Origin: an uncultured delta proteobacterium
GTDB lineage: Bacteria > Desulfobacterota > Syntrophia > Syntrophales > UBA8958
Direction: 5' to 3'
DNA: 43,275 nt
NCBI GenBank assembly: GCA_903885795.1
Contig: CAISJV010000067.1
Span: 1-43,275 of the forward strand
The notes under the pieces are model-generated. The model did not search any database. It was not told the DNA's origin and was given only the letters and a program-made list of their open reading frames with translations. The translations under genes were made by a program, and so were the position numbers. Positions 1 to 43,275 of this stretch are shown here, piece after piece (the first letter of the stretch is position 1; each line of letters begins with the position of its first letter).

Positions 1-30
1 CTATGAGAAAGAGCTAAAAAGCCAGCGTCG

Positions 31-363
31 CTACGCTCCGACCAGGGGTGGCGGAATCAACCGGAACACCCTGGCGCTTTGCATCGGAACAGGGTGGCGG
101 CTTCCTTCGTAATCGACTGGCGGCTTCAGCGGAATACCCACCTTCTCCCTTGAATAGTCCGGATCATCTTCCCGCATATAGAATTCCAAGGTGCACTCAA
201 GGTCAAAATCGTGAATCCAGTCAGCGTCATCGTTAGCACGTTTATTCAGCGTATCGATGATCTCCAGTGCCTCCTTCTTTAACTTCTTTTCAGTCTCGGA
301 TAACCGATTGTTCAAATTAACGAGGAACAGCCTTTGTTCCCGAGATATTTCTGTTGGGTGCAT
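31..363 (-). CDS. Hypothetical protein, 110 aa
   Basis: I do not recognise this protein. The N-terminal half is rich in charged residues and probably forms a helix or short coiled coil (residues about 8-45), followed by an acidic, aromatic stretch and a proline-rich C-terminus ending PPPLVGA. The start at 363 is preceded by GAAGGTGAAGC, an acceptable ribosome binding site. It is the leftmost gene of a minus-strand series of small genes lying downstream of a recombination block, so it is probably accessory-element baggage. No signal peptide or membrane segment is visible. An unrelated function cannot be excluded. Confidence 0.5.
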   Translation of the reverse strand: MHPTEISREQRLFLVNLNNRLSETEKKLKKEALEIIDTLNKRANDDADWIHDFDLECTLEFYMREDDPDYSREKVGIPLKPPVDYEGSRHPVPMQSARVFRLIPPPLVGA

Positions 364-416
364 GCTTCACCTTCTTTCTGTTTTGATTGTTAACGGTAAG
401 ATCTCTTTGGCAGGCT

Positions 417-623
417 TCAATTCCAGAGCTTGCCGGATTTCAGAATATCATCAAGTGAATAACTTATTTTTGGCCAATCTTTACGAAACGCCATGCCAAT
501 AGCTTTCCTGATTTTCATGATCAGCTTGTATTGGCCAACGCTTGCATAATTATCGGCGTCGATCGTGTTATCTAGTTGAATATCTTCTATCGCCCGGTGC
601 TCAAATCTGTTCAGGATGTCCAT
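417..623 (-). CDS. Hypothetical protein, 68 aa
   Basis: Small unknown protein with no motif I recognise. The middle (residues about 25-45, with YKLIMKIRKAIGMAF) could be one amphipathic helix. The ribosome binding site is weak (AAGGGAT about 6 bases upstream). It lies 53 bp upstream of the 110-aa gene in the same direction and about 60 bp downstream of the small cysteine-rich gene, so the three may share a transcript. Gene status rests on position and orientation only. Confidence 0.35.
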   Translation of the reverse strand: MDILNRFEHRAIEDIQLDNTIDADNYASVGQYKLIMKIRKAIGMAFRKDWPKISYSLDDILKSGKLWN

Positions 624-683
624 AACGGTATCCCTTGAAATTGCGTCATGATTAAGATAGTTTCTTTTGATGGCTTTACCTCC

Positions 684-890
684 TTATGCTGCCTTTTCTG
701 AACCGTTGAAGCCGCAGATATTGCACGCAGATGGATCCCTACAGCATTCGCAGACCTTTTTCCGGTCCATCAGATTTGGAATTCTCATGAAGATCGCATT
801 CATGGTCATGGTCATAGGTTTTCCCAGAGACCAGGCTATTCTTCTTAATGTGGCAGACGCAGATTCACTTAATTCCGGCGTGTAGGACAT
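684..890 (-). CDS. Small cysteine-rich protein, 68 aa
   Basis: Start chosen at 890 because AAGGAGGAACCT lies directly before that ATG; the longer reading from 914 would place the ribosome binding site inside the gene. The C-terminal third contains VCECC, then SACNICGF, i.e. five cysteines, four of them arranged as two CxxC-like pairs that could bind zinc. The first half is helical and methionine-rich (MTMTMNAIFM). No family recognised. The gene is preceded by a palindromic element at 907-932 that would sit between promoter and ribosome binding site, so it may be regulated. Confidence 0.5.
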   Translation of the reverse strand: MSYTPELSESASATLRRIAWSLGKPMTMTMNAIFMRIPNLMDRKKVCECCRDPSACNICGFNGSEKAA

Positions 891-906
891 AGGTTCCTCC
901 TTGGTT

Positions 907-932
907 AAATTCATAAGGGCTTATGAAATTGA
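907..932. promoter_or_regulatory. Palindromic operator-like site, copy 1
   Basis: The core CATAAGGGCTTATG is a perfect inverted repeat (CATAAG-gg-CTTATG) within a 26-bp element starting AAATT and ending AAATTGA. A near-identical copy lies at 1058-1083. Copy 1 is just upstream of the ribosome binding site of the 68-aa cysteine-rich gene, a suitable place for a repressor. The regulator is unknown. Confidence 0.45.
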
Positions 933-1057
933 AATCGGGAGAATCATCTTGCACCGCCTGATGCATTATATTTTTCCTGACGACTCTACAGGATGCTTAT
1001 CCATAGAAGCGGACGGGCGGCTCCCGATTGATTTATTGAAGGTTAATTGACTGGTGC

Positions 1058-1083
1058 AAATTCATAAGGGCATTATGAAATTG
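1058..1083. promoter_or_regulatory. Palindromic operator-like site, copy 2
   Basis: Second copy of the element at 907-932, with the core CATAAGGGCATTATG (one base longer in the centre) and the same AAATT flanks. It lies 10 bp beyond the stop codon of the 238-aa gene. The 125 bp between the copies hold no gene; a TATAAT-like hexamer on the minus strand lies at 963-968 without a good -35. Confidence 0.4.
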
Positions 1084-1093
1084 TACTTTTGAT

Positions 1094-1810
1094 TCAGGCT
1101 GCTGCCTGTTCTTGAAGGACAGCTTTCTTGGACTTGGCGCGGGGTTTCTTCTTATTCTTCAAAGCTTCATGGTAGGCGACAACTTCGGCATTGTAATGTT
1201 CATCAACCCCGGTATTAGCTTGATCGGAGTCCGGAGATGTTTCCATGCTGGGAGGTTCTTCAACCGATTTGGATTCCACCTTTTCAGCCTCTGGAACATT
1301 TGCCATGACCGGAGCTGTTGAGCTTTCTGCCTGTTCATATAGTTCCCCAGGTTTTCCCAAGTCAAACAGGACTATCGTGACTGGCAAGGATATGGTCGGA
1401 TGCAGCATCTCGATCTCCTGAAAGATAAGGTCCCTCGTAGTCCCCAGTTTGCTTTTTTCACTTCGTTGGGCAGTGACCAGGACAATTCCCATATCAATCT
1501 TTCCTTTATCGAAGCCAATCTGAAGCCGGAGCAGGGCATCCTGGATATATTCGTAGGAACTGAATGATCCATCAATGGCCACCTTCTTCCGGAAGCCCTT
1601 ATAGAAATACCTCCGGCCATCAAGGATATTAAGATCCCCATTCTGCCGGAAATCCATCTCGGTTAAAGCCTGACGAAGCAGTTCACCTTTACGATAGCTC
1701 CCGTAGAGGCAATCATTCAGGTATTCCATGGCCAATTCAATCTCCCTGGTCATGTTTTTTTCCTCAAGGATCTTGTCTGATCCCCGGAAATGCAATATTT
1801 CAAACGGCAT
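1094..1810 (-). CDS. Hypothetical protein, 238 aa; possible restriction-nuclease-like core
   Basis: Unknown protein. Residues about 20-155 look like a compact alpha/beta domain. The segment KKVAIDGSFSSYEYIQDALL followed by GKIDMGIVLV reminds me of BglII-type nuclease-like proteins, in which a buried strand precedes a helix and a GxIDxGI strand, but I cannot place the catalytic residues, so this is a guess. Residues 165-215 are acidic and proline/serine-rich, probably disordered, and the tail KNKKKPRAKSKK is strongly basic, suggesting nucleic-acid contact. The start at 1810 has AAGGAG 10 bases upstream and overlaps the end of the preceding gene. An alternative start is the internal MTREIEL (about residue 20), which has GAGG upstream. 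Confidence 0.55.
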   Translation of the reverse strand: MPFEILHFRGSDKILEEKNMTREIELAMEYLNDCLYGSYRKGELLRQALTEMDFRQNGDLNILDGRRYFYKGFRKKVAIDGSFSSYEYIQDALLRLQIGFDKGKIDMGIVLVTAQRSEKSKLGTTRDLIFQEIEMLHPTISLPVTIVLFDLGKPGELYEQAESSTAPVMANVPEAEKVESKSVEEPPSMETSPDSDQANTGVDEHYNAEVVAYHEALKNKKKPRAKSKKAVLQEQAAA

Positions 1811-2258
1811 AATTCGTGTTCTCCTTTCTGTTTAGTTCATTTTTTATTCGATAAAGGTGATTGCCGATGGCATACATGTCCTTTATCTGATGACCTTCCT
1901 CGATCTTGGCCATGAGGTTCTGGTATTGCTCTTCTGTAAAGAGTCCATCATCGTAGATTGCCTGGACAAACGCCTCCACGATATCAAATGACGATTCCCC
2001 AAATCCCCAGTTCCATCTTTTCTCCTTGTAAATAAGGTTTCCAAACTTCTCGTTGGTGCCCAGATACCAGATGTTTGCATCGCCAGGCAGCGGTTTGGAA
2101 TTCTCGTCAAAATACTGCCCTGCATCCTTCATCAGAAAATTGTAGATCTCCGTGCCCGTTGCACTGTGACAAATCAATTCATCGCTGAAATTCTCCGTAT
2201 AAATCTTACAGTAGATGCTAACGAATGCTCTTCTCTCTTTATTCATAGGATTCTCCAT
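1800..2258 (-). CDS. Hypothetical protein, 152 aa
   Basis: Not recognised. It has many aromatic residues (WYLGTNEKF, RWNWGFGE) and a predominantly helical C-terminal half. No signal peptide or membrane segment. It starts 2 bp after the RadC stop and its end overlaps the start of the 238-aa gene by 11 bp, so the three genes are almost certainly one transcript and probably translationally coupled. Alternative start: MNKERRAF, four codons in. A function in DNA processing is suggested only by the neighbours. Confidence 0.55.
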   Translation of the reverse strand: MENPMNKERRAFVSIYCKIYTENFSDELICHSATGTEIYNFLMKDAGQYFDENSKPLPGDANIWYLGTNEKFGNLIYKEKRWNWGFGESSFDIVEAFVQAIYDDGLFTEEQYQNLMAKIEEGHQIKDMYAIGNHLYRIKNELNRKENTNYAV

Positions 2259-2259
2259 G

Positions 2260-2775
2260 TTATTTGTTGATGATACTTATGAAGCCTTTGTGGGTGACGA
2301 TGAGGTGATCCAGAATCATGATTCCCAAGAGTTTCCCTGCCTGCGTCATGGATTCTGTCATCCTTATATCCTGTTGACTCGCTTCCAAAGAACCTCCGGG
2401 ATGATTATGACAGAGAATGATTGATACCGCATTTGCCAGCAGCGCCCCCTTGAATATTTCCCTAGGCGTAAATGCGCAGGTCTGAATTGAACCGATACAG
2501 ATTGTCTCAACGCCAATGAGGTTATTTTGTCCGGTTAAGAGAATAGCCAGCATGATTTCTCTGTCCGAAGAGCTCAATTCCTCCCTGACAAGATTATAGG
2601 CGCTTTGTGCATCTGAAATCTGAATTGGTTCCTGGGCATCATTTTCCCTGAGCAGATAGACTCTGCATCGGAATCCTTCATAGCCGGGATGATAGGCAGG
2701 CCTGGACTGGTTTCCTTTGATAATTTCTGCTTCCGGACGGCTGGGATACACAGTTTTTTTATTCGGTTTCCACAT
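2260..2775 (-). CDS. radC: RadC family JAMM-domain protein (mobile-element type)
   Basis: RadC proteins carry a JAB1/MPN metalloprotease-like fold; despite the name, a role in DNA repair is unproven, and short copies are common on plasmids, phages and integrative elements. Here the zinc motif is visible as CHNHPGGSLEASQQD (His, His and Asp ligands; the usual serine after the proline is glycine). The 171 aa correspond to the JAMM domain only, without the N-terminal helix-hairpin-helix part of chromosomal RadC (about 220 aa). The start at 2775 has AGGAGG upstream. It lies between the helicase gene and two unknown genes in a recombination cluster. Confidence 0.88.
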   Translation of the reverse strand: MWKPNKKTVYPSRPEAEIIKGNQSRPAYHPGYEGFRCRVYLLRENDAQEPIQISDAQSAYNLVREELSSSDREIMLAILLTGQNNLIGVETICIGSIQTCAFTPREIFKGALLANAVSIILCHNHPGGSLEASQQDIRMTESMTQAGKLLGIMILDHLIVTHKGFISIINK

Positions 2776-2897
2776 TGCTTGCTTAACCTCCTGACCTTTC
2801 AGAAATGGAAAAGGGAAGGTGTTATCCCTCCCTTGACCAATGATTGATTGTTTACGGATCTCGCCTTGGAGAAGCTTATTGACCGCCTGAGCAGCCC

Positions 2898-4751
2898 TTA
2901 TTCTTTCTTTTCGGTGCCTATGATCTCATCGAGAAATAGTGATTTCTTGGCCGCCTGTCCCATGTAGGTGTGGGAATAGCTGATGTAGAGAATCTTCATC
3001 GCTCGGGATATGGCCACAAATACAATCCGCCTTTCCTCTTCCATATCTCCCTTTTTCGTTGGCGTGATGCCTTCCACAAGACCAATTACGAATACTACGG
3101 GAAATTCCAATCCCTTTGCCTTGTGAATGGTCATTAAAGCCACTCCCTCCTTGTCATTGCTCATCTCATCCTGAAACGTATCAGTGTATTCAAGGAATGA
3201 TTGGATATTGGAGTACCTTGCCGCTGATAACTGAAGCTGATTGAGGTTCTGAATCTTTACATCGTCAGGAGTAGGGATATCCTCATCGGTGATAAATCTG
3301 TCGTAATCGAAATGGTTCCTCAACATTTGCAGGACTTCTGCGGGTGTGAGGTTAGGCGCATAGTCAACGAGCGGATCAATAAATGAGATGAAATCTCTTA
3401 CGTTCTTCCTGACATAGGGAAGATCAACGGGCATGGTCTTCAATCCTTCGTAGAGATAGACCTTTTGCTTATCCGAGAATTCAGTCAGCTCCTGGACAAA
3501 CTTCCTTGAGATATAACGATTCGGCACATTCAGAATGGTCTTTAAGGCCTCATTGCCTTCATCAGAATTGGGATTGACGATGATCCGCAGGTAATCAAGG
3601 AGATACCTGACCTCTGAGCGTTGATAGAAATTGAGGCCATTCTCGATGAAATAGGGGACCTTGTTTTGAGCAAAGCATTCCTCAACGACTCGGGATTGAA
3701 AGTTGGCCCGATACAATACGGCAATGTCCTTGTATTCATAGCCCTGATGCTCGATAAGATCCCGGACTTCATTTACCATGTTCAGGGCCTCTCCTTCTTC
3801 GGATGAGGATTCAAGAACAATGACCTCATCTCCATCGGCATTATCTGTCTGCAGGTTCTTTTCAATCTTCCTCACGTTATGGCGGATCAGGTTTTGGCAT
3901 GCCTTCAAGATCTGGGGAGTGCTGCGGTAATTGACATTCAGGATGAATATCTTTGATTTGTTGAAATTGGTCTGGAAGTTCAGGATATTTCCCACTGATG
4001 CACCTGCAAAGCTGAAAATGGACTGCCAGTCATCCCCTGCACACCAGAAGCTCTTTCCATTGCCGCTTGATTCGTCAATGATGCAGCGGATAATCTCCAA
4101 TTGCACAGGGTTTGTATCCTGAAATTCATCGACAAGGAGATGTTGATAACGATCAGAATATTTACCCCTGATATTGTCATTGGCGGTTAGCAGGGAATAT
4201 GTCTCGATCAGGAGGTCATCGAAATCCATCAGATACTTCTTTGTCTTCTCCAGGTCGTAGGATTCATAGATGTCCGCCACTTTCAACATGGTCTTGTCTG
4301 CTTCATAGAGGGATCTGAATTCATCAACAGCGATCAGATTATTTTTGGCAAGACTTATCTCCCGCAGGACTGTGCCCACGGACAGATCCTTTATGCGCTT
4401 GTGTTTCATGAGATTTCTGAGGAAGTTCAATTGCTCTTTGCCGGAAAGTATCTCAAATATCTTCCCCTCATTCCGAAGCAGGTAATGGCAGAAACTGTGG
4501 ATTGTGGATAAGGTGACTCTTGATGCCATATCTCCCAATACGGGGATTAATCTCTGGCGCATCTCCTCTGCTGCATTCCTTGTAAATGTCAGTCCGAGGA
4601 TTGACTCAGGCGACACGTTGTGATTGTTCACAAGGAAACCTATTCTGCGCATCATGACCTCCGTTTTTCCCGAACCGGGAACGGCTATGATTGCTGCGAT
4701 TCCGTGCGTGAAGCTGGCTGCTTTCTTTTGCTCTCTGTTTAGACCATGCAA
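2898..4751 (-). CDS. UvrD/PcrA-like superfamily 1A DNA helicase
   Basis: ATP-dependent 3'-5' DNA helicase, cytoplasmic. Motifs in order: Walker A AVPGSGKTEV (residues about 23-32), LGLTFTRNAAEEM (Ia), LLVDEFQDTNP (Walker B), GDDWQSIFSFAGA (III), NYRSTPQI (IV), VALMTIHKAKGLEFPVV (V) and VAISRAMKILYISYS (VI). At 617 aa it is shorter than PcrA/UvrD (about 720), mainly at the C-terminus. The start is TTG at 4749-4751, chosen because AAAGGAGGTGA lies 6 bases upstream and no ATG fits. The upstream 140-aa ORF overlaps it by 146 bp. The helicase follows a Cas4/RecB-like nuclease gene, so the pair may work as an AddAB-like end-processing unit. Confidence 0.93.
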   Translation of the reverse strand: MHGLNREQKKAASFTHGIAAIIAVPGSGKTEVMMRRIGFLVNNHNVSPESILGLTFTRNAAEEMRQRLIPVLGDMASRVTLSTIHSFCHYLLRNEGKIFEILSGKEQLNFLRNLMKHKRIKDLSVGTVLREISLAKNNLIAVDEFRSLYEADKTMLKVADIYESYDLEKTKKYLMDFDDLLIETYSLLTANDNIRGKYSDRYQHLLVDEFQDTNPVQLEIIRCIIDESSGNGKSFWCAGDDWQSIFSFAGASVGNILNFQTNFNKSKIFILNVNYRSTPQILKACQNLIRHNVRKIEKNLQTDNADGDEVIVLESSSEEGEALNMVNEVRDLIEHQGYEYKDIAVLYRANFQSRVVEECFAQNKVPYFIENGLNFYQRSEVRYLLDYLRIIVNPNSDEGNEALKTILNVPNRYISRKFVQELTEFSDKQKVYLYEGLKTMPVDLPYVRKNVRDFISFIDPLVDYAPNLTPAEVLQMLRNHFDYDRFITDEDIPTPDDVKIQNLNQLQLSAARYSNIQSFLEYTDTFQDEMSNDKEGVALMTIHKAKGLEFPVVFVIGLVEGITPTKKGDMEEERRIVFVAISRAMKILYISYSHTYMGQAAKKSLFLDEIIGTEKKE

Positions 4752-5028
4752 TGGATTTCACCTCCTTTCCTTCTTCAAGTGTTTTGATGGCCATGTGCAT
4801 CCGGAACATTGTGGCCACGTATTGATCGACTCTATGTTGAGTCTTATCCATTAGAATAAGACTCTTCAGTCCCTTTTCCTTATCCCGGAGATAGTCTTTC
4901 AGGAATCTGATCACTTCATTTGGACCATGGCGCTTGATCAAGTCATAAATATCAATAATCCGCTTGTAGCCATCGTCCTTTTCAATGGTCAGATATTCTT
5001 GTGCTTCGAGAATGACTTGTTTTGTCAT
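4606..5028 (-). CDS. Hypothetical protein, 140 aa, overlapping the helicase start
   Basis: Residues 1-105 form a plausible helical protein; the rest (about 45 residues rich in S, R, N, H) is read out of frame through the helicase Walker A region. Its ATG overlaps the TGA of the nuclease gene (ATGA at 5025-5028), the classic sign of translational coupling. Either the gene really overlaps the helicase by 146 bp, or a frameshift destroyed an earlier stop or fusion. The strong ribosome binding site for the helicase lies inside this gene. Not recognised; perhaps an accessory subunit of the nuclease-helicase pair. Confidence 0.55.
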   Translation of the reverse strand: MTKQVILEAQEYLTIEKDDGYKRIIDIYDLIKRHGPNEVIRFLKDYLRDKEKGLKSLILMDKTQHRVDQYVATMFRMHMAIKTLEEGKEVKSIAWSKQRAKESSQLHARNRSNHSRSRFGKNGGHDAQNRFPCEQSQRVA

Positions 5029-5840
5029 GCCGCTTCCTCCATAAACCAGGCATCACAGTTTCTCTTGAATGCGCAGTATTTGCATTTCCAGTTTCCAGCG
5101 CCATCATTGGGAATGAATATGCCGCTGTCGATGCCTTTGGCGACCTCGATGATCTTTTTTCTGGCCCTAATTTCGTCAATATTGGAGCGAGTTGTGTAAT
5201 AGGATTCAAACTTCGGCTGTTTGGTTTTGATCAGGCAATCGAACCGGAGCAGAATGTCGGAATCAGCGTATCCATTTGCCTTGGAAGCCATCTGATAAAG
5301 GGTAAGCTGAAAGTTCCGATCAACATCATCGTTTGAATAGGCTTTTCCCGAAGTCTTGAAATCGGTGATGATCACAGTACCCCCTTTATCCTGTTCAACG
5401 AGATCAATTGCACCGATAATAGGCAGGTCGCATCCATCAATAATGAAGCTGAAGGCTTCTTCAATGCCTATACATTCAAATTCTCGCCATGAAGATTTAT
5501 TGTAATACTGGGTCAGGAGTTCTTTACCTTGCAGGAGAAGGGTTTCGACGCTGTTGCCTTCGGCATAGTGAATATCGTCTCTTCCCTCGGTGGTCTTTCT
5601 CCAATGAGTCTCAAAGCAGTCATGCAGCTCTTTTGTTGTCTGCCAATCGCCCCTCATTTTTGCGTGATGGAAATCAGCCAATGCCAGATGAATCGCAGAT
5701 CCGAGTTCAAGGGCATCTGATTTGTATGGCATCTGGATTTTGTCAATCCTGCCGAATTTGTAAAGGAGCCCGCAGTCTATGTAATCTCCGATGGATGAGG
5801 CGGATAGATGCGCTTCCTTTCGTAGTTCCGATAATTCCAT
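5025..5840 (-). CDS. Cas4/RecB-like PD-(D/E)XK exonuclease with iron-sulfur cysteines
   Basis: Likely single-strand DNA exonuclease of the PDDEXK_1 family. Seen: a conserved His in the helix AIHLALADFH, the aspartate strand IIGAIDLV, the motif IITDFKTSGK (D-x-K), and the QLTLYQMA helix that follows (RecB motif with Gln and Tyr). One cysteine near residue 23 (DCGLLYKF) and three at the C-terminus (CKYCAFKRNC) are the pattern expected for a 4Fe-4S cluster as in Cas4, AddB and Dna2. Length 271 aa. No cas1 or cas2 and no CRISPR array are in the window, so this is an element recombination nuclease rather than an adaptation protein. It is first in a coupled group with the 140-aa protein and the helicase. 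Confidence 0.87.
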   Translation of the reverse strand: MELSELRKEAHLSASSIGDYIDCGLLYKFGRIDKIQMPYKSDALELGSAIHLALADFHHAKMRGDWQTTKELHDCFETHWRKTTEGRDDIHYAEGNSVETLLLQGKELLTQYYNKSSWREFECIGIEEAFSFIIDGCDLPIIGAIDLVEQDKGGTVIITDFKTSGKAYSNDDVDRNFQLTLYQMASKANGYADSDILLRFDCLIKTKQPKFESYYTTRSNIDEIRARKKIIEVAKGIDSGIFIPNDGAGNWKCKYCAFKRNCDAWFMEEAA

Positions 5841-5855
5841 AGATACCTCGTTTCT

Positions 5856-5880
5856 AAAAAGCGCCGGATCCTGCGTTTTT
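5856..5880. repeat. Dispersed GATC palindrome, copy 1
   Basis: AAAAAGCGCCGGATCCTGCGTTTTT: A run, imperfect palindrome around GATC, T run. It is the only one of eight copies in this orientation. The A and T flanks mean it can act as an intrinsic terminator in both directions. It lies between the nuclease start and the stop of the SWIM-finger gene. Confidence 0.75.
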
Positions 5881-5887
5881 CTGAATA

Positions 5888-5944
5888 GGGACAGGACACC
5901 ATTCCCGAAAATAGGGAGATGAAGAGATAAGGGTGTCCTGCCCC
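5888..5944. repeat. 57-bp inverted repeat, REP-like
   Basis: Left arm GGGACAGGACACC (5888-5900) and right arm GGTGTCCTGCCCC (5932-5944) are complementary except one base, with a smaller inner stem (TCCC/GGGA). Its form resembles repetitive extragenic palindromes moved by REP-associated Y1 transposases, but no such gene is nearby. It lies just downstream of the SWIM-finger gene stop. Confidence 0.55.
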
Positions 5945-6000
5945 TGATTACAGGGAGGGCGCTTATGATTTGAATTGTGATTGATTAAGGAGCTTAGGGA

Positions 6001-7116
6001 TCAGGCTGATTGCTGCAAAGATCGGATGAACTCCCCGGCATTTTCAGATGTGAGCTGCTCGGTAGGGATTCCATATTTTCCCATGGATCTTCCTTCCAGA
6101 TCCTCAAGGGATATGCCTCTTCGTCTGGAGAGATTGAACAGTGCCGATTTCTGTGCATCCGACATCAGGATGATTTTATCTGCCTTGTCTTTGCCGTTGC
6201 CATTGCCATTACTCGGTTTCGTAGTTCTGGGTTTCTTTTCTGCCTGGGGAACCTGATCAGCCTGTTTTGTTTCCTCTGTCTGGACATTGGCAGGAATATC
6301 AACATTGACATTATCGGTCACAGGAGGTTGCTCTGGATTTGCGCACTGGGGTGCGTTTATTGGAGCCTGTTGATCCGTTTTCACAGTTCCCTGAGAATTA
6401 ACATTTCCCTGAGGCGCTGCTGCCTTGATTGCAGGCTTGGTAAATGCTCTCACATTCTCCTTTTTCTGCTGGGCAGGCCGTCTCTGTCCATCGCTGATAA
6501 CATCATTCAGATCTCCCAATTCCTCAAGACAAGTCATGCCGATATTATCCATATCACGAAATGCCCGTGCCTTTGCCCTGGTGCTGGCCATCCTGATAAG
6601 ATGTTTGGCCACCTTGGAATTGCAGTTCATCGGATTTGCATCGCCTATGTCGGAGAATTTCTTCCCATCAATTGTCTGCACAACTGCCTTGCAGATGGCG
6701 GTTTGCTTGTTTTCATCCGAAGGAAACTGAATGAGCTCCACATCGACCATAGAGAGATTCTTCTGATGGGCAACGTCAAGGAGTCCTCCATAAAGGACGA
6801 AGTCCTTGTCATCAATCTGTTTGATGAAGCTTTCATCCAGCTTGGGTTTTCTCTTCTCCAATATCTGTGCTTCCATGACCTCATCTCTGGGAATGGAATT
6901 CATGACCGCCAGGATATGCTTACATTTAAAACTGGGATCATTCTTGGCCCTTTGAGCAAAATCGCCACAGTTACAAGAATCTCCATGCTCGGAGATGCAG
7001 CATTTATAGGCGATCTTGCCATCTTCGGATTCAACGTAAAACCATGTATCATCCACTTGCCAGACTTTCAGGCCCTGAGAGCGCTCACTTCTTTTCTGAG
7101 CTTCTGCGGTTGTCAT
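6001..7116 (-). CDS. SWIM zinc-finger protein with RecT-like annealing region
   Basis: Residues about 25-75 hold a SWIM-type finger (CNCGDF ... FKCKHILAVMN, i.e. CxC...CxH). Residues about 90-205 resemble the central domain found in plasmid and integrative-element proteins related to single-strand annealing proteins: YGGLLDVAHQKNLSMVDVEL, then FSDIGDANP, then RMASTRAKARAFRD. A long Pro/Gln/Asn-rich linker (210-310) leads to a small helical C-terminal domain (SDAQKSALFNLSRRRGISLE to the end) also seen in phage recombination proteins. Start has GGAGGT upstream. Position next to SSB and the nuclease/helicase genes supports a role in DNA pairing. The assignment to RecT/Erf-type function is inference. 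Confidence 0.68.
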   Translation of the reverse strand: MTTAEAQKRSERSQGLKVWQVDDTWFYVESEDGKIAYKCCISEHGDSCNCGDFAQRAKNDPSFKCKHILAVMNSIPRDEVMEAQILEKRKPKLDESFIKQIDDKDFVLYGGLLDVAHQKNLSMVDVELIQFPSDENKQTAICKAVVQTIDGKKFSDIGDANPMNCNSKVAKHLIRMASTRAKARAFRDMDNIGMTCLEELGDLNDVISDGQRRPAQQKKENVRAFTKPAIKAAAPQGNVNSQGTVKTDQQAPINAPQCANPEQPPVTDNVNVDIPANVQTEETKQADQVPQAEKKPRTTKPSNGNGNGKDKADKIILMSDAQKSALFNLSRRRGISLEDLEGRSMGKYGIPTEQLTSENAGEFIRSLQQSA

Positions 7117-7213
7117 CTTTTTTACCTCCTTTATCTGTTTTGAAAATCACTAAGACACTGGCTAATATCTCCACCACCTTCAGGATCAGTTTAATGGTAC
7201 CTCTATTGATCAT
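7085..7213 (-). CDS. Small predicted membrane peptide, 42 aa
   Basis: An ATG at 7211-7213 follows GGAGGAATTCGC. The peptide starts MINRGTIKLILKVVEILASV, continues LVIF and then a charged tail KTDKGGKKDDNRRSSEKK, giving one short hydrophobic helix with a basic C-terminus. It overlaps the start of the SWIM-finger gene by 32 bp in another frame, so it could be a translational leader for it. Family unknown. Confidence 0.4.
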   Translation of the reverse strand: MINRGTIKLILKVVEILASVLVIFKTDKGGKKDDNRRSSEKK

Positions 7214-7241
7214 GCGAATTCCTCCTTGAGATCAGATGTGG

Positions 7242-7592
7242 TTAGAAGGGGACTCCCTCCTCGGGTGTTTCACCATCCTTGAATCCACGACCATCGGTTT
7301 TGATGAATTCGATGTTGTTGGCGATGACCTGAAAGCTGCTGCGGTTCTGTCCATCATCTGTGATCCACTTATGCTGATCGAGGTATCCAACAACGGCAAT
7401 TCGTGCTCCCTTATGGAGATAGAGGGAAGCAATTTCTGCCAGTTTCTGGAAACAAACGACTTTGATCCAGCCGGTCTTTTTCTTGGAGGATTGAAAAGCG
7501 ATGTTGAAGGACGTGATGGGAGTGCCCTCGGGATTGTAGAATACTTCGGGATCTGCGCCAAGGTTGCCTGTCAGGGTGCAATTGTTTATCAT
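7242..7592 (-). CDS. ssb: Single-stranded DNA-binding protein (SSB)
   Basis: OB-fold SSB of 116 aa. Seen: N-terminal NNCTLTGNLGADPEVFYNPE, SFNIAF, WIKVVCFQKLAEIASLYLHKG and GARIAVVGYLDQHKW, all classical SSB positions, and the acidic-hydrophobic C-terminal tip EEGVPF, which recruits partner proteins (usual form DDDIPF). It is shorter than chromosomal SSB (about 160-180 aa) because the flexible linker is nearly absent, as in plasmid and phage SSBs. AAAGGAG precedes the start. First gene of the leftward recombination operon. Confidence 0.93.
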   Translation of the reverse strand: MINNCTLTGNLGADPEVFYNPEGTPITSFNIAFQSSKKKTGWIKVVCFQKLAEIASLYLHKGARIAVVGYLDQHKWITDDGQNRSSFQVIANNIEFIKTDGRGFKDGETPEEGVPF

Positions 7593-7753
7593 GGTTGGTT
7601 CTCCTTTCTTGTTATGGTTTTGAAAAACATTGGTTTGAATACGGCCGAAGATGGTCTGAAATTATCCCTCCTTTCGTGATAAATTGTTTGTCTTTCTATG
7701 AATTAATATATATACTTGCCGAGTTTATAATGAAAATGAAGGGGTTTTATGGC

Positions 7754-7972
7754 ATGAATAAGTCGGATCTCCCTTCACAGGCAGGACAAAAGAGGCAGGG
7801 GGCCGAGATAAACTGCTTTTCCTGTCAGCATTTCTATATTACCCATGACCTGAGTTTTCCTTATGGGTGCCGATCAGCAGGTTTCAAGTCACGGCTGCTG
7901 CCCTCAATAGAGGTGTGCATGAACTCTGGAATGGATTGCCTCATGTTTGATATGAAAGATAAAACTCGATGA
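7754..7972 (+). CDS. Small Cys-rich protein of the uracil-DNA-glycosylase-associated type, 72 aa
   Basis: The core INCFSCQHFYITHDLSFPYG, then CRSAGFKSRLLPS and MDCLMF matches a small conserved cysteine protein family I know from deltaproteobacteria, often annotated by association with uracil-DNA glycosylase. Four cysteines (CxxC plus two) could bind a metal. Start placed at 7754, with GAAGGGG about 10 bases upstream; in-frame upstream ATGs at 7733 and 7739 lack a ribosome binding site. First of four small plus-strand genes. Biochemical role unknown. Confidence 0.6.
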   Translation: MNKSDLPSQAGQKRQGAEINCFSCQHFYITHDLSFPYGCRSAGFKSRLLPSIEVCMNSGMDCLMFDMKDKTR

Positions 7973-8047
7973 TATTCTGACCGTAAGGGTAAGGGTGAAA
8001 GATATGGTATATTCAGACATCCGGTCATACTCTCAAAAGGAATAGTC

Positions 8048-8215
8048 ATGCCTAAGAAGAAACTTGTAGAAATAATCAAAGGATTGTTAAAGGCAGATAT
8101 GGATATGCTTTTTCTCCATCAATTGGATGAAGAGGAGCTCAGGACTCTTGCTGATTCCATCAAGGAAAGGGTAGATGAGTTGAAAGGAAGATTAAAGCCG
8201 TTACCACGAAAATAA
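8048..8215 (+). CDS. Small helical protein, 55 aa
   Basis: ATG at 8048 preceded by AAAAGGA. The peptide (MPKKKLVEIIKGLLKADMD, then LHQLDEEELRTLADSIKER, ending GRLKPLPRK) is almost entirely amphipathic helix with a basic end. Not recognised. It ends 18 bp before the HU-like gene and is probably cotranscribed with it. Codon pattern and ribosome binding site favour a real gene. Confidence 0.5.
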   Translation: MPKKKLVEIIKGLLKADMDMLFLHQLDEEELRTLADSIKERVDELKGRLKPLPRK

Positions 8216-8233
8216 ACATTTTGGAGTTTTACC

Positions 8234-8509
8234 ATGAATAAGTCTGATCTTATCGAAAAGTTGGCAAAGAAAGAAAAGCTGACGGATAAAGCAGCCACGG
8301 ATATTGTCAATCTGGTCTTTGATGGGTTTGTGAATGAACTAAAGAATGGCGGCAGGATTGAAATCAGGGGATTCGGGGCATTTACTGTGAGGGAATATGA
8401 AGCTTATAAGGGAAGGAATCCAAAGACAGGCAATAAGGTTGAGGTGAAGTCGAAGAAATTGCCGTTTTTCAAGGTGGGCAGGGAGTTGAAGAAGCGGGTG
8501 GATGGATAA
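8234..8509 (+). CDS. HU/IHF-family DNA-bending protein
   Basis: 91 aa, full length for the family. The beta-arm region reads RGFGAFTVREYEAYKGRNPK followed by TGNKVEVKSKKLPFFKVGRE, which carries the signature GRNPKTG and the IHF-like R-x-Y spacing; the N-terminus MNKSDLIEKLAKKEKL is typical. Binds and bends DNA as a homo- or heterodimer. The sequence is closer to IHF-beta/HU hybrids of deltaproteobacteria than to the second HU protein at 20520-20840, which has a basic tail. GGAG lies 8 bases upstream of the start. 12 bp upstream of the thioredoxin gene. Confidence 0.93.
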   Translation: MNKSDLIEKLAKKEKLTDKAATDIVNLVFDGFVNELKNGGRIEIRGFGAFTVREYEAYKGRNPKTGNKVEVKSKKLPFFKVGRELKKRVDG

Positions 8510-8521
8510 GGAGGATGTCTA

Positions 8522-8863
8522 ATGAATGCAAACGATAAGTGCGCTTTGGTCCATAACAATCACGATCTACACGAAATACTGAAGACAACAGATCATGTCA
8601 TCACCCTTTTTTATGCCTCCTGGTGTCCTTTTTGTGTAAGGTTCCTGCCGATATTTAAAAAGCATGCCGAGGGAGATGGACAAAGCTTTGTAATTGTGCA
8701 GGACGATCAGGAAACGATAGCAGATCAATATTCAGTGAAAGTTTATCCGACCGTGCTTTTCATTGAAAAGGGAGTCATTTCAAAAAGATTGGATGGAGTA
8801 TTGGGAGTAGGATTGGACGAAAAGCAACTGGTAGAATTCGTTAGTAAGTGTCCGTTACGATAA
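8522..8863 (+). CDS. Thioredoxin-fold protein (WCPFC)
   Basis: 113 aa with one thioredoxin domain: strand VITLFYASWCPFCVRFLPIF carries the redox CxxC (C-P-F-C), followed by VKVYPTVLFIEKG with the cis-proline. There is no signal peptide, so it acts in the cytoplasm, probably as a thiol-disulfide reductant. The CPFC active site, instead of CGPC, is common in glutaredoxin-like and archaeal-type thioredoxins. AAGGAGG precedes the start; it is coupled to the HU-like gene and followed by a terminator at 8865. Confidence 0.88.
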   Translation: MNANDKCALVHNNHDLHEILKTTDHVITLFYASWCPFCVRFLPIFKKHAEGDGQSFVIVQDDQETIADQYSVKVYPTVLFIEKGVISKRLDGVLGVGLDEKQLVEFVSKCPLR

Positions 8864-8864
8864 C

Positions 8865-8899
8865 GAGCATCAAAATGAAACTATCATTGATGTTCTTTT
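8865..8899 (+). terminator. Intrinsic terminator after the thioredoxin gene
   Basis: GAGCATCAA (8865-8873) pairs with TTGATGTTC (8887-8895), a 9-bp stem with one G-U pair, followed by TTTT. It starts right at the stop codon. Confidence 0.65.
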
Positions 8900-9039
8900 C
8901 AGTCATAATTGTGATATGCTGAATGCCGATGGTCGGATGAGGTGGCTCTCTTATGGTTGGAAATAACAGTGGAAACTATATTGGGCGAGAGATGGATCAG
9001 ACGGGAGAGAATCCCAAAACAGAAAAGGAGGTATTGTTC

Positions 9040-9477
9040 ATGAAAAAGGCGTTGAGTTTGGGTGTAATGGTTCTGGTAATGTGTTTTCTAATCTCCGGTC
9101 CTGCCTTCAGTCAGGGTAGTCCGGATGCTACCATCAGGTTCTCACAGGGTCAGGTTGCTGTTGGCATCGGCTATAGTTGGGGAGATGGCGTCTTAACCTA
9201 TCAGGTAAAAGAATATCGCTTCAAGATTAACGGGCTGTCTGTAATTGACGTGGGTATTAGCAAAGTGGATGCAAATGGCGAAGTCTTCAACTTGAAAAAA
9301 CTCGAAGACTTTAACGGAACCTACACCACCGCATCCGCTGAGGCTACGTTAGCAGGAGGCGCCGGCGTAATTACGATGAAGAATCAGAACGGAGTTACAA
9401 TTAAACTCTCTGCCCTCACAACAGGTGTCAATTTCAAACTTGCCCTTGAAGGTGTCAAGTTGACACTGACACAATAA
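9040..9477 (+). CDS. Exported protein, DUF1134-like, 145 aa
   Basis: Start chosen at 9040, where AAAAGGAGG precedes an ATG followed by a signal peptide (MKKALSLGVMVLVMCFLISG, cleavage near AFSQG). The mature part is a beta-rich repeat-like domain with GIGYSWGDGVLTYQVKEYRF, GLSVIDVGISK and LKKLEDFNGTYT, which fits the periplasmic DUF1134-type family of proteobacteria as I remember it; the role is unknown. The reading extended back to 8953 adds an unlikely leader before the signal peptide. A strong terminator follows. Confidence 0.72.
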   Translation: MKKALSLGVMVLVMCFLISGPAFSQGSPDATIRFSQGQVAVGIGYSWGDGVLTYQVKEYRFKINGLSVIDVGISKVDANGEVFNLKKLEDFNGTYTTASAEATLAGGAGVITMKNQNGVTIKLSALTTGVNFKLALEGVKLTLTQ

Positions 9478-9503
9478 TTCACTTCGATAAAAAACAGATC
9501 ATC

Positions 9504-9541
9504 CACCAGGCCTTCTTCGATTTGGAGGCCTGGTGTTTTTA
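9504..9541 (+). terminator. Intrinsic terminator of the exported-protein gene
   Basis: CACCAGGCC (9504-9512) pairs with GGCCTGGTG (9527-9535), followed by a run of T. Stem of nine perfect base pairs. Confidence 0.88.
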
Positions 9542-9629
9542 CTCTTATCATTGATTCTCAGTGATGCAGCCAACAGAGACTTTTTAGATAGACGTAGCAT
9601 CAGTCACCACTATTCAATAAATTTTCCAT

Positions 9630-9658
9630 TTGACATCTTCGATCAGCGTCATTATAAT
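9630..9658 (+). promoter_or_regulatory. Perfect consensus sigma-70 promoter
   Basis: TTGACA at 9630-9635 and TATAAT at 9653-9658 separated by exactly 17 bp. No coding sequence follows; the transcript would start near 9665 and meet a terminator at 9730-9770. It therefore probably drives a small RNA. Confidence 0.82.
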
Positions 9659-9664
9659 ATTCTC

Positions 9665-9772
9665 AAATCTTGCTTGTGAATCTATCTCTCCGATAGAGAC
9701 GGACAGGCCCTAAGAGATCTGAAAAAGTTGGTCTCCTGAGTTATCGTTACTGCTCATGGAGGCCTTTTTTGT
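9665..9772 (+). ncRNA. Candidate small regulatory RNA, about 105 nt
   Basis: Bounded by a perfect promoter and an intrinsic terminator, with no credible ORF. Internal structure: TCTATC-TCTCC-GATAGA, a 6-bp stem with a pyrimidine loop complementary to a Shine-Dalgarno sequence, then an unstructured A-rich stretch, then the terminator stem. This is the architecture of trans-acting small RNAs whose C-rich loop pairs with ribosome binding sites. No known family (6S, CsrB, riboswitch) is recognised. Confidence 0.6.
9730..9770 (+). terminator. Terminator of the candidate small RNA
   Basis: GGTCTCCTGAG (9730-9740) pairs with CTCATGGAGGCC (9753-9764) with one bulge and one G-T pair, followed by six T. 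The 270 bp from here to the YkvA gene hold no gene that I can support. Confidence 0.78.
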
Positions 9773-10039
9773 TTTAAAGATTAGCCTCCTCGAAGTGGTA
9801 GCCATCATTTCTTGGGGGTTTTTTATTGTAGCCAAGGGACGATTTCACCCAATATGAATTTCGTTCTTTTTCAGGATAAGGTGAGTAAGCATATATATTC
9901 ATTTATGTAATTACAATATTGGATTTTCGCATTGGTGAATTCAAGAAGACAGGTGTTATGGTAGAGGCTCTGCAAATAGATATTGGCAAATAATTTTAGA
10001 CATAACCTTGATCTGAACAGCAAAGAGAGGAGAAAGACG

Positions 10040-10477
10040 ATGGACGTAAAAAAGGTGTTGAGCGGCATTGATACGGATTTCATTAAAAAGGGATCTGCTA
10101 CTGTTAATTCTGAAGATGTAAAGAAGGTGCTGGATAAGGCAAACGAGATAACGGAGAAAGTGGTCAAAAGTGGACCATTGCAGAGATTTCTGAAAGACGT
10201 GGCGCTTCTGATCTCTATGGTCAAGGATTACTGGTCAGGTGCTTATCGGGAAATTTCCTGGTGGGTGATTGCTGCGGTTGTCTTTACCCTTCTGTATGTC
10301 CTTAGTCCCATTGATTTGATCCCTGACTTTATCCCGATCATTGGTCTGCTTGATGATGCCTTGGTGATCGCCCTATGTCTGGCAATGATCGAACAGGATC
10401 TTCTGAGATACCAGGAATGGAAAGAGGCACAATCCAAGAATATTGAAAAGGAAGAGCAAACGGGAACTAATGTATGA
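10040..10477 (+). CDS. YkvA family (DUF1232) membrane protein
   Basis: 145 aa. The DUF1232 signature LSPIDLIPDFIPIIGLLDD follows a membrane segment (WWVIAAVVFTLLYV) and precedes another hydrophobic helix (ALVIALCLAMIEQ). Residues 1-60 are a soluble helical extension with VKKVLDKANEITEKVVKSGP. Start at 10040 because GAGAGGAGAAAGACG precedes it; upstream in-frame codons lack a ribosome binding site. Family function is unknown, inner membrane. The stop overlaps the next start (ATGA), and the next gene repeats its N-terminal helix. Confidence 0.85.
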   Translation: MDVKKVLSGIDTDFIKKGSATVNSEDVKKVLDKANEITEKVVKSGPLQRFLKDVALLISMVKDYWSGAYREISWWVIAAVVFTLLYVLSPIDLIPDFIPIIGLLDDALVIALCLAMIEQDLLRYQEWKEAQSKNIEKEEQTGTNV

Positions 10478-10638
10478 AAAACGAGAATGTCAAGAAGGTC
10501 CTGGATAAAATTAATGATATTGCACATGAGCTAATCAAATTCGGTCCTTGCGATTTGAAAAGTAACTTAAAGCAGAGGATAAAAGACTTGGAAGAGGCGC
10601 AGGAAAAGCATCAATCCGATGAGGAATGTAAAACTTGA
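10474..10638 (+). CDS. 54-aa paralogue of the YkvA N-terminal extension
   Basis: ATG overlaps the YkvA stop codon. Residues 3-24 (NENVKKVLDKINDIAHELIK) closely match the NSEDVKKVLDKANEITEKVV stretch of the preceding protein, including the following GP. The remainder is a charged helix ending EECKT. It looks like a duplicated soluble domain without the membrane part, perhaps a partner or competitor of the YkvA protein. Its stop overlaps the start of the SemiSWEET gene (TGATG), so all three are coupled. Confidence 0.6.
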   Translation: MKNENVKKVLDKINDIAHELIKFGPCDLKSNLKQRIKDLEEAQEKHQSDEECKT

Positions 10639-10928
10639 TGAATATGGATACGGGCCATATTTTTGAAATGATGGGGACGGCTGGTTCAATGATCATGTGT
10701 GCCAGTTCCGTTCCCCAGATTATCAAGACGTATAGGACAAAGTGTGCCGATGGTCTTAGTGGCTCATATCTTGCCATTCTGATGATCGGGATGATCTTGA
10801 TCCTGCTCTACGCAGTTCATGTGAAGGATATCGTGTTCATTTTCGGGAATGGAGTGGCCCTTTTATTGACGGGGATATTGGTGTGGTTATGGTTTCGGTA
10901 TCGGAAAATTAAAGCGGCAGAGAATTGA
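10638..10928 (+). CDS. SemiSWEET-type PQ-loop sugar transporter
   Basis: 96 aa with three predicted membrane helices (about 9-28, 43-63, 66-86), the size of a SemiSWEET half-transporter that works as a homodimer. The PQ-loop motif SSVPQIIKTYRTKCADGLSG is at residues 22-41, and the second helix begins SYLAILMIG. Transports small sugars across the inner membrane in known members; substrate here unknown. Start at ATG 10638 (overlaps the previous stop), rather than the TTG one codon earlier. It ends directly against the convergent regulator gene with no gap. Confidence 0.85.
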   Translation: MNMDTGHIFEMMGTAGSMIMCASSVPQIIKTYRTKCADGLSGSYLAILMIGMILILLYAVHVKDIVFIFGNGVALLLTGILVWLWFRYRKIKAAEN

Positions 10929-11270
10929 TCAACGCACAGGATAGAGGACACGGAGGAGCATCAAAACATTCTGAAGTTTTTCGGCAGGCAAGGTGGCGAT
11001 GATCTGCTTGATGCGGATTTCCAGCTCTTTTGGATCTGATATTTCCTGTTCAAAGCGAAGGATTTCGGGGAGGTCAATATCCAAGACTTTGGCAATCTTT
11101 ACCAGCACCTTGAAGGATGGGTTCATGTTGCCCCGTTCAATCTCTCCGATGAATTTGTAATCGACATCTGCCTGATGTCCAAGTTCCTGCTGGGTTAATC
11201 CTTTGGCTGCTCTAAGAGAACGGATACGCCTGCCGAGGAGAATACTATCGGGATCTTTTATCTTTTTCAT
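10929..11270 (-). CDS. XRE-family helix-turn-helix regulator, 113 aa
   Basis: Residues about 8-63 are an HTH_3 domain: LGRRIRSLRAAKGLTQQELG, then VDYKFIGEIERGNMNPSF and LVKIAKVLDIDLPEIL. The C-terminal 45 residues (KELEIRIKQIIATLPAEKLQ onward) are helical, probably for dimerisation. Start at 11270 preferred to 11366, which would add an improbable hydrophobic leader. It is transcribed away from a good promoter at 11330 that drives the TerB-like gene, so it may repress that promoter. It faces the SemiSWEET gene tail to tail. Confidence 0.85.
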   Translation of the reverse strand: MKKIKDPDSILLGRRIRSLRAAKGLTQQELGHQADVDYKFIGEIERGNMNPSFKVLVKIAKVLDIDLPEILRFEQEISDPKELEIRIKQIIATLPAEKLQNVLMLLRVLYPVR

Positions 11271-11329
11271 AAAGATGTATTTATAGGTAATTATGCAATC
11301 AATAAACCGTATAAATGCGTTAATATTTA

Positions 11330-11357
11330 TTGACAGTCGTGATATGTTAGGTATATT
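11330..11357 (+). promoter_or_regulatory. Sigma-70 promoter for the TerB/glycine-zipper genes
   Basis: TTGACA (11330-11335), 16-bp spacer, TATATT (11352-11357). The leader to the first ATG is about 130 nt and contains AAAGGAGG before the start. The region lies between the divergent XRE regulator and the TerB-like gene. Confidence 0.7.
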
Positions 11358-11496
11358 GGTGATCACTGCCGAAAATATGTGGTTAATGCTTTGTCATTTG
11401 GGAATTGGTCAAAGCTTTAAGATAAATTTATGTGGCAAGCGGCGGGATTTTAAGAATTATAACTCGATTTGTGGATATTAAAGGAGGTGCCTCGTA

Positions 11497-11904
11497 ATGT
11501 TCTTAAGTGCATTGTCTATTGAGGAAAAAGTAAAGTTTTTAAATCTTCTTAATCTGGCAGCCAATATTGATGGAAATTTTTCAGAAATCGAACGTAAGCA
11601 AATTAACGTCTATATTACCGAGATGGGATTGTCTGACGAACAGATCATTCATCAGCCACAAACTGTAGAAGATGTGCTAGGTTATTTTTCTACCCGAAAT
11701 GATATAATCAAAAAGATTGTTTTTGTTGAAATGACGGCATTAATCTTTGCAGATGGAGAATATACAAAATCGGAGGAGAATTTAGTAAAACAAGCTCAAG
11801 CTAGTTTTTCTTTCTCAGATGATTTCAGAAAACACGCCATTGACTGGATTAATGAAATAACGCCCATGTATTTAAAAGGGTTCAAAATGGTGGGGCTAAT
11901 CTGA
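11497..11904 (+). CDS. TerB-like protein, 135 aa
   Basis: Helical protein with the TerB-type repeat: LLNLAANIDGNFSEIERKQI in the first half and FVEMTALIFADGEYTKSEEN in the second, i.e. acidic D-G-x-x/E pairs on equivalent helix-loop elements that in TerB bind metal ions. TerB-like domains occur in tellurite-resistance and in stress or membrane-associated systems; no other ter gene is here, so tellurite resistance should not be assumed. AAAGGAGG precedes the start. It is 15 bp from the glycine-zipper peptide gene and probably cotranscribed. Confidence 0.72.
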   Translation: MFLSALSIEEKVKFLNLLNLAANIDGNFSEIERKQINVYITEMGLSDEQIIHQPQTVEDVLGYFSTRNDIIKKIVFVEMTALIFADGEYTKSEENLVKQAQASFSFSDDFRKHAIDWINEITPMYLKGFKMVGLI

Positions 11905-11919
11905 AAAGGAGGAACAAAA

Positions 11920-12096
11920 ATGGGGTTTTTAAGTGCAATTGGTAAAGCCATTATTGGTGCAGGTTCAGGAGTGCTTTTAGTTACTGCGCTGCCTGTTTTT
12001 GGAGCAGTTGGTGCAATAACAGCAGTGGGCGTTGCTGTTGGATCAGTTGTTGGTGCCGCTGCTGGCGCCGCTGATGGATTAAAAGAAAATAAGTAA
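11920..12096 (+). CDS. Glycine-zipper hydrophobic peptide, 58 aa
   Basis: Too short for routine gene callers but preceded by AAAAGGAGGAACAAAA. The sequence MGFLSAIGKAIIGAGSGVLL, then GAVGAITAVGVAVGSVVGAA and AGAADGLKENK is two long hydrophobic helices packed with G/A at 4-residue intervals (GxxxG), ending in a charged tail. Such peptides insert into or span membranes; bacteriocin-like and glycine-zipper stress proteins look alike. The coupled TerB-like gene may be its partner. Function not established. Confidence 0.6.
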   Translation: MGFLSAIGKAIIGAGSGVLLVTALPVFGAVGAITAVGVAVGSVVGAAAGAADGLKENK

Positions 12097-12109
12097 AATT
12101 AAAGCCATG

Positions 12110-12148
12110 ATCCCTCCCAGACCAATACCAATCTCTGGGAGGGATTTC
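12110..12148. terminator. Bidirectional terminator
   Basis: ATCCCTCCCAG (12110-12120) and CTGGGAGGGAT (12135-12145) form a perfect 11-bp stem between two convergent genes, followed by TTT on the plus strand. It can end both the peptide transcript and the minus-strand gene. Confidence 0.8.
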
Positions 12149-12163
12149 TATCAACTGCCAATT

Positions 12164-13198
12164 CTACTCCACGGCCGCCAGTAGCTCAATAATTTCATCA
12201 GCACTATAGCCATCTTCGATCATGTATTTTAACCGATTGAACCGTTCCCTGTATTTTCTAATGAGTATGTCTCTTTTCTCAATAGTTCTGAGATGTTCAT
12301 CAATAACGGAGTATAATTCGGAGAATTTCTGCTTTGTATTCGAAAGTTCTTTCCACAGACCCTCATTTTGAGTTTTAAAATATTCCAGATCTTTTGAACA
12401 CTGCTCCAGATCTTGCCTGTTCTTCTCAATATCAGCTTTCTGGACATCGTCATATTCAGCCCGGAAAGGTTCGTCCTGAATGATATCAGGAGCAGCAATA
12501 ATCGGCTTATCAGCAACCTTCTCTGGAATCAGGGCGACGGTGATCTCTGTCGATGCAATATTTGATTGCCCGGAGCTTTCATTAGCCAGTGCTTTGAACT
12601 CATTATTTCGCTGGGCAGATCTTGATTTTCCCCTCTTTTCAGCAGGGTTCTTGAAACTTATGATCGCCTTATGAAAAGCACTAATATCATTTACACTTTC
12701 ATAGACCTTGATCAGAACGTCAGGATTAACAGTCAGATTCTGAAGAATGCCATTCCACGAAAGGGCAAATTTTCCTTTGATCAATGCGTTGAGCTGCTCC
12801 AGACTATACTGCTCAGCAAATTTGATCATCTTGTTGAGATTGTCCCTTCCAATCCCAGTTGCCTGGGCAATTTTTTCTAACTCACGAGCACCATATTTCC
12901 CTTGATAGAATGATTTTATGCTCCGACCTATCTCCCATTTGACAAAGATAGTGGCCACTTCCAGTTTGTTATTCTGGCTCGCGACATAATCAATAAGCGC
13001 CTCTTCAGTTTCCGGTTGATAATTGCTATCCGGGATTTCCGGCATCTTTATCGGGATAAGGGATGCTTCTGAAGAGATTAAGCCGGTGGCCAGGTCAGCT
13101 TTCTTATCCGGCATGGTGTAATTAGGATCGAAATCTATATCCTCAAAATCGAAAAGGGTTTCTGATTTAATCGTATCCTGCAAATTATTGGTCATCAT
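12164..13198 (-). CDS. DUF1016-N-like protein with C-terminal coiled coil, 344 aa
   Basis: Residues about 65-165 resemble the N-terminal domain of DUF1016/YhcG proteins: ATIFVKWEIGRSIKSFYQGK, then GARELEKIAQATGIGRDNLN and KMIKFAEQYS, a helical region that in that family precedes a nuclease domain. Here the nuclease domain is missing; instead there is a low-complexity linker and a coiled coil (about 255-330, DIEKNRQDLEQCSKDLEYFK). It may be a DNA-binding structural protein of the element. AAAGGAGG precedes the start, and a 32-bp hairpin at 13225 lies directly before that ribosome binding site. Confidence 0.6.
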   Translation of the reverse strand: MMTNNLQDTIKSETLFDFEDIDFDPNYTMPDKKADLATGLISSEASLIPIKMPEIPDSNYQPETEEALIDYVASQNNKLEVATIFVKWEIGRSIKSFYQGKYGARELEKIAQATGIGRDNLNKMIKFAEQYSLEQLNALIKGKFALSWNGILQNLTVNPDVLIKVYESVNDISAFHKAIISFKNPAEKRGKSRSAQRNNEFKALANESSGQSNIASTEITVALIPEKVADKPIIAAPDIIQDEPFRAEYDDVQKADIEKNRQDLEQCSKDLEYFKTQNEGLWKELSNTKQKFSELYSVIDEHLRTIEKRDILIRKYRERFNRLKYMIEDGYSADEIIELLAAVE

Positions 13199-13224
13199 AG
13201 TATAATTCCTCCTTTAAATAGCAA

Positions 13225-13256
13225 GGCCGCCTGGATTATTAGATTTCCAAGCGGCC
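13225..13256 (-). other. Leader hairpin before the 344-aa gene
   Basis: GGCCGC (13225-13230) pairs with GCGGCC (13251-13256), extended by CTGG/CCA(A), with the loop ATTATTAGATTT. A near copy stands at 13872-13903 before the ribbon-helix-helix gene. On the minus strand the stem ends about 10 nt before AAAGGAGG, with no clear U tract. Confidence 0.6.
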
Positions 13257-13282
13257 TGTAGCATTGCTTCTGATATGTGGTT

Positions 13283-13660
13283 CTACTCTTGAATCTTTTC
13301 CTGCTTACTCTTTTCCAATTCAGCCAGCTTTTCCTCAGTCTCTCTCCGAAGAGCATCTTCATCAGAGTATAGACAGGATTCAACCGATCCAATGATATAT
13401 TCCGATATGCTCATTGTTCTGCCCGTGCATTGTTTAAAATCTATCAGAATCGGATTGAGCCTGGCTAGAAATTCACTTGGCATCTCGATAATGATCGCCT
13501 GAGTATCTGGCTTCTGCTGCATCTCCTTGACGGCCTTGGCCAGAGTCCTGATTTCCTGTCGGAGATGATTTATTGCCTTTTCCTGATCGGAGCCTGCCTT
13601 GGTGGTGACTGGCTTGGTCTTACCTTTATTGTCTGGTTTCTTCGTTGCGGGTACATTCAT
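13283..13660 (-). CDS. Hypothetical protein, 125 aa, coiled-coil ends
   Basis: Not recognised. A basic, disordered N-terminus (residues 1-25, K/P/T-rich) leads to a helical stretch (26-48), a small alpha/beta core (IIIEMPSEFLARLNPILIDF ... GRTMSISEYIIGSVESCL) and a charged C-terminal helix. The core resembles ribbon-helix-helix or small DNA-binding domains (strand, then MSISEYI helix), which would fit the preceding RHH gene. AAGGAGG precedes the start and lies inside the RHH gene, which it overlaps by 35 bp, so the pair is coupled. Confidence 0.6.
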   Translation of the reverse strand: MNVPATKKPDNKGKTKPVTTKAGSDQEKAINHLRQEIRTLAKAVKEMQQKPDTQAIIIEMPSEFLARLNPILIDFKQCTGRTMSISEYIIGSVESCLYSDEDALRRETEEKLAELEKSKQEKIQE

Positions 13661-13847
13661 TATCTTGATCCTCCTTCAATTGAATTACATTGTTTTCTTT
13701 GTCGATCTGGGCCAGCCTGAGCTTGATGCCCTCTCGAATAAGCTTGGACATGCCGGTCCTTTTTAGTTCGGCTGCCATTTTTAGACGTTGGTAGAGTCCC
13801 GGCTCTATGAGAAAGTTTACCGAGGTGTGAAAAGTTCGTTTCTTCAT
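13626..13847 (-). CDS. Ribbon-helix-helix (CopG/Arc-like) protein, 73 aa
   Basis: Begins MKKRTFHTSVNFLIEPGLYQ, the beta strand, and continues with two helices (RLKMAAELKRTGMSKLIREG) in the usual RHH order, with an acidic tail. Such proteins bind DNA as dimers through the strand and regulate plasmid copy number, partition or mobilisation genes. AAGGAGG upstream of the start. Coupled to the 125-aa gene. A hairpin (13872-13903) lies just before its ribosome binding site. Confidence 0.75.
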   Translation of the reverse strand: MKKRTFHTSVNFLIEPGLYQRLKMAAELKRTGMSKLIREGIKLRLAQIDKENNVIQLKEDQDNECTRNEETRQ

Positions 13848-13871
13848 GATTATTCCTCCTTAAAATAGTAA

Positions 13872-13903
13872 GGCCGCTAGGATTATTAGATTTCCAGGCG
13901 GCC
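13872..13903 (-). other. Leader hairpin before the RHH gene
   Basis: GGCCGC ... GCGGCC with the same ATTATTAGATTT loop as 13225-13256; two stem positions differ. The duplication covers the hairpin and the ribosome binding site spacing, but the genes downstream are unrelated. Confidence 0.6.
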
Positions 13904-13990
13904 TATGTTCCTAAAATTGATAGATTATTATTCTAAACTTAAAGATTAAAAAATTGACTGGCTGAAGTTACTCGTACATATCCTCATACT

Positions 13991-14938
13991 CTATTTCTCT
14001 TCTACTTGAGTGCCACAGAGACCAAATAATGCTTCCTTCTTGTCAGATATGAATTCAAAGAGATCCTCCTGTTCCTGCAAAGGAGCATTGAGAGCATAGA
14101 AGAATGGAATTTCATTAAGTTTTATGACAATATCCGAATTCTCGTTATATATCACACTGCAACCTTCACACCTTTCCTTTATCTCATCTTCATGGAATTT
14201 CCAAAATGTCCTAAGCGAATCCTTCTGATATTTCTCATTCCCGCTAATAATGAAAAACATTCCTTCGTCATTCCATATGTCATTTACTTTTATAGAGATT
14301 AGTCCGAAGTTAGTCATGCAAATAAAACTAATATTTTTATTGAGTTCCTTGTAGTCATCTGACAATCTGCTCTTGGGACCTTTCCTATACGATAGGATCT
14401 TCCCAATGAGATCTTGATCTATGGCATTAGTGCTTGTAGGTAATGGTGCCCACAGATTAAATGTAAATGGATTAGGTTTTACAATTGCTTCAAAATCAGT
14501 TGCCTTTTTTATATCCGCAATTTTCAATCCAATGGTCTGCACAAGATACGTCATGAATCCATGCAAATTATTACGTTCAATTTCTTTATAGGCAGAATAA
14601 CATTTTTCTTTCTCATAATCATTTCTCGTGGATAACATCACATTATCACATGCCGTCACAATAATTTTATGCTTACAATCTGCACCAAAACGATGGGTGA
14701 CATCAATGACCTGTTCAAGAATAGGAGGTCCTGCGATCATGTCGATGATGATCTTTGAGTCTCTGCTTTCCTTTTCGCTATTCACATCGACAATGTAAAT
14801 GGTTCTTTCGCCACCGTTGATGGACATAACAGTAGGTATGTCTATGATGTTGTAATAGCCCAAATCTACGCTCTGAAGAAGCCTTTTGATTGGCTCTTGC
14901 AACTGCCTTTTTTCATCTGAAAAATTTGTATTACTCAT
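13991..14938 (-). CDS. Hypothetical protein, 315 aa
   Basis: Not recognised by name. The N-terminal 110 residues look like an alpha/beta domain (RTIYIVDVNSEKESRDSKII ... LEQVIDVTHRFGADCKHKII), the middle is helical, and the C-terminus has the pattern SLRTFWKFHEDEIKERC seen in DUF4268-type proteins. The same order (strand R-x-I-V, then LLxQxLDxLYxF, then C-x-x-KI) occurs in the 349-aa protein at 33111-34160, so the two may be distant paralogues within this element. AAAAAGGAGG precedes the start. Confidence 0.55.
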   Translation of the reverse strand: MSNTNFSDEKRQLQEPIKRLLQSVDLGYYNIIDIPTVMSINGGERTIYIVDVNSEKESRDSKIIIDMIAGPPILEQVIDVTHRFGADCKHKIIVTACDNVMLSTRNDYEKEKCYSAYKEIERNNLHGFMTYLVQTIGLKIADIKKATDFEAIVKPNPFTFNLWAPLPTSTNAIDQDLIGKILSYRKGPKSRLSDDYKELNKNISFICMTNFGLISIKVNDIWNDEGMFFIISGNEKYQKDSLRTFWKFHEDEIKERCEGCSVIYNENSDIVIKLNEIPFFYALNAPLQEQEDLFEFISDKKEALFGLCGTQVEEK

Positions 14939-14958
14939 AAGATAAATCCTCCTTTTTA

Positions 14959-15120
14959 TTAAGCTTTTATTTGATTTTCTGTTGTCAATTTCTCCTGAAC
15001 TGCATCCCTGATGTAATCCGATACGCTGATCTCCTGCTGGTCTGTAAGCTCTGATAATTGCAGATACATTGCCTGAGAGAACATTACACAGACTGGCCTG
15101 GTAAGGGTTTTCTTCTTCAT
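14959..15120 (-). CDS. Ribbon-helix-helix protein, 53 aa
   Basis: Small gene with a perfect AGGAGGTGA ribosome binding site 5 bases before ATG at 15120. The peptide MKKKTLTRPVCVMFSQAMYL, then QLSELTDQQEISVSDYIRDA has the strand-helix-helix order of CopG/Arc proteins. It has the same size and layout as the 53-aa protein at 32748-32909 (TRP-hydrophobic strand, then acidic helix, then I-S-x-x-x helix), so they are likely paralogues. First gene of the leftward group 15.1-12.1 kb; probably a local repressor. Confidence 0.75.
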   Translation of the reverse strand: MKKKTLTRPVCVMFSQAMYLQLSELTDQQEISVSDYIRDAVQEKLTTENQIKA

Positions 15121-15588
15121 AAAAGTCACCTCCTCTCTGATTCAGATCTGATCCTAAATTTTATTTGATCAATATTATGTTCTTAGAACGGACCAAGGTC
15201 AGTGGTGACGATATTGAGAGGATACGGCGAGTATAGAACTAAGGCCGAAAAATGGCCTTGAGTGAAGGACTGGATGCGAAAATAGGGGTTCAGTCCGCTA
15301 CTTGGAAAGGGGGGTTCTTTTTTATTTGAAGATCGTAAATATTTATGGACATGAGGGAGAAAAATGCCTATAAAATATTAGGCGGTGAGGTTGAGAAGAA
15401 CTTCCTCTTCTCATCAGTTGATGAATTTTAAGAACTATGCAAGATTATAATCAATAATTGTTGAAATAGGATGGCACCGCCGGGAAAACAGGCGTAAATG
15501 GAGGAAACAAGAAATAGGTGGGGTCTTCATCACTTTGCCAACTTTTCTTCCAGAGGCCAGTGACCGCTTTAAAATTAGGAGATTTGTT
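15121..15588. other. Intergenic region before the first caspase gene
   Basis: 468 bp between divergent genes. It holds a short hairpin (AAGGCC ... GGCCTT, 15241-15257) and a TATAAT at 15446-15451 that lacks a good -35. GTG with AGGAG upstream starts the caspase gene at the right edge. No ORF that I can support. Confidence 0.5.
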
Positions 15589-16863
15589 GTGAAAAGGCTT
15601 CTGTCGTTCATTTTAGTTATTTCTTTGCCATCCCTATTTGTAGGATGTGCGACCGTTCCCCCTTTGTATCAAGCAGCAAGGATGGGGGATATAACCACTG
15701 TCAAAGAACTGATAGATAAAGGCGCTGATGTGAATGGAAAAGGCGGAGGCGGGATATTAAATGACGACAACGCTTTATCTATTGCATGCTTGGCTGGTCA
15801 CACCGACGTTGTGAAGCTCTTGCTTGCCAAAGGCGCAAATGTGAATACAGCACATGGAAATATGGGGTGGACACCCTTGAGTTCCGCAGCATGGAAGGGC
15901 CATACTGACATTGTAAACCTCTTGCTGGATAAAGGCGCCGATGTAAATAAAGCAATCGTGGGATTGGACAAAGGCGTTGGGACAAGAAACGCAATTGAGC
16001 TTCTTAGGGACGCCAAAAGAGAAAGGGCTGCCAGTCAAGCTGTTGCCGTAGTCTCTAAACCACGAGAAGAGGTAACACCAACTATCAAATCAGATGTTGA
16101 CTCTCTCCCTCCGGCAAAGACCAGAATAAACAATAAAGATTATGCCGTTGTGATAGGAATCGAGCAGTATCGTCAGAAATTGCCCAAGGCTGATTTTTCT
16201 GTAAGCGACGCAAAGCTGGTGAGCGCATACCTTTCCAAGGTTATGGGCTATCCGGAAGAGAATATTGTCACCCTGACCAATGAATATGCGACCAAGAGCG
16301 ACTTTGAGAAATATTTTGAACAGTGGCTTATGAACCATGCTGAAAAGGATAGCACTATTTTCATTTACTACTCCGGTCACGGCGCCCCCAACCCCAAGAC
16401 CGGTGATGCCTATCTTGTTCCTTACGACGGTGATCCTTCATTCATCGCACAGACAGGGTATCCTTTGAAGAAGCTCTATGAGACCCTCGGGAAACTACCA
16501 GCTAAAGAAATCATTGTTGCCCTCGACTCTTGTTTTTCCGGTGCCGGGGGAAGAAGTGTTCTTGCGAAAGGGGCACGACCGCTTGTCATGAATCTCCAGG
16601 ACAACATGGTTCTCTCCAAGAACTTAACCATCCTGTCTGCCTCGTCGGGTGAACAGATAAGCTCAACTTATGATGAAAAAGGGCATGGCTTGTTTACTTA
16701 TTTTCTGCTCAAAGGAATAAAGGATGAAGATGTAGTCAAACTCGACGGATCAATAAAGATAGATGACCTGTTTGGCTACATTAAGCCCCAGGTTGAGCGC
16801 ATTGCGAGGAGGCAATACAACAATGAGCAGACGCCACAATTGATAGGGGCAAAGAAGAATTAG
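15589..16863 (+). CDS. Ankyrin-caspase (C14) lipoprotein, 424 aa
   Basis: GTG start at 15589 chosen for its AGGAG ribosome binding site and because the protein then begins with a lipoprotein signal (MKRLLSFILVISLPSLFVGC; lipobox FVGC, Cys20). Three ankyrin-type repeats follow (about 25-135), then a linker with SDVDSLPPAK and a caspase-like domain (175-424). The catalytic dyad is visible: His264 in YYSGHGAP and Cys315 in LDSCFSGAGG; SASSGEQISS and GLFTYFLLKG complete the fold. Peptidase C14 members cleave after Arg, Lys or Asp. Being lipidated, it should face the periplasm. 9 bp upstream of a decayed DUF4384 gene. Confidence 0.9.
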   Translation: MKRLLSFILVISLPSLFVGCATVPPLYQAARMGDITTVKELIDKGADVNGKGGGGILNDDNALSIACLAGHTDVVKLLLAKGANVNTAHGNMGWTPLSSAAWKGHTDIVNLLLDKGADVNKAIVGLDKGVGTRNAIELLRDAKRERAASQAVAVVSKPREEVTPTIKSDVDSLPPAKTRINNKDYAVVIGIEQYRQKLPKADFSVSDAKLVSAYLSKVMGYPEENIVTLTNEYATKSDFEKYFEQWLMNHAEKDSTIFIYYSGHGAPNPKTGDAYLVPYDGDPSFIAQTGYPLKKLYETLGKLPAKEIIVALDSCFSGAGGRSVLAKGARPLVMNLQDNMVLSKNLTILSASSGEQISSTYDEKGHGLFTYFLLKGIKDEDVVKLDGSIKIDDLFGYIKPQVERIARRQYNNEQTPQLIGAKKN

Positions 16864-16872
16864 ACATCATTT

Positions 16873-17659
16873 ATGAAGAATATTCCAACGTTTTGCATAT
16901 TTCTGATGCTTTCTCTCACTGCTCATGCCGCAGAGAAATCCGTCTGGGTTGATGCTGACGGCAGGCATACATGGGTGAGATTGAGACGCAGAAGGAGGTA
17001 AGAGAGCGGGCCAGACGGGATGCCCAGAACAAGGCGGTGGAAAAGGCAGTTGGAACATTCATCAAATCTCATGCCGTGGTCTCCAATTACCAGATTGCCG
17101 AAGACTTGGTCTATGCTGCCGTGAGGGGAAAAATAACAAAAGAAGAAATAATCACCTCTGACTGGGATGCAAAAGAGAGAAACCTTTACAGGATAAGAAT
17201 CAAGGCCTTGGTCGAGCCTGTCTATCCCGAGAAAGGGGAGGGTCTCTCCGCAAAGCTATCTCTCTCACAACCAGAGCTCCACGAGGGGGAGGAAGTTAAG
17301 ATCTTCTATCAGGTAAGCGAAGACTATTATGCCTATATCTTTTCCATTGCCGCAGACGGTTCAGTAACCCTCCTTTTCCCCAATTCAAATATGCCGGACA
17401 ATTTTACCAAGGCAGGAAGGGATTCCAATTCCCTCCAGCAGATAGCCGTATTCATCTTAAAGCCATGTTCCTGCCAAATCTTAAAGAAAACTCTGCCGAA
17501 GAGAAAATCAAGATTATCGCCACCCGCCACAAAGAAGGGATTTTCCAGATCTATGATGCAAAATCAACAGGAATGATTAGCGAACTTCTCAGGAGGTTGA
17601 ACCAGATCGAACCTACAGACTGGGCAGAGAGCAAAGCAATTTACTATCTTAAGAGATAA
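16873..17659 (+). pseudogene. DUF4384 partner gene, broken by two frameshifts
   Basis: Homologue of the intact protein at 21553-22371, read in three frames. It starts MKNIPTFCIFLMLSLTAHAA (signal peptide). The frame is lost at about 16958-16970, resumes as MGEIETQKEV, is lost again at about 17415-17425 (after NFTKAG) and resumes as FQFPPADS and MFLPNLKEN to the end at 17659. About nine residues (WLLSIGFRE in the intact copy) are also missing near ATRHKEG. Ribosome binding and 9-bp spacing after the caspase gene are conserved. The intact caspase gene may therefore now lack its own partner. Confidence 0.88.
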
Positions 17660-17806
17660 ATAACCAAGATGCTTTTCCCGGTTGGACATTGCTTTCTTTC
17701 AAACTGTATTCAATGTTCTCTATGATTTGCATTTCTAAGGAGTTATAGGTGTAACGGCAATCTTTATCATTTAATATCTTACTAATATTCAAGACATATC
17801 AAAAAT

Positions 17807-18355
17807 CTACATTCCAGGTTTCTGACGGCCTCCCTTGCCTCCACCAGAACCACGTTGATTATCCGAATCAGAACCCACCGGCCTATTGGTGGAATTGCCC
17901 GAACCACGCATAATCCGCGCCCACATAGCCTTTTGTTCTGTTGTGAGAATTTGGAAAACGGTTTGCATGTATTGTGTCCTTTTATCGTTCATCATCCCTT
18001 GAATCAATTGCATGTTCGAAGACGGACTTTCTTTAATTGATTTTCCACTACTTTGGCCTGCCGCATATTGGCCCTTTTGTATTTCCCGTTCAAGATTTAT
18101 CTTCTCTTGAAGAGATTTGATTTCTTGAATCAGGTTGTCTCTAAGGACTGTGATCTTTGATGTCTGGTCTGCGGTCAGGTTAAAGTCCAATAAGAGAATA
18201 TCCGGTATTGTCCCCAGAATATGAAATTCCTCCGGTTGATATGGCTCAGGGTTATCATCCCCACGACTGCGACCACGCTGAGAGCAGGATATTGATATTA
18301 CCGCCACTGCCACCAACAATATCAATATCAATGATTTTTGCCGCATGATAATCAT
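17807..18355 (-). CDS. Spy/CpxP-like (LTXXQ) lipoprotein, 182 aa
   Basis: Start taken at 18355 (MIIMRQKSLILILLVAVAVI), preceded by GAGAGG; MRQKS at 18346 is an alternative. The signal ends at ISISC, a lipobox. The mature part has two LTxxQ motifs (NLTADQTSKITVLRDNLIQE and ILTTEQKAMWARIM) separated by a coiled helix, the plan of periplasmic Spy/CpxP chaperone-like proteins. The C-terminus is Gly/Ser/Asn/Arg-rich and disordered. Upstream codons back to 18439 lack a ribosome binding site. A periplasmic stress or folding role would suit the exported caspases nearby, but this is inference. Confidence 0.7.
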   Translation of the reverse strand: MIIMRQKSLILILLVAVAVISISCSQRGRSRGDDNPEPYQPEEFHILGTIPDILLLDFNLTADQTSKITVLRDNLIQEIKSLQEKINLEREIQKGQYAAGQSSGKSIKESPSSNMQLIQGMMNDKRTQYMQTVFQILTTEQKAMWARIMRGSGNSTNRPVGSDSDNQRGSGGGKGGRQKPGM

Positions 18356-18595
18356 TTTCCTCTCTGGATACTTTTTATTCAAGTGTATATGGATAACTGC
18401 ATAAATTCTATCCATTTTTAATGAAAAGAATTCAATCATAAAAATCTATAATCACGATATGTGATTTGATACCCTATGCTTATGTTGTTTCCCTTTTTTT
18501 GGCCTACTTATTGCGTATTATTAATGGAAACAACTTGAAAGGTGGAGTATAAAGTTTAAAAATACATTACTCCAGCGCAAACAAGGAGGTATAAT

Positions 18596-19081
18596 ATGAA
18601 GAAAGTAGTCTGTTGGGTTTTTATTCTTATAATGGTCATCTTTCTCATAAACCCAATATTCAGTGAAGCAAGAGGCGGTCATGGAGGCGGTTATTATGGT
18701 GGCGGCTATTGGTGGGGTTGGTGGGCGCCTTGGGCGGTAATAGGGGGTGCAGCAGTTTTATCTCCTTACTATGCACCATATTACTATGCACCTCCAACGG
18801 TGGTGATCCGTGAACAGCCTCAGGTGTATTTTCAACCAGCGCAATCTTTAACCCCATCGCCGACTGCGAGAATCTTTGTCTATCCCCGGCAAGGCCAAAA
18901 TGAAGAGTTACAGGCGAAGGATCGTTACGAATGCCATAGCTGGGCTGTAAGCCAGACAAATCACGATCCGACACAACCATCTGCTGGAAACATGACAGAA
19001 GCCCAACGGAATCAAATTCGTGCAGACTATCAACGGGCGCAGGGTGCCTGCCTTGACGGACGCGGGTATACTGTGAAGTAG
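18596..19081 (+). CDS. Exported glycine/tyrosine-rich protein, 161 aa
   Basis: Signal peptide MKKVVCWVFILIMVIFLINP, cleavage near FSEA. Then a low-complexity GGHGGGYYGGGYWWGWW segment, a hydrophobic patch and Y/P-rich linker, and a conserved C-terminal domain (RIFVYPRQGQNEELQAKDRY, ECHSWAVSQTNHDPT, YQRAQGACLDGRGYTVK) with two cysteines. This C-terminal domain recurs in secreted glycine-zipper-type proteins of proteobacteria; function unknown. CAAGGAGG precedes the start. Followed by a dispersed GATC palindrome. Confidence 0.75.
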   Translation: MKKVVCWVFILIMVIFLINPIFSEARGGHGGGYYGGGYWWGWWAPWAVIGGAAVLSPYYAPYYYAPPTVVIREQPQVYFQPAQSLTPSPTARIFVYPRQGQNEELQAKDRYECHSWAVSQTNHDPTQPSAGNMTEAQRNQIRADYQRAQGACLDGRGYTVK

Positions 19082-19138
19082 TCGCCATTATGTCATAAAA
19101 AATAAAATCTGGGGGAATCTTCTTGACCACCTTTTCCT

Positions 19139-19163
19139 AAAAAACGCAGGATCCGGCGCTTTT
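19139..19163. repeat. Dispersed GATC palindrome, copy 2
   Basis: AAAAAACGCAGGATCCGGCG followed by CTTTT. It is also the left end of a longer imperfect repeat shared with 20357-20480. Confidence 0.75.
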
Positions 19164-19262
19164 GAGAATCCATGCATCGCGAAAAAATCTGATATGTTGC
19201 CGAGACTGAATTGTTGGCAGCAAACCACAATAAAAAAAGACCCGTATCCATGAAGGGCCAGG
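19155..19262. repeat. About 110-bp imperfect duplicate, copy A
   Basis: Shares GCGCTTTTGAGAATCCATGC, then GACTGAATT, GCAAAC and AAAAAGACCCGTATCCA, in the same order, with 20373-20480. Copy B contains the HU gene's terminator; copy A keeps a degenerate form of it without any gene in the matching position. It may be the relic 3' flank of a lost HU-like gene. Confidence 0.6.
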
Positions 19263-19427
19263 GATGGAACCCAAAAGAACTCCTGTCTGTCCGGCAACAC
19301 TCCAAGAAGGGCGAGAAGATGACGGAGAAGCAGGATTTGAATTGCGATCCGTCCCTCACATTCAACGCTTAACAATCTGTAATAATATAATATATAAGCA
19401 CCATTTTTTGGCATATCCCCAAAACTA

Positions 19428-19462
19428 CCCCCAAAAATAAATACATCCCGGTTTTTGGGGTA
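19428..19462. other. Hairpin CCCCCAAAAA / TTTTTGGGG
   Basis: CCCCCAAAAA (19428-19437) can pair with GTTTTTGGGG (19451-19460). It lies in 480 bp without a supportable gene (19164-19642), apart from the repeat above and AT-rich sequence. Confidence 0.45.
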
Positions 19463-19642
19463 AATATTTTTCTTACCGGATGAAAAAAGAAAGAGTCAGC
19501 CTTGCTAGGTCAACCCCAGATTCCCGTTTATTATTACCCCCTATAATCAGTCTCGCTTTTGGATTTTATGACCTAAAAATAGAGGAGCAACCTTTAATTG
19601 ATTAATCCCCTATTATCCGCATATTTTGTCCTATCCGGGTAA

Positions 19643-20077
19643 CTAGTCGTCTTCTGGGGTGTCAATAGTTACGGTTACAATGTCTTCCCCCTGCCAGGCG
19701 TTGACGGATATTCCAGGCGTTGACGCAGTGTAGCTGGTATTCCCATTACTGTCTTTTATCTCGTAAAATATCATGCCTGGCATGTCGATTTTGTATTGTT
19801 CAGGTGTTCCAGACCCCATATTTTTACTATCATTGCCTGTGAGCTTTACTTTCCCGCCAAACACCAGAGCATAATATTTATCTTTACCTTTCGCCTGTTC
19901 CGTTGGAATCTCTATGACTGTGACTTGTTCATACTGTCTGCTTGGTATTTTGTCTACTCTGGTCAGTTTGATGGAGGAGCCTTGGCCAGCGCAACCAAAG
20001 ATTGCAAATATCAGCACTGCAAGAATTACTAAAATAGGCATAAAACCTTGCGTCAAGTTTCGAGAAAAATCCCTCAT
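19643..20077 (-). CDS. Lipoprotein, unknown family, 144 aa
   Basis: Signal peptide with a hydrophobic core MPILVILAVLIFAIFGC, where GC is the lipidated cysteine (residue about 29). The mature part is a beta-rich domain (VTVIEIPTEQAKGKDKYYAL, VFGGKVKLTGND, YEIKDSNGNTSYTASTPG) ending with DTPEDD. I do not recognise the family. AAGGAGG lies upstream of the start. It is flanked by caspase-region genes of both orientations; no operon partner is obvious. Confidence 0.65.
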   Translation of the reverse strand: MRDFSRNLTQGFMPILVILAVLIFAIFGCAGQGSSIKLTRVDKIPSRQYEQVTVIEIPTEQAKGKDKYYALVFGGKVKLTGNDSKNMGSGTPEQYKIDMPGMIFYEIKDSNGNTSYTASTPGISVNAWQGEDIVTVTIDTPEDD

Positions 20078-20356
20078 CAGTAGTAACCTCCTTAATCACA
20101 GATTGGATTTATTTCATATATCAAGCATATACAAGTGCTAATTAACATAAGAAGATATTCCGGTCAAACGAAAATCAGACAACCTTTCTATGGCAATCCG
20201 GTTTGTGGTCTTGCCCCTCACATTTTCCCTATGTTCGACGATTTAGTCACGTCCTGATTGTTAACGACTCCACGGCTCCTCCATAACGCAAGAAGTTTAC
20301 TCCTGCACCATGGCACAGGTGGAGCTAACCGACTACCCCCCAATTCCATATCCCTC

Positions 20357-20380
20357 AAAAACGCCGGATCCGGCGCTTTT
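20357..20380. repeat. Dispersed GATC palindrome, copy 3 (perfect palindrome)
   Basis: CAAAAACGCCGGATCCGGCG, then CTTTT. The stem CGCCG-GATC-CGGCG is perfect. Left end of duplicate copy B (to 20480). Confidence 0.75.
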
Positions 20381-20480
20381 GAGAATCCATGCATCCTGAA
20401 AAAGGCCTAATATGCATCCAGAAACTGAATATTGGAAGCAAACACAACGAAAAAGACCCGTATCCAGGAATATTGGACCG
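20373..20480. repeat. About 110-bp imperfect duplicate, copy B
   Basis: Copy of 19155-19262; here it includes the terminator of the HU gene. The 270 bp between the lipoprotein start (20077) and this repeat hold nothing I can support. Confidence 0.6.
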
Positions 20481-20490
20481 GGCCTTTTTG
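20449..20490 (-). terminator. Terminator of the HU gene
   Basis: On the minus strand GGCCCGGTCCA pairs with TGGATACGGGTC (small bulge) and is followed by TTTTT. It lies 30 bp past the HU stop. Confidence 0.65.
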
Positions 20491-20519
20491 AGAGAATCGT
20501 TTTTATAGGTTTCTGAGGT

Positions 20520-20840
20520 CTATTTCTTTTTAGCTGTAGCTTTTGCCTTCGGTGCAGCCTTGACGGGTTTTGCTTTCAGATCCTTGAGCGCTTTCCCAGG
20601 TGAGAATTTGGCATTGGTCTTGGCAGCTATCTTCAATGCTTTTCCAGTCTGAGGATTTCTGCCTACTCGAGCTGCACGGGTTACCGCACTGAAAGTACCA
20701 AAACCCATCAAAGCGACCTTGTCGCCAGCCTTGAGAGCAGCCGTAGTTGCAGCAATGAAGCCGTTGAGCGCTTTCTCAGCCTGAACTTTTGTCAGTCCTG
20801 CGCCATCTGCAATCTTCGCTACGAGTTCCGCTTTTGTCAT
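20520..20840 (-). CDS. HU-family DNA-binding protein with basic tail, 106 aa
   Basis: HU fold: MTKAELVAKIADGAGLTKVQ, AGDKVALMGFGTFSAVTRAA, RVGRNPQTGKALKIAAKT. After residue 88 the family normally stops; here a lysine/alanine/proline tail (LKAKPVKAAPKAKATAKKK) follows, resembling histone H1-like tails of some bacterial HU proteins. It should bind DNA non-specifically and could compact it. ATAGGAGGAATT precedes the start. It stands alone between the lipoprotein and the caspase operon. The other HU/IHF gene of the window is at 8234. Confidence 0.92.
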   Translation of the reverse strand: MTKAELVAKIADGAGLTKVQAEKALNGFIAATTAALKAGDKVALMGFGTFSAVTRAARVGRNPQTGKALKIAAKTNAKFSPGKALKDLKAKPVKAAPKAKATAKKK

Positions 20841-21087
20841 AATTCCTCCTATAAGGTTATTTAGTTCTGTATATACCGCAAATTAGCAAATGTCTACAAT
20901 AATATCTTCAACTGTTTATAGAAATTATCTATTGAATAAAATTGATATTTAAAGGAGAGGCAATAGGTGTCTTTGTAGAGGCTGATGTTTTGCTGATAGC
21001 AGGAAGTTATGTTTCAATCTGATAAACATTTTCGGATCCAAGGGAAAACCAGGCCATCCACCCCTTTTATTCTCCAAGCCATATTCT

Positions 21088-21113
21088 AAAAAACGCAGGA
21101 GTCTGCGCTTTTA
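21088..21113. repeat. Dispersed palindrome, copy 4 (GAGT loop)
   Basis: AAAAAACGCAGGAGTCTGCG, then CTTTTA. The stem is CGCAG/CTGCG with loop GAGT: the A-G mismatch of other copies is compensated. It stands right after the stop of the last gene of the caspase operon, so it probably terminates it. 50 bp of its left flank match 27161-27210. Confidence 0.75.
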
Positions 21114-21118
21114 AAATC

Positions 21119-21505
21119 TCAATCGTTGTCATTGTTTATGTCAGATTCATAACTGCCTGGCAAATGCTCGGCAAAAAAGAAAAACGGAATGGATATGAAA
21201 ATGGAAATAAAGGCCACTGTGAAAGCAAGTGATTTCCCACGCCATATCCCGACAAACCAGCGCCTGAATTCATCTATGAGCACACTTGCCTTTCCACCGA
21301 TGACCTGCAAATCATGCACATACATCTTGGAATCTTCTGGATGAATGGGATATGCTTGTCCATCTATGATTTCGTAGCCCAAAACGTCTCTCGAATCATT
21401 CTCAGCTGCATTATAGATCAAGGCGGCACTGCCCAAACCAACCAGAAGGATAATTATGCCGATGAGATTAAGGTATGTCTGTGGATCTGTGATTTTCCAT
21501 TTCAT
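21119..21505 (-). CDS. Membrane protein with two transmembrane helices, 128 aa
   Basis: Helix 1 LNLIGIIILLVGLGSAALIY (about 12-31) and helix 2 SLAFTVAFISIFISIPFFFF (about 91-110), joined by a 60-residue loop with YPIHPEDSKMYVHDLQVIGG and a WFVGIWRG turn. The topology puts the loop on one side, probably the periplasm. Not recognised. It is the last gene of the caspase operon, 47 bp after the DUF4384 gene, and ends 6 bp before a dispersed palindrome. No strong ribosome binding site is seen. It might anchor or sense for the operon. Confidence 0.6.
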   Translation of the reverse strand: MKWKITDPQTYLNLIGIIILLVGLGSAALIYNAAENDSRDVLGYEIIDGQAYPIHPEDSKMYVHDLQVIGGKASVLIDEFRRWFVGIWRGKSLAFTVAFISIFISIPFFFFAEHLPGSYESDINNDND

Positions 21506-21552
21506 GTTGCGTCTGTTGTATTCTGTCAGAAAAGCTTATATTTGACTTGTTC

Positions 21553-22371
21553 TTATCTCTTAAGATGGTAAGCTGCTGTGGCTTCTGTCCAGTCCGTCAG
21601 ATCAATCTGGTTCAACCTCCTCACAAGGTCGCTTATCATTCCCGTTGATTTTGCATCATAGACCTGGAAAATCCCTTCTCTAAACCCGATGGAAAGCAGC
21701 CATTCCTTCTTCCGAGTGGCAATTATCTTGATTTTCTCTTCAGCAGAGTTTTCTTTATGATTTGGCAGAAACATGGCCCTCAGATGAATTTGGCTATCTG
21801 CGGGAGGAAATTGGTATGCCATTCCCGCTCTGGTAAAATTGTCCGTCATATTTGAATTGGGGAGAAGGAGGGTCACGGAACCGTCGGCCGCAATGGAGAA
21901 GATATAGACATAAGAGTCTGCGCTTACTTGGTAGAATATCTTTACTTCATCGTTTTCCTTCAATTCAGTTTTCGAGAGGGATAGCTTTGCGGAGAGACCT
22001 TCTCCCTTCTCAGGATACACCGGCATAACAAGGGCTTTTAGTTTGACCCTATAAAGATTTCTGTCCTTCTCATCCCATTCCTCTTTGACAATATCAACCT
22101 TCTCTATCTTTCCTCTGACGGCGGCATAGATCATGTCTTCGGCAATCTGATAATTGGAAACCAAGGTATGAGATTTGATGAATACGCCGACTGCCTTTTC
22201 TACTGCCTTATTCTGGGCATCAATCTTTGCCCTCTCTTTAACCTCTTTCTGGGTCTCAATCTCCCCCAATAATGCCTCGCCCGTTGCCTCGATCCAGACC
22301 GGTTTCTCTGCGGCAAGACAGATGTTAGGAAGAAGAAGTAACATGAAACATATCAAGAGAATCTTTTTCAT
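21553..22371 (-). CDS. DUF4384 exported partner of caspase proteins, 272 aa
   Basis: Signal peptide MKKILLICFMLLLLPNICLA. Residues about 30-115 resemble an LPP20/FlgT-type domain (ETQKEVKERAKIDAQNKAVE, NYQIAEDMIYAAVRGKI), and residues about 128-230 are the DUF4384 domain (LSLSKTELKENDEVKIFYQV, YVYIFSIAADGSVTLLLPNS). DUF4384 domains often sit beside or are fused to caspase-like peptidases; their role is unknown, perhaps surface binding or regulation. The gene starts 9 bp after the caspase at 22381, exactly as in the plus-strand copy at 16863/16873. The intact copy is the reference for the pseudogene. Confidence 0.85.
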   Translation of the reverse strand: MKKILLICFMLLLLPNICLAAEKPVWIEATGEALLGEIETQKEVKERAKIDAQNKAVEKAVGVFIKSHTLVSNYQIAEDMIYAAVRGKIEKVDIVKEEWDEKDRNLYRVKLKALVMPVYPEKGEGLSAKLSLSKTELKENDEVKIFYQVSADSYVYIFSIAADGSVTLLLPNSNMTDNFTRAGMAYQFPPADSQIHLRAMFLPNHKENSAEEKIKIIATRKKEWLLSIGFREGIFQVYDAKSTGMISDLVRRLNQIDLTDWTEATAAYHLKR

Positions 22372-22380
22372 AAACGATCT

Positions 22381-23334
22381 CTAATTCTTTTTAGCTCCGA
22401 TCAACTGGGGCGTCTGTTCGTTGTTGAATTGTTTTCTGGCAATGCGTTCCACCTGGGGTTTCAGGTATCCAAACAGGTCGTCCATCTTGATAGATCCATC
22501 CGGTTTAACCACATCTTCATATTTTATGCCCTTGAGCAGATAATAGGTAAACAGACCGTGTCCCTTTTCTTCATATGCCGAACTAACCTGTTCTCCCGAT
22601 GATGCAGACATCACGGTAATGTTCTTTTGAATATTTGGAGTATTGATCATAACGACAAGAGGCTTTGCTCCCTTGGCGAGGACGGAACGTCCACCCGCAC
22701 CGGAAAAACAGGAATCAAGAATAACCGTGATTTCTGTTGCTTTCAGCTTTCCCAGAGAATCATAAAGACGTGCTATGGAATATCCGGTCTCGGCAATAAA
22801 GGTTGGATCACCATCGTAGGGGACAAGATAGGCATCGCCAGTTTTGGTATTTGGGGCGCCGTGTCCGGAATAGTAGATGAAAACTCTGCCATTTTCCTCC
22901 ACATTATTACTCAGCCAACGATCAAAATATTTCTCCATGTCACTCTTGAGCGCTCTATCGTTTAATAGGGTAATCACGTTTTCTTCAGGATAACCCATTG
23001 TCTTCGTCAAATACTCCGAGATGATCTTTGCATCAGCTACCGCAAAATCAGCCTTGGGGAGTTTCTGGCGGTACTGCTCAATTCCGATCACAATGGCATA
23101 GGAGTTCTTGTTTTGTTTGGCTTTCATCAAAGGCAGTTCGTCAACATCGGACCGGACTGTCATAGCAGGTATTGGGTCAGTTGATTGTGGAGCCTTAGGC
23201 GCATCCTTTTTCATGCCCTCTATTATTTGCTGCTCCCGCGTATTTGGCGCGACCAATGGGTCAGACCAGCGGGCGCCAAGGAGCATGCTTAATATGACTA
23301 AAAGTAAAACCACATGTGAAGTCTTTTTCTTCAT
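22381..23334 (-). CDS. Exported minimal caspase-like protein, 317 aa
   Basis: Signal peptide MKKKTSHVVLLLVILSMLLG, no lipobox cysteine, then a 50-residue spacer and the caspase-like domain (about 65-317). The dyad is His158 (YYSGHGAPN) and Cys209 (LDSCFSGAGG). The linker SDVDELPLMK and the block YAIVIGIEQYRQKLPKADFA are shared with the three paralogues. It carries no sensor domain, so it might be a soluble periplasmic executor or may rely on the DUF4384 partner. GAGGAGGGTAAC precedes the start. Followed after 9 bp by DUF4384; part of a leftward operon. Confidence 0.9.
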   Translation of the reverse strand: MKKKTSHVVLLLVILSMLLGARWSDPLVAPNTREQQIIEGMKKDAPKAPQSTDPIPAMTVRSDVDELPLMKAKQNKNSYAIVIGIEQYRQKLPKADFAVADAKIISEYLTKTMGYPEENVITLLNDRALKSDMEKYFDRWLSNNVEENGRVFIYYSGHGAPNTKTGDAYLVPYDGDPTFIAETGYSIARLYDSLGKLKATEITVILDSCFSGAGGRSVLAKGAKPLVVMINTPNIQKNITVMSASSGEQVSSAYEEKGHGLFTYYLLKGIKYEDVVKPDGSIKMDDLFGYLKPQVERIARKQFNNEQTPQLIGAKKN

Positions 23335-23418
23335 GTTACCCTCCTCAGTCCATAATCACATTATTCCAACATCACATTCCTTACAAATACTTGCCCTTGA
23401 TATTCTCCACCAAAGGAT

Positions 23419-24870
23419 TTAATTTATTTTCGCCCCCATCAGATGTGGTGTTTGCTCGTTGTTGTATTGTTTTCTGGCAATGCGTTCCACCTGAGGTTTC
23501 AGGTAGTCGAATAGATTGCTGATTGCAATGGAACCATCCTGCTTTACAACATCTTCGTTCTTAATCCCCTTGAGCATGAAATAGGTAAAAAGTCCGTGCC
23601 CTTTTTCGTCATAGGTTGAGCTAATCTGGTCTCCACCAGAGGCTGACAGAACCTTCATATTCTTTGGTAGAATCACATTGTCCTGAAGATTCATCACCAG
23701 AGGTCGGGCACCTTTTGCAAGGACTGATCTGCCACCTGCACCGGAAAAACAGGAATCTAAGGCAACAACAATTTCTTTTGCCGGAAGTTTACCGAGCGCA
23801 TCATACATTCTTTTTAAAGAATAGCCTGTCTCGGAGATAAAAGATGGATCACCATCATAGGGGACAAGGTAAGCCCCTCCAGTCTTGAGATCTGGCGCAC
23901 CATGGCCAGAATAATAAATGAACACCGTGCTGCCCTTCTCCGCATTATTGGAAAGCCATCTTTCAAAGTATTTTTCAAAATCGCTTTTCGTCGCATATTC
24001 ATTGGTCAAAGTGACAATATTTTCTTCAGGATAACCCATCACCTTTGAGAGATATTCACTAACAAGTTTTGCGTCGTTTGTGGCGAAATCTGCCTTGGGC
24101 AGTTTTTGGCGGTAATTTTCTATGCCGATCACTATTGCATAGGCATTTCTGTTTGGTTTTGTTTTGATTGCTGGGAGTTCGTCAATATCGGATTTGATAG
24201 TTATTTTTTCCGGCACAGGGGCTGCTGTTGTAGATTTAGCAATAATAGTCCTTGGCTCTATCTGTCTCCTCTTAAATCCATTTAACATTTCAACGCCCAA
24301 ATTGGCTTTATCGTATGCCGATCTGTTCATTGGAGAGTCAAGGTATGGCAACTGCTTTGCTGCGGTATCTTTTAGCCCATATACTGCTGAATCCAAATCT
24401 GCACCTTTATCAAATAATATTTTTGCTGTTTCCGGTTGACCGTTATATGCAGCGAAGCTTAATATGGTTAAAGTTCCGAACTTTCCATTCGGGTCATATC
24501 CTTTTTCCAAAAGTTTTTTTACTATATCGTTACATCCACCGCCGGCAGCATAGTAAAATAACCATGGACATTGACCACCATTATTGATTGTCCCATAAGC
24601 ACTTTCAATTAATATTCGGTATATTTCACTTCTACATGTATTGGCACCCTGTAGACTTTCACCCGAGAAAGCCCACATAAATGATGTTAATCCATATTCT
24701 CCTTCTTTTTCACACGCATTAGCACCCTTGGCTAGCAAGTCTTTAACAGCATTAATGTCGCCTCTTACTGCCGCTGAGCTTAAAGGTGTCTTGGGCGAAG
24801 GCATAGACACACATCCGCTGATGAAGCTTAATGCTGTAATGATTAATATATACGCTGATATTTTTCTCAT
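23419..24870 (-). CDS. Ankyrin-caspase lipoprotein, 483 aa
   Basis: Signal MRKISAYILIITALSFISGC with lipobox ISGC (Cys20). Ankyrin-like repeats occupy about 28-195 (LSSAAVRGDINAVKDLLAKG, YAAGGGCNDIVKKLLEKGYD, LSFAAYNGQPETAKILFDKG), then a linker with SDIDELPAIK and the caspase-like domain with His323 (YYSGHGAPD) and Cys374 (LDSCFSGAGG). Ankyrin blocks here are more diverged and longer than in the 15589 protein. Position: third from last of a five-gene minus-strand operon, 84 bp before the next caspase. Lipidation indicates membrane-anchored periplasmic location. Confidence 0.9.
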   Translation of the reverse strand: MRKISAYILIITALSFISGCVSMPSPKTPLSSAAVRGDINAVKDLLAKGANACEKEGEYGLTSFMWAFSGESLQGANTCRSEIYRILIESAYGTINNGGQCPWLFYYAAGGGCNDIVKKLLEKGYDPNGKFGTLTILSFAAYNGQPETAKILFDKGADLDSAVYGLKDTAAKQLPYLDSPMNRSAYDKANLGVEMLNGFKRRQIEPRTIIAKSTTAAPVPEKITIKSDIDELPAIKTKPNRNAYAIVIGIENYRQKLPKADFATNDAKLVSEYLSKVMGYPEENIVTLTNEYATKSDFEKYFERWLSNNAEKGSTVFIYYSGHGAPDLKTGGAYLVPYDGDPSFISETGYSLKRMYDALGKLPAKEIVVALDSCFSGAGGRSVLAKGARPLVMNLQDNVILPKNMKVLSASGGDQISSTYDEKGHGLFTYFMLKGIKNEDVVKQDGSIAISNLFDYLKPQVERIARKQYNNEQTPHLMGAKIN

Positions 24871-24907
24871 AAGACATCCCCATTTTACTCCTTCAAAACA
24901 CCTTTTA

Positions 24908-26851
24908 CTATTTTTTCGCTCCGATCAACTGAGGTGTCTGCTCATTGTTATATTGTTTCCTCGCAATGCGTTCTACCTGGGGCTTTACGTAGCCAAATAA
25001 GTCATCCATCTTGATTGATCCATCCGGCTTTATAACATCTTCGTTTTTAATGCCTTTGAGCATAAAGTAGGTGAACAACCCATGCCCTTTTTCGTCATAT
25101 GTCGAACTTATCTGGTCTCCAGAAGAGGCAGACATAACAGTCATGTTTTTGGACATAGCCACGTTACTTTGGAGACTCATCACAAGCGGTCTTGCACCCT
25201 TAGCAAGAACCGATCTACCTCCACCTCCCGAGAAGCATGAATCAAGAACAACGATGATTTCTTTAGCCTGAAGTTTGTTTAACGATTCATAAAGCCTCTT
25301 CAGAGAATAACCCGTCTGTTCTATGAAAGAAGGATCTCCATCATAAGGCACAAGATAGGCGTCTCCCGTTTTGGGGTTCGGTGCACCATGACCTGAAAAA
25401 TAGACAAAAACCAGGCTGTCCTTCTCAACATTGTTCCAGAGCCATTTTTCAAAGTATTTCTCGAAATCGCTCTTGGCGGCATGTTCACCAGTAAGTGTAA
25501 TGATGTTCTGCTCAGGATATCCCATCACCTTTGCGAGATATTCGGTCACTGTCTTTGCATCATTAACCGCATAATCTGCTTTTGGTAGTTTCTGACGATA
25601 TTGCTCAATACCAATAACTATGGCATAAGCGTTTTTATTCATTCTTGATGAGAATACGGGAGGAACGTCGACATCCGACTCCGTATGGCTAATGAATGTC
25701 GATTCTTTCGATGCCTTCCCTCCAGACTCACCCTTGTTTTTTGCCAAAATAGGCGCGATGAGCTGATCGGATTCAATGAGAAAGTCAGCAAAGGCCACCT
25801 TGATAACGATTTCCTTCTCCATACCCTCACGTAGAACTTTTATATTTGCTGTTGTTCCTGGTTCTAATGCGCTTATCACCTTTAAAAAATCCATTACATT
25901 TAAGCCCTGCGCGTTATTCAGCTTGACGATCACGTCTCCGGCCATAATCCCTGATTTTTCCGCTGGACCGCCTGGCATTGTTCTTACAACATTAGCACCC
26001 TTTATTCCTCCCTTTTTATAATCACTTACCTCTAATCCAATGGCACCTTTTCCGCCCCGGAGTTCCATTGCCTTTTCTTTATTTCCCATAACATAGTAGA
26101 TGAGTGAAAGATCATGATTAGAGTTGTAGTCTAAAGCCGACTTTGCCTGTTTCACTAAATTGATGGCGGTTTCTCCATCTCCAAGACCAAGATACGAAAA
26201 CGCTTTGCCTCTCAAGACATATTGTAATGTGCTTTTTTGTTCCGGTTTTAGGTTTTCAATTGTCTTGTTAAAATCCCTTATTGCCGCGGTAAAATCCCCC
26301 TTACGATAAAATGACCAGCCCCTACTTCCCGTGGCATTAATATCGTTTGGATTTAGTTTCAAAGCCTTATTATAGTTTAAGATTGCTTCGTCATAATTCC
26401 TCTTCTGGTAATAAGACGTGCCTAAACTTACCATGGCGTTAATATCATTGGGCTTTAGTTCTGACGCTTTACTATAATTTAAGATTGCTTCGTCATAATT
26501 CCCCTTCGCCAGATACGTGGAACCCAAGAAGGAGTAACTTGACTGAAGTAGATCATCAGGCCTAAGCTCAATCACCTTCTGAAACGGCTGAATTGCCTCA
26601 TCGTACAGACCTTTATTGTAATAAGCTACGCCAAGCCAGAACCAACTGGGAGCATGGTTGGGATTTAGCGCAATACCTTGTTTAGCATTCGTTATTGCCT
26701 CATCATACTGACCCTTTTCATAATAATATTTTGAAGTCATTGCATAATCTATGGGTGCTGCTGCACACGCTATTATGGATAGAGTCATAAGCAGGATAAC
26801 GCCAATGCGGAATAGATATTTTAAAATATTAGCATCATTCTCTTTTCTCAT
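24908..26851 (-). CDS. TPR-PDZ-caspase lipoprotein, 647 aa
   Basis: Start set at 26851 (GAGAGGTG upstream). Signal ends at TLSIIAC (Cys27). Residues about 35-260 hold five to six TPR units (e.g. ASELKPNDINAMVSLGTSYY, KGNYDEAILNYSKA), about 275-365 a PDZ domain (AEKSGIMAGDVIVKLNNAQG), and about 410-647 the caspase-like domain with His488 (YFSGHGAPN) and Cys539 (LDSCFSGGGG). PDZ domains bind C-termini, as in HtrA-type proteases, so substrate or misfolding sensing is plausible. First gene of the operon; the caspase domains of all four paralogues are strikingly similar, unlike the N-terminal parts. Confidence 0.92.
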   Translation of the reverse strand: MRKENDANILKYLFRIGVILLMTLSIIACAAAPIDYAMTSKYYYEKGQYDEAITNAKQGIALNPNHAPSWFWLGVAYYNKGLYDEAIQPFQKVIELRPDDLLQSSYSFLGSTYLAKGNYDEAILNYSKASELKPNDINAMVSLGTSYYQKRNYDEAILNYNKALKLNPNDINATGSRGWSFYRKGDFTAAIRDFNKTIENLKPEQKSTLQYVLRGKAFSYLGLGDGETAINLVKQAKSALDYNSNHDLSLIYYVMGNKEKAMELRGGKGAIGLEVSDYKKGGIKGANVVRTMPGGPAEKSGIMAGDVIVKLNNAQGLNVMDFLKVISALEPGTTANIKVLREGMEKEIVIKVAFADFLIESDQLIAPILAKNKGESGGKASKESTFISHTESDVDVPPVFSSRMNKNAYAIVIGIEQYRQKLPKADYAVNDAKTVTEYLAKVMGYPEQNIITLTGEHAAKSDFEKYFEKWLWNNVEKDSLVFVYFSGHGAPNPKTGDAYLVPYDGDPSFIEQTGYSLKRLYESLNKLQAKEIIVVLDSCFSGGGGRSVLAKGARPLVMSLQSNVAMSKNMTVMSASSGDQISSTYDEKGHGLFTYFMLKGIKNEDVIKPDGSIKMDDLFGYVKPQVERIARKQYNNEQTPQLIGAKK

Positions 26852-27210
26852 AACGCACCTCTCATTATTCAGTAGCATTTCCCATTAAACACAAAACCAA
26901 GCTTCTTTTCAGAAAACATGGCTTCAATAATCTCCTCATGGTAGCCTCCCTGGATGAAGGTTACAAATCAATCAATATGATAACGTATAGGGTAGATGAG
27001 GCTCTTAAACTCTTCAGATGTCAAGATAATTTAATGTTCACTGAATAATCAGGATGAAGCAGACGTTATCATTTCCATCTGATAAGCAATTTTAATACAG
27101 TCAGATAATCGCTTGTTGATCATCAGAAAGCACACATCCACTGATTTCAACCTTCCAGATTCAAGAAAAACTAGACCATCCACCCCCTTTTATTTTCCAA
27201 ACCATATTCT
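26852..27210. other. Intergenic region upstream of the caspase operon
   Basis: 359 bp with no supportable gene. GATAACGT (about 26979-26986) and ACGTTATC (about 27063-27070) are inverted repeats 77 bp apart, possibly a regulatory site. No convincing sigma-70 promoter toward the operon. About 50 bp before 27210 match the flank of the palindrome at 21088. Confidence 0.5.
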
Positions 27211-27234
27211 AAAAAACGCAGGATCCGGCGCTTT
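27211..27234. repeat. Dispersed GATC palindrome, copy 5
   Basis: AAAAAACGCAGGATCCGGCG, then CTTT. It stands about 95 bp past the stop of the 342-aa lipoprotein gene. Confidence 0.75.
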
Positions 27235-27328
27235 CTTAAATCCAGGTCCACTGCATCGTGTCCAAATACCTGCTCAAGATCCATTACTTCTTCTGTCGCT
27301 CCATGACACGCATCGGAAAGAGGAGCGG

Positions 27329-28357
27329 CTATGTTTTCGGAGGTTGAATATTGACAGTATTTTCTGGAAAAGAGGATGGACGGGGTTCTTTCTGACACAA
27401 GCGAATGGTGATTTCCCTAATATACATGTCGGAAGGCGGCTTAAAAAAACCACTGAACATTTGGGAGAAATTCCGCGTAGTACTTTCTGTGTAAGAAAAT
27501 TCAACCTTATCAAGTGCTAGAGTTCTTTTGTGGAGATCAAAGCTCTTTTCTTCTTTCAGGACTTCCCAGAAGGTTTTTCCCCCGGAGGTTAATGTCGAGA
27601 TTGTTAATCCTGTAACAAAAGATATGCTCGGTAGGATTGAAATGATGATGATCCTGCCGCTAAAATGTGCTGCATTGGTCTGATCCTGGTCTGCTTTCTT
27701 TGCTGAAGTCTTTTCAGGAGACTCTTCGAGCGTCAGTTCTATTTCAATTTCCTGCTGATCATTTTTTATGTATTTGCTGTAATCGGTAGCAATTTCCTGC
27801 AAGATTGGCAACGCTTTCTGTATGGCACTTACGAGGGAGCCGACATAATAACCACGGGGCAGGGCAAATTCTCCCCGGTCACGCTGAGCTTTGGTTGCCT
27901 GGAAGAAATTGGGATAATTACCCTCCAGACGAAGCTTGATGTGATAATAAACATCATTGTGTAAAACAACGAAACCATCGTTATAGGTTTCAAGATCAGC
28001 CAGCAATTCGATTCCCTTGCAATGCCTGAAGTTCGTTTCCAGGTTGCACAGCGGAATCCCCGGCTGGACAGGCAGATATAGCTGCGGATATGCATTGCGG
28101 AAAAGCTTCAATAACTCCGAAACTTTAAAGTCCTTTAACTCTGGATTTCGTGTAATTTCCTTTTCCAGATATTCATTCAGCGTGCCCTGCCCATCAAGTA
28201 GAAACCTGAGATGGTAAGATCCTGGCTTTGCCAAATCTGGTTGTTGATAAACTTTGGCCGCCTGTGTCCCGGTCTTTGCCGCACAGCCCAGCACGAAACA
28301 TAACAGCAAACTCATCAACAGAAGCAGTCTGATTCTTTTGATGTCCTTAATCCTCAT
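27329..28357 (-). CDS. Lipoprotein, unknown function, 342 aa
   Basis: Signal MRIKDIKRIRLLLLMSLLLC, lipobox VLGC (Cys25). The mature part has an N-terminal domain (YHLRFLLDGQGTLNEYLEKE, FRNAYPQLYLPVQPG, LCNLETNFRHCKGI with cysteines), then a helical segment, a lysine/aspartate-rich linker, and a hydrophobic strand-like segment (GRIIIISILPSISFVTGLTI, about 236-255) that could be a membrane-associated helix. I do not recognise the family. No strong ribosome binding site precedes the start. Alone in its stretch; a dispersed palindrome lies on each side. Confidence 0.65.
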   Translation of the reverse strand: MRIKDIKRIRLLLLMSLLLCFVLGCAAKTGTQAAKVYQQPDLAKPGSYHLRFLLDGQGTLNEYLEKEITRNPELKDFKVSELLKLFRNAYPQLYLPVQPGIPLCNLETNFRHCKGIELLADLETYNDGFVVLHNDVYYHIKLRLEGNYPNFFQATKAQRDRGEFALPRGYYVGSLVSAIQKALPILQEIATDYSKYIKNDQQEIEIELTLEESPEKTSAKKADQDQTNAAHFSGRIIIISILPSISFVTGLTISTLTSGGKTFWEVLKEEKSFDLHKRTLALDKVEFSYTESTTRNFSQMFSGFFKPPSDMYIREITIRLCQKEPRPSSFPENTVNIQPPKT

Positions 28358-28479
28358 TTTATGACACGCTTATTGACAATCTGAACTACTTCCTTTATAT
28401 GCCTTTCCGTTTTCAGATCTGTCTTCTATATTAACATCAAAGCGTTTGTATGGGAATTTTATTCCCTAATCCACTTTCT

Positions 28480-28504
28480 AAAAAACGCAGACTCCTGCGC
28501 TTCC
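28480..28504. repeat. Dispersed palindrome, copy 6 (ACTC loop)
   Basis: AAAAAACGCAGACTCCTGCG, then CTTCC. The stem CGCAG/CTGCG is perfect and the loop is ACTC, the complement of the GAGT loop in copy 4. Confidence 0.72.
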
Positions 28505-28659
28505 TAAAAACATAGATCTATTCAGCACCGTCATATACTTGCTCGGGAGCCTTTACTTCTGCTACCCCCTCCATATCCGACTATTCATAGATCTCACTCC
28601 CAAGCGACTTCCAGAGTGCTCAAGTCGCTATCCTCCATGTATAATCAAAGTCATCAGTG

Positions 28660-28845
28660 TCAGCACCACGTGAAGAACAACAGATTCTCATGATGGATGC
28701 TTCGCTCTCTTTGTGCGGATTCAGTGAAAAAGATTTCGTTTATCTGCTCGGGACTAAAGCCTTCGTAAAAATCAGGCAGTGATGTAATCTGGCCAATTGA
28801 TTCCTCAGACTCGCCCTTGTTTTTCTTGCCAAGTTTATTCATCAT
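28660..28845 (-). CDS. Small hypothetical protein, 61 aa
   Basis: Possible gene starting at ATG 28845 with AGGAGAAAGG upstream: MMNKLGKKNKGESEESIGQI, then TSLPDFYEGFSPEQINEIFF and a charged end. Helical and acidic. The preceding codons back to 28875 are also in frame. The rest of 28358-29290 holds a hairpin (AGCGACTT/AAGTCGCT, 28603-28629), a dispersed palindrome and no other supportable gene. Confidence 0.35.
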   Translation of the reverse strand: MMNKLGKKNKGESEESIGQITSLPDFYEGFSPEQINEIFFTESAQRERSIHHENLLFFTWC

Positions 28846-28875
28846 GTCATTTGCCTTTCTCCTGCTGCGATTCAT

Positions 28876-29290
28876 ACATCATACATGCCGGAATGAAAAG
28901 CCATGATCCTCTTCTAAAAGAGCAAGGAGCGGCTGTAGAGTCATTACTTGTTCCCATGACCCAATGTATATCTTTCCAGAGATCTTTTGCCTGAGAGGAC
29001 TGAGGAAGGCTTGAGTAGCTGTCCTTCAGATGTAATGAAAAAAGGAGCAGCCGATTCATTACTCTCTCACCATTTAATTTTAGTTTTAGTTTTACAAACA
29101 AATGTAATACCTGCTTGAAGACTCCTTCGAAACTTCCTGAACTTCAAGACCTCTACGTCCAAGATTTCTAAAATGTTAAAGTTGAAGTTTCTTCCTTACC
29201 TTACTCCAAATCTCAAGCAAGTATTTCTATCAGGGGAAAACCTTTTCTCCTTTTGAAAATTAAAACTAAAAATTAATTACTACGGTCCCC
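28876..29290. other. Intergenic region between the small gene and the replication origin
   Basis: No gene that I can support. The sequence becomes strongly AT-rich near 29255-29282. A minus-strand ORF (28847-29101) has atypical composition and no ribosome binding site, and I do not accept it. Confidence 0.4.
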
Positions 29291-29328
29291 AGAGAAAGCC
29301 GACCCGAAGGGGAAGGCTTTTCTCTTTT
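29291..29328 (+). terminator. Terminator-like hairpin beside the origin
   Basis: AGAGAAAGCC (29291-29300) pairs with GGCTTTTCTCT (29315-29325) with one bulge, followed by TTT. It borders the AT-rich repeats on the left. Confidence 0.6.
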
Positions 29329-29330
29329 AA

Positions 29331-29495
29331 GATATCTTATGATATCTTATTATTTCCATGCACTTTTGAGATCCTCACCATTATCAATTATTTGATTCGC
29401 TTTTTCATTTACTGACCCTGTATCAAAACTTTACTGACCCTGTATCATTCATTTACTGACCCTGTATCAAAACTTTACTGACCCTCCATCCCTCT
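29331..29495. repeat. Iteron array and AT-rich repeats: probable origin of replication
   Basis: Four direct repeats of 22 bp each, exactly in phase: 29408-29429, 29430-29451, 29452-29473 and 29474-29495, with the core TTTACTGACCCTGTATC (fourth copy degenerate at its 3' end). To the left, GATATCTTAT occurs twice in tandem (29331-29350) in an AT-rich stretch fit for strand opening. A 22-bp period (two helical turns) is usual for Rep-binding iterons of plasmids. The array lies 17 bp from the stop of the rep-like gene at 29512. Confidence 0.8.
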
Positions 29496-29511
29496 CGATT
29501 TTCACAAGCAA

Positions 29512-30705
29512 TCAAATGTGAATTTCCACTTCAGGCTGGCTTCTTTTTGATCGCTTGATGATGAATTTCAGCCCTTGCAAGCCTTCCTCTTTCTCATAGG
29601 AATGAATCAGTCCCTGTTCAATGAGAGGCAATAAGGCGCTTTGTTCGATTGTCTTAATCAGATTTGAGGTATTCTTGTCCTTGAGATTGAGCTTTTCCGC
29701 TATCGTTTCCAAATTCAACGGGATTCTGCGGTAATTGTTATGGATCAGAAACCGCCTGTATAAGATCTGCGCTGAATATGGAAGGGTATAGAAACTGGGC
29801 TCCACCCAATCATAATTTTTAGACAAGAGATTATGAGCGAAGATTTCTCCTAGGATTGTGTTGAAGCCAACGTAATATTCACGGCTTGGGATGATACCGT
29901 CACTTCTGCTTTTCTTGTCTATGTAGCCAAGTTCAAAGAATCTGCTGAAGAGGTTCATGTAGTAATATTTATTTTTTTGGTCTTTCCCCGTTTTGAGGCG
30001 CACTGGATAAACAATCTTGAATTCCACACGTGATGTTTCCAGCAAGAGATTCAATATGTCATTGGAATTCATGTTTGTGGATGTGGATTTTCGAAAATGA
30101 TCATCGGTGAAATGAGCATAATATTTCATGCTCTTAAAAACATCAACGTCCTGCTCATTCATTGTTGGTGGATATTTGACAACGTAATTGGGTTTATCCA
30201 GTTCCTTTTCTCTTCTGGTGATGCTGTCCAAATCAGAAAAGATGGGTAGAGGTTCCTTGGGAAGGAGATTATTGCCTTTCTTGAGAAGCAGGAAATATCC
30301 AAGGACATCCATGACCATGAAGTTCTTCACGCCCCAGTAGCCGTTATTTATGAAACAGGTTTCCTGTGACTTTTCATCTACCCATTGAAGGGGAAAGGAA
30401 ACAGGCTGATCCCTTTTTTTGGTTACCGGCATGATCACTTTATTCATGCCCCTCTCAGAGACATTACGCCAATCCTTTTTTTTATTCTTTATAGCGGCTC
30501 TGGTGATTTTTTTGATGACCTGGGCCATTCCATTGACCAGATTTTTGTAATCTTGATTATCCTTCAAATAATCATTGACAGACAAAACCTGCTCATATTG
30601 CTGTCTGAAGGTTTCATTATCGATGAATTTATACTTGGGTTCTTTCAGGGCATCGTATCCAGTATTTATGATTTCAAAAATCTCCAATGCTTCTTGTTGA
30701 GTCAT
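29512..30705 (-). CDS. Probable iteron-binding replication initiator (Rep), 397 aa
   Basis: Weakly similar to known plasmid initiators: the C-terminal third contains a winged-helix-like segment (FYTLPYSAQILYRRFLIHNN, IPLNLETIAEKLNLKDKNTS, LIEQGLIHSYEKEEGLQGLK) with basic end (IIKRSKRSQPEVEI), and a second helical domain lies upstream (SNDILNLLLETSRVEFKIVY). Its identification depends mainly on the iteron array next to its stop codon and on the primase-helicase gene upstream. GAAAGGAAACGATAAT precedes the start. Two winged helices would bind iterons and recruit the helicase. Alternative: unrelated DNA-binding protein. Confidence 0.65.
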   Translation of the reverse strand: MTQQEALEIFEIINTGYDALKEPKYKFIDNETFRQQYEQVLSVNDYLKDNQDYKNLVNGMAQVIKKITRAAIKNKKKDWRNVSERGMNKVIMPVTKKRDQPVSFPLQWVDEKSQETCFINNGYWGVKNFMVMDVLGYFLLLKKGNNLLPKEPLPIFSDLDSITRREKELDKPNYVVKYPPTMNEQDVDVFKSMKYYAHFTDDHFRKSTSTNMNSNDILNLLLETSRVEFKIVYPVRLKTGKDQKNKYYYMNLFSRFFELGYIDKKSRSDGIIPSREYYVGFNTILGEIFAHNLLSKNYDWVEPSFYTLPYSAQILYRRFLIHNNYRRIPLNLETIAEKLNLKDKNTSNLIKTIEQSALLPLIEQGLIHSYEKEEGLQGLKFIIKRSKRSQPEVEIHI

Positions 30706-30761
30706 ATTATCGTTTCCTTTCTATGCCACTTCGGCAGATGATATTTTTAAGCCCGTCTCCA

Positions 30762-30798
30762 ACCCCTCCCTCTCCCTTTAAGGGGAGGTTAGGAGGGA
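30762..30798 (-). terminator. GC-rich palindrome after the primase-helicase gene
   Basis: CCTCCCTCTCCCTTTAAGGG followed by GAGGTTAGGAGGG: an imperfect inverted repeat of a kind commonly found between genes. It lies between the primase-helicase stop (30823) and the rep start (30705). Confidence 0.55.
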
Positions 30799-30822
30799 AT
30801 TGGATAATTTGATGGAGCATGA

Positions 30823-32730
30823 TCAATCGAACTTTGATTTCTTGGTATTTGGTTTTGCAGCTTGCATGGATTCGGTGACGAGCCTATCCACTACGGTCAT
30901 TTTGCTTCTATCGACCTTCAACGGCACCTTTCCCGTATCCCCAGTGCCACGTTTCGCTTTGAAGACAATCAAATCAATGTTTCCATCATGCTTGATGATG
31001 TCTTCCCAATTTTCTTTCAGAATATACCCTCCGTTCTTGCCTTCCTCCACAGCAGCCAGGATTCCCAGCCAGGACGCCTCATATTCAATTGTCCCTGATT
31101 CCTTGAAAGACGCCATGCTCAATCTCTGTCCGGATTTGTAGGAATCCCTGGCAAGTTCCGAGATGGCTATGATTGGGATATTTTGATCCTTGGCAAGTTT
31201 GGTCAGTTTAGTGATGATGTCATCCACCCGGAGTCTTTCATCTGAAATCTTCTTTTCTGTTTTCAGCTTCCTCAGGTAGTCAACGATGATCACCGGCCCT
31301 TTCCCATGCTTTTTCTTAATCTGCTCAATGAGATCAGGCCATTTTTCAACGGCTATCATGTCCTTGATGATGTATTTCAGGGAAAGGATCTGCTTGATGG
31401 CTGGATCGGCAAAGACCTTTTTAATGTCTGAAACCCGGTTGTTATTGTATTCTTCAATCTTGTGATCACTGAAACGGGCACATGTACGGTATCGCAATTC
31501 ATCCTTGCCATCATCATAGCTGAAGAAAAGAACGGGATAACCATTGAGGCAGATATTGTCCGCCATATTATTCGCTAAGACTGTTTTCCCGGAAGAGGGA
31601 ATGCCACCCAGGATATAGAATCTGCCACCTGCCAGACCTCCATTCATCTGTTTTTGGAGATTCTGAAGCGATCCTTTGCCTGCAAACGGAATCCGGACAT
31701 AATTCTGTTTATACTCGTCTATGGCGGCATTGGCATTATCAAGGAAGGTATTGACATCAACCTTTCCTTTCTGTTCCTGTTTCATAACTGATTGAAATGT
31801 TGATTTCAGCTCGTCAACGGTCATGGGAGGCTTATTTTTATTGTCATTCCATAAACTGACAAACTGCCATGCTTCTTCCTGGGGCATAATTTTTATCAAG
31901 TGGCCAATCAGACTTGTCGCCATATGATTGCGTTCACCGGCAGCACAGCCATTGGCAATTATGTCCGTAAAACTCTTTTCCCCTGATTCACTGGTTACTT
32001 TGCCGGCAGGTTCTTTAGGAACAGAGATGATAGGAGCTGGGACATCTTTCTTGACTTCAGATTTTGGTTTGATGTCCGATTTAGGTTTTCCTTCGGCTCT
32101 ATTTATAGCCTGAAGATAGTCGATCATCCAGTGTGAACATTCAGCAAGATCAATCTCAAAGATAGAATAACCCTCAAGCCATTGATACTGATGACCTGAA
32201 CCATGCATGGAAGGAGGAGCAGCGATTAAACCTCCATCGGCCCGAATATCTATGTCGATATCCTTATTGACACTGTTTCTGATATCAAAACCCGGATGCT
32301 TCATATAGACGTGATAACCTTTGCCGGATTTAACCTTGACGGTATCTTCAGGAAATCCACCCTGTTCATCGGCATATTCAACGGCATGTTCTGAATCCAA
32401 GTCAAAAACGACCAGATTGGAGAGGGCGCCAGTGACAATTCCTATGTTGGCATCAGGATTTGTGTTGAACCAGTGATTGACCTCTTCAACAGATGGAAGC
32501 CTCTCTTGATACTCTGTCCATGCAAGTAGAGGCTGTTTGCACTCCTTGATAAACATCTCTGTATAAATATCTTTCTCAGGCCGTGGCTCTGACAGGGCGG
32601 CATTCTTCTCAAATTCCTTCAGAACCTTTTCTTTAAATTTCGTTGATCTTTTCACAGTCGATGGACTCTTCATCGGGATAACCGAAAGCCCCTTTGCCAA
32701 ATATGATAATGCGATTTCACGTGTTTTCAT
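30823..32730 (-). CDS. Primase-polymerase fused to DnaB/RecA-like helicase, 635 aa
   Basis: Residues about 60-200 are a prim-pol domain: LLAWTEYQERLPS, VVFDLDSEHA (metal-binding DxD), KGYHVYMKHPG and IDIDIRADGGLIAAPPS. Residues about 340-600 are a hexameric-helicase ATPase: Walker A GGIPSSGKT, sensor-like FFSYDDGKDELRYR and Walker B VIIVDYLRKL, followed by IPIIAISELAR. It can thus prime and unwind plasmid DNA in one polypeptide. AAGGAGG precedes the start. It lies upstream of the rep-like gene on the same strand, and downstream of a small ribbon-helix-helix gene. Confidence 0.85.
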   Translation of the reverse strand: MKTREIALSYLAKGLSVIPMKSPSTVKRSTKFKEKVLKEFEKNAALSEPRPEKDIYTEMFIKECKQPLLAWTEYQERLPSVEEVNHWFNTNPDANIGIVTGALSNLVVFDLDSEHAVEYADEQGGFPEDTVKVKSGKGYHVYMKHPGFDIRNSVNKDIDIDIRADGGLIAAPPSMHGSGHQYQWLEGYSIFEIDLAECSHWMIDYLQAINRAEGKPKSDIKPKSEVKKDVPAPIISVPKEPAGKVTSESGEKSFTDIIANGCAAGERNHMATSLIGHLIKIMPQEEAWQFVSLWNDNKNKPPMTVDELKSTFQSVMKQEQKGKVDVNTFLDNANAAIDEYKQNYVRIPFAGKGSLQNLQKQMNGGLAGGRFYILGGIPSSGKTVLANNMADNICLNGYPVLFFSYDDGKDELRYRTCARFSDHKIEEYNNNRVSDIKKVFADPAIKQILSLKYIIKDMIAVEKWPDLIEQIKKKHGKGPVIIVDYLRKLKTEKKISDERLRVDDIITKLTKLAKDQNIPIIAISELARDSYKSGQRLSMASFKESGTIEYEASWLGILAAVEEGKNGGYILKENWEDIIKHDGNIDLIVFKAKRGTGDTGKVPLKVDRSKMTVVDRLVTESMQAAKPNTKKSKFD

Positions 32731-32747
32731 GATTACTTTCCTCCTTC

Positions 32748-32909
32748 TTAATTTCGATTTTTATTTTCTTCAATTAACGCCTTTTCGGCTACTGCTCTGA
32801 ACCACTGCGCCATGGAGATCCGCTTCTCGTCAGTGATTTCCTTGATCTGTCTGAAAACCTCTTCGGGCAGAGCTACTGTCAACGGTCTGGTAAAACATGC
32901 TTCTCTCAT
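32748..32909 (-). CDS. Ribbon-helix-helix protein, 53 aa
   Basis: Start at 32909 (AAGAAAGGAAA upstream) rather than 32933. MREACFTRPLTVALPEEVFR, then QIKEITDEKRISMAQWFRAV is the strand-helix-helix order of CopG/Arc proteins. Length and layout are the same as the protein at 14959-15120. Directly upstream of the primase-helicase gene (17 bp), so it may control replication. Confidence 0.72.
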   Translation of the reverse strand: MREACFTRPLTVALPEEVFRQIKEITDEKRISMAQWFRAVAEKALIEENKNRN

Positions 32910-33031
32910 TTGGTTTTTTCCTTTCTTGAACATTGAATTTGATGAAAAATATCTTCATCATTCATTTGTTCTCGAAGCGGGTAGATGTTAGTTTTAAATT
33001 TCGCGAGTTTGTTTCTGGCGTAGCTGCATAG

Positions 33032-33074
33032 AAAAAGGGGCTCATTCCCGGTTAAGAGAGATGAGCCCCTTTTA
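33032..33074. terminator. Terminator hairpin, GGGGCTCAT stem
   Basis: AAAAAGGGGCTCAT (33032-33045) and ATGAGCCCCTTTT (33061-33073): a 13-bp stem with A and T runs on both sides and the loop TCCCGGTTAAGAGAG. It ends the 349-aa gene transcript. The loop is shared with 34190-34221. Confidence 0.8.
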
Positions 33075-33110
33075 TTCATGTACAGGCTGTTATAAACTTA
33101 GACGTGTCTT

Positions 33111-34160
33111 CTATTCTGATTCAGGCACGTAGTCTTGAAAAATCTCTTCGACATGCTTTATCAGAGCCATCACCTGTTCGCGGATCTCCGAAGCGTAGCT
33201 AAACTTGTCCATTGTTGATGATTCGATGAAATCTTTAACCGGCGCATCGTGAAGCTGAATGCCAACACAATAAGGTATTCGTGATTTCACATTCACTTTC
33301 ATTTTACATCCAGGGTAACGCCTTGCGAGCTCTTCCTTTTTGTCCTTAATGAGCCAGTTCATCTCCGGACAATTATACTCGACATAGAGTCTCATAAAGA
33401 GTCCCTTTTCTGTCCATTTGGGTATAGCAAGAAAAGGAATTGTTGAATCTTCTTCATATTGGTCAGTAATCAACGGGCTTTCACAGGCTTTTTCGACAGT
33501 ATAATGTTGGAAAGCATCGTAATAACATTCCCATATGCCATTCTCACACTCTGATCGAGGCGGTAATTTATCTGATATATGCACACCTATGTTTATTGGC
33601 CAAGATAAGAACCATAATGCATCATCATTTTTCTTCGCACAATCTTCATCAATCATTACATCAATCCAAGATATCGTATTTTTGAAAGTCGTGCTCCTAA
33701 GCATGATAGTAGATCGTGCCATGCAGTCGACCATGATTTCAAGTTTCGATGGCCATGCAAGCGGCTCAAAAAACAAGACAATTTTCGCAGAGCAAACGTC
33801 ATCCAAACCATACAATGCATCAAGAATCTGATCCCACAATAAAGTGGTTGATGAAATATCAATGCTCCATTTTCTAATCAAACCCCTTTCTATTTGCCTA
33901 ACCATTACGATTATTCTTTGTCGATTGGCTCCAAACTGAGTTATGGATTCTATGTCAACAAAATCAAATATCCTTTTATCCTCATGAATAAGTCTTCGTC
34001 TGATAGCTTCATGGACTATCCTATTTATCGTTTCAGGTTTGAGGAAATACTCCTTCCAGTCCGGACCGAGATATTCCAGAACAGAAGGCTTCTTGATCGA
34101 TTTAGGGATTTTGTCTCCGCTATTATCAACGGCATTGTTTTCTTTATCTTCGTGGGTCAT
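33111..34160 (-). CDS. Hypothetical protein, 349 aa
   Basis: Not recognised. N-terminal 100 residues: LEYLGPDWKEYFLKPETINR, then a strand-rich segment (RQRIIVMVRQIERGLIRKWS, LLWDQILDALYGLDDV) resembling the 315-aa protein at 13991. The middle has GIWECYYDAFQHYTVEKACE and the C-terminus DFIESSTMDKFSYASEIREQ, mostly helical. No signal peptide or membrane segment. ATGGAGG precedes the start. Framed by hairpins at 33032 and 34190. Possibly a DNA-related enzyme, but there is no motif to prove it. Confidence 0.55.
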   Translation of the reverse strand: MTHEDKENNAVDNSGDKIPKSIKKPSVLEYLGPDWKEYFLKPETINRIVHEAIRRRLIHEDKRIFDFVDIESITQFGANRQRIIVMVRQIERGLIRKWSIDISSTTLLWDQILDALYGLDDVCSAKIVLFFEPLAWPSKLEIMVDCMARSTIMLRSTTFKNTISWIDVMIDEDCAKKNDDALWFLSWPINIGVHISDKLPPRSECENGIWECYYDAFQHYTVEKACESPLITDQYEEDSTIPFLAIPKWTEKGLFMRLYVEYNCPEMNWLIKDKKEELARRYPGCKMKVNVKSRIPYCVGIQLHDAPVKDFIESSTMDKFSYASEIREQVMALIKHVEEIFQDYVPESE

Positions 34161-34186
34161 GATAAATTTCCTCCATGTTTAAAATG

Positions 34187-34226
34187 AAAGTGGCCATCCC
34201 CCCGGTTAAGAGAATGGCCACCTTTT
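34187..34226. terminator. Hairpin between unknown genes, GTGGCCAT stem
   Basis: GTGGCCAT (34190-34197) pairs with ATGGCCAC (34214-34221). The loop contains CCCGGTTAAGAGA as in 33032-33074, while the stem is different. It lies between the 325-codon gene stop and the next start. Confidence 0.7.
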
Positions 34227-34253
34227 ATGTTGGTTAAGTTTCCTGTTTTTATC

Positions 34254-35228
34254 CTACCACTTGATTCCGCCCTTGTAGTAATCGTCCTTCAACGCAAAAT
34301 CATCACCTTCAATGTATATCTGGATAAACGACATGCTGGGATCAACATCTGTTGGTGATTCAATGGCATATGCCATTTTAACCATCTCAAGCTCAGGATA
34401 AACCCTGCGATAGCAATAAACATAGGTTTCCGGAGTGGCATCCGGTTTTAGATCTATGATACTTAACTTTACCGTTTCTCCATTCTTGATAGCATCGAGT
34501 TTACCGACATTTTCGGGTTTGACAAAATATTCGTATGACCATTTGATTCGACTTCCTGTTCCATCAGCACCAAAAGACAACAGATCCATCAGAAACTCAG
34601 GCATGCCTAATTCTGTAAGCCCATGAGTGTGTGTCGAGAAAGCAGGGGTCTCGAGACAAGCATCTATGGTAAATTGATGCTCTTTGGTTGTCTTTGCCGC
34701 TACCCATGTCCCATTCGACCCAAGTAATTGCGGAGGTATAGTATCCCTTGTTGAATAACATACATCCATGATTGACTGGGGCGTCTCATTAGTAAATATG
34801 AGAGTCGCGATGAAGGGCATGTATTTGTGGCCAACGCCAAGGTTATGAGACATAATCCATTTAAACACCTTCTTATTTAGAAAGTTGTCTATCACTTTAA
34901 TTCCTGACCGCAGCCCAAGTATTCGTGGACCAGAATCGATTATAAAGTGGTTGAATAACAGATTGCAGTTGATGTGATTGATCAATTCGTATAGAGCCGG
35001 GAGCTTCTCAGCCGGTAAATCTGCATATTGCATCAATACTTCGGCCTTATTGTCTGCTGGGTCATACGAGAAAACGATATTCATATTGTAACCGGGATAT
35101 TTACGCTTAGAGAGCCCGAAAAGGATACCACCTTCGTCCTTCTCATCCAAAATCTTCAATCCGAGATCTTTGATACATTGTTTCATGTCATTAAAGATCT
35201 GTTTGTTTATTTTATTAATATCTTTCAT
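34254..35228 (-). CDS. YbjN-like N-terminal domain protein, 324 aa
   Basis: Start taken at 35228 (AGAAGGAGATGTAAAT upstream) rather than 35351. Residues 1-140 resemble the YbjN/type III secretion chaperone-like fold: MNIVFSYDPADNKAEVLMQY, LPAEKLPALYELINHINCNL, GLRSGIKVIDNFLNKKVFKW. The C-terminal half contains FSTHTHGLTELGMPEFLMDL, recalling DUF4262-type proteins, then strands. Function unknown. The leader of about 120 bp to the left of the start has no hairpin as clean as those of its neighbours. Confidence 0.55.
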   Translation of the reverse strand: MKDINKINKQIFNDMKQCIKDLGLKILDEKDEGGILFGLSKRKYPGYNMNIVFSYDPADNKAEVLMQYADLPAEKLPALYELINHINCNLLFNHFIIDSGPRILGLRSGIKVIDNFLNKKVFKWIMSHNLGVGHKYMPFIATLIFTNETPQSIMDVCYSTRDTIPPQLLGSNGTWVAAKTTKEHQFTIDACLETPAFSTHTHGLTELGMPEFLMDLLSFGADGTGSRIKWSYEYFVKPENVGKLDAIKNGETVKLSIIDLKPDATPETYVYCYRRVYPELEMVKMAYAIESPTDVDPSMSFIQIYIEGDDFALKDDYYKGGIKW

Positions 35229-35426
35229 ATTTACATCTCCTTCTGAGTAACTTCGTTGGAGTTCCTCAATGATAAAGCGCCAGCCAGGGCATGGTCGCTT
35301 ATTGTTGACTGATTCTGGGCAATAAAAAAAGGGCGCCCCACCTGGAGACAACCCCCTTCGCTCATAATTAACCGCATTTTTTGGATTACGTCATCGATTT
35401 AGCTCATTCATTCCCTCCTTTCTCTG

Positions 35427-35450
35427 AAATACGCAGGATCCGGCGCTTTT
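35427..35450. repeat. Dispersed GATC palindrome, copy 7
   Basis: AAATACGCAGGATCCGGCGC, then TTTT. It stands just after the stop of the transglycosylase-like gene. Confidence 0.72.
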
Positions 35451-35456
35451 CTGGTT

Positions 35457-36353
35457 TTACACAAGCGGTATTCCGCGCTTAATCCGCTCCTCATTGATTC
35501 TTCGTTCCAATTCCGTGAAGAATCGGGTGTTGACGAGTTGCATATGAAACTTTTCATTATAACCGCAGAGATCGCCATAGGTCAGGCCGAAGGTCTTGAA
35601 GAGATATTCCTCCAATTCTTTCCGCCATGGATATTCGGTAAAATGAAATTGCCGCTTTCCTTCGTCTCCGGATTTCTCCTGAATGGGGCCGCTGATATAG
35701 ATCTTGTTCATTTTGTAAAGGTCGTCATATTCATCGTTCCAGTAGAGAATGCAACCATAGGCCCCTGTTGCAGCCCATGAAGTTGTGTCGCATGAAGCCA
35801 CCGGAACCTGAATCAGCCAATCAAATTTAGATCCGCCAAACCAATGGATTTTGATCTTCTGGTTTCCCCACTTTTTAATCCTGTCAATTGCGTACCGAAA
35901 ATCATCGAAATTGCTGCTCTGGCTTGATCCGAGCGCCAGCCAGTCATACTTTTCAGCGTTGATGTAATATGGGATCTCCTGATCGAAGAAATTATGGACA
36001 ACCGGCACCGGCCTGAGGCCTCTATATTCCATGATGATCTGGTTCACGATGTTGTTATTGAATCCTTTGTCGCTGAAATCTGTGTCGAAGTTGAAGATGA
36101 GGTCATACAGATGCCCCCACATTTGAAAATGGGAAATAACCGATTCAAATGTAAGATTCGAAGAGCCTTTTGCTACCGACCACGCTCCCGAATCACCGAA
36201 GATCCTTCTCACCATGTACCGAAAGTCAACAAGGAAGCCGCTCCGTTCCTGTTCATTGTAAGCAACGGAAAGCAGCACATTCAAAGGGGCCTTGAAAATC
36301 TCGTAATACCTTTGCAAAACCGCAAGGGATAGAGACGCATGGAAAAGATTCAT
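35457..36353 (-). CDS. DpdA/TGT-like base transglycosylase, 298 aa
   Basis: Start at 36353 (AAGGAGG upstream). Two catalytic-type motifs of the tRNA-guanine transglycosylase barrel are visible: IFGDSGAWSVAKGSS (D-S-G-A near residue 55) and, 130 residues later, WFGGSKFDWLIQVPVASCDT followed by TSW (the D-T/S-T-S-W motif). In phages, such short TGT-like proteins (DpdA) insert 7-deazaguanine bases into DNA. Between them, HNFFDQEIPYYINAEKYDWL and GSSQSSNFDDFRYAI fit the barrel. No preQ0 synthesis genes are in the window, so a substrate must come from the host. The zinc site of bacterial TGT is not seen. A tRNA substrate is the alternative. Confidence 0.6.
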   Translation of the reverse strand: MNLFHASLSLAVLQRYYEIFKAPLNVLLSVAYNEQERSGFLVDFRYMVRRIFGDSGAWSVAKGSSNLTFESVISHFQMWGHLYDLIFNFDTDFSDKGFNNNIVNQIIMEYRGLRPVPVVHNFFDQEIPYYINAEKYDWLALGSSQSSNFDDFRYAIDRIKKWGNQKIKIHWFGGSKFDWLIQVPVASCDTTSWAATGAYGCILYWNDEYDDLYKMNKIYISGPIQEKSGDEGKRQFHFTEYPWRKELEEYLFKTFGLTYGDLCGYNEKFHMQLVNTRFFTELERRINEERIKRGIPLV

Positions 36354-36373
36354 GATATTTTCCTCCTTATGAA

Positions 36374-36415
36374 AAGGTGCTCCCCACCCCTGATATGAAA
36401 AGAGATGGGGAGCAC
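36374..36415. terminator. Hairpin, GTGCTCCCCA stem
   Basis: GTGCTCCCCA (36377-36386) pairs with TGGGGAGCAC (36406-36415). The loop ends in AAAAGAGA. It stands 10-20 nt before the ribosome binding site of the transglycosylase-like gene and after the stop of the 354-aa gene. Confidence 0.75.
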
Positions 36416-36426
36416 AGGTTAAGTGA

Positions 36427-37491
36427 TTAGATTTCGATGGTATTGTGAGCTTTCTGGAGTGCCTCAATCTTCTTTTGAAGGTTTTCCAGAGATTCCATGT
36501 CCACCCTATCCAATTGTTCGCTGTCATCCAGGATGTAATCGATGGTTTTGATCAATCTGTTCGACAGGCTGTTGAAGTCCTTAAACCTTTCTTCTTCCTT
36601 TTCAGCTTTCTTGCCTCTGTTCAGGGAAAGGTTTTCGAGATGCTTTTTAACATCACCGCCACATTCTTTAATGGTCACAAGCCGGCTTATAAGTGCCTTA
36701 TCGAAAGAGATGTGATTCAGAGTAAGGTCACGAACAAGGGTTGGATCGGCTTCTATTTCATGCTTTGTCAGTCGATCTTGATTAAGCGCCGTATCTACCA
36801 GCTGTTTGAACTCTTCAAGGTCAAACTCCTTGGTCAGATCTATCTGGATTTTATGCCTGAAAAGGAATGATCCGATCTGATCAATGCCTTCAATCTCTTT
36901 TGTCGCGCTGCAAAGGACATCAAGACGATCAATTCCGAGGAATGTGTAGAGGTGGCAATCCTTCCTTCTCGCCAGATTCATAAATTTTTCACGGCTTCGC
37001 TTGCTGATGAAGGATACCTTCTTTGCCGCCCAATCACCCCAGATGTATCCCGCCTTTTTGACCAGGAATTTCATCCGCAAGAGGATCTTTCCGATGAAGA
37101 TGGCCCATTCTGCTTTGTTCTTCAGAGTGATGTGATCATAGGTATTGAAATCGGCTACATTCATCTTGAGGTATTTGACACCCTCATCAAGAAGCTGCTT
37201 ATAATCTGGTGCAGGTTCTTTCATCTTTGCCTTCCAGATTTCCAGGGCCTTTTCACTCTCCGCTGGAATTTCCGGTCTGGCCTTTGATATGTCATACCCG
37301 GAGATTCCGTAATGGTCCCCAAAGTCACGTCGGTAAGCCGCCAGATCGAGTCCTGTAGTCGGAGGGGAAGGGGGCTTTGGGGATTCGCTGCCATAGCCAC
37401 CTGAGGTTTCTGGGCCGAACATTGCTGCTTCCGGTAATTTGGTTGCTTCCGGAACGATACTGCCACTTGGTACATTTTGATTATTACTCAT
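36427..37491 (-). CDS. DUF3102-like plasmid protein, 354 aa
   Basis: Residues about 125-210 resemble DUF3102/KfrA-like regions: KNKAEWAIFIGKILLRMKFL, then KAGYIWGDWAAKKVSFISKR, SREKFMNLARRKDCHLYTFL. In that family a GxW-x-W segment followed by an F-S-x-R-T/S helix mediates DNA-related contacts. N-terminal 60 residues are proline/glycine-rich, and the C-terminus (about 305-354) is a coiled coil (NRLIKTIDYILDDSEQLDRV). AGGAGCTAAAATC precedes the start. First gene of the leftward group beside the integration site. Confidence 0.55.
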   Translation of the reverse strand: MSNNQNVPSGSIVPEATKLPEAAMFGPETSGGYGSESPKPPSPPTTGLDLAAYRRDFGDHYGISGYDISKARPEIPAESEKALEIWKAKMKEPAPDYKQLLDEGVKYLKMNVADFNTYDHITLKNKAEWAIFIGKILLRMKFLVKKAGYIWGDWAAKKVSFISKRSREKFMNLARRKDCHLYTFLGIDRLDVLCSATKEIEGIDQIGSFLFRHKIQIDLTKEFDLEEFKQLVDTALNQDRLTKHEIEADPTLVRDLTLNHISFDKALISRLVTIKECGGDVKKHLENLSLNRGKKAEKEEERFKDFNSLSNRLIKTIDYILDDSEQLDRVDMESLENLQKKIEALQKAHNTIEI

Positions 37492-37530
37492 GATTTTAGC
37501 TCCTATATTTTTTTGTTAGTTGTCAGTGAA

Positions 37531-37562
37531 ACAAAAAAGCCGCCCAGAAATTCTGAGCGGCT
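37531..37562 (-). terminator. Terminator AGCCGC stem
   Basis: AGCCGC (37538-37543) pairs with GCGGCT (37557-37562), extended by CAGAA/TTCTG. On the minus strand a T run follows, so it stops transcripts from the right before the 354-aa gene. Confidence 0.72.
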
Positions 37563-37628
37563 CAACTTGGAACGCTTACTTCGGAAATATTTTTTTATGT
37601 GGTGGGCAGATTTACCTCCTTTCTAAAC

Positions 37629-37656
37629 AAAAAAACGCAGGATCCGGCGCTTTTTT
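37629..37656. repeat. Dispersed GATC palindrome, copy 8
   Basis: A run, CGCAGGATCCGGCG, then CTTTTTT. Rightmost copy; none is seen in 37.7-43.3 kb. Confidence 0.75.
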
Positions 37657-37673
37657 GAATCAGTGATTTAAAA

Positions 37674-37699
37674 TAAAAAAGCCCCTAAAGAAGGGGCTC
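37674..37699 (-). terminator. Terminator AGCCCC / GGGGCT
   Basis: Six perfect pairs around CTAAAGAA, with an A run on the left that becomes a T run on the minus strand. It follows the selC 3' fragment in that direction. Confidence 0.72.
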
Positions 37700-37850
37700 T
37701 ATTTAAACATAATATTGGTGGTGTATATTGCCGCCTCATACCATGAGGAGGGCAGGGCGGAATCAATATAAATCAAACACACCAATCCGGTTATCGGATC
37801 GGCATCGGATCGGTTCTGAGAAGAGAAACTGTTGAAATCTGTAGATAAAA

Positions 37851-37892
37851 TGGCGGAAGTGCATGGGAATCGAACCCATACCTCCACGTTCA
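37851..37892 (-). tRNA. 3'-end fragment of selC (tRNA-Sec)
   Basis: Read on the minus strand: T-stem ATGGG, loop TTCGATT, CCCAT, then GCACTTCC, G and CCA. The 12 nt after the T-stem mean an 8-bp acceptor stem, a tRNA-Sec feature. No 5' half (GGAAGTGC) is found to the right. It is therefore only the end copied by an integration event: an attachment-site remnant rather than a functional tRNA. Confidence 0.72.
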
Positions 37893-38007
37893 ATGTCTTC
37901 ATGTAATAGATTCATAGAATACTATTGGCTCTTGTCTTTTTTTCCATATTGTATCAATTGTGTATCAGTATCATTTCTAATTAAACAAAAACAGATAGTT
38001 ATAAAGC

Positions 38008-38040
38008 AGGGCGGGGGTTCGATTCCCCCCGCCTCCACCA
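38008..38040 (+). ncRNA. 3'-end fragment of ssrA (tmRNA)
   Basis: T-stem GGGGG, loop TTCGATT, CCCCC, then CGCCTCC, A and CCA. Paired with the usual tmRNA 5' end GGGGGCG the acceptor stem would have the G3-U70 wobble required for alanine charging. No tmRNA body is found to the left (the 300 bp hold no tag sequence or pseudoknots). It is an attachment-site remnant for tmRNA-targeting integrases. Confidence 0.78.
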
Positions 38041-38071
38041 GATGACAATCCAGCAAGGTCCAAAGAAGTGC

Positions 38072-38099
38072 AAAACCCGCTAGAAATAGCGGGTTTTTT
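38072..38099 (+). terminator. Intrinsic terminator after the ssrA fragment
   Basis: AAAACCCGCTAGAAATAGCG, then GGTTTTTT: CCCGCTA pairs with TAGCGGG, followed by six T. Probably the original tmRNA terminator. Confidence 0.88.
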
Positions 38100-38140
38100 C
38101 TTGCCACTTGTCCGAGGATGTGCTATAGGGTTATCTGAAT

Positions 38141-38206
38141 CCGGTGTTTTTGGGTATAGAAACACCGGGAGCATATATCCAATCCAAACACCGTATACCC
38201 AAAGTG
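38141..38206. promoter_or_regulatory. Inverted repeats upstream of the integrase gene
   Basis: CCGGTGTTTTTGGGTATA (38141-38158) is followed by AAACACCGG (38160-38168) and, after 22 bp, by AACACCGTATACCCAAA. The second and third are inverted copies of the first. Likely binding sites for the integrase or a regulator controlling it. Confidence 0.5.
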
Positions 38207-38218
38207 GAGGAAATTGCC

Positions 38219-39448
38219 ATGCCAAAACGGATACTACCTCTATCGGACATGCAGGTCAGTAAAATAAAACCTCAACCCAAGCAGATAACTTTATTTGATG
38301 GTGGAGGACTTTTTCTTTTGGTTACACCATCGGGTGGTAAGTTGTGGCGATTCAAGTATCGTTTCGAGGGTAAGGAAAAGCTGCTCGCTTTAGGAACCTA
38401 TCCTGAAATATCCCTCGCTGATGCCAGACAACGTAGAGATGAAGCCCGAAAGCAAATTTCCCATAATATAGATCCGGGAGTCCTCCGTAAGGCTATGAAG
38501 CAAGCAGAGACCGAAGAAACAGAGACCTTCGAGGTTATAGCCCGTGAATGGCATGCGAAATTCACCCCGACATGGACCCCTGGGCATACCGCCACGATCA
38601 TGGGCCGTCTGGAACGCGATATTTTCCCTTGGATTGGCAAACGACCGGTTGCTGCAATCAAGGCTCCTGAACTTTTGACAGTCCTTCGCAGGATAGAAAG
38701 CAGGGGTGCTTTAGAATCGGCGCACCGAATCAGAACCATTGCTGGGCAGGTTTTTCGATATGCCGTTGCTACGGGAAGAGCCGAACGGGACCCAGCAGCC
38801 GACCTTCGAGGAGCATTGCCACAGCCGGGGGAAAAACATCATGCAGCGATAACAGACCCGAAGGAGGTCGCCCCACTTCTAAAGGCTATAGATGGCTATC
38901 AAGGGCATTTCGTCGTAAAGTGCGCCTTGAGACTTGCTCCTATGTTCTTTGTGCGTCCTGGGGAACTACGCAATGCAGAATGGGCGGAAGTTGATCTTGA
39001 CGAAGCTGTCTGGGCGATACCAAAGCACAAGATGAAGATGAAGCAGGATCACATTGTCCCCCTATCCAATCAAGCCATTGAAATATTGACGGAACTGAAA
39101 GAACTGACAGGATCAAGCAGATATGTGTTTCCGTCAGGGCGCTCATTTGTAAGGCCTATGTCGAATAATGCCATACTTGCTGCACTACGCCGTATGGGAT
39201 ACGACAAGGATACCATGACGGGGCATGGCTTTAGGGCTATGGCCAGAACCATTCTTGACGAAGTGTTACAGGTGAGACCTGATTTCATAGAACATCAGCT
39301 TGCCCATGCTGTCAGAGACCCAAATGGCAGAGCTTACAATCGGACAGCACACTTGGCCGAACGTCGGAAGATGATGCAGACATGGGCGAACTATCTTGAT
39401 GAGTTGAAGGTGGGGGCTAAAGTAATAACGTTCCAGAAGGTAAAATGA
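38219..39448 (+). CDS. P4-type tyrosine integrase, 409 aa
   Basis: Site-specific recombinase of the P4/CP4-57 family. Start at 38219 (GGAGG upstream); the upstream extension to 38144 is unsupported. N-terminal DUF4102: DGGGLFLLVTPSGGKLWRFK, then KYRFEGKEKLLALGTYPEIS. Catalytic residues: Arg in FVRPGELRNAEW, Lys in KMKMKQDHIVPLS, His-x-x-Arg in GHGFRAMART, and Tyr in GRAYNRTAHL. It lies right after the tmRNA end and reads away from it, the standard layout for elements that integrate into the ssrA 3' end, so a second small or decayed element may extend to the right. Confidence 0.92.
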   Translation: MPKRILPLSDMQVSKIKPQPKQITLFDGGGLFLLVTPSGGKLWRFKYRFEGKEKLLALGTYPEISLADARQRRDEARKQISHNIDPGVLRKAMKQAETEETETFEVIAREWHAKFTPTWTPGHTATIMGRLERDIFPWIGKRPVAAIKAPELLTVLRRIESRGALESAHRIRTIAGQVFRYAVATGRAERDPAADLRGALPQPGEKHHAAITDPKEVAPLLKAIDGYQGHFVVKCALRLAPMFFVRPGELRNAEWAEVDLDEAVWAIPKHKMKMKQDHIVPLSNQAIEILTELKELTGSSRYVFPSGRSFVRPMSNNAILAALRRMGYDKDTMTGHGFRAMARTILDEVLQVRPDFIEHQLAHAVRDPNGRAYNRTAHLAERRKMMQTWANYLDELKVGAKVITFQKVK

Positions 39449-40010
39449 CTGCATAGAAATTCAATTAAGAGAATACTAAACACAGGGCAACTTACCCATA
39501 GCCTTGGGCCTCTAAAATCCTCCAGTTCCGAACAACATCAAGAGTATTGCAGGTGAGATGAAAAGTTCGATGACCGAAAAGAACGAAGCAATCAAAATCC
39601 CCCAAAAAGGCAGCAGTACGAGTGTGACGGTTAGGTATAATCTTTTTGATAAACAGGCTGAACAATAATCATACAGTTTATTATGGGAGGACAACGATGG
39701 AAATTTTCATCCTGATCATGGGCACCGGGACATATTTATATAAAACCCATGCTTTGGTCGTTTTTGATAAAAGCTTCTCCCACTGCTTTCCTTGAGTATG
39801 ACCGGTCAGAAAAATAATTCCTGAATTTTCAGGAAAATATTGATATCTTTGAGCTTTTATTGATCTGATATTGTCGGGATAGGTAGCGGCAAAGAGTATC
39901 TAACCAGCTGATTTCGTGTCGCAGGGGAATTATTGGTGAGACTCAATAGTCGGGTATCTCTTTCAGAAAACATCATTCAGTGGAAATTCCCCTCATCAGA
40001 TCTATGTACA
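39449..40010. other. Intergenic region after the integrase
   Basis: Contains one doubtful small ORF (39697-39795) and a hairpin TTCCTGAA/TTCAGGAA (39818-39835). No copy of the tmRNA or selC end that could mark the distal attachment site was found here. Confidence 0.5.
39697..39795 (+). CDS. Possible 32-aa peptide, fragment of a membrane protein
   Basis: ATG at 39697 with GGGAGGAC upstream; MEIFILIMGTGTYLYKTHAL, then VVFDKSFSHCFP. It has an N-terminal hydrophobic stretch. Probably a truncated gene start left by rearrangement. Confidence 0.3.
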   Translation: MEIFILIMGTGTYLYKTHALVVFDKSFSHCFP

Positions 40011-40379
40011 TCATGGTACTTTTAATCCAAACGTATGGCATGATGAACACTGATCGACCGAGGGTTTATGGGCATGATGACAGGCATCGCAGGCCAGATC
40101 TCCCTGATGGGAGGCATGGGGATTATGTTCAGCCTTTTTGGTTCGCTCGGCAAGTTTTGCATAAGGACCATGACAGTTGGTACACACGGTAGCAGGTAAG
40201 CTCGCCTTCTGAGGACTTTCTTTGTGGCACGAATTACAAGTCATCCCTCTGACCTGGTGCCGGTCTGCCAAATAATTATTTTTATCATCTCCTGCGGCCA
40301 TTCCAATATAAAAGGAAACATTCAATGCCACAAGCAGCGCGAAGGGGAAAAGGATCTTATATTTAAATAGTGTCTGCAT
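40011..40379 (-). CDS. Tetraheme c-type cytochrome (FccA-type heme domain), 122 aa
   Basis: Signal peptide MQTLFKYKILFPFALLVALN and four CxxCH sites: CNSCH, CTNCH, CDACH and CSSCH. The spacing and the block NPHASHQGDLACDACHHAHK match the N-terminal heme domain of Shewanella flavocytochrome c fumarate reductase, which passes electrons to a flavin. Here the heme part is a separate protein. Periplasmic. AGAGGATATCTAAG precedes the start. It lies 76 bp downstream of the flavoprotein gene, on the same strand, with a hairpin between. Confidence 0.9.
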   Translation of the reverse strand: MQTLFKYKILFPFALLVALNVSFYIGMAAGDDKNNYLADRHQVRGMTCNSCHKESPQKASLPATVCTNCHGPYAKLAERTKKAEHNPHASHQGDLACDACHHAHKPSVDQCSSCHTFGLKVP

Positions 40380-40404
40380 CTTAGATATCCTCTGAAAATT
40401 TGTT

Positions 40405-40440
40405 GCCGGGGGGCGTATTTTTATGGTTCATCCCCCCGGC
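40405..40440 (-). other. Hairpin between flavoprotein and cytochrome genes
   Basis: GCCGGGGGG (40405-40413) pairs with CCCCCCGGC (40432-40440). No T run follows on the minus strand, so it is more likely an mRNA-processing or differential-stability element than a terminator. Confidence 0.6.
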
Positions 40441-40455
40441 GGCCTTGTGTTGATC

Positions 40456-42048
40456 CTATTTCCAGGATTTTAGAGCTGAAGCCATCTCACCGGCAATACG
40501 TCCGAAGGCGATGCATTCGCCGATATTTGCTCCTCCTTGAGGATACTGCACATAAATGGAACCGAGTTCGCCCGCGCTGTATAATCTGGGAATAGGTTTC
40601 CCGAAAGCATCGACAATCTGCGCCTTGGCGTTGCGCCTGGGACCTCCGAAAGTATTGTTCAACCCCGGCCACAGGGGCACGGCATAGAACGGAGATGTAT
40701 CCAATGGGCGCATGGTGTTGACAGGCCGCCCGAAATCATCATCCTTGCCCGTCTGGACAAATGTGTTAAATTTCGACACCTCATTCTTTAACGCCATCGG
40801 ATCGAGATGAATTTTCTCTGCCAGTTCGCCTATGTTCTCGGCTTTGACAATCCAACCCCTATCGATTTCCTCGCTGTTATCTTTGCTCCATTGATACATG
40901 CCCAAAGGACCTGCAGCGCCAAGATTGGTTCGAATTAACGGACCTGACGTTCTACGTTTCTCGTCGAAAATCCAGTAGACAGGGATACGCGGCCATGTAT
41001 AATTGACAGTATCGTATATCAGAGCATTCCAGTAGCCTGAGTATCCACCGAGCTGGCTTTCAGCCTTAAATCTCTTTGCCGTCTTATCAACAACGATAAA
41101 ACTGCCAATACCCAAAGCCTCGCCAAAAGCGGTCGGGAAGTCAGGAAACTTCAATTTCAATCCACCACCTAAAACGGCCATGTGCCATAGACCCGCTCCG
41201 ACTTCCTGAGCCATTCGGACACCATCACCTGTATTATCAGGATTTCCGTAGAATGTCAGAGGATAGGCGGGGAAATACGCCTTGAGTGCCGCCTGGTCAA
41301 ACTCGAATCCGCCACAGGTCAAAACAACGGCCTTCGCTGCCTTGATGGAAATTTCTTTGCCATTAACACTAGCCAGAACACCTGCAATATGCCCGTTTTT
41401 ATGTTTTATTAGCCTGGTAACGGGATACTGCCAGAGAATGTCTATCTTCCTATTTTTGACCTTCTCATCAAGAAAGTTAAAAAAGTCAACACCTACGCCG
41501 GGAAAACCGTCTGCTTTTTTCAGTTGATAGGCCTTGATGGCATCGTTTCCCGGCCATTTCGGGTCCCGTCCCTTTGAGGCAAACGTTACAAAATCTTTTG
41601 CCCCTAAATTGGTGAGCCATTCTTTGTTCTGAACCATATATCTTGCCCATATCTCGATTACGTCATCATCGATATCTTTCGATTCGGGCATATCCACATT
41701 CACGCGTGAAGCCACTTGCATGTAAGCCATAGCCTCGGAAATACTAGATGGGGAAAGAAAAACACCCAGGCACATCTGCGTATTCGAGGTATGTCCTTTT
41801 TCTGACTGTTTCTCCAGGATAAGGACCTTTGAGCCTTTGTCACGAGCCGTTATGGCCGTCACCGCCCCGGCGCCGCCATATCCAACAACGACTATATCGG
41901 CCTCTTTGTTCCATTTTTTAGGTATTTGCGTATCGGCAGTTGCTGAGGCTGCATTCATGCCTATTACAGCCAATGCGCCCGTACCAACAGCTGTCCCTTT
42001 GATGAAATCCCTCCTGCTGATCCCTTGCCTCGATTTACTGTTCTTCAT
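40456..42048 (-). CDS. Tat-exported flavocytochrome c-type flavoprotein, 530 aa
   Basis: Start at 42048 (AAGGAGG upstream). Twin-arginine signal SRRDFIKGTAVGTGALAVIG, then FAD-binding DIVVVGYGGAGAVTAITARD and a C-terminal FAD motif YSAGELGS. It belongs to the FAD_binding_2 family (fumarate and urocanate reductases, ketosteroid dehydrogenases). The position that in fumarate reductase reads HHTMGG is here NNTFGGPRR, so an active-site histidine is missing and fumarate is unlikely to be the substrate. Electrons probably come from the tetraheme protein encoded next to it. Substrate unknown. Confidence 0.87.
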   Translation of the reverse strand: MKNSKSRQGISRRDFIKGTAVGTGALAVIGMNAASATADTQIPKKWNKEADIVVVGYGGAGAVTAITARDKGSKVLILEKQSEKGHTSNTQMCLGVFLSPSSISEAMAYMQVASRVNVDMPESKDIDDDVIEIWARYMVQNKEWLTNLGAKDFVTFASKGRDPKWPGNDAIKAYQLKKADGFPGVGVDFFNFLDEKVKNRKIDILWQYPVTRLIKHKNGHIAGVLASVNGKEISIKAAKAVVLTCGGFEFDQAALKAYFPAYPLTFYGNPDNTGDGVRMAQEVGAGLWHMAVLGGGLKLKFPDFPTAFGEALGIGSFIVVDKTAKRFKAESQLGGYSGYWNALIYDTVNYTWPRIPVYWIFDEKRRTSGPLIRTNLGAAGPLGMYQWSKDNSEEIDRGWIVKAENIGELAEKIHLDPMALKNEVSKFNTFVQTGKDDDFGRPVNTMRPLDTSPFYAVPLWPGLNNTFGGPRRNAKAQIVDAFGKPIPRLYSAGELGSIYVQYPQGGANIGECIAFGRIAGEMASALKSWK

Positions 42049-42540
42049 GGCCGACACCTCCTTGATAAGCCGTTTAATGAGCTTCTTCCATAGAAATATA
42101 TCTCCGTTTCATATGGATACAATTTTACTACAAATTTTTCCATTTTCAATAACATTGATGTGGAATCAATATCATTCTGTCTATCCGATAGAAAGGGAAT
42201 GACGACAGAATTCAACAGAGTCTTTTCCCACGGTCGGTTTCAGCCGCAGAGCTTCTTTGCCATCCAGGCGATCTTTTGACCTAGTATAAAATTGCAAAAC
42301 AGAGAAACAAAGTGTACTGGTAAAAATGCACAGATACTTTACCATAAATACAGAGATTGCACACGAAAGTAAAAATGCGTGAAGCATTTGCCGCTTTCAC
42401 CTACCTATACGTAACATAATCCGTTTTTCCTATTGAAATGAGCTGATGCTTGTTACTGAAGATTTGTATTTGTTGTCAATATGACTGATTCTTTATGCAC
42501 CTACCAGGTTAGCACCGATAATTGATACGGCTGGTAAGGC
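42049..42540. other. Intergenic region between flavoprotein and pyrophosphatase
   Basis: 490 bp, AT-rich, no supportable gene. Probable promoter region of the flavoprotein gene on its left side; no consensus promoter that I can name. Confidence 0.5.
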
Positions 42541-43275
42541 TCATTTCTTCAATGCCTCTTCCAAAAGCGGGATGACCTGCATCTTTCTTGATAGGACCTT
42601 CTCCCTGTAAATGGAATTGTCGACGATCTTGCCGCCGAAGGCCTTCTCGAAGCTTTTGGCTGCAGCCGCATTACCCACGAAGAGAAGGTCGCTGGCTTCT
42701 TTCATGACGTCTGTCAGCATCATGACTATCATGGCCAGATTCTCTGAATCCTTCAACTTGTTCATTTCTTCCAGAATGGAAGCTCGCTTTGGTGTCAGAT
42801 CATTCAGGTCCACGACCTCTATCTGGCCCACACCAAACTTGGTGCCGCTAAAATTGAACTCCTTGAAGTCGCCCATGAGAATGTCCTTGGCAGATTTGGA
42901 GGCAACGTTGGTTTTAATCCTGAGAATCTCAATACCGAACTTCCTGGGGTCGACGCCCGCGATCTTGGCCAGCTTTTCCACCACAACCACATCGCGCGGA
43001 GAAGTCGTCGGCGACTTGAAAAGAACCGTATCTGTAAGTATTGCGGACATCATCAGTCCGGCCATCTCCCTATTGATGGGAATCTTGTTCTGTTCATAGA
43101 GGTTCGCGACAATTCCTCCCGTAGCGCCCACGGGCTCGGTAAGGAAGAAAATGGCCTTACTGCGGATAAAACCGTCAATCATGTGGTGGTCCACGACCTC
43201 AACAACATTCTCAATGTTGAGATTGTCCACAGCCTGATCCATATCGTTGTGATCTACAAGGATTACCTTCTTGCA
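42541..43275 (-). CDS. ppaC: Manganese-dependent inorganic pyrophosphatase, C-terminal part (runs off the window)
   Basis: Open to the right edge: translation continues upstream of the first ATG with KKVILVDHND. Seen: DHND metal-binding strand, VVDHHMIDGF (the DHH motif that names the superfamily), FLTEPVGATGG and the DHHA2-type C-terminus with VLSRKMQVIPLLEEAL (SRKxQV phosphate-binding). Family II pyrophosphatase hydrolyses pyrophosphate with Mn2+ and is typical of anaerobes such as Syntrophus and Desulfobacterota. About the last 245 of some 310 residues are in the window. The host chromosome seems to resume here. Confidence 0.9.
   Translation of the reverse strand, partial: CKKVILVDHNDMDQAVDNLNIENVVEVVDHHMIDGFIRSKAIFFLTEPVGATGGIVANLYEQNKIPINREMAGLMMSAILTDTVLFKSPTTSPRDVVVVEKLAKIAGVDPRKFGIEILRIKTNVASKSAKDILMGDFKEFNFSGTKFGVGQIEVVDLNDLTPKRASILEEMNKLKDSENLAMIVMMLTDVMKEASDLLFVGNAAAAKSFEKAFGGKIVDNSIYREKVLSRKMQVIPLLEEALKK

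What the first reader, a model, noticed from the sequence alone, without database searches (positions are those of the whole stretch)
15589..26851. Four exported caspase-like proteins with swapped sensor modules on one island
Four paralogous C14 domains share SDVDxLP linkers, the YSGHGAP and DSCFSG dyads and near-identical C-termini, but carry four different N-terminal arrangements: short ankyrin, none, long ankyrin and TPR+PDZ. All have a signal peptide or lipobox, so the proteases should work in the periplasm or on the outer surface, unlike the cytoplasmic caspase-type defence proteins usually described. One operon (26851-21119) holds three of them plus a DUF4384 protein and a two-helix membrane protein. 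Seen: domains and dyads. Inference: an envelope-located proteolytic network with interchangeable sensors.
Basis: partly seen in the sequence, partly recalled or inferred. Interest (0 to 1): 0.87.

Follow-up and report, generated by a model that had tools for sequence, protein, structure and literature searches.

The report
Exported bacterial caspases with swappable modules
This bacterium carries several caspase-like proteases predicted to sit in its outer envelope, all with the same cutting domain but different front-end modules, encoded beside a shared partner protein; relatives of the set occur patchily in four bacterial phyla, and the set looks like an undescribed sensing-and-cutting system outside the cytoplasm.

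Summary
Window 15589-26878 has four C14 (caspase-fold) proteases; the catalytic domains of B-D are 74-82% identical to A's. In front stand short ankyrin, no module, long ankyrin, and TPR+PDZ. Three have lipoboxes, one a plain hydrophobic leader. A fifth paralogue, with another module, lies on another contig. A capped scan of genome contigs gave 79 loci with relatives in four phyla. The catalytic dyad is intact in 113 of 113 domains; lipoboxes pass a rule in 73 of 108 ORFs (other ORFs 36 of 475); an SDVD-type linker sits at an almost fixed place in 84 of 95; front modules form about 27 sequence groups (12 single proteins) that mix across a weakly resolved C14 tree. Arrays reach six genes. A DUF4384 protein with a leader is in 30 of 79 loci, directly downstream of a caspase in 25. 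The family is patchy (17 of 395 genomes of the phylum, own included). In two genomes of the genus, more distant caspases with DUF4384 stand beside diversity-generating retroelements. Best reading: envelope sensor-proteases with exchangeable modules and a common partner. Ligand, substrate and outcome are unknown. Not supported: the two-helix membrane protein as a conserved member; a single island.

The parts
15589..16863 (+). Caspase A: predicted lipoprotein, short ankyrin module + SDVD linker + C14 domain (C14 at about 16141-16842)
   Evidence: AlphaFold model, fold matches
16090..16101 (+). SDVD linker motif of caspase A, at an almost fixed distance before the catalytic domain in the family
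   Evidence: 84 of 95 proteins
16873..17659 (+). Broken DUF4384 gene downstream of caspase A: relative of 21553-22371 in three frames (two frame changes)
21119..21505 (-). Small presumed membrane protein, last gene of the operon-like run; no family match, no relative at the other loci
21553..22371 (-). DUF4384 protein with a leader (by eye): N-part weakly LPP20/TIP-alpha/FlgT-N-like, C-part beta-sandwich; shared partner gene
22381..23334 (-). Caspase B: hydrophobic leader, linker and C14 domain, no front module
23419..24870 (-). Caspase C: predicted lipoprotein, longer ankyrin module + SDID linker + C14
24908..26878 (-). Caspase D: predicted lipoprotein, TPR array + PDZ + SDVD linker + C14; first gene of the operon-like run

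Best explanation
A set of envelope-located sensor-proteases. Each protein is exported and, in most cases, lipid-anchored, probably to the periplasmic face of the outer membrane. It carries a variable N-terminal recognition module, a conserved acidic linker (SDVDxLP) and a constant paracaspase/metacaspase-type protease domain. New members arise by joining different modules to the same catalytic domain somewhere near the linker, and often stand in tandem with one exported DUF4384 protein that serves them as regulator, scaffold or substrate. When a module meets its ligand or a damaged envelope component, the protease is released or brought together and cuts periplasmic targets, probably after Arg or Lys. 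Shown by computation: the parts, export signals (by rule), intact dyad, fold, module mixing and gene linkage. Inferred: location, ligand sensing, the DUF4384 role, specificity and outcome (conflict response or controlled self-damage more likely than housekeeping).
For: Dyad His and Cys in 113 of 113 domains; two Asp that I recall as lining the S1 pocket of Arg/Lys-specific metacaspases and MALT1 also 113 of 113. Fold of the modelled domain: Arabidopsis metacaspase 4 Z 22.8 (2.2 A, 207 aligned), MALT1 Z 22.1, Geobacter GSU0716 Z 21.2. Lipobox rule 73 of 108 against 36 of 475 control ORFs; none of the 73 has Asp after the Cys. Linker [STQEN]D[VIL]D in 81 of 95 against 42 of 8932 control windows. 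108 N-regions in 27 sequence groups, 12 of them single proteins, including ankyrin, DUF2846, thioredoxin, S41+PDZ, PQQ/beta-propeller and laminin-G. Module labels of 95 rows: 36 changes on the C14 tree against 44-47 in 30 shuffles; A (ankyrin) is sister to an S41+PDZ protein (support 98), B (no module) to an ankyrin protein (100). DUF4384 directly downstream in 25 of 79 loci; present in 15 of the 25 closest loci with room downstream; and in 9 of 11 stretches around more distant caspases that I picked by hand from the caspase matches (in L149 on the other strand, 1.9 kb off). Two to six caspase ORFs in 24 of 79 loci. Patchy: 17 of 395. In four caspase-DUF4384 loci of two genomes of the genus an FGE-fold protein with a leader (by eye) is a retroelement target: differences from the template fall on A in 15 of 15, 18 of 20, 18 of 18 and 19 of 20 cases.
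Against: No experiment. Export was judged by my own rules, not SignalP; 35 of 108 fail the lipobox rule. The outer-membrane position rests on the E. coli +2 rule. 49 of 79 loci hold no close DUF4384 gene, and the class at 300-430 bits, largely Nitrospira-type by record title, mostly lacks it (2 of 17 close, 4 of 17 any). The tree is weakly resolved (52 of 110 forks open), and the start of homology between proteins with different modules is scattered. S41 modules keep Ser and Lys by eye and 2 of 3 thioredoxin modules keep CxxC, so some modules may be working enzymes, not sensors. The retroelement loci belong to a more distant caspase group, not to the window family. PADLOC and NCBIfam give only partial or sub-threshold caspase matches.
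Confidence: 0.5

Rival explanations
1. Envelope quality control: the proteases are stress-tuned enzymes that clear or signal misfolded envelope proteins, with PDZ, TPR, thioredoxin and S41 modules as binders or co-enzymes.
For: D's PDZ resembles DegS/DegP-type models and its TPRs envelope assembly proteins; these named models are below their cut-offs in the 25 of 51 rows shown. S41+PDZ, DsbA-like thioredoxin and PQQ_2 (BamB-type) modules in relatives; S41 and most thioredoxin active-site residues kept.
Against: Very patchy (17 of 395 genomes), module turnover, tandem arrays and retroelement-linked relatives fit recognition or conflict better than core upkeep.
Confidence: 0.25
2. Secreted or surface effectors used against neighbouring cells, with the modules as target-binding parts.
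For: Exported, lipid-anchored, multi-copy, module-swapped proteases; PMC3501461 suggests a fratricidal role for extracellular metacaspases (passage read).
Against: A lipobox favours retention in the cell's own envelope. DUF4384 is the most frequent neighbour cluster (33 loci) and is not known to me as an immunity protein. Immunity genes and secretion machinery were not searched for specifically.
Confidence: 0.1
3. Processing peptidases that mature surface or secreted proteins of the same cell, comparable to caspase-like release peptidases of polymorphic toxin systems.
For: C14 fold and export; one constant protease with many client-binding modules; caspase-like processing peptidases in polymorphic toxins (PMC3482391 seen only in search listings; role recalled).
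Against: Apart from DUF4384 (33 loci) the most frequent neighbour clusters are a response-regulator-like group (16 loci) and a nucleotidyltransferase-like group (10 loci), labels by eye; neither is an evident client.
Confidence: 0.1

Closest known systems
Prokaryotic metacaspases with N-terminal helix or signal peptide (Asplund-Samuelsson et al. 2012, PMC3501461)
   Same: C14 domain, possible signal peptide, mixed domain architectures, operons with up to three metacaspase genes, Deltaproteobacteria included.
   Different: The words ankyrin, Ank, TPR, DUF, DUF4384 and periplasm do not occur in the main text held (figures not held, lipobox and linker not searched). Here one family with about 27 module groups, arrays of up to six ORFs and a recurrent partner gene.
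Cyanobacterial orthocaspases with DUF4384 (PMC7475262, passages read)
   Same: C14 and DUF4384 occur together.
   Different: There DUF4384 is an accessory domain of the caspase protein; here it is a separate protein encoded after the caspases. Two Nitrospira-type loci here, L068 and L071, do have a C14+DUF4384 protein.
Retroelement-diversified sensors of conflict systems (PMC10907252) and cyanobacterial retroelement targets with orthocaspase domains (PMC7517822); passages read
   Same: Hypermutated C-type-lectin/FGE proteins linked to caspase-type peptidases.
   Different: Those are tied to STAND or MoxR NTPases, or to kinase and orthocaspase fusions; in the two own-genome loci no NTPase was seen among the ten proteins scanned.
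EACC1-associated caspase (NCBIfam NF047832)
   Same: Best named C14 sub-family match (81-89 bits).
   Different: Below the curated cut-off of 140; an EACC1 partner was not searched for.
MALT1 paracaspase
   Same: Catalytic fold (Z 22.1).
   Different: Animal signalling protein of the cytoplasm (recalled); 18% identity.

Membership tests
C14 caspase-fold peptidase (Pfam PF00656) | Profile match above the gathering score | tested here: met
   51.6-67.4 bits against 21.4 for all four
C14 caspase-fold peptidase (Pfam PF00656) | His-Cys dyad in place | tested here: met
   113 of 113 aligned domains; fold Z 22.8 to metacaspase 4
C14 caspase-fold peptidase (Pfam PF00656) | Proteolytic activity | not testable with these tools
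   needs purified protein
EACC1-associated caspase (NF047832) | Score above curated cut-off 140 | tested here: not met
   81.2-88.5 bits
PADLOC caspase defence protein (PDLC02987) | Match over the whole profile | tested here: inconclusive
   65-73 bits, only up to about position 186 of 453; the table shows no cut-off
Outer-membrane lipoprotein | Lipobox after a signal peptide | tested here: met
   A, C, D by rule (A only from a TTG/GTG start); B not; relatives 73 of 108 against 36 of 475
Outer-membrane lipoprotein | Sorting to the outer membrane (no Asp at +2 by the E. coli rule) | tested here: inconclusive
   0 of 73 with Asp, but the rule is untested in this phylum
DUF4384 (PF14326) | Profile match above cut-off | tested here: met
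   66.1 bits against 27
Diversity-generating retroelement (loci L133, L134, L143, L148, not the window) | Reverse transcriptase plus template/variable repeat with changes at template A | tested here: met
   RT by Pfam in L133 and L134, by phmmer in all four; A changes 15/15, 18/20, 18/18, 19/20 (by a search that favours A-only changes)
Anti-phage defence system | Protection against phage | not testable with these tools
   needs an experiment

The most novel reading that the evidence does not exclude
An envelope counterpart of inflammasome-like immunity: arrays of outer-membrane-anchored caspases whose recognition modules are exchanged by recombination, working through one periplasmic DUF4384 adaptor; in related loci of the same genus recognition has been moved to a separate exported lectin-fold protein diversified by a retroelement, so that the cell detects phage, toxin or envelope tampering before anything reaches the cytoplasm.
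Probability: 0.25. Interest if true: 0.9.

Novelty: new variant of a known kind. Interest (0 to 1): 0.66.

Why it matters
Bacterial caspases are discussed mostly as cytoplasmic effectors. A coherent, module-swapping, exported family with a recurrent partner gene would give an entry to proteolytic signalling in the envelope and would make the open question of what exported prokaryotic caspases do directly testable: one constant protease, one partner, many front ends. The link of relatives to retroelement-diversified proteins suggests recognition of fast-changing ligands.

Tried and rejected
Rejected: the 21119-21505 protein as a core part (no relative in the ORFs of 79 loci). Rejected: common housekeeping protein (17 of 395). 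Unproved: one mobile island; no confirmed relative in viral contigs (67 pattern matches, none confirmed), none in phage records, and all 145 plasmid records with a match are under 60% identity. Considered: SDVD as an autocleavage site after Asp, because it resembles caspase sites; the two conserved Asp that I recall as S1-pocket residues speak for Arg/Lys instead, so it is left open. Model coordinates were not at hand, so the linker's place relative to the active site was not seen. Considered: modules as dead-enzyme decoys; the four S41 modules keep Ser and Lys by eye (my motif pattern itself returned nothing) and 2 of 3 thioredoxin modules keep CxxC, the third being short, so not supported for those. 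DUF4384 fold: Foldseek's best rows have low TM-scores; best C-part rows Z 7-9 (complement/macroglobulin, RbmA, Ig), N-part rows LPP20, FlgT, TIP-alpha Z 7.0-7.6, all near the background given by the tool. The start of local homology between proteins with different modules is scattered (median 23 residues before the linker, quartiles -58 and -6, 300 pairs), so the joint is not mapped. Assembly chimerism is unlikely: caspase repeats inside the window are 68-80% identical and the own-genome copy on C21 72-83%. A profile search with the ankyrin-bearing alignment showed only ankyrin proteins in the 60 rows listed. The Nitrospira-type relatives mostly without DUF4384 speak against a universal partner. 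Literature: (caspase + DUF4384: 3 papers, orthocaspase surveys), and 96 (metacaspase + Deltaproteobacteria + ankyrin: none). No title or abstract start listed there describes this family, but the lists were cut and most subscription papers and preprints are not held.
Full report
Observation. The window is one whole contig (C67, 43275 bases) of a 4.0-Mb, 95-contig genome. Four C14 ORFs lie at 15589-16863 (+), 22381-23334, 23419-24870 and 24908-26878 (all -). Pfam gives Ank+C14, C14, Ank+C14, and TPR+PDZ_2+C14; a DUF4384 protein follows B. The catalytic domains of B, C and D are 74, 82 and 80% identical to A's; a fifth paralogue on contig C21 (L013) is 80% identical and its N-part has no Pfam match. 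Pfam C14 finds 14 places in 13 genes of the genome; the family profile adds C57, C77 and C78, the first two confirmed by Pfam. By eye some of the others carry WD40-like repeats or other extra domains.

Where relatives are. One scan of genome contigs with the five-domain alignment found 86 relatives, of which the best 80 were kept, in 79 loci, at 45-90% identity; by record titles they are Thermodesulfobacteriota (Deltaproteobacteria), Nitrospirota, Nitrospinota, Elusimicrobia and a few unplaced. Among the nearest are Syntrophaceae and Smithellaceae MAGs; the host is probably of Syntrophales. Of 41 genomes (own plus 40 relatives) 29 have some match at E<=0.001, but only 5 have one under E 1e-100. 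In 395 genomes drawn from the phylum, own included, 17 have a match at E<=1e-60. None was confirmed in viral contigs or found in phage records; plasmid matches are all under 60% identity. The family is accessory and patchy, not housekeeping.

Same protease, many fronts. From the 79 loci plus own paralogues I took 125 distinct domains. N-regions of 108 of them (60 residues or more, domain score 200 or more) fall by BLAST linkage into 27 groups: ankyrin is the largest with 49, 12 groups are single proteins, and a few of these are short or read in a doubtful frame. Twenty representatives were scanned: DUF2846, thioredoxin, S41+PDZ, PQQ/beta-propeller, laminin-G and a weak CARDB were found; most others have no Pfam match. 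On a tree of 113 domains the module label of 95 rows (singles and rows without module left out) changes at least 36 times, against 44-47 in 30 shuffles, so modules follow the C14 tree only a little. Supported examples: A (ankyrin) with an S41+PDZ protein, 98; B (no module) with an ankyrin protein, 100; two proteins of one Nitrospirae locus, ankyrin and DUF2846, 95. The tree is weak (28 of 110 branches starred, 52 open), which lowers the weight of the count.

Constant parts. His and Cys of the dyad, the Asp two before the Cys and the Asp of the first helix are present in 113 of 113. That these two Asp line an S1 pocket for Arg/Lys is recalled from metacaspase and MALT1 work. A short acidic motif D[VIL][DNE] lies within 26 residues before the first core strand in 84 of 95 proteins, 75 of them at exactly one distance; 17 of 112 proteins were dropped because my anchor pattern missed them. 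The stricter [STQEN]D[VIL]D is in 81 of 95 against 42 of 8932 control windows.

Export. With a rule (charged start, hydrophobic stretch, lipobox) 73 of 108 caspase ORFs pass, against 36 of 475 other ORFs of 200 residues or more in the same loci; with ATG starts only, 61 of 108 against 28 of 475. Ala follows the Cys in 46 of 73, Asp in none. A looser rule gave, of 125, 80 lipobox, 30 plain leader or helix and 15 none, 5 of the latter cut by contig ends. In the window A, C and D pass; B does not but has a hydrophobic leader.

Partner. A DUF4384 protein of one tight family (30 aligned, 58-91% identical to the window's apart from one at 34%) is in 30 of 79 loci; in 25 it starts within 300 nt after, or overlaps, a caspase ORF on the same strand. 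By closeness, among loci with at least 1.5 kb downstream, it is present in 15 of 25, 8 of 16, 2 of 17 and 2 of 10; any DUF4384 protein in 15, 8, 4 and 7. So the link is strong near the window family and weak in the class that is largely Nitrospira-type; this counts against a universal partner. Caspase ORFs per locus (100 bits or more, fragments included): 55 loci with 1, 15 with 2, 4 with 3, 3 with 4, 2 with 6. Eleven further stretches, picked by hand from the caspase matches, contain DUF4384 in 9; whether those caspases are exported was not tested, and in L149 the two genes are on different strands. The window's DUF4384 protein has a leader and, by eye, no lipobox.

Structure. Caspase A: mean pLDDT 85.4, catalytic domain mostly around or over 90 except a loop at 318-332 after the catalytic Cys; leader and part of the linker are low. 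Best fold matches: metacaspase 4 Z 22.8, MALT1 Z 22.1, Geobacter GSU0716 Z 21.2, caspases Z about 20-21. By sequence, only metacaspases match at E<1e-4. DUF4384 protein: mean pLDDT 78.2; N-part rows LPP20, FlgT and TIP-alpha (Z 7.0-7.6), C-part beta-sandwich rows up to Z 9.2; these are near background and are only leads.

Retroelement link. Two other contigs of the genome, C57 and C77, hold DUF4384, an FGE-fold protein, a reverse transcriptase, a HEPN or HRDC protein and a C14 protein with a CARDB match; leaders of the FGE proteins are seen by eye. The FGE gene ends in a variable repeat whose differences from a nearby template fall on template A: 15 of 15 over 122 nt and 18 of 20 over 153 nt. 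Two loci of one other genome of the genus show 18 of 18 and 19 of 20 over 110 nt, found with a score that favours A-only changes. In the 17 loci, DUF4384 is in 14, RT in 4 and FGE in 6; in L131, which holds the closest relative of the window operon, an FGE gene follows DUF4384 directly, but no RT or template repeat was found there. Nothing of this lies in the window, so it is circumstantial.

Mechanism. I commit to exported sensor-proteases with exchangeable modules and a shared DUF4384 partner (0.5). Recognition is inferred from the repeat and binding modules and from the retroelement link; protease release or clustering on recognition is inferred from caspase biology in general. Whether the outcome is conflict response or envelope care is open.

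Known work. Metacaspases with likely signal peptides and operons with up to three are in PMC3501461 (abstract and passages). DUF4384 as a domain of cyanobacterial orthocaspases is in PMC7475262 (passages). Retroelement targets with orthocaspase domains are in PMC7517822, and retroelement-diversified sensors of conflict systems in PMC10907252 (passages). PMC8195603 and PMC5756287 were read in passages. No title or abstract start in my searches describes this family. Hence: new variant of a known kind, interest 0.66.

Noticed in passing
own-genome contigs C57 (L133) and C77 (L134); L143 and L148 in a same-genus genome: Diversity-generating retroelements whose FGE-fold variable protein lies beside DUF4384 and a C14 protein.
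   Followed up: partly
window 5857, 19140, 20357, 21089, 27212, 35427, 37631: Palindromic repeat AAAAACGCAGGATCCGGCGCTTTT between genes: 7 of the 11 distinct own-genome positions with at most 3 mismatches lie in this 43-kb contig.
   Followed up: partly
window 43135-43275 and 1-140: The last 141 nt are shared exactly with the ends of contigs C21 (fifth paralogue and another C14 gene) and C4 (a C14 gene, WD40-like by eye): an assembly fork, both branches with caspase genes. The first 140 nt are likewise shared with C43 and C44.
   Followed up: partly
L029, L031, L037, L038, L042, L044, L046, L050, L052, L054, L089: A protein that looks like a nucleotidyltransferase (by eye) lies near the caspase genes in 11 of 79 loci.
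   Followed up: no
L047 and L066: Six caspase-type ORFs in a row in two Nitrospirae loci, some with a longer C-terminus; most have a leader by rule.
   Followed up: no
window 38144-39448 and 30823-32730: Tyrosine integrase and a prim-pol/DnaB-type replication protein; a possible integrated element whose ends were not found.
   Followed up: no
window 13202-13257 and 13849-13904: Two 56-nt direct copies, 89% identical.
   Followed up: no
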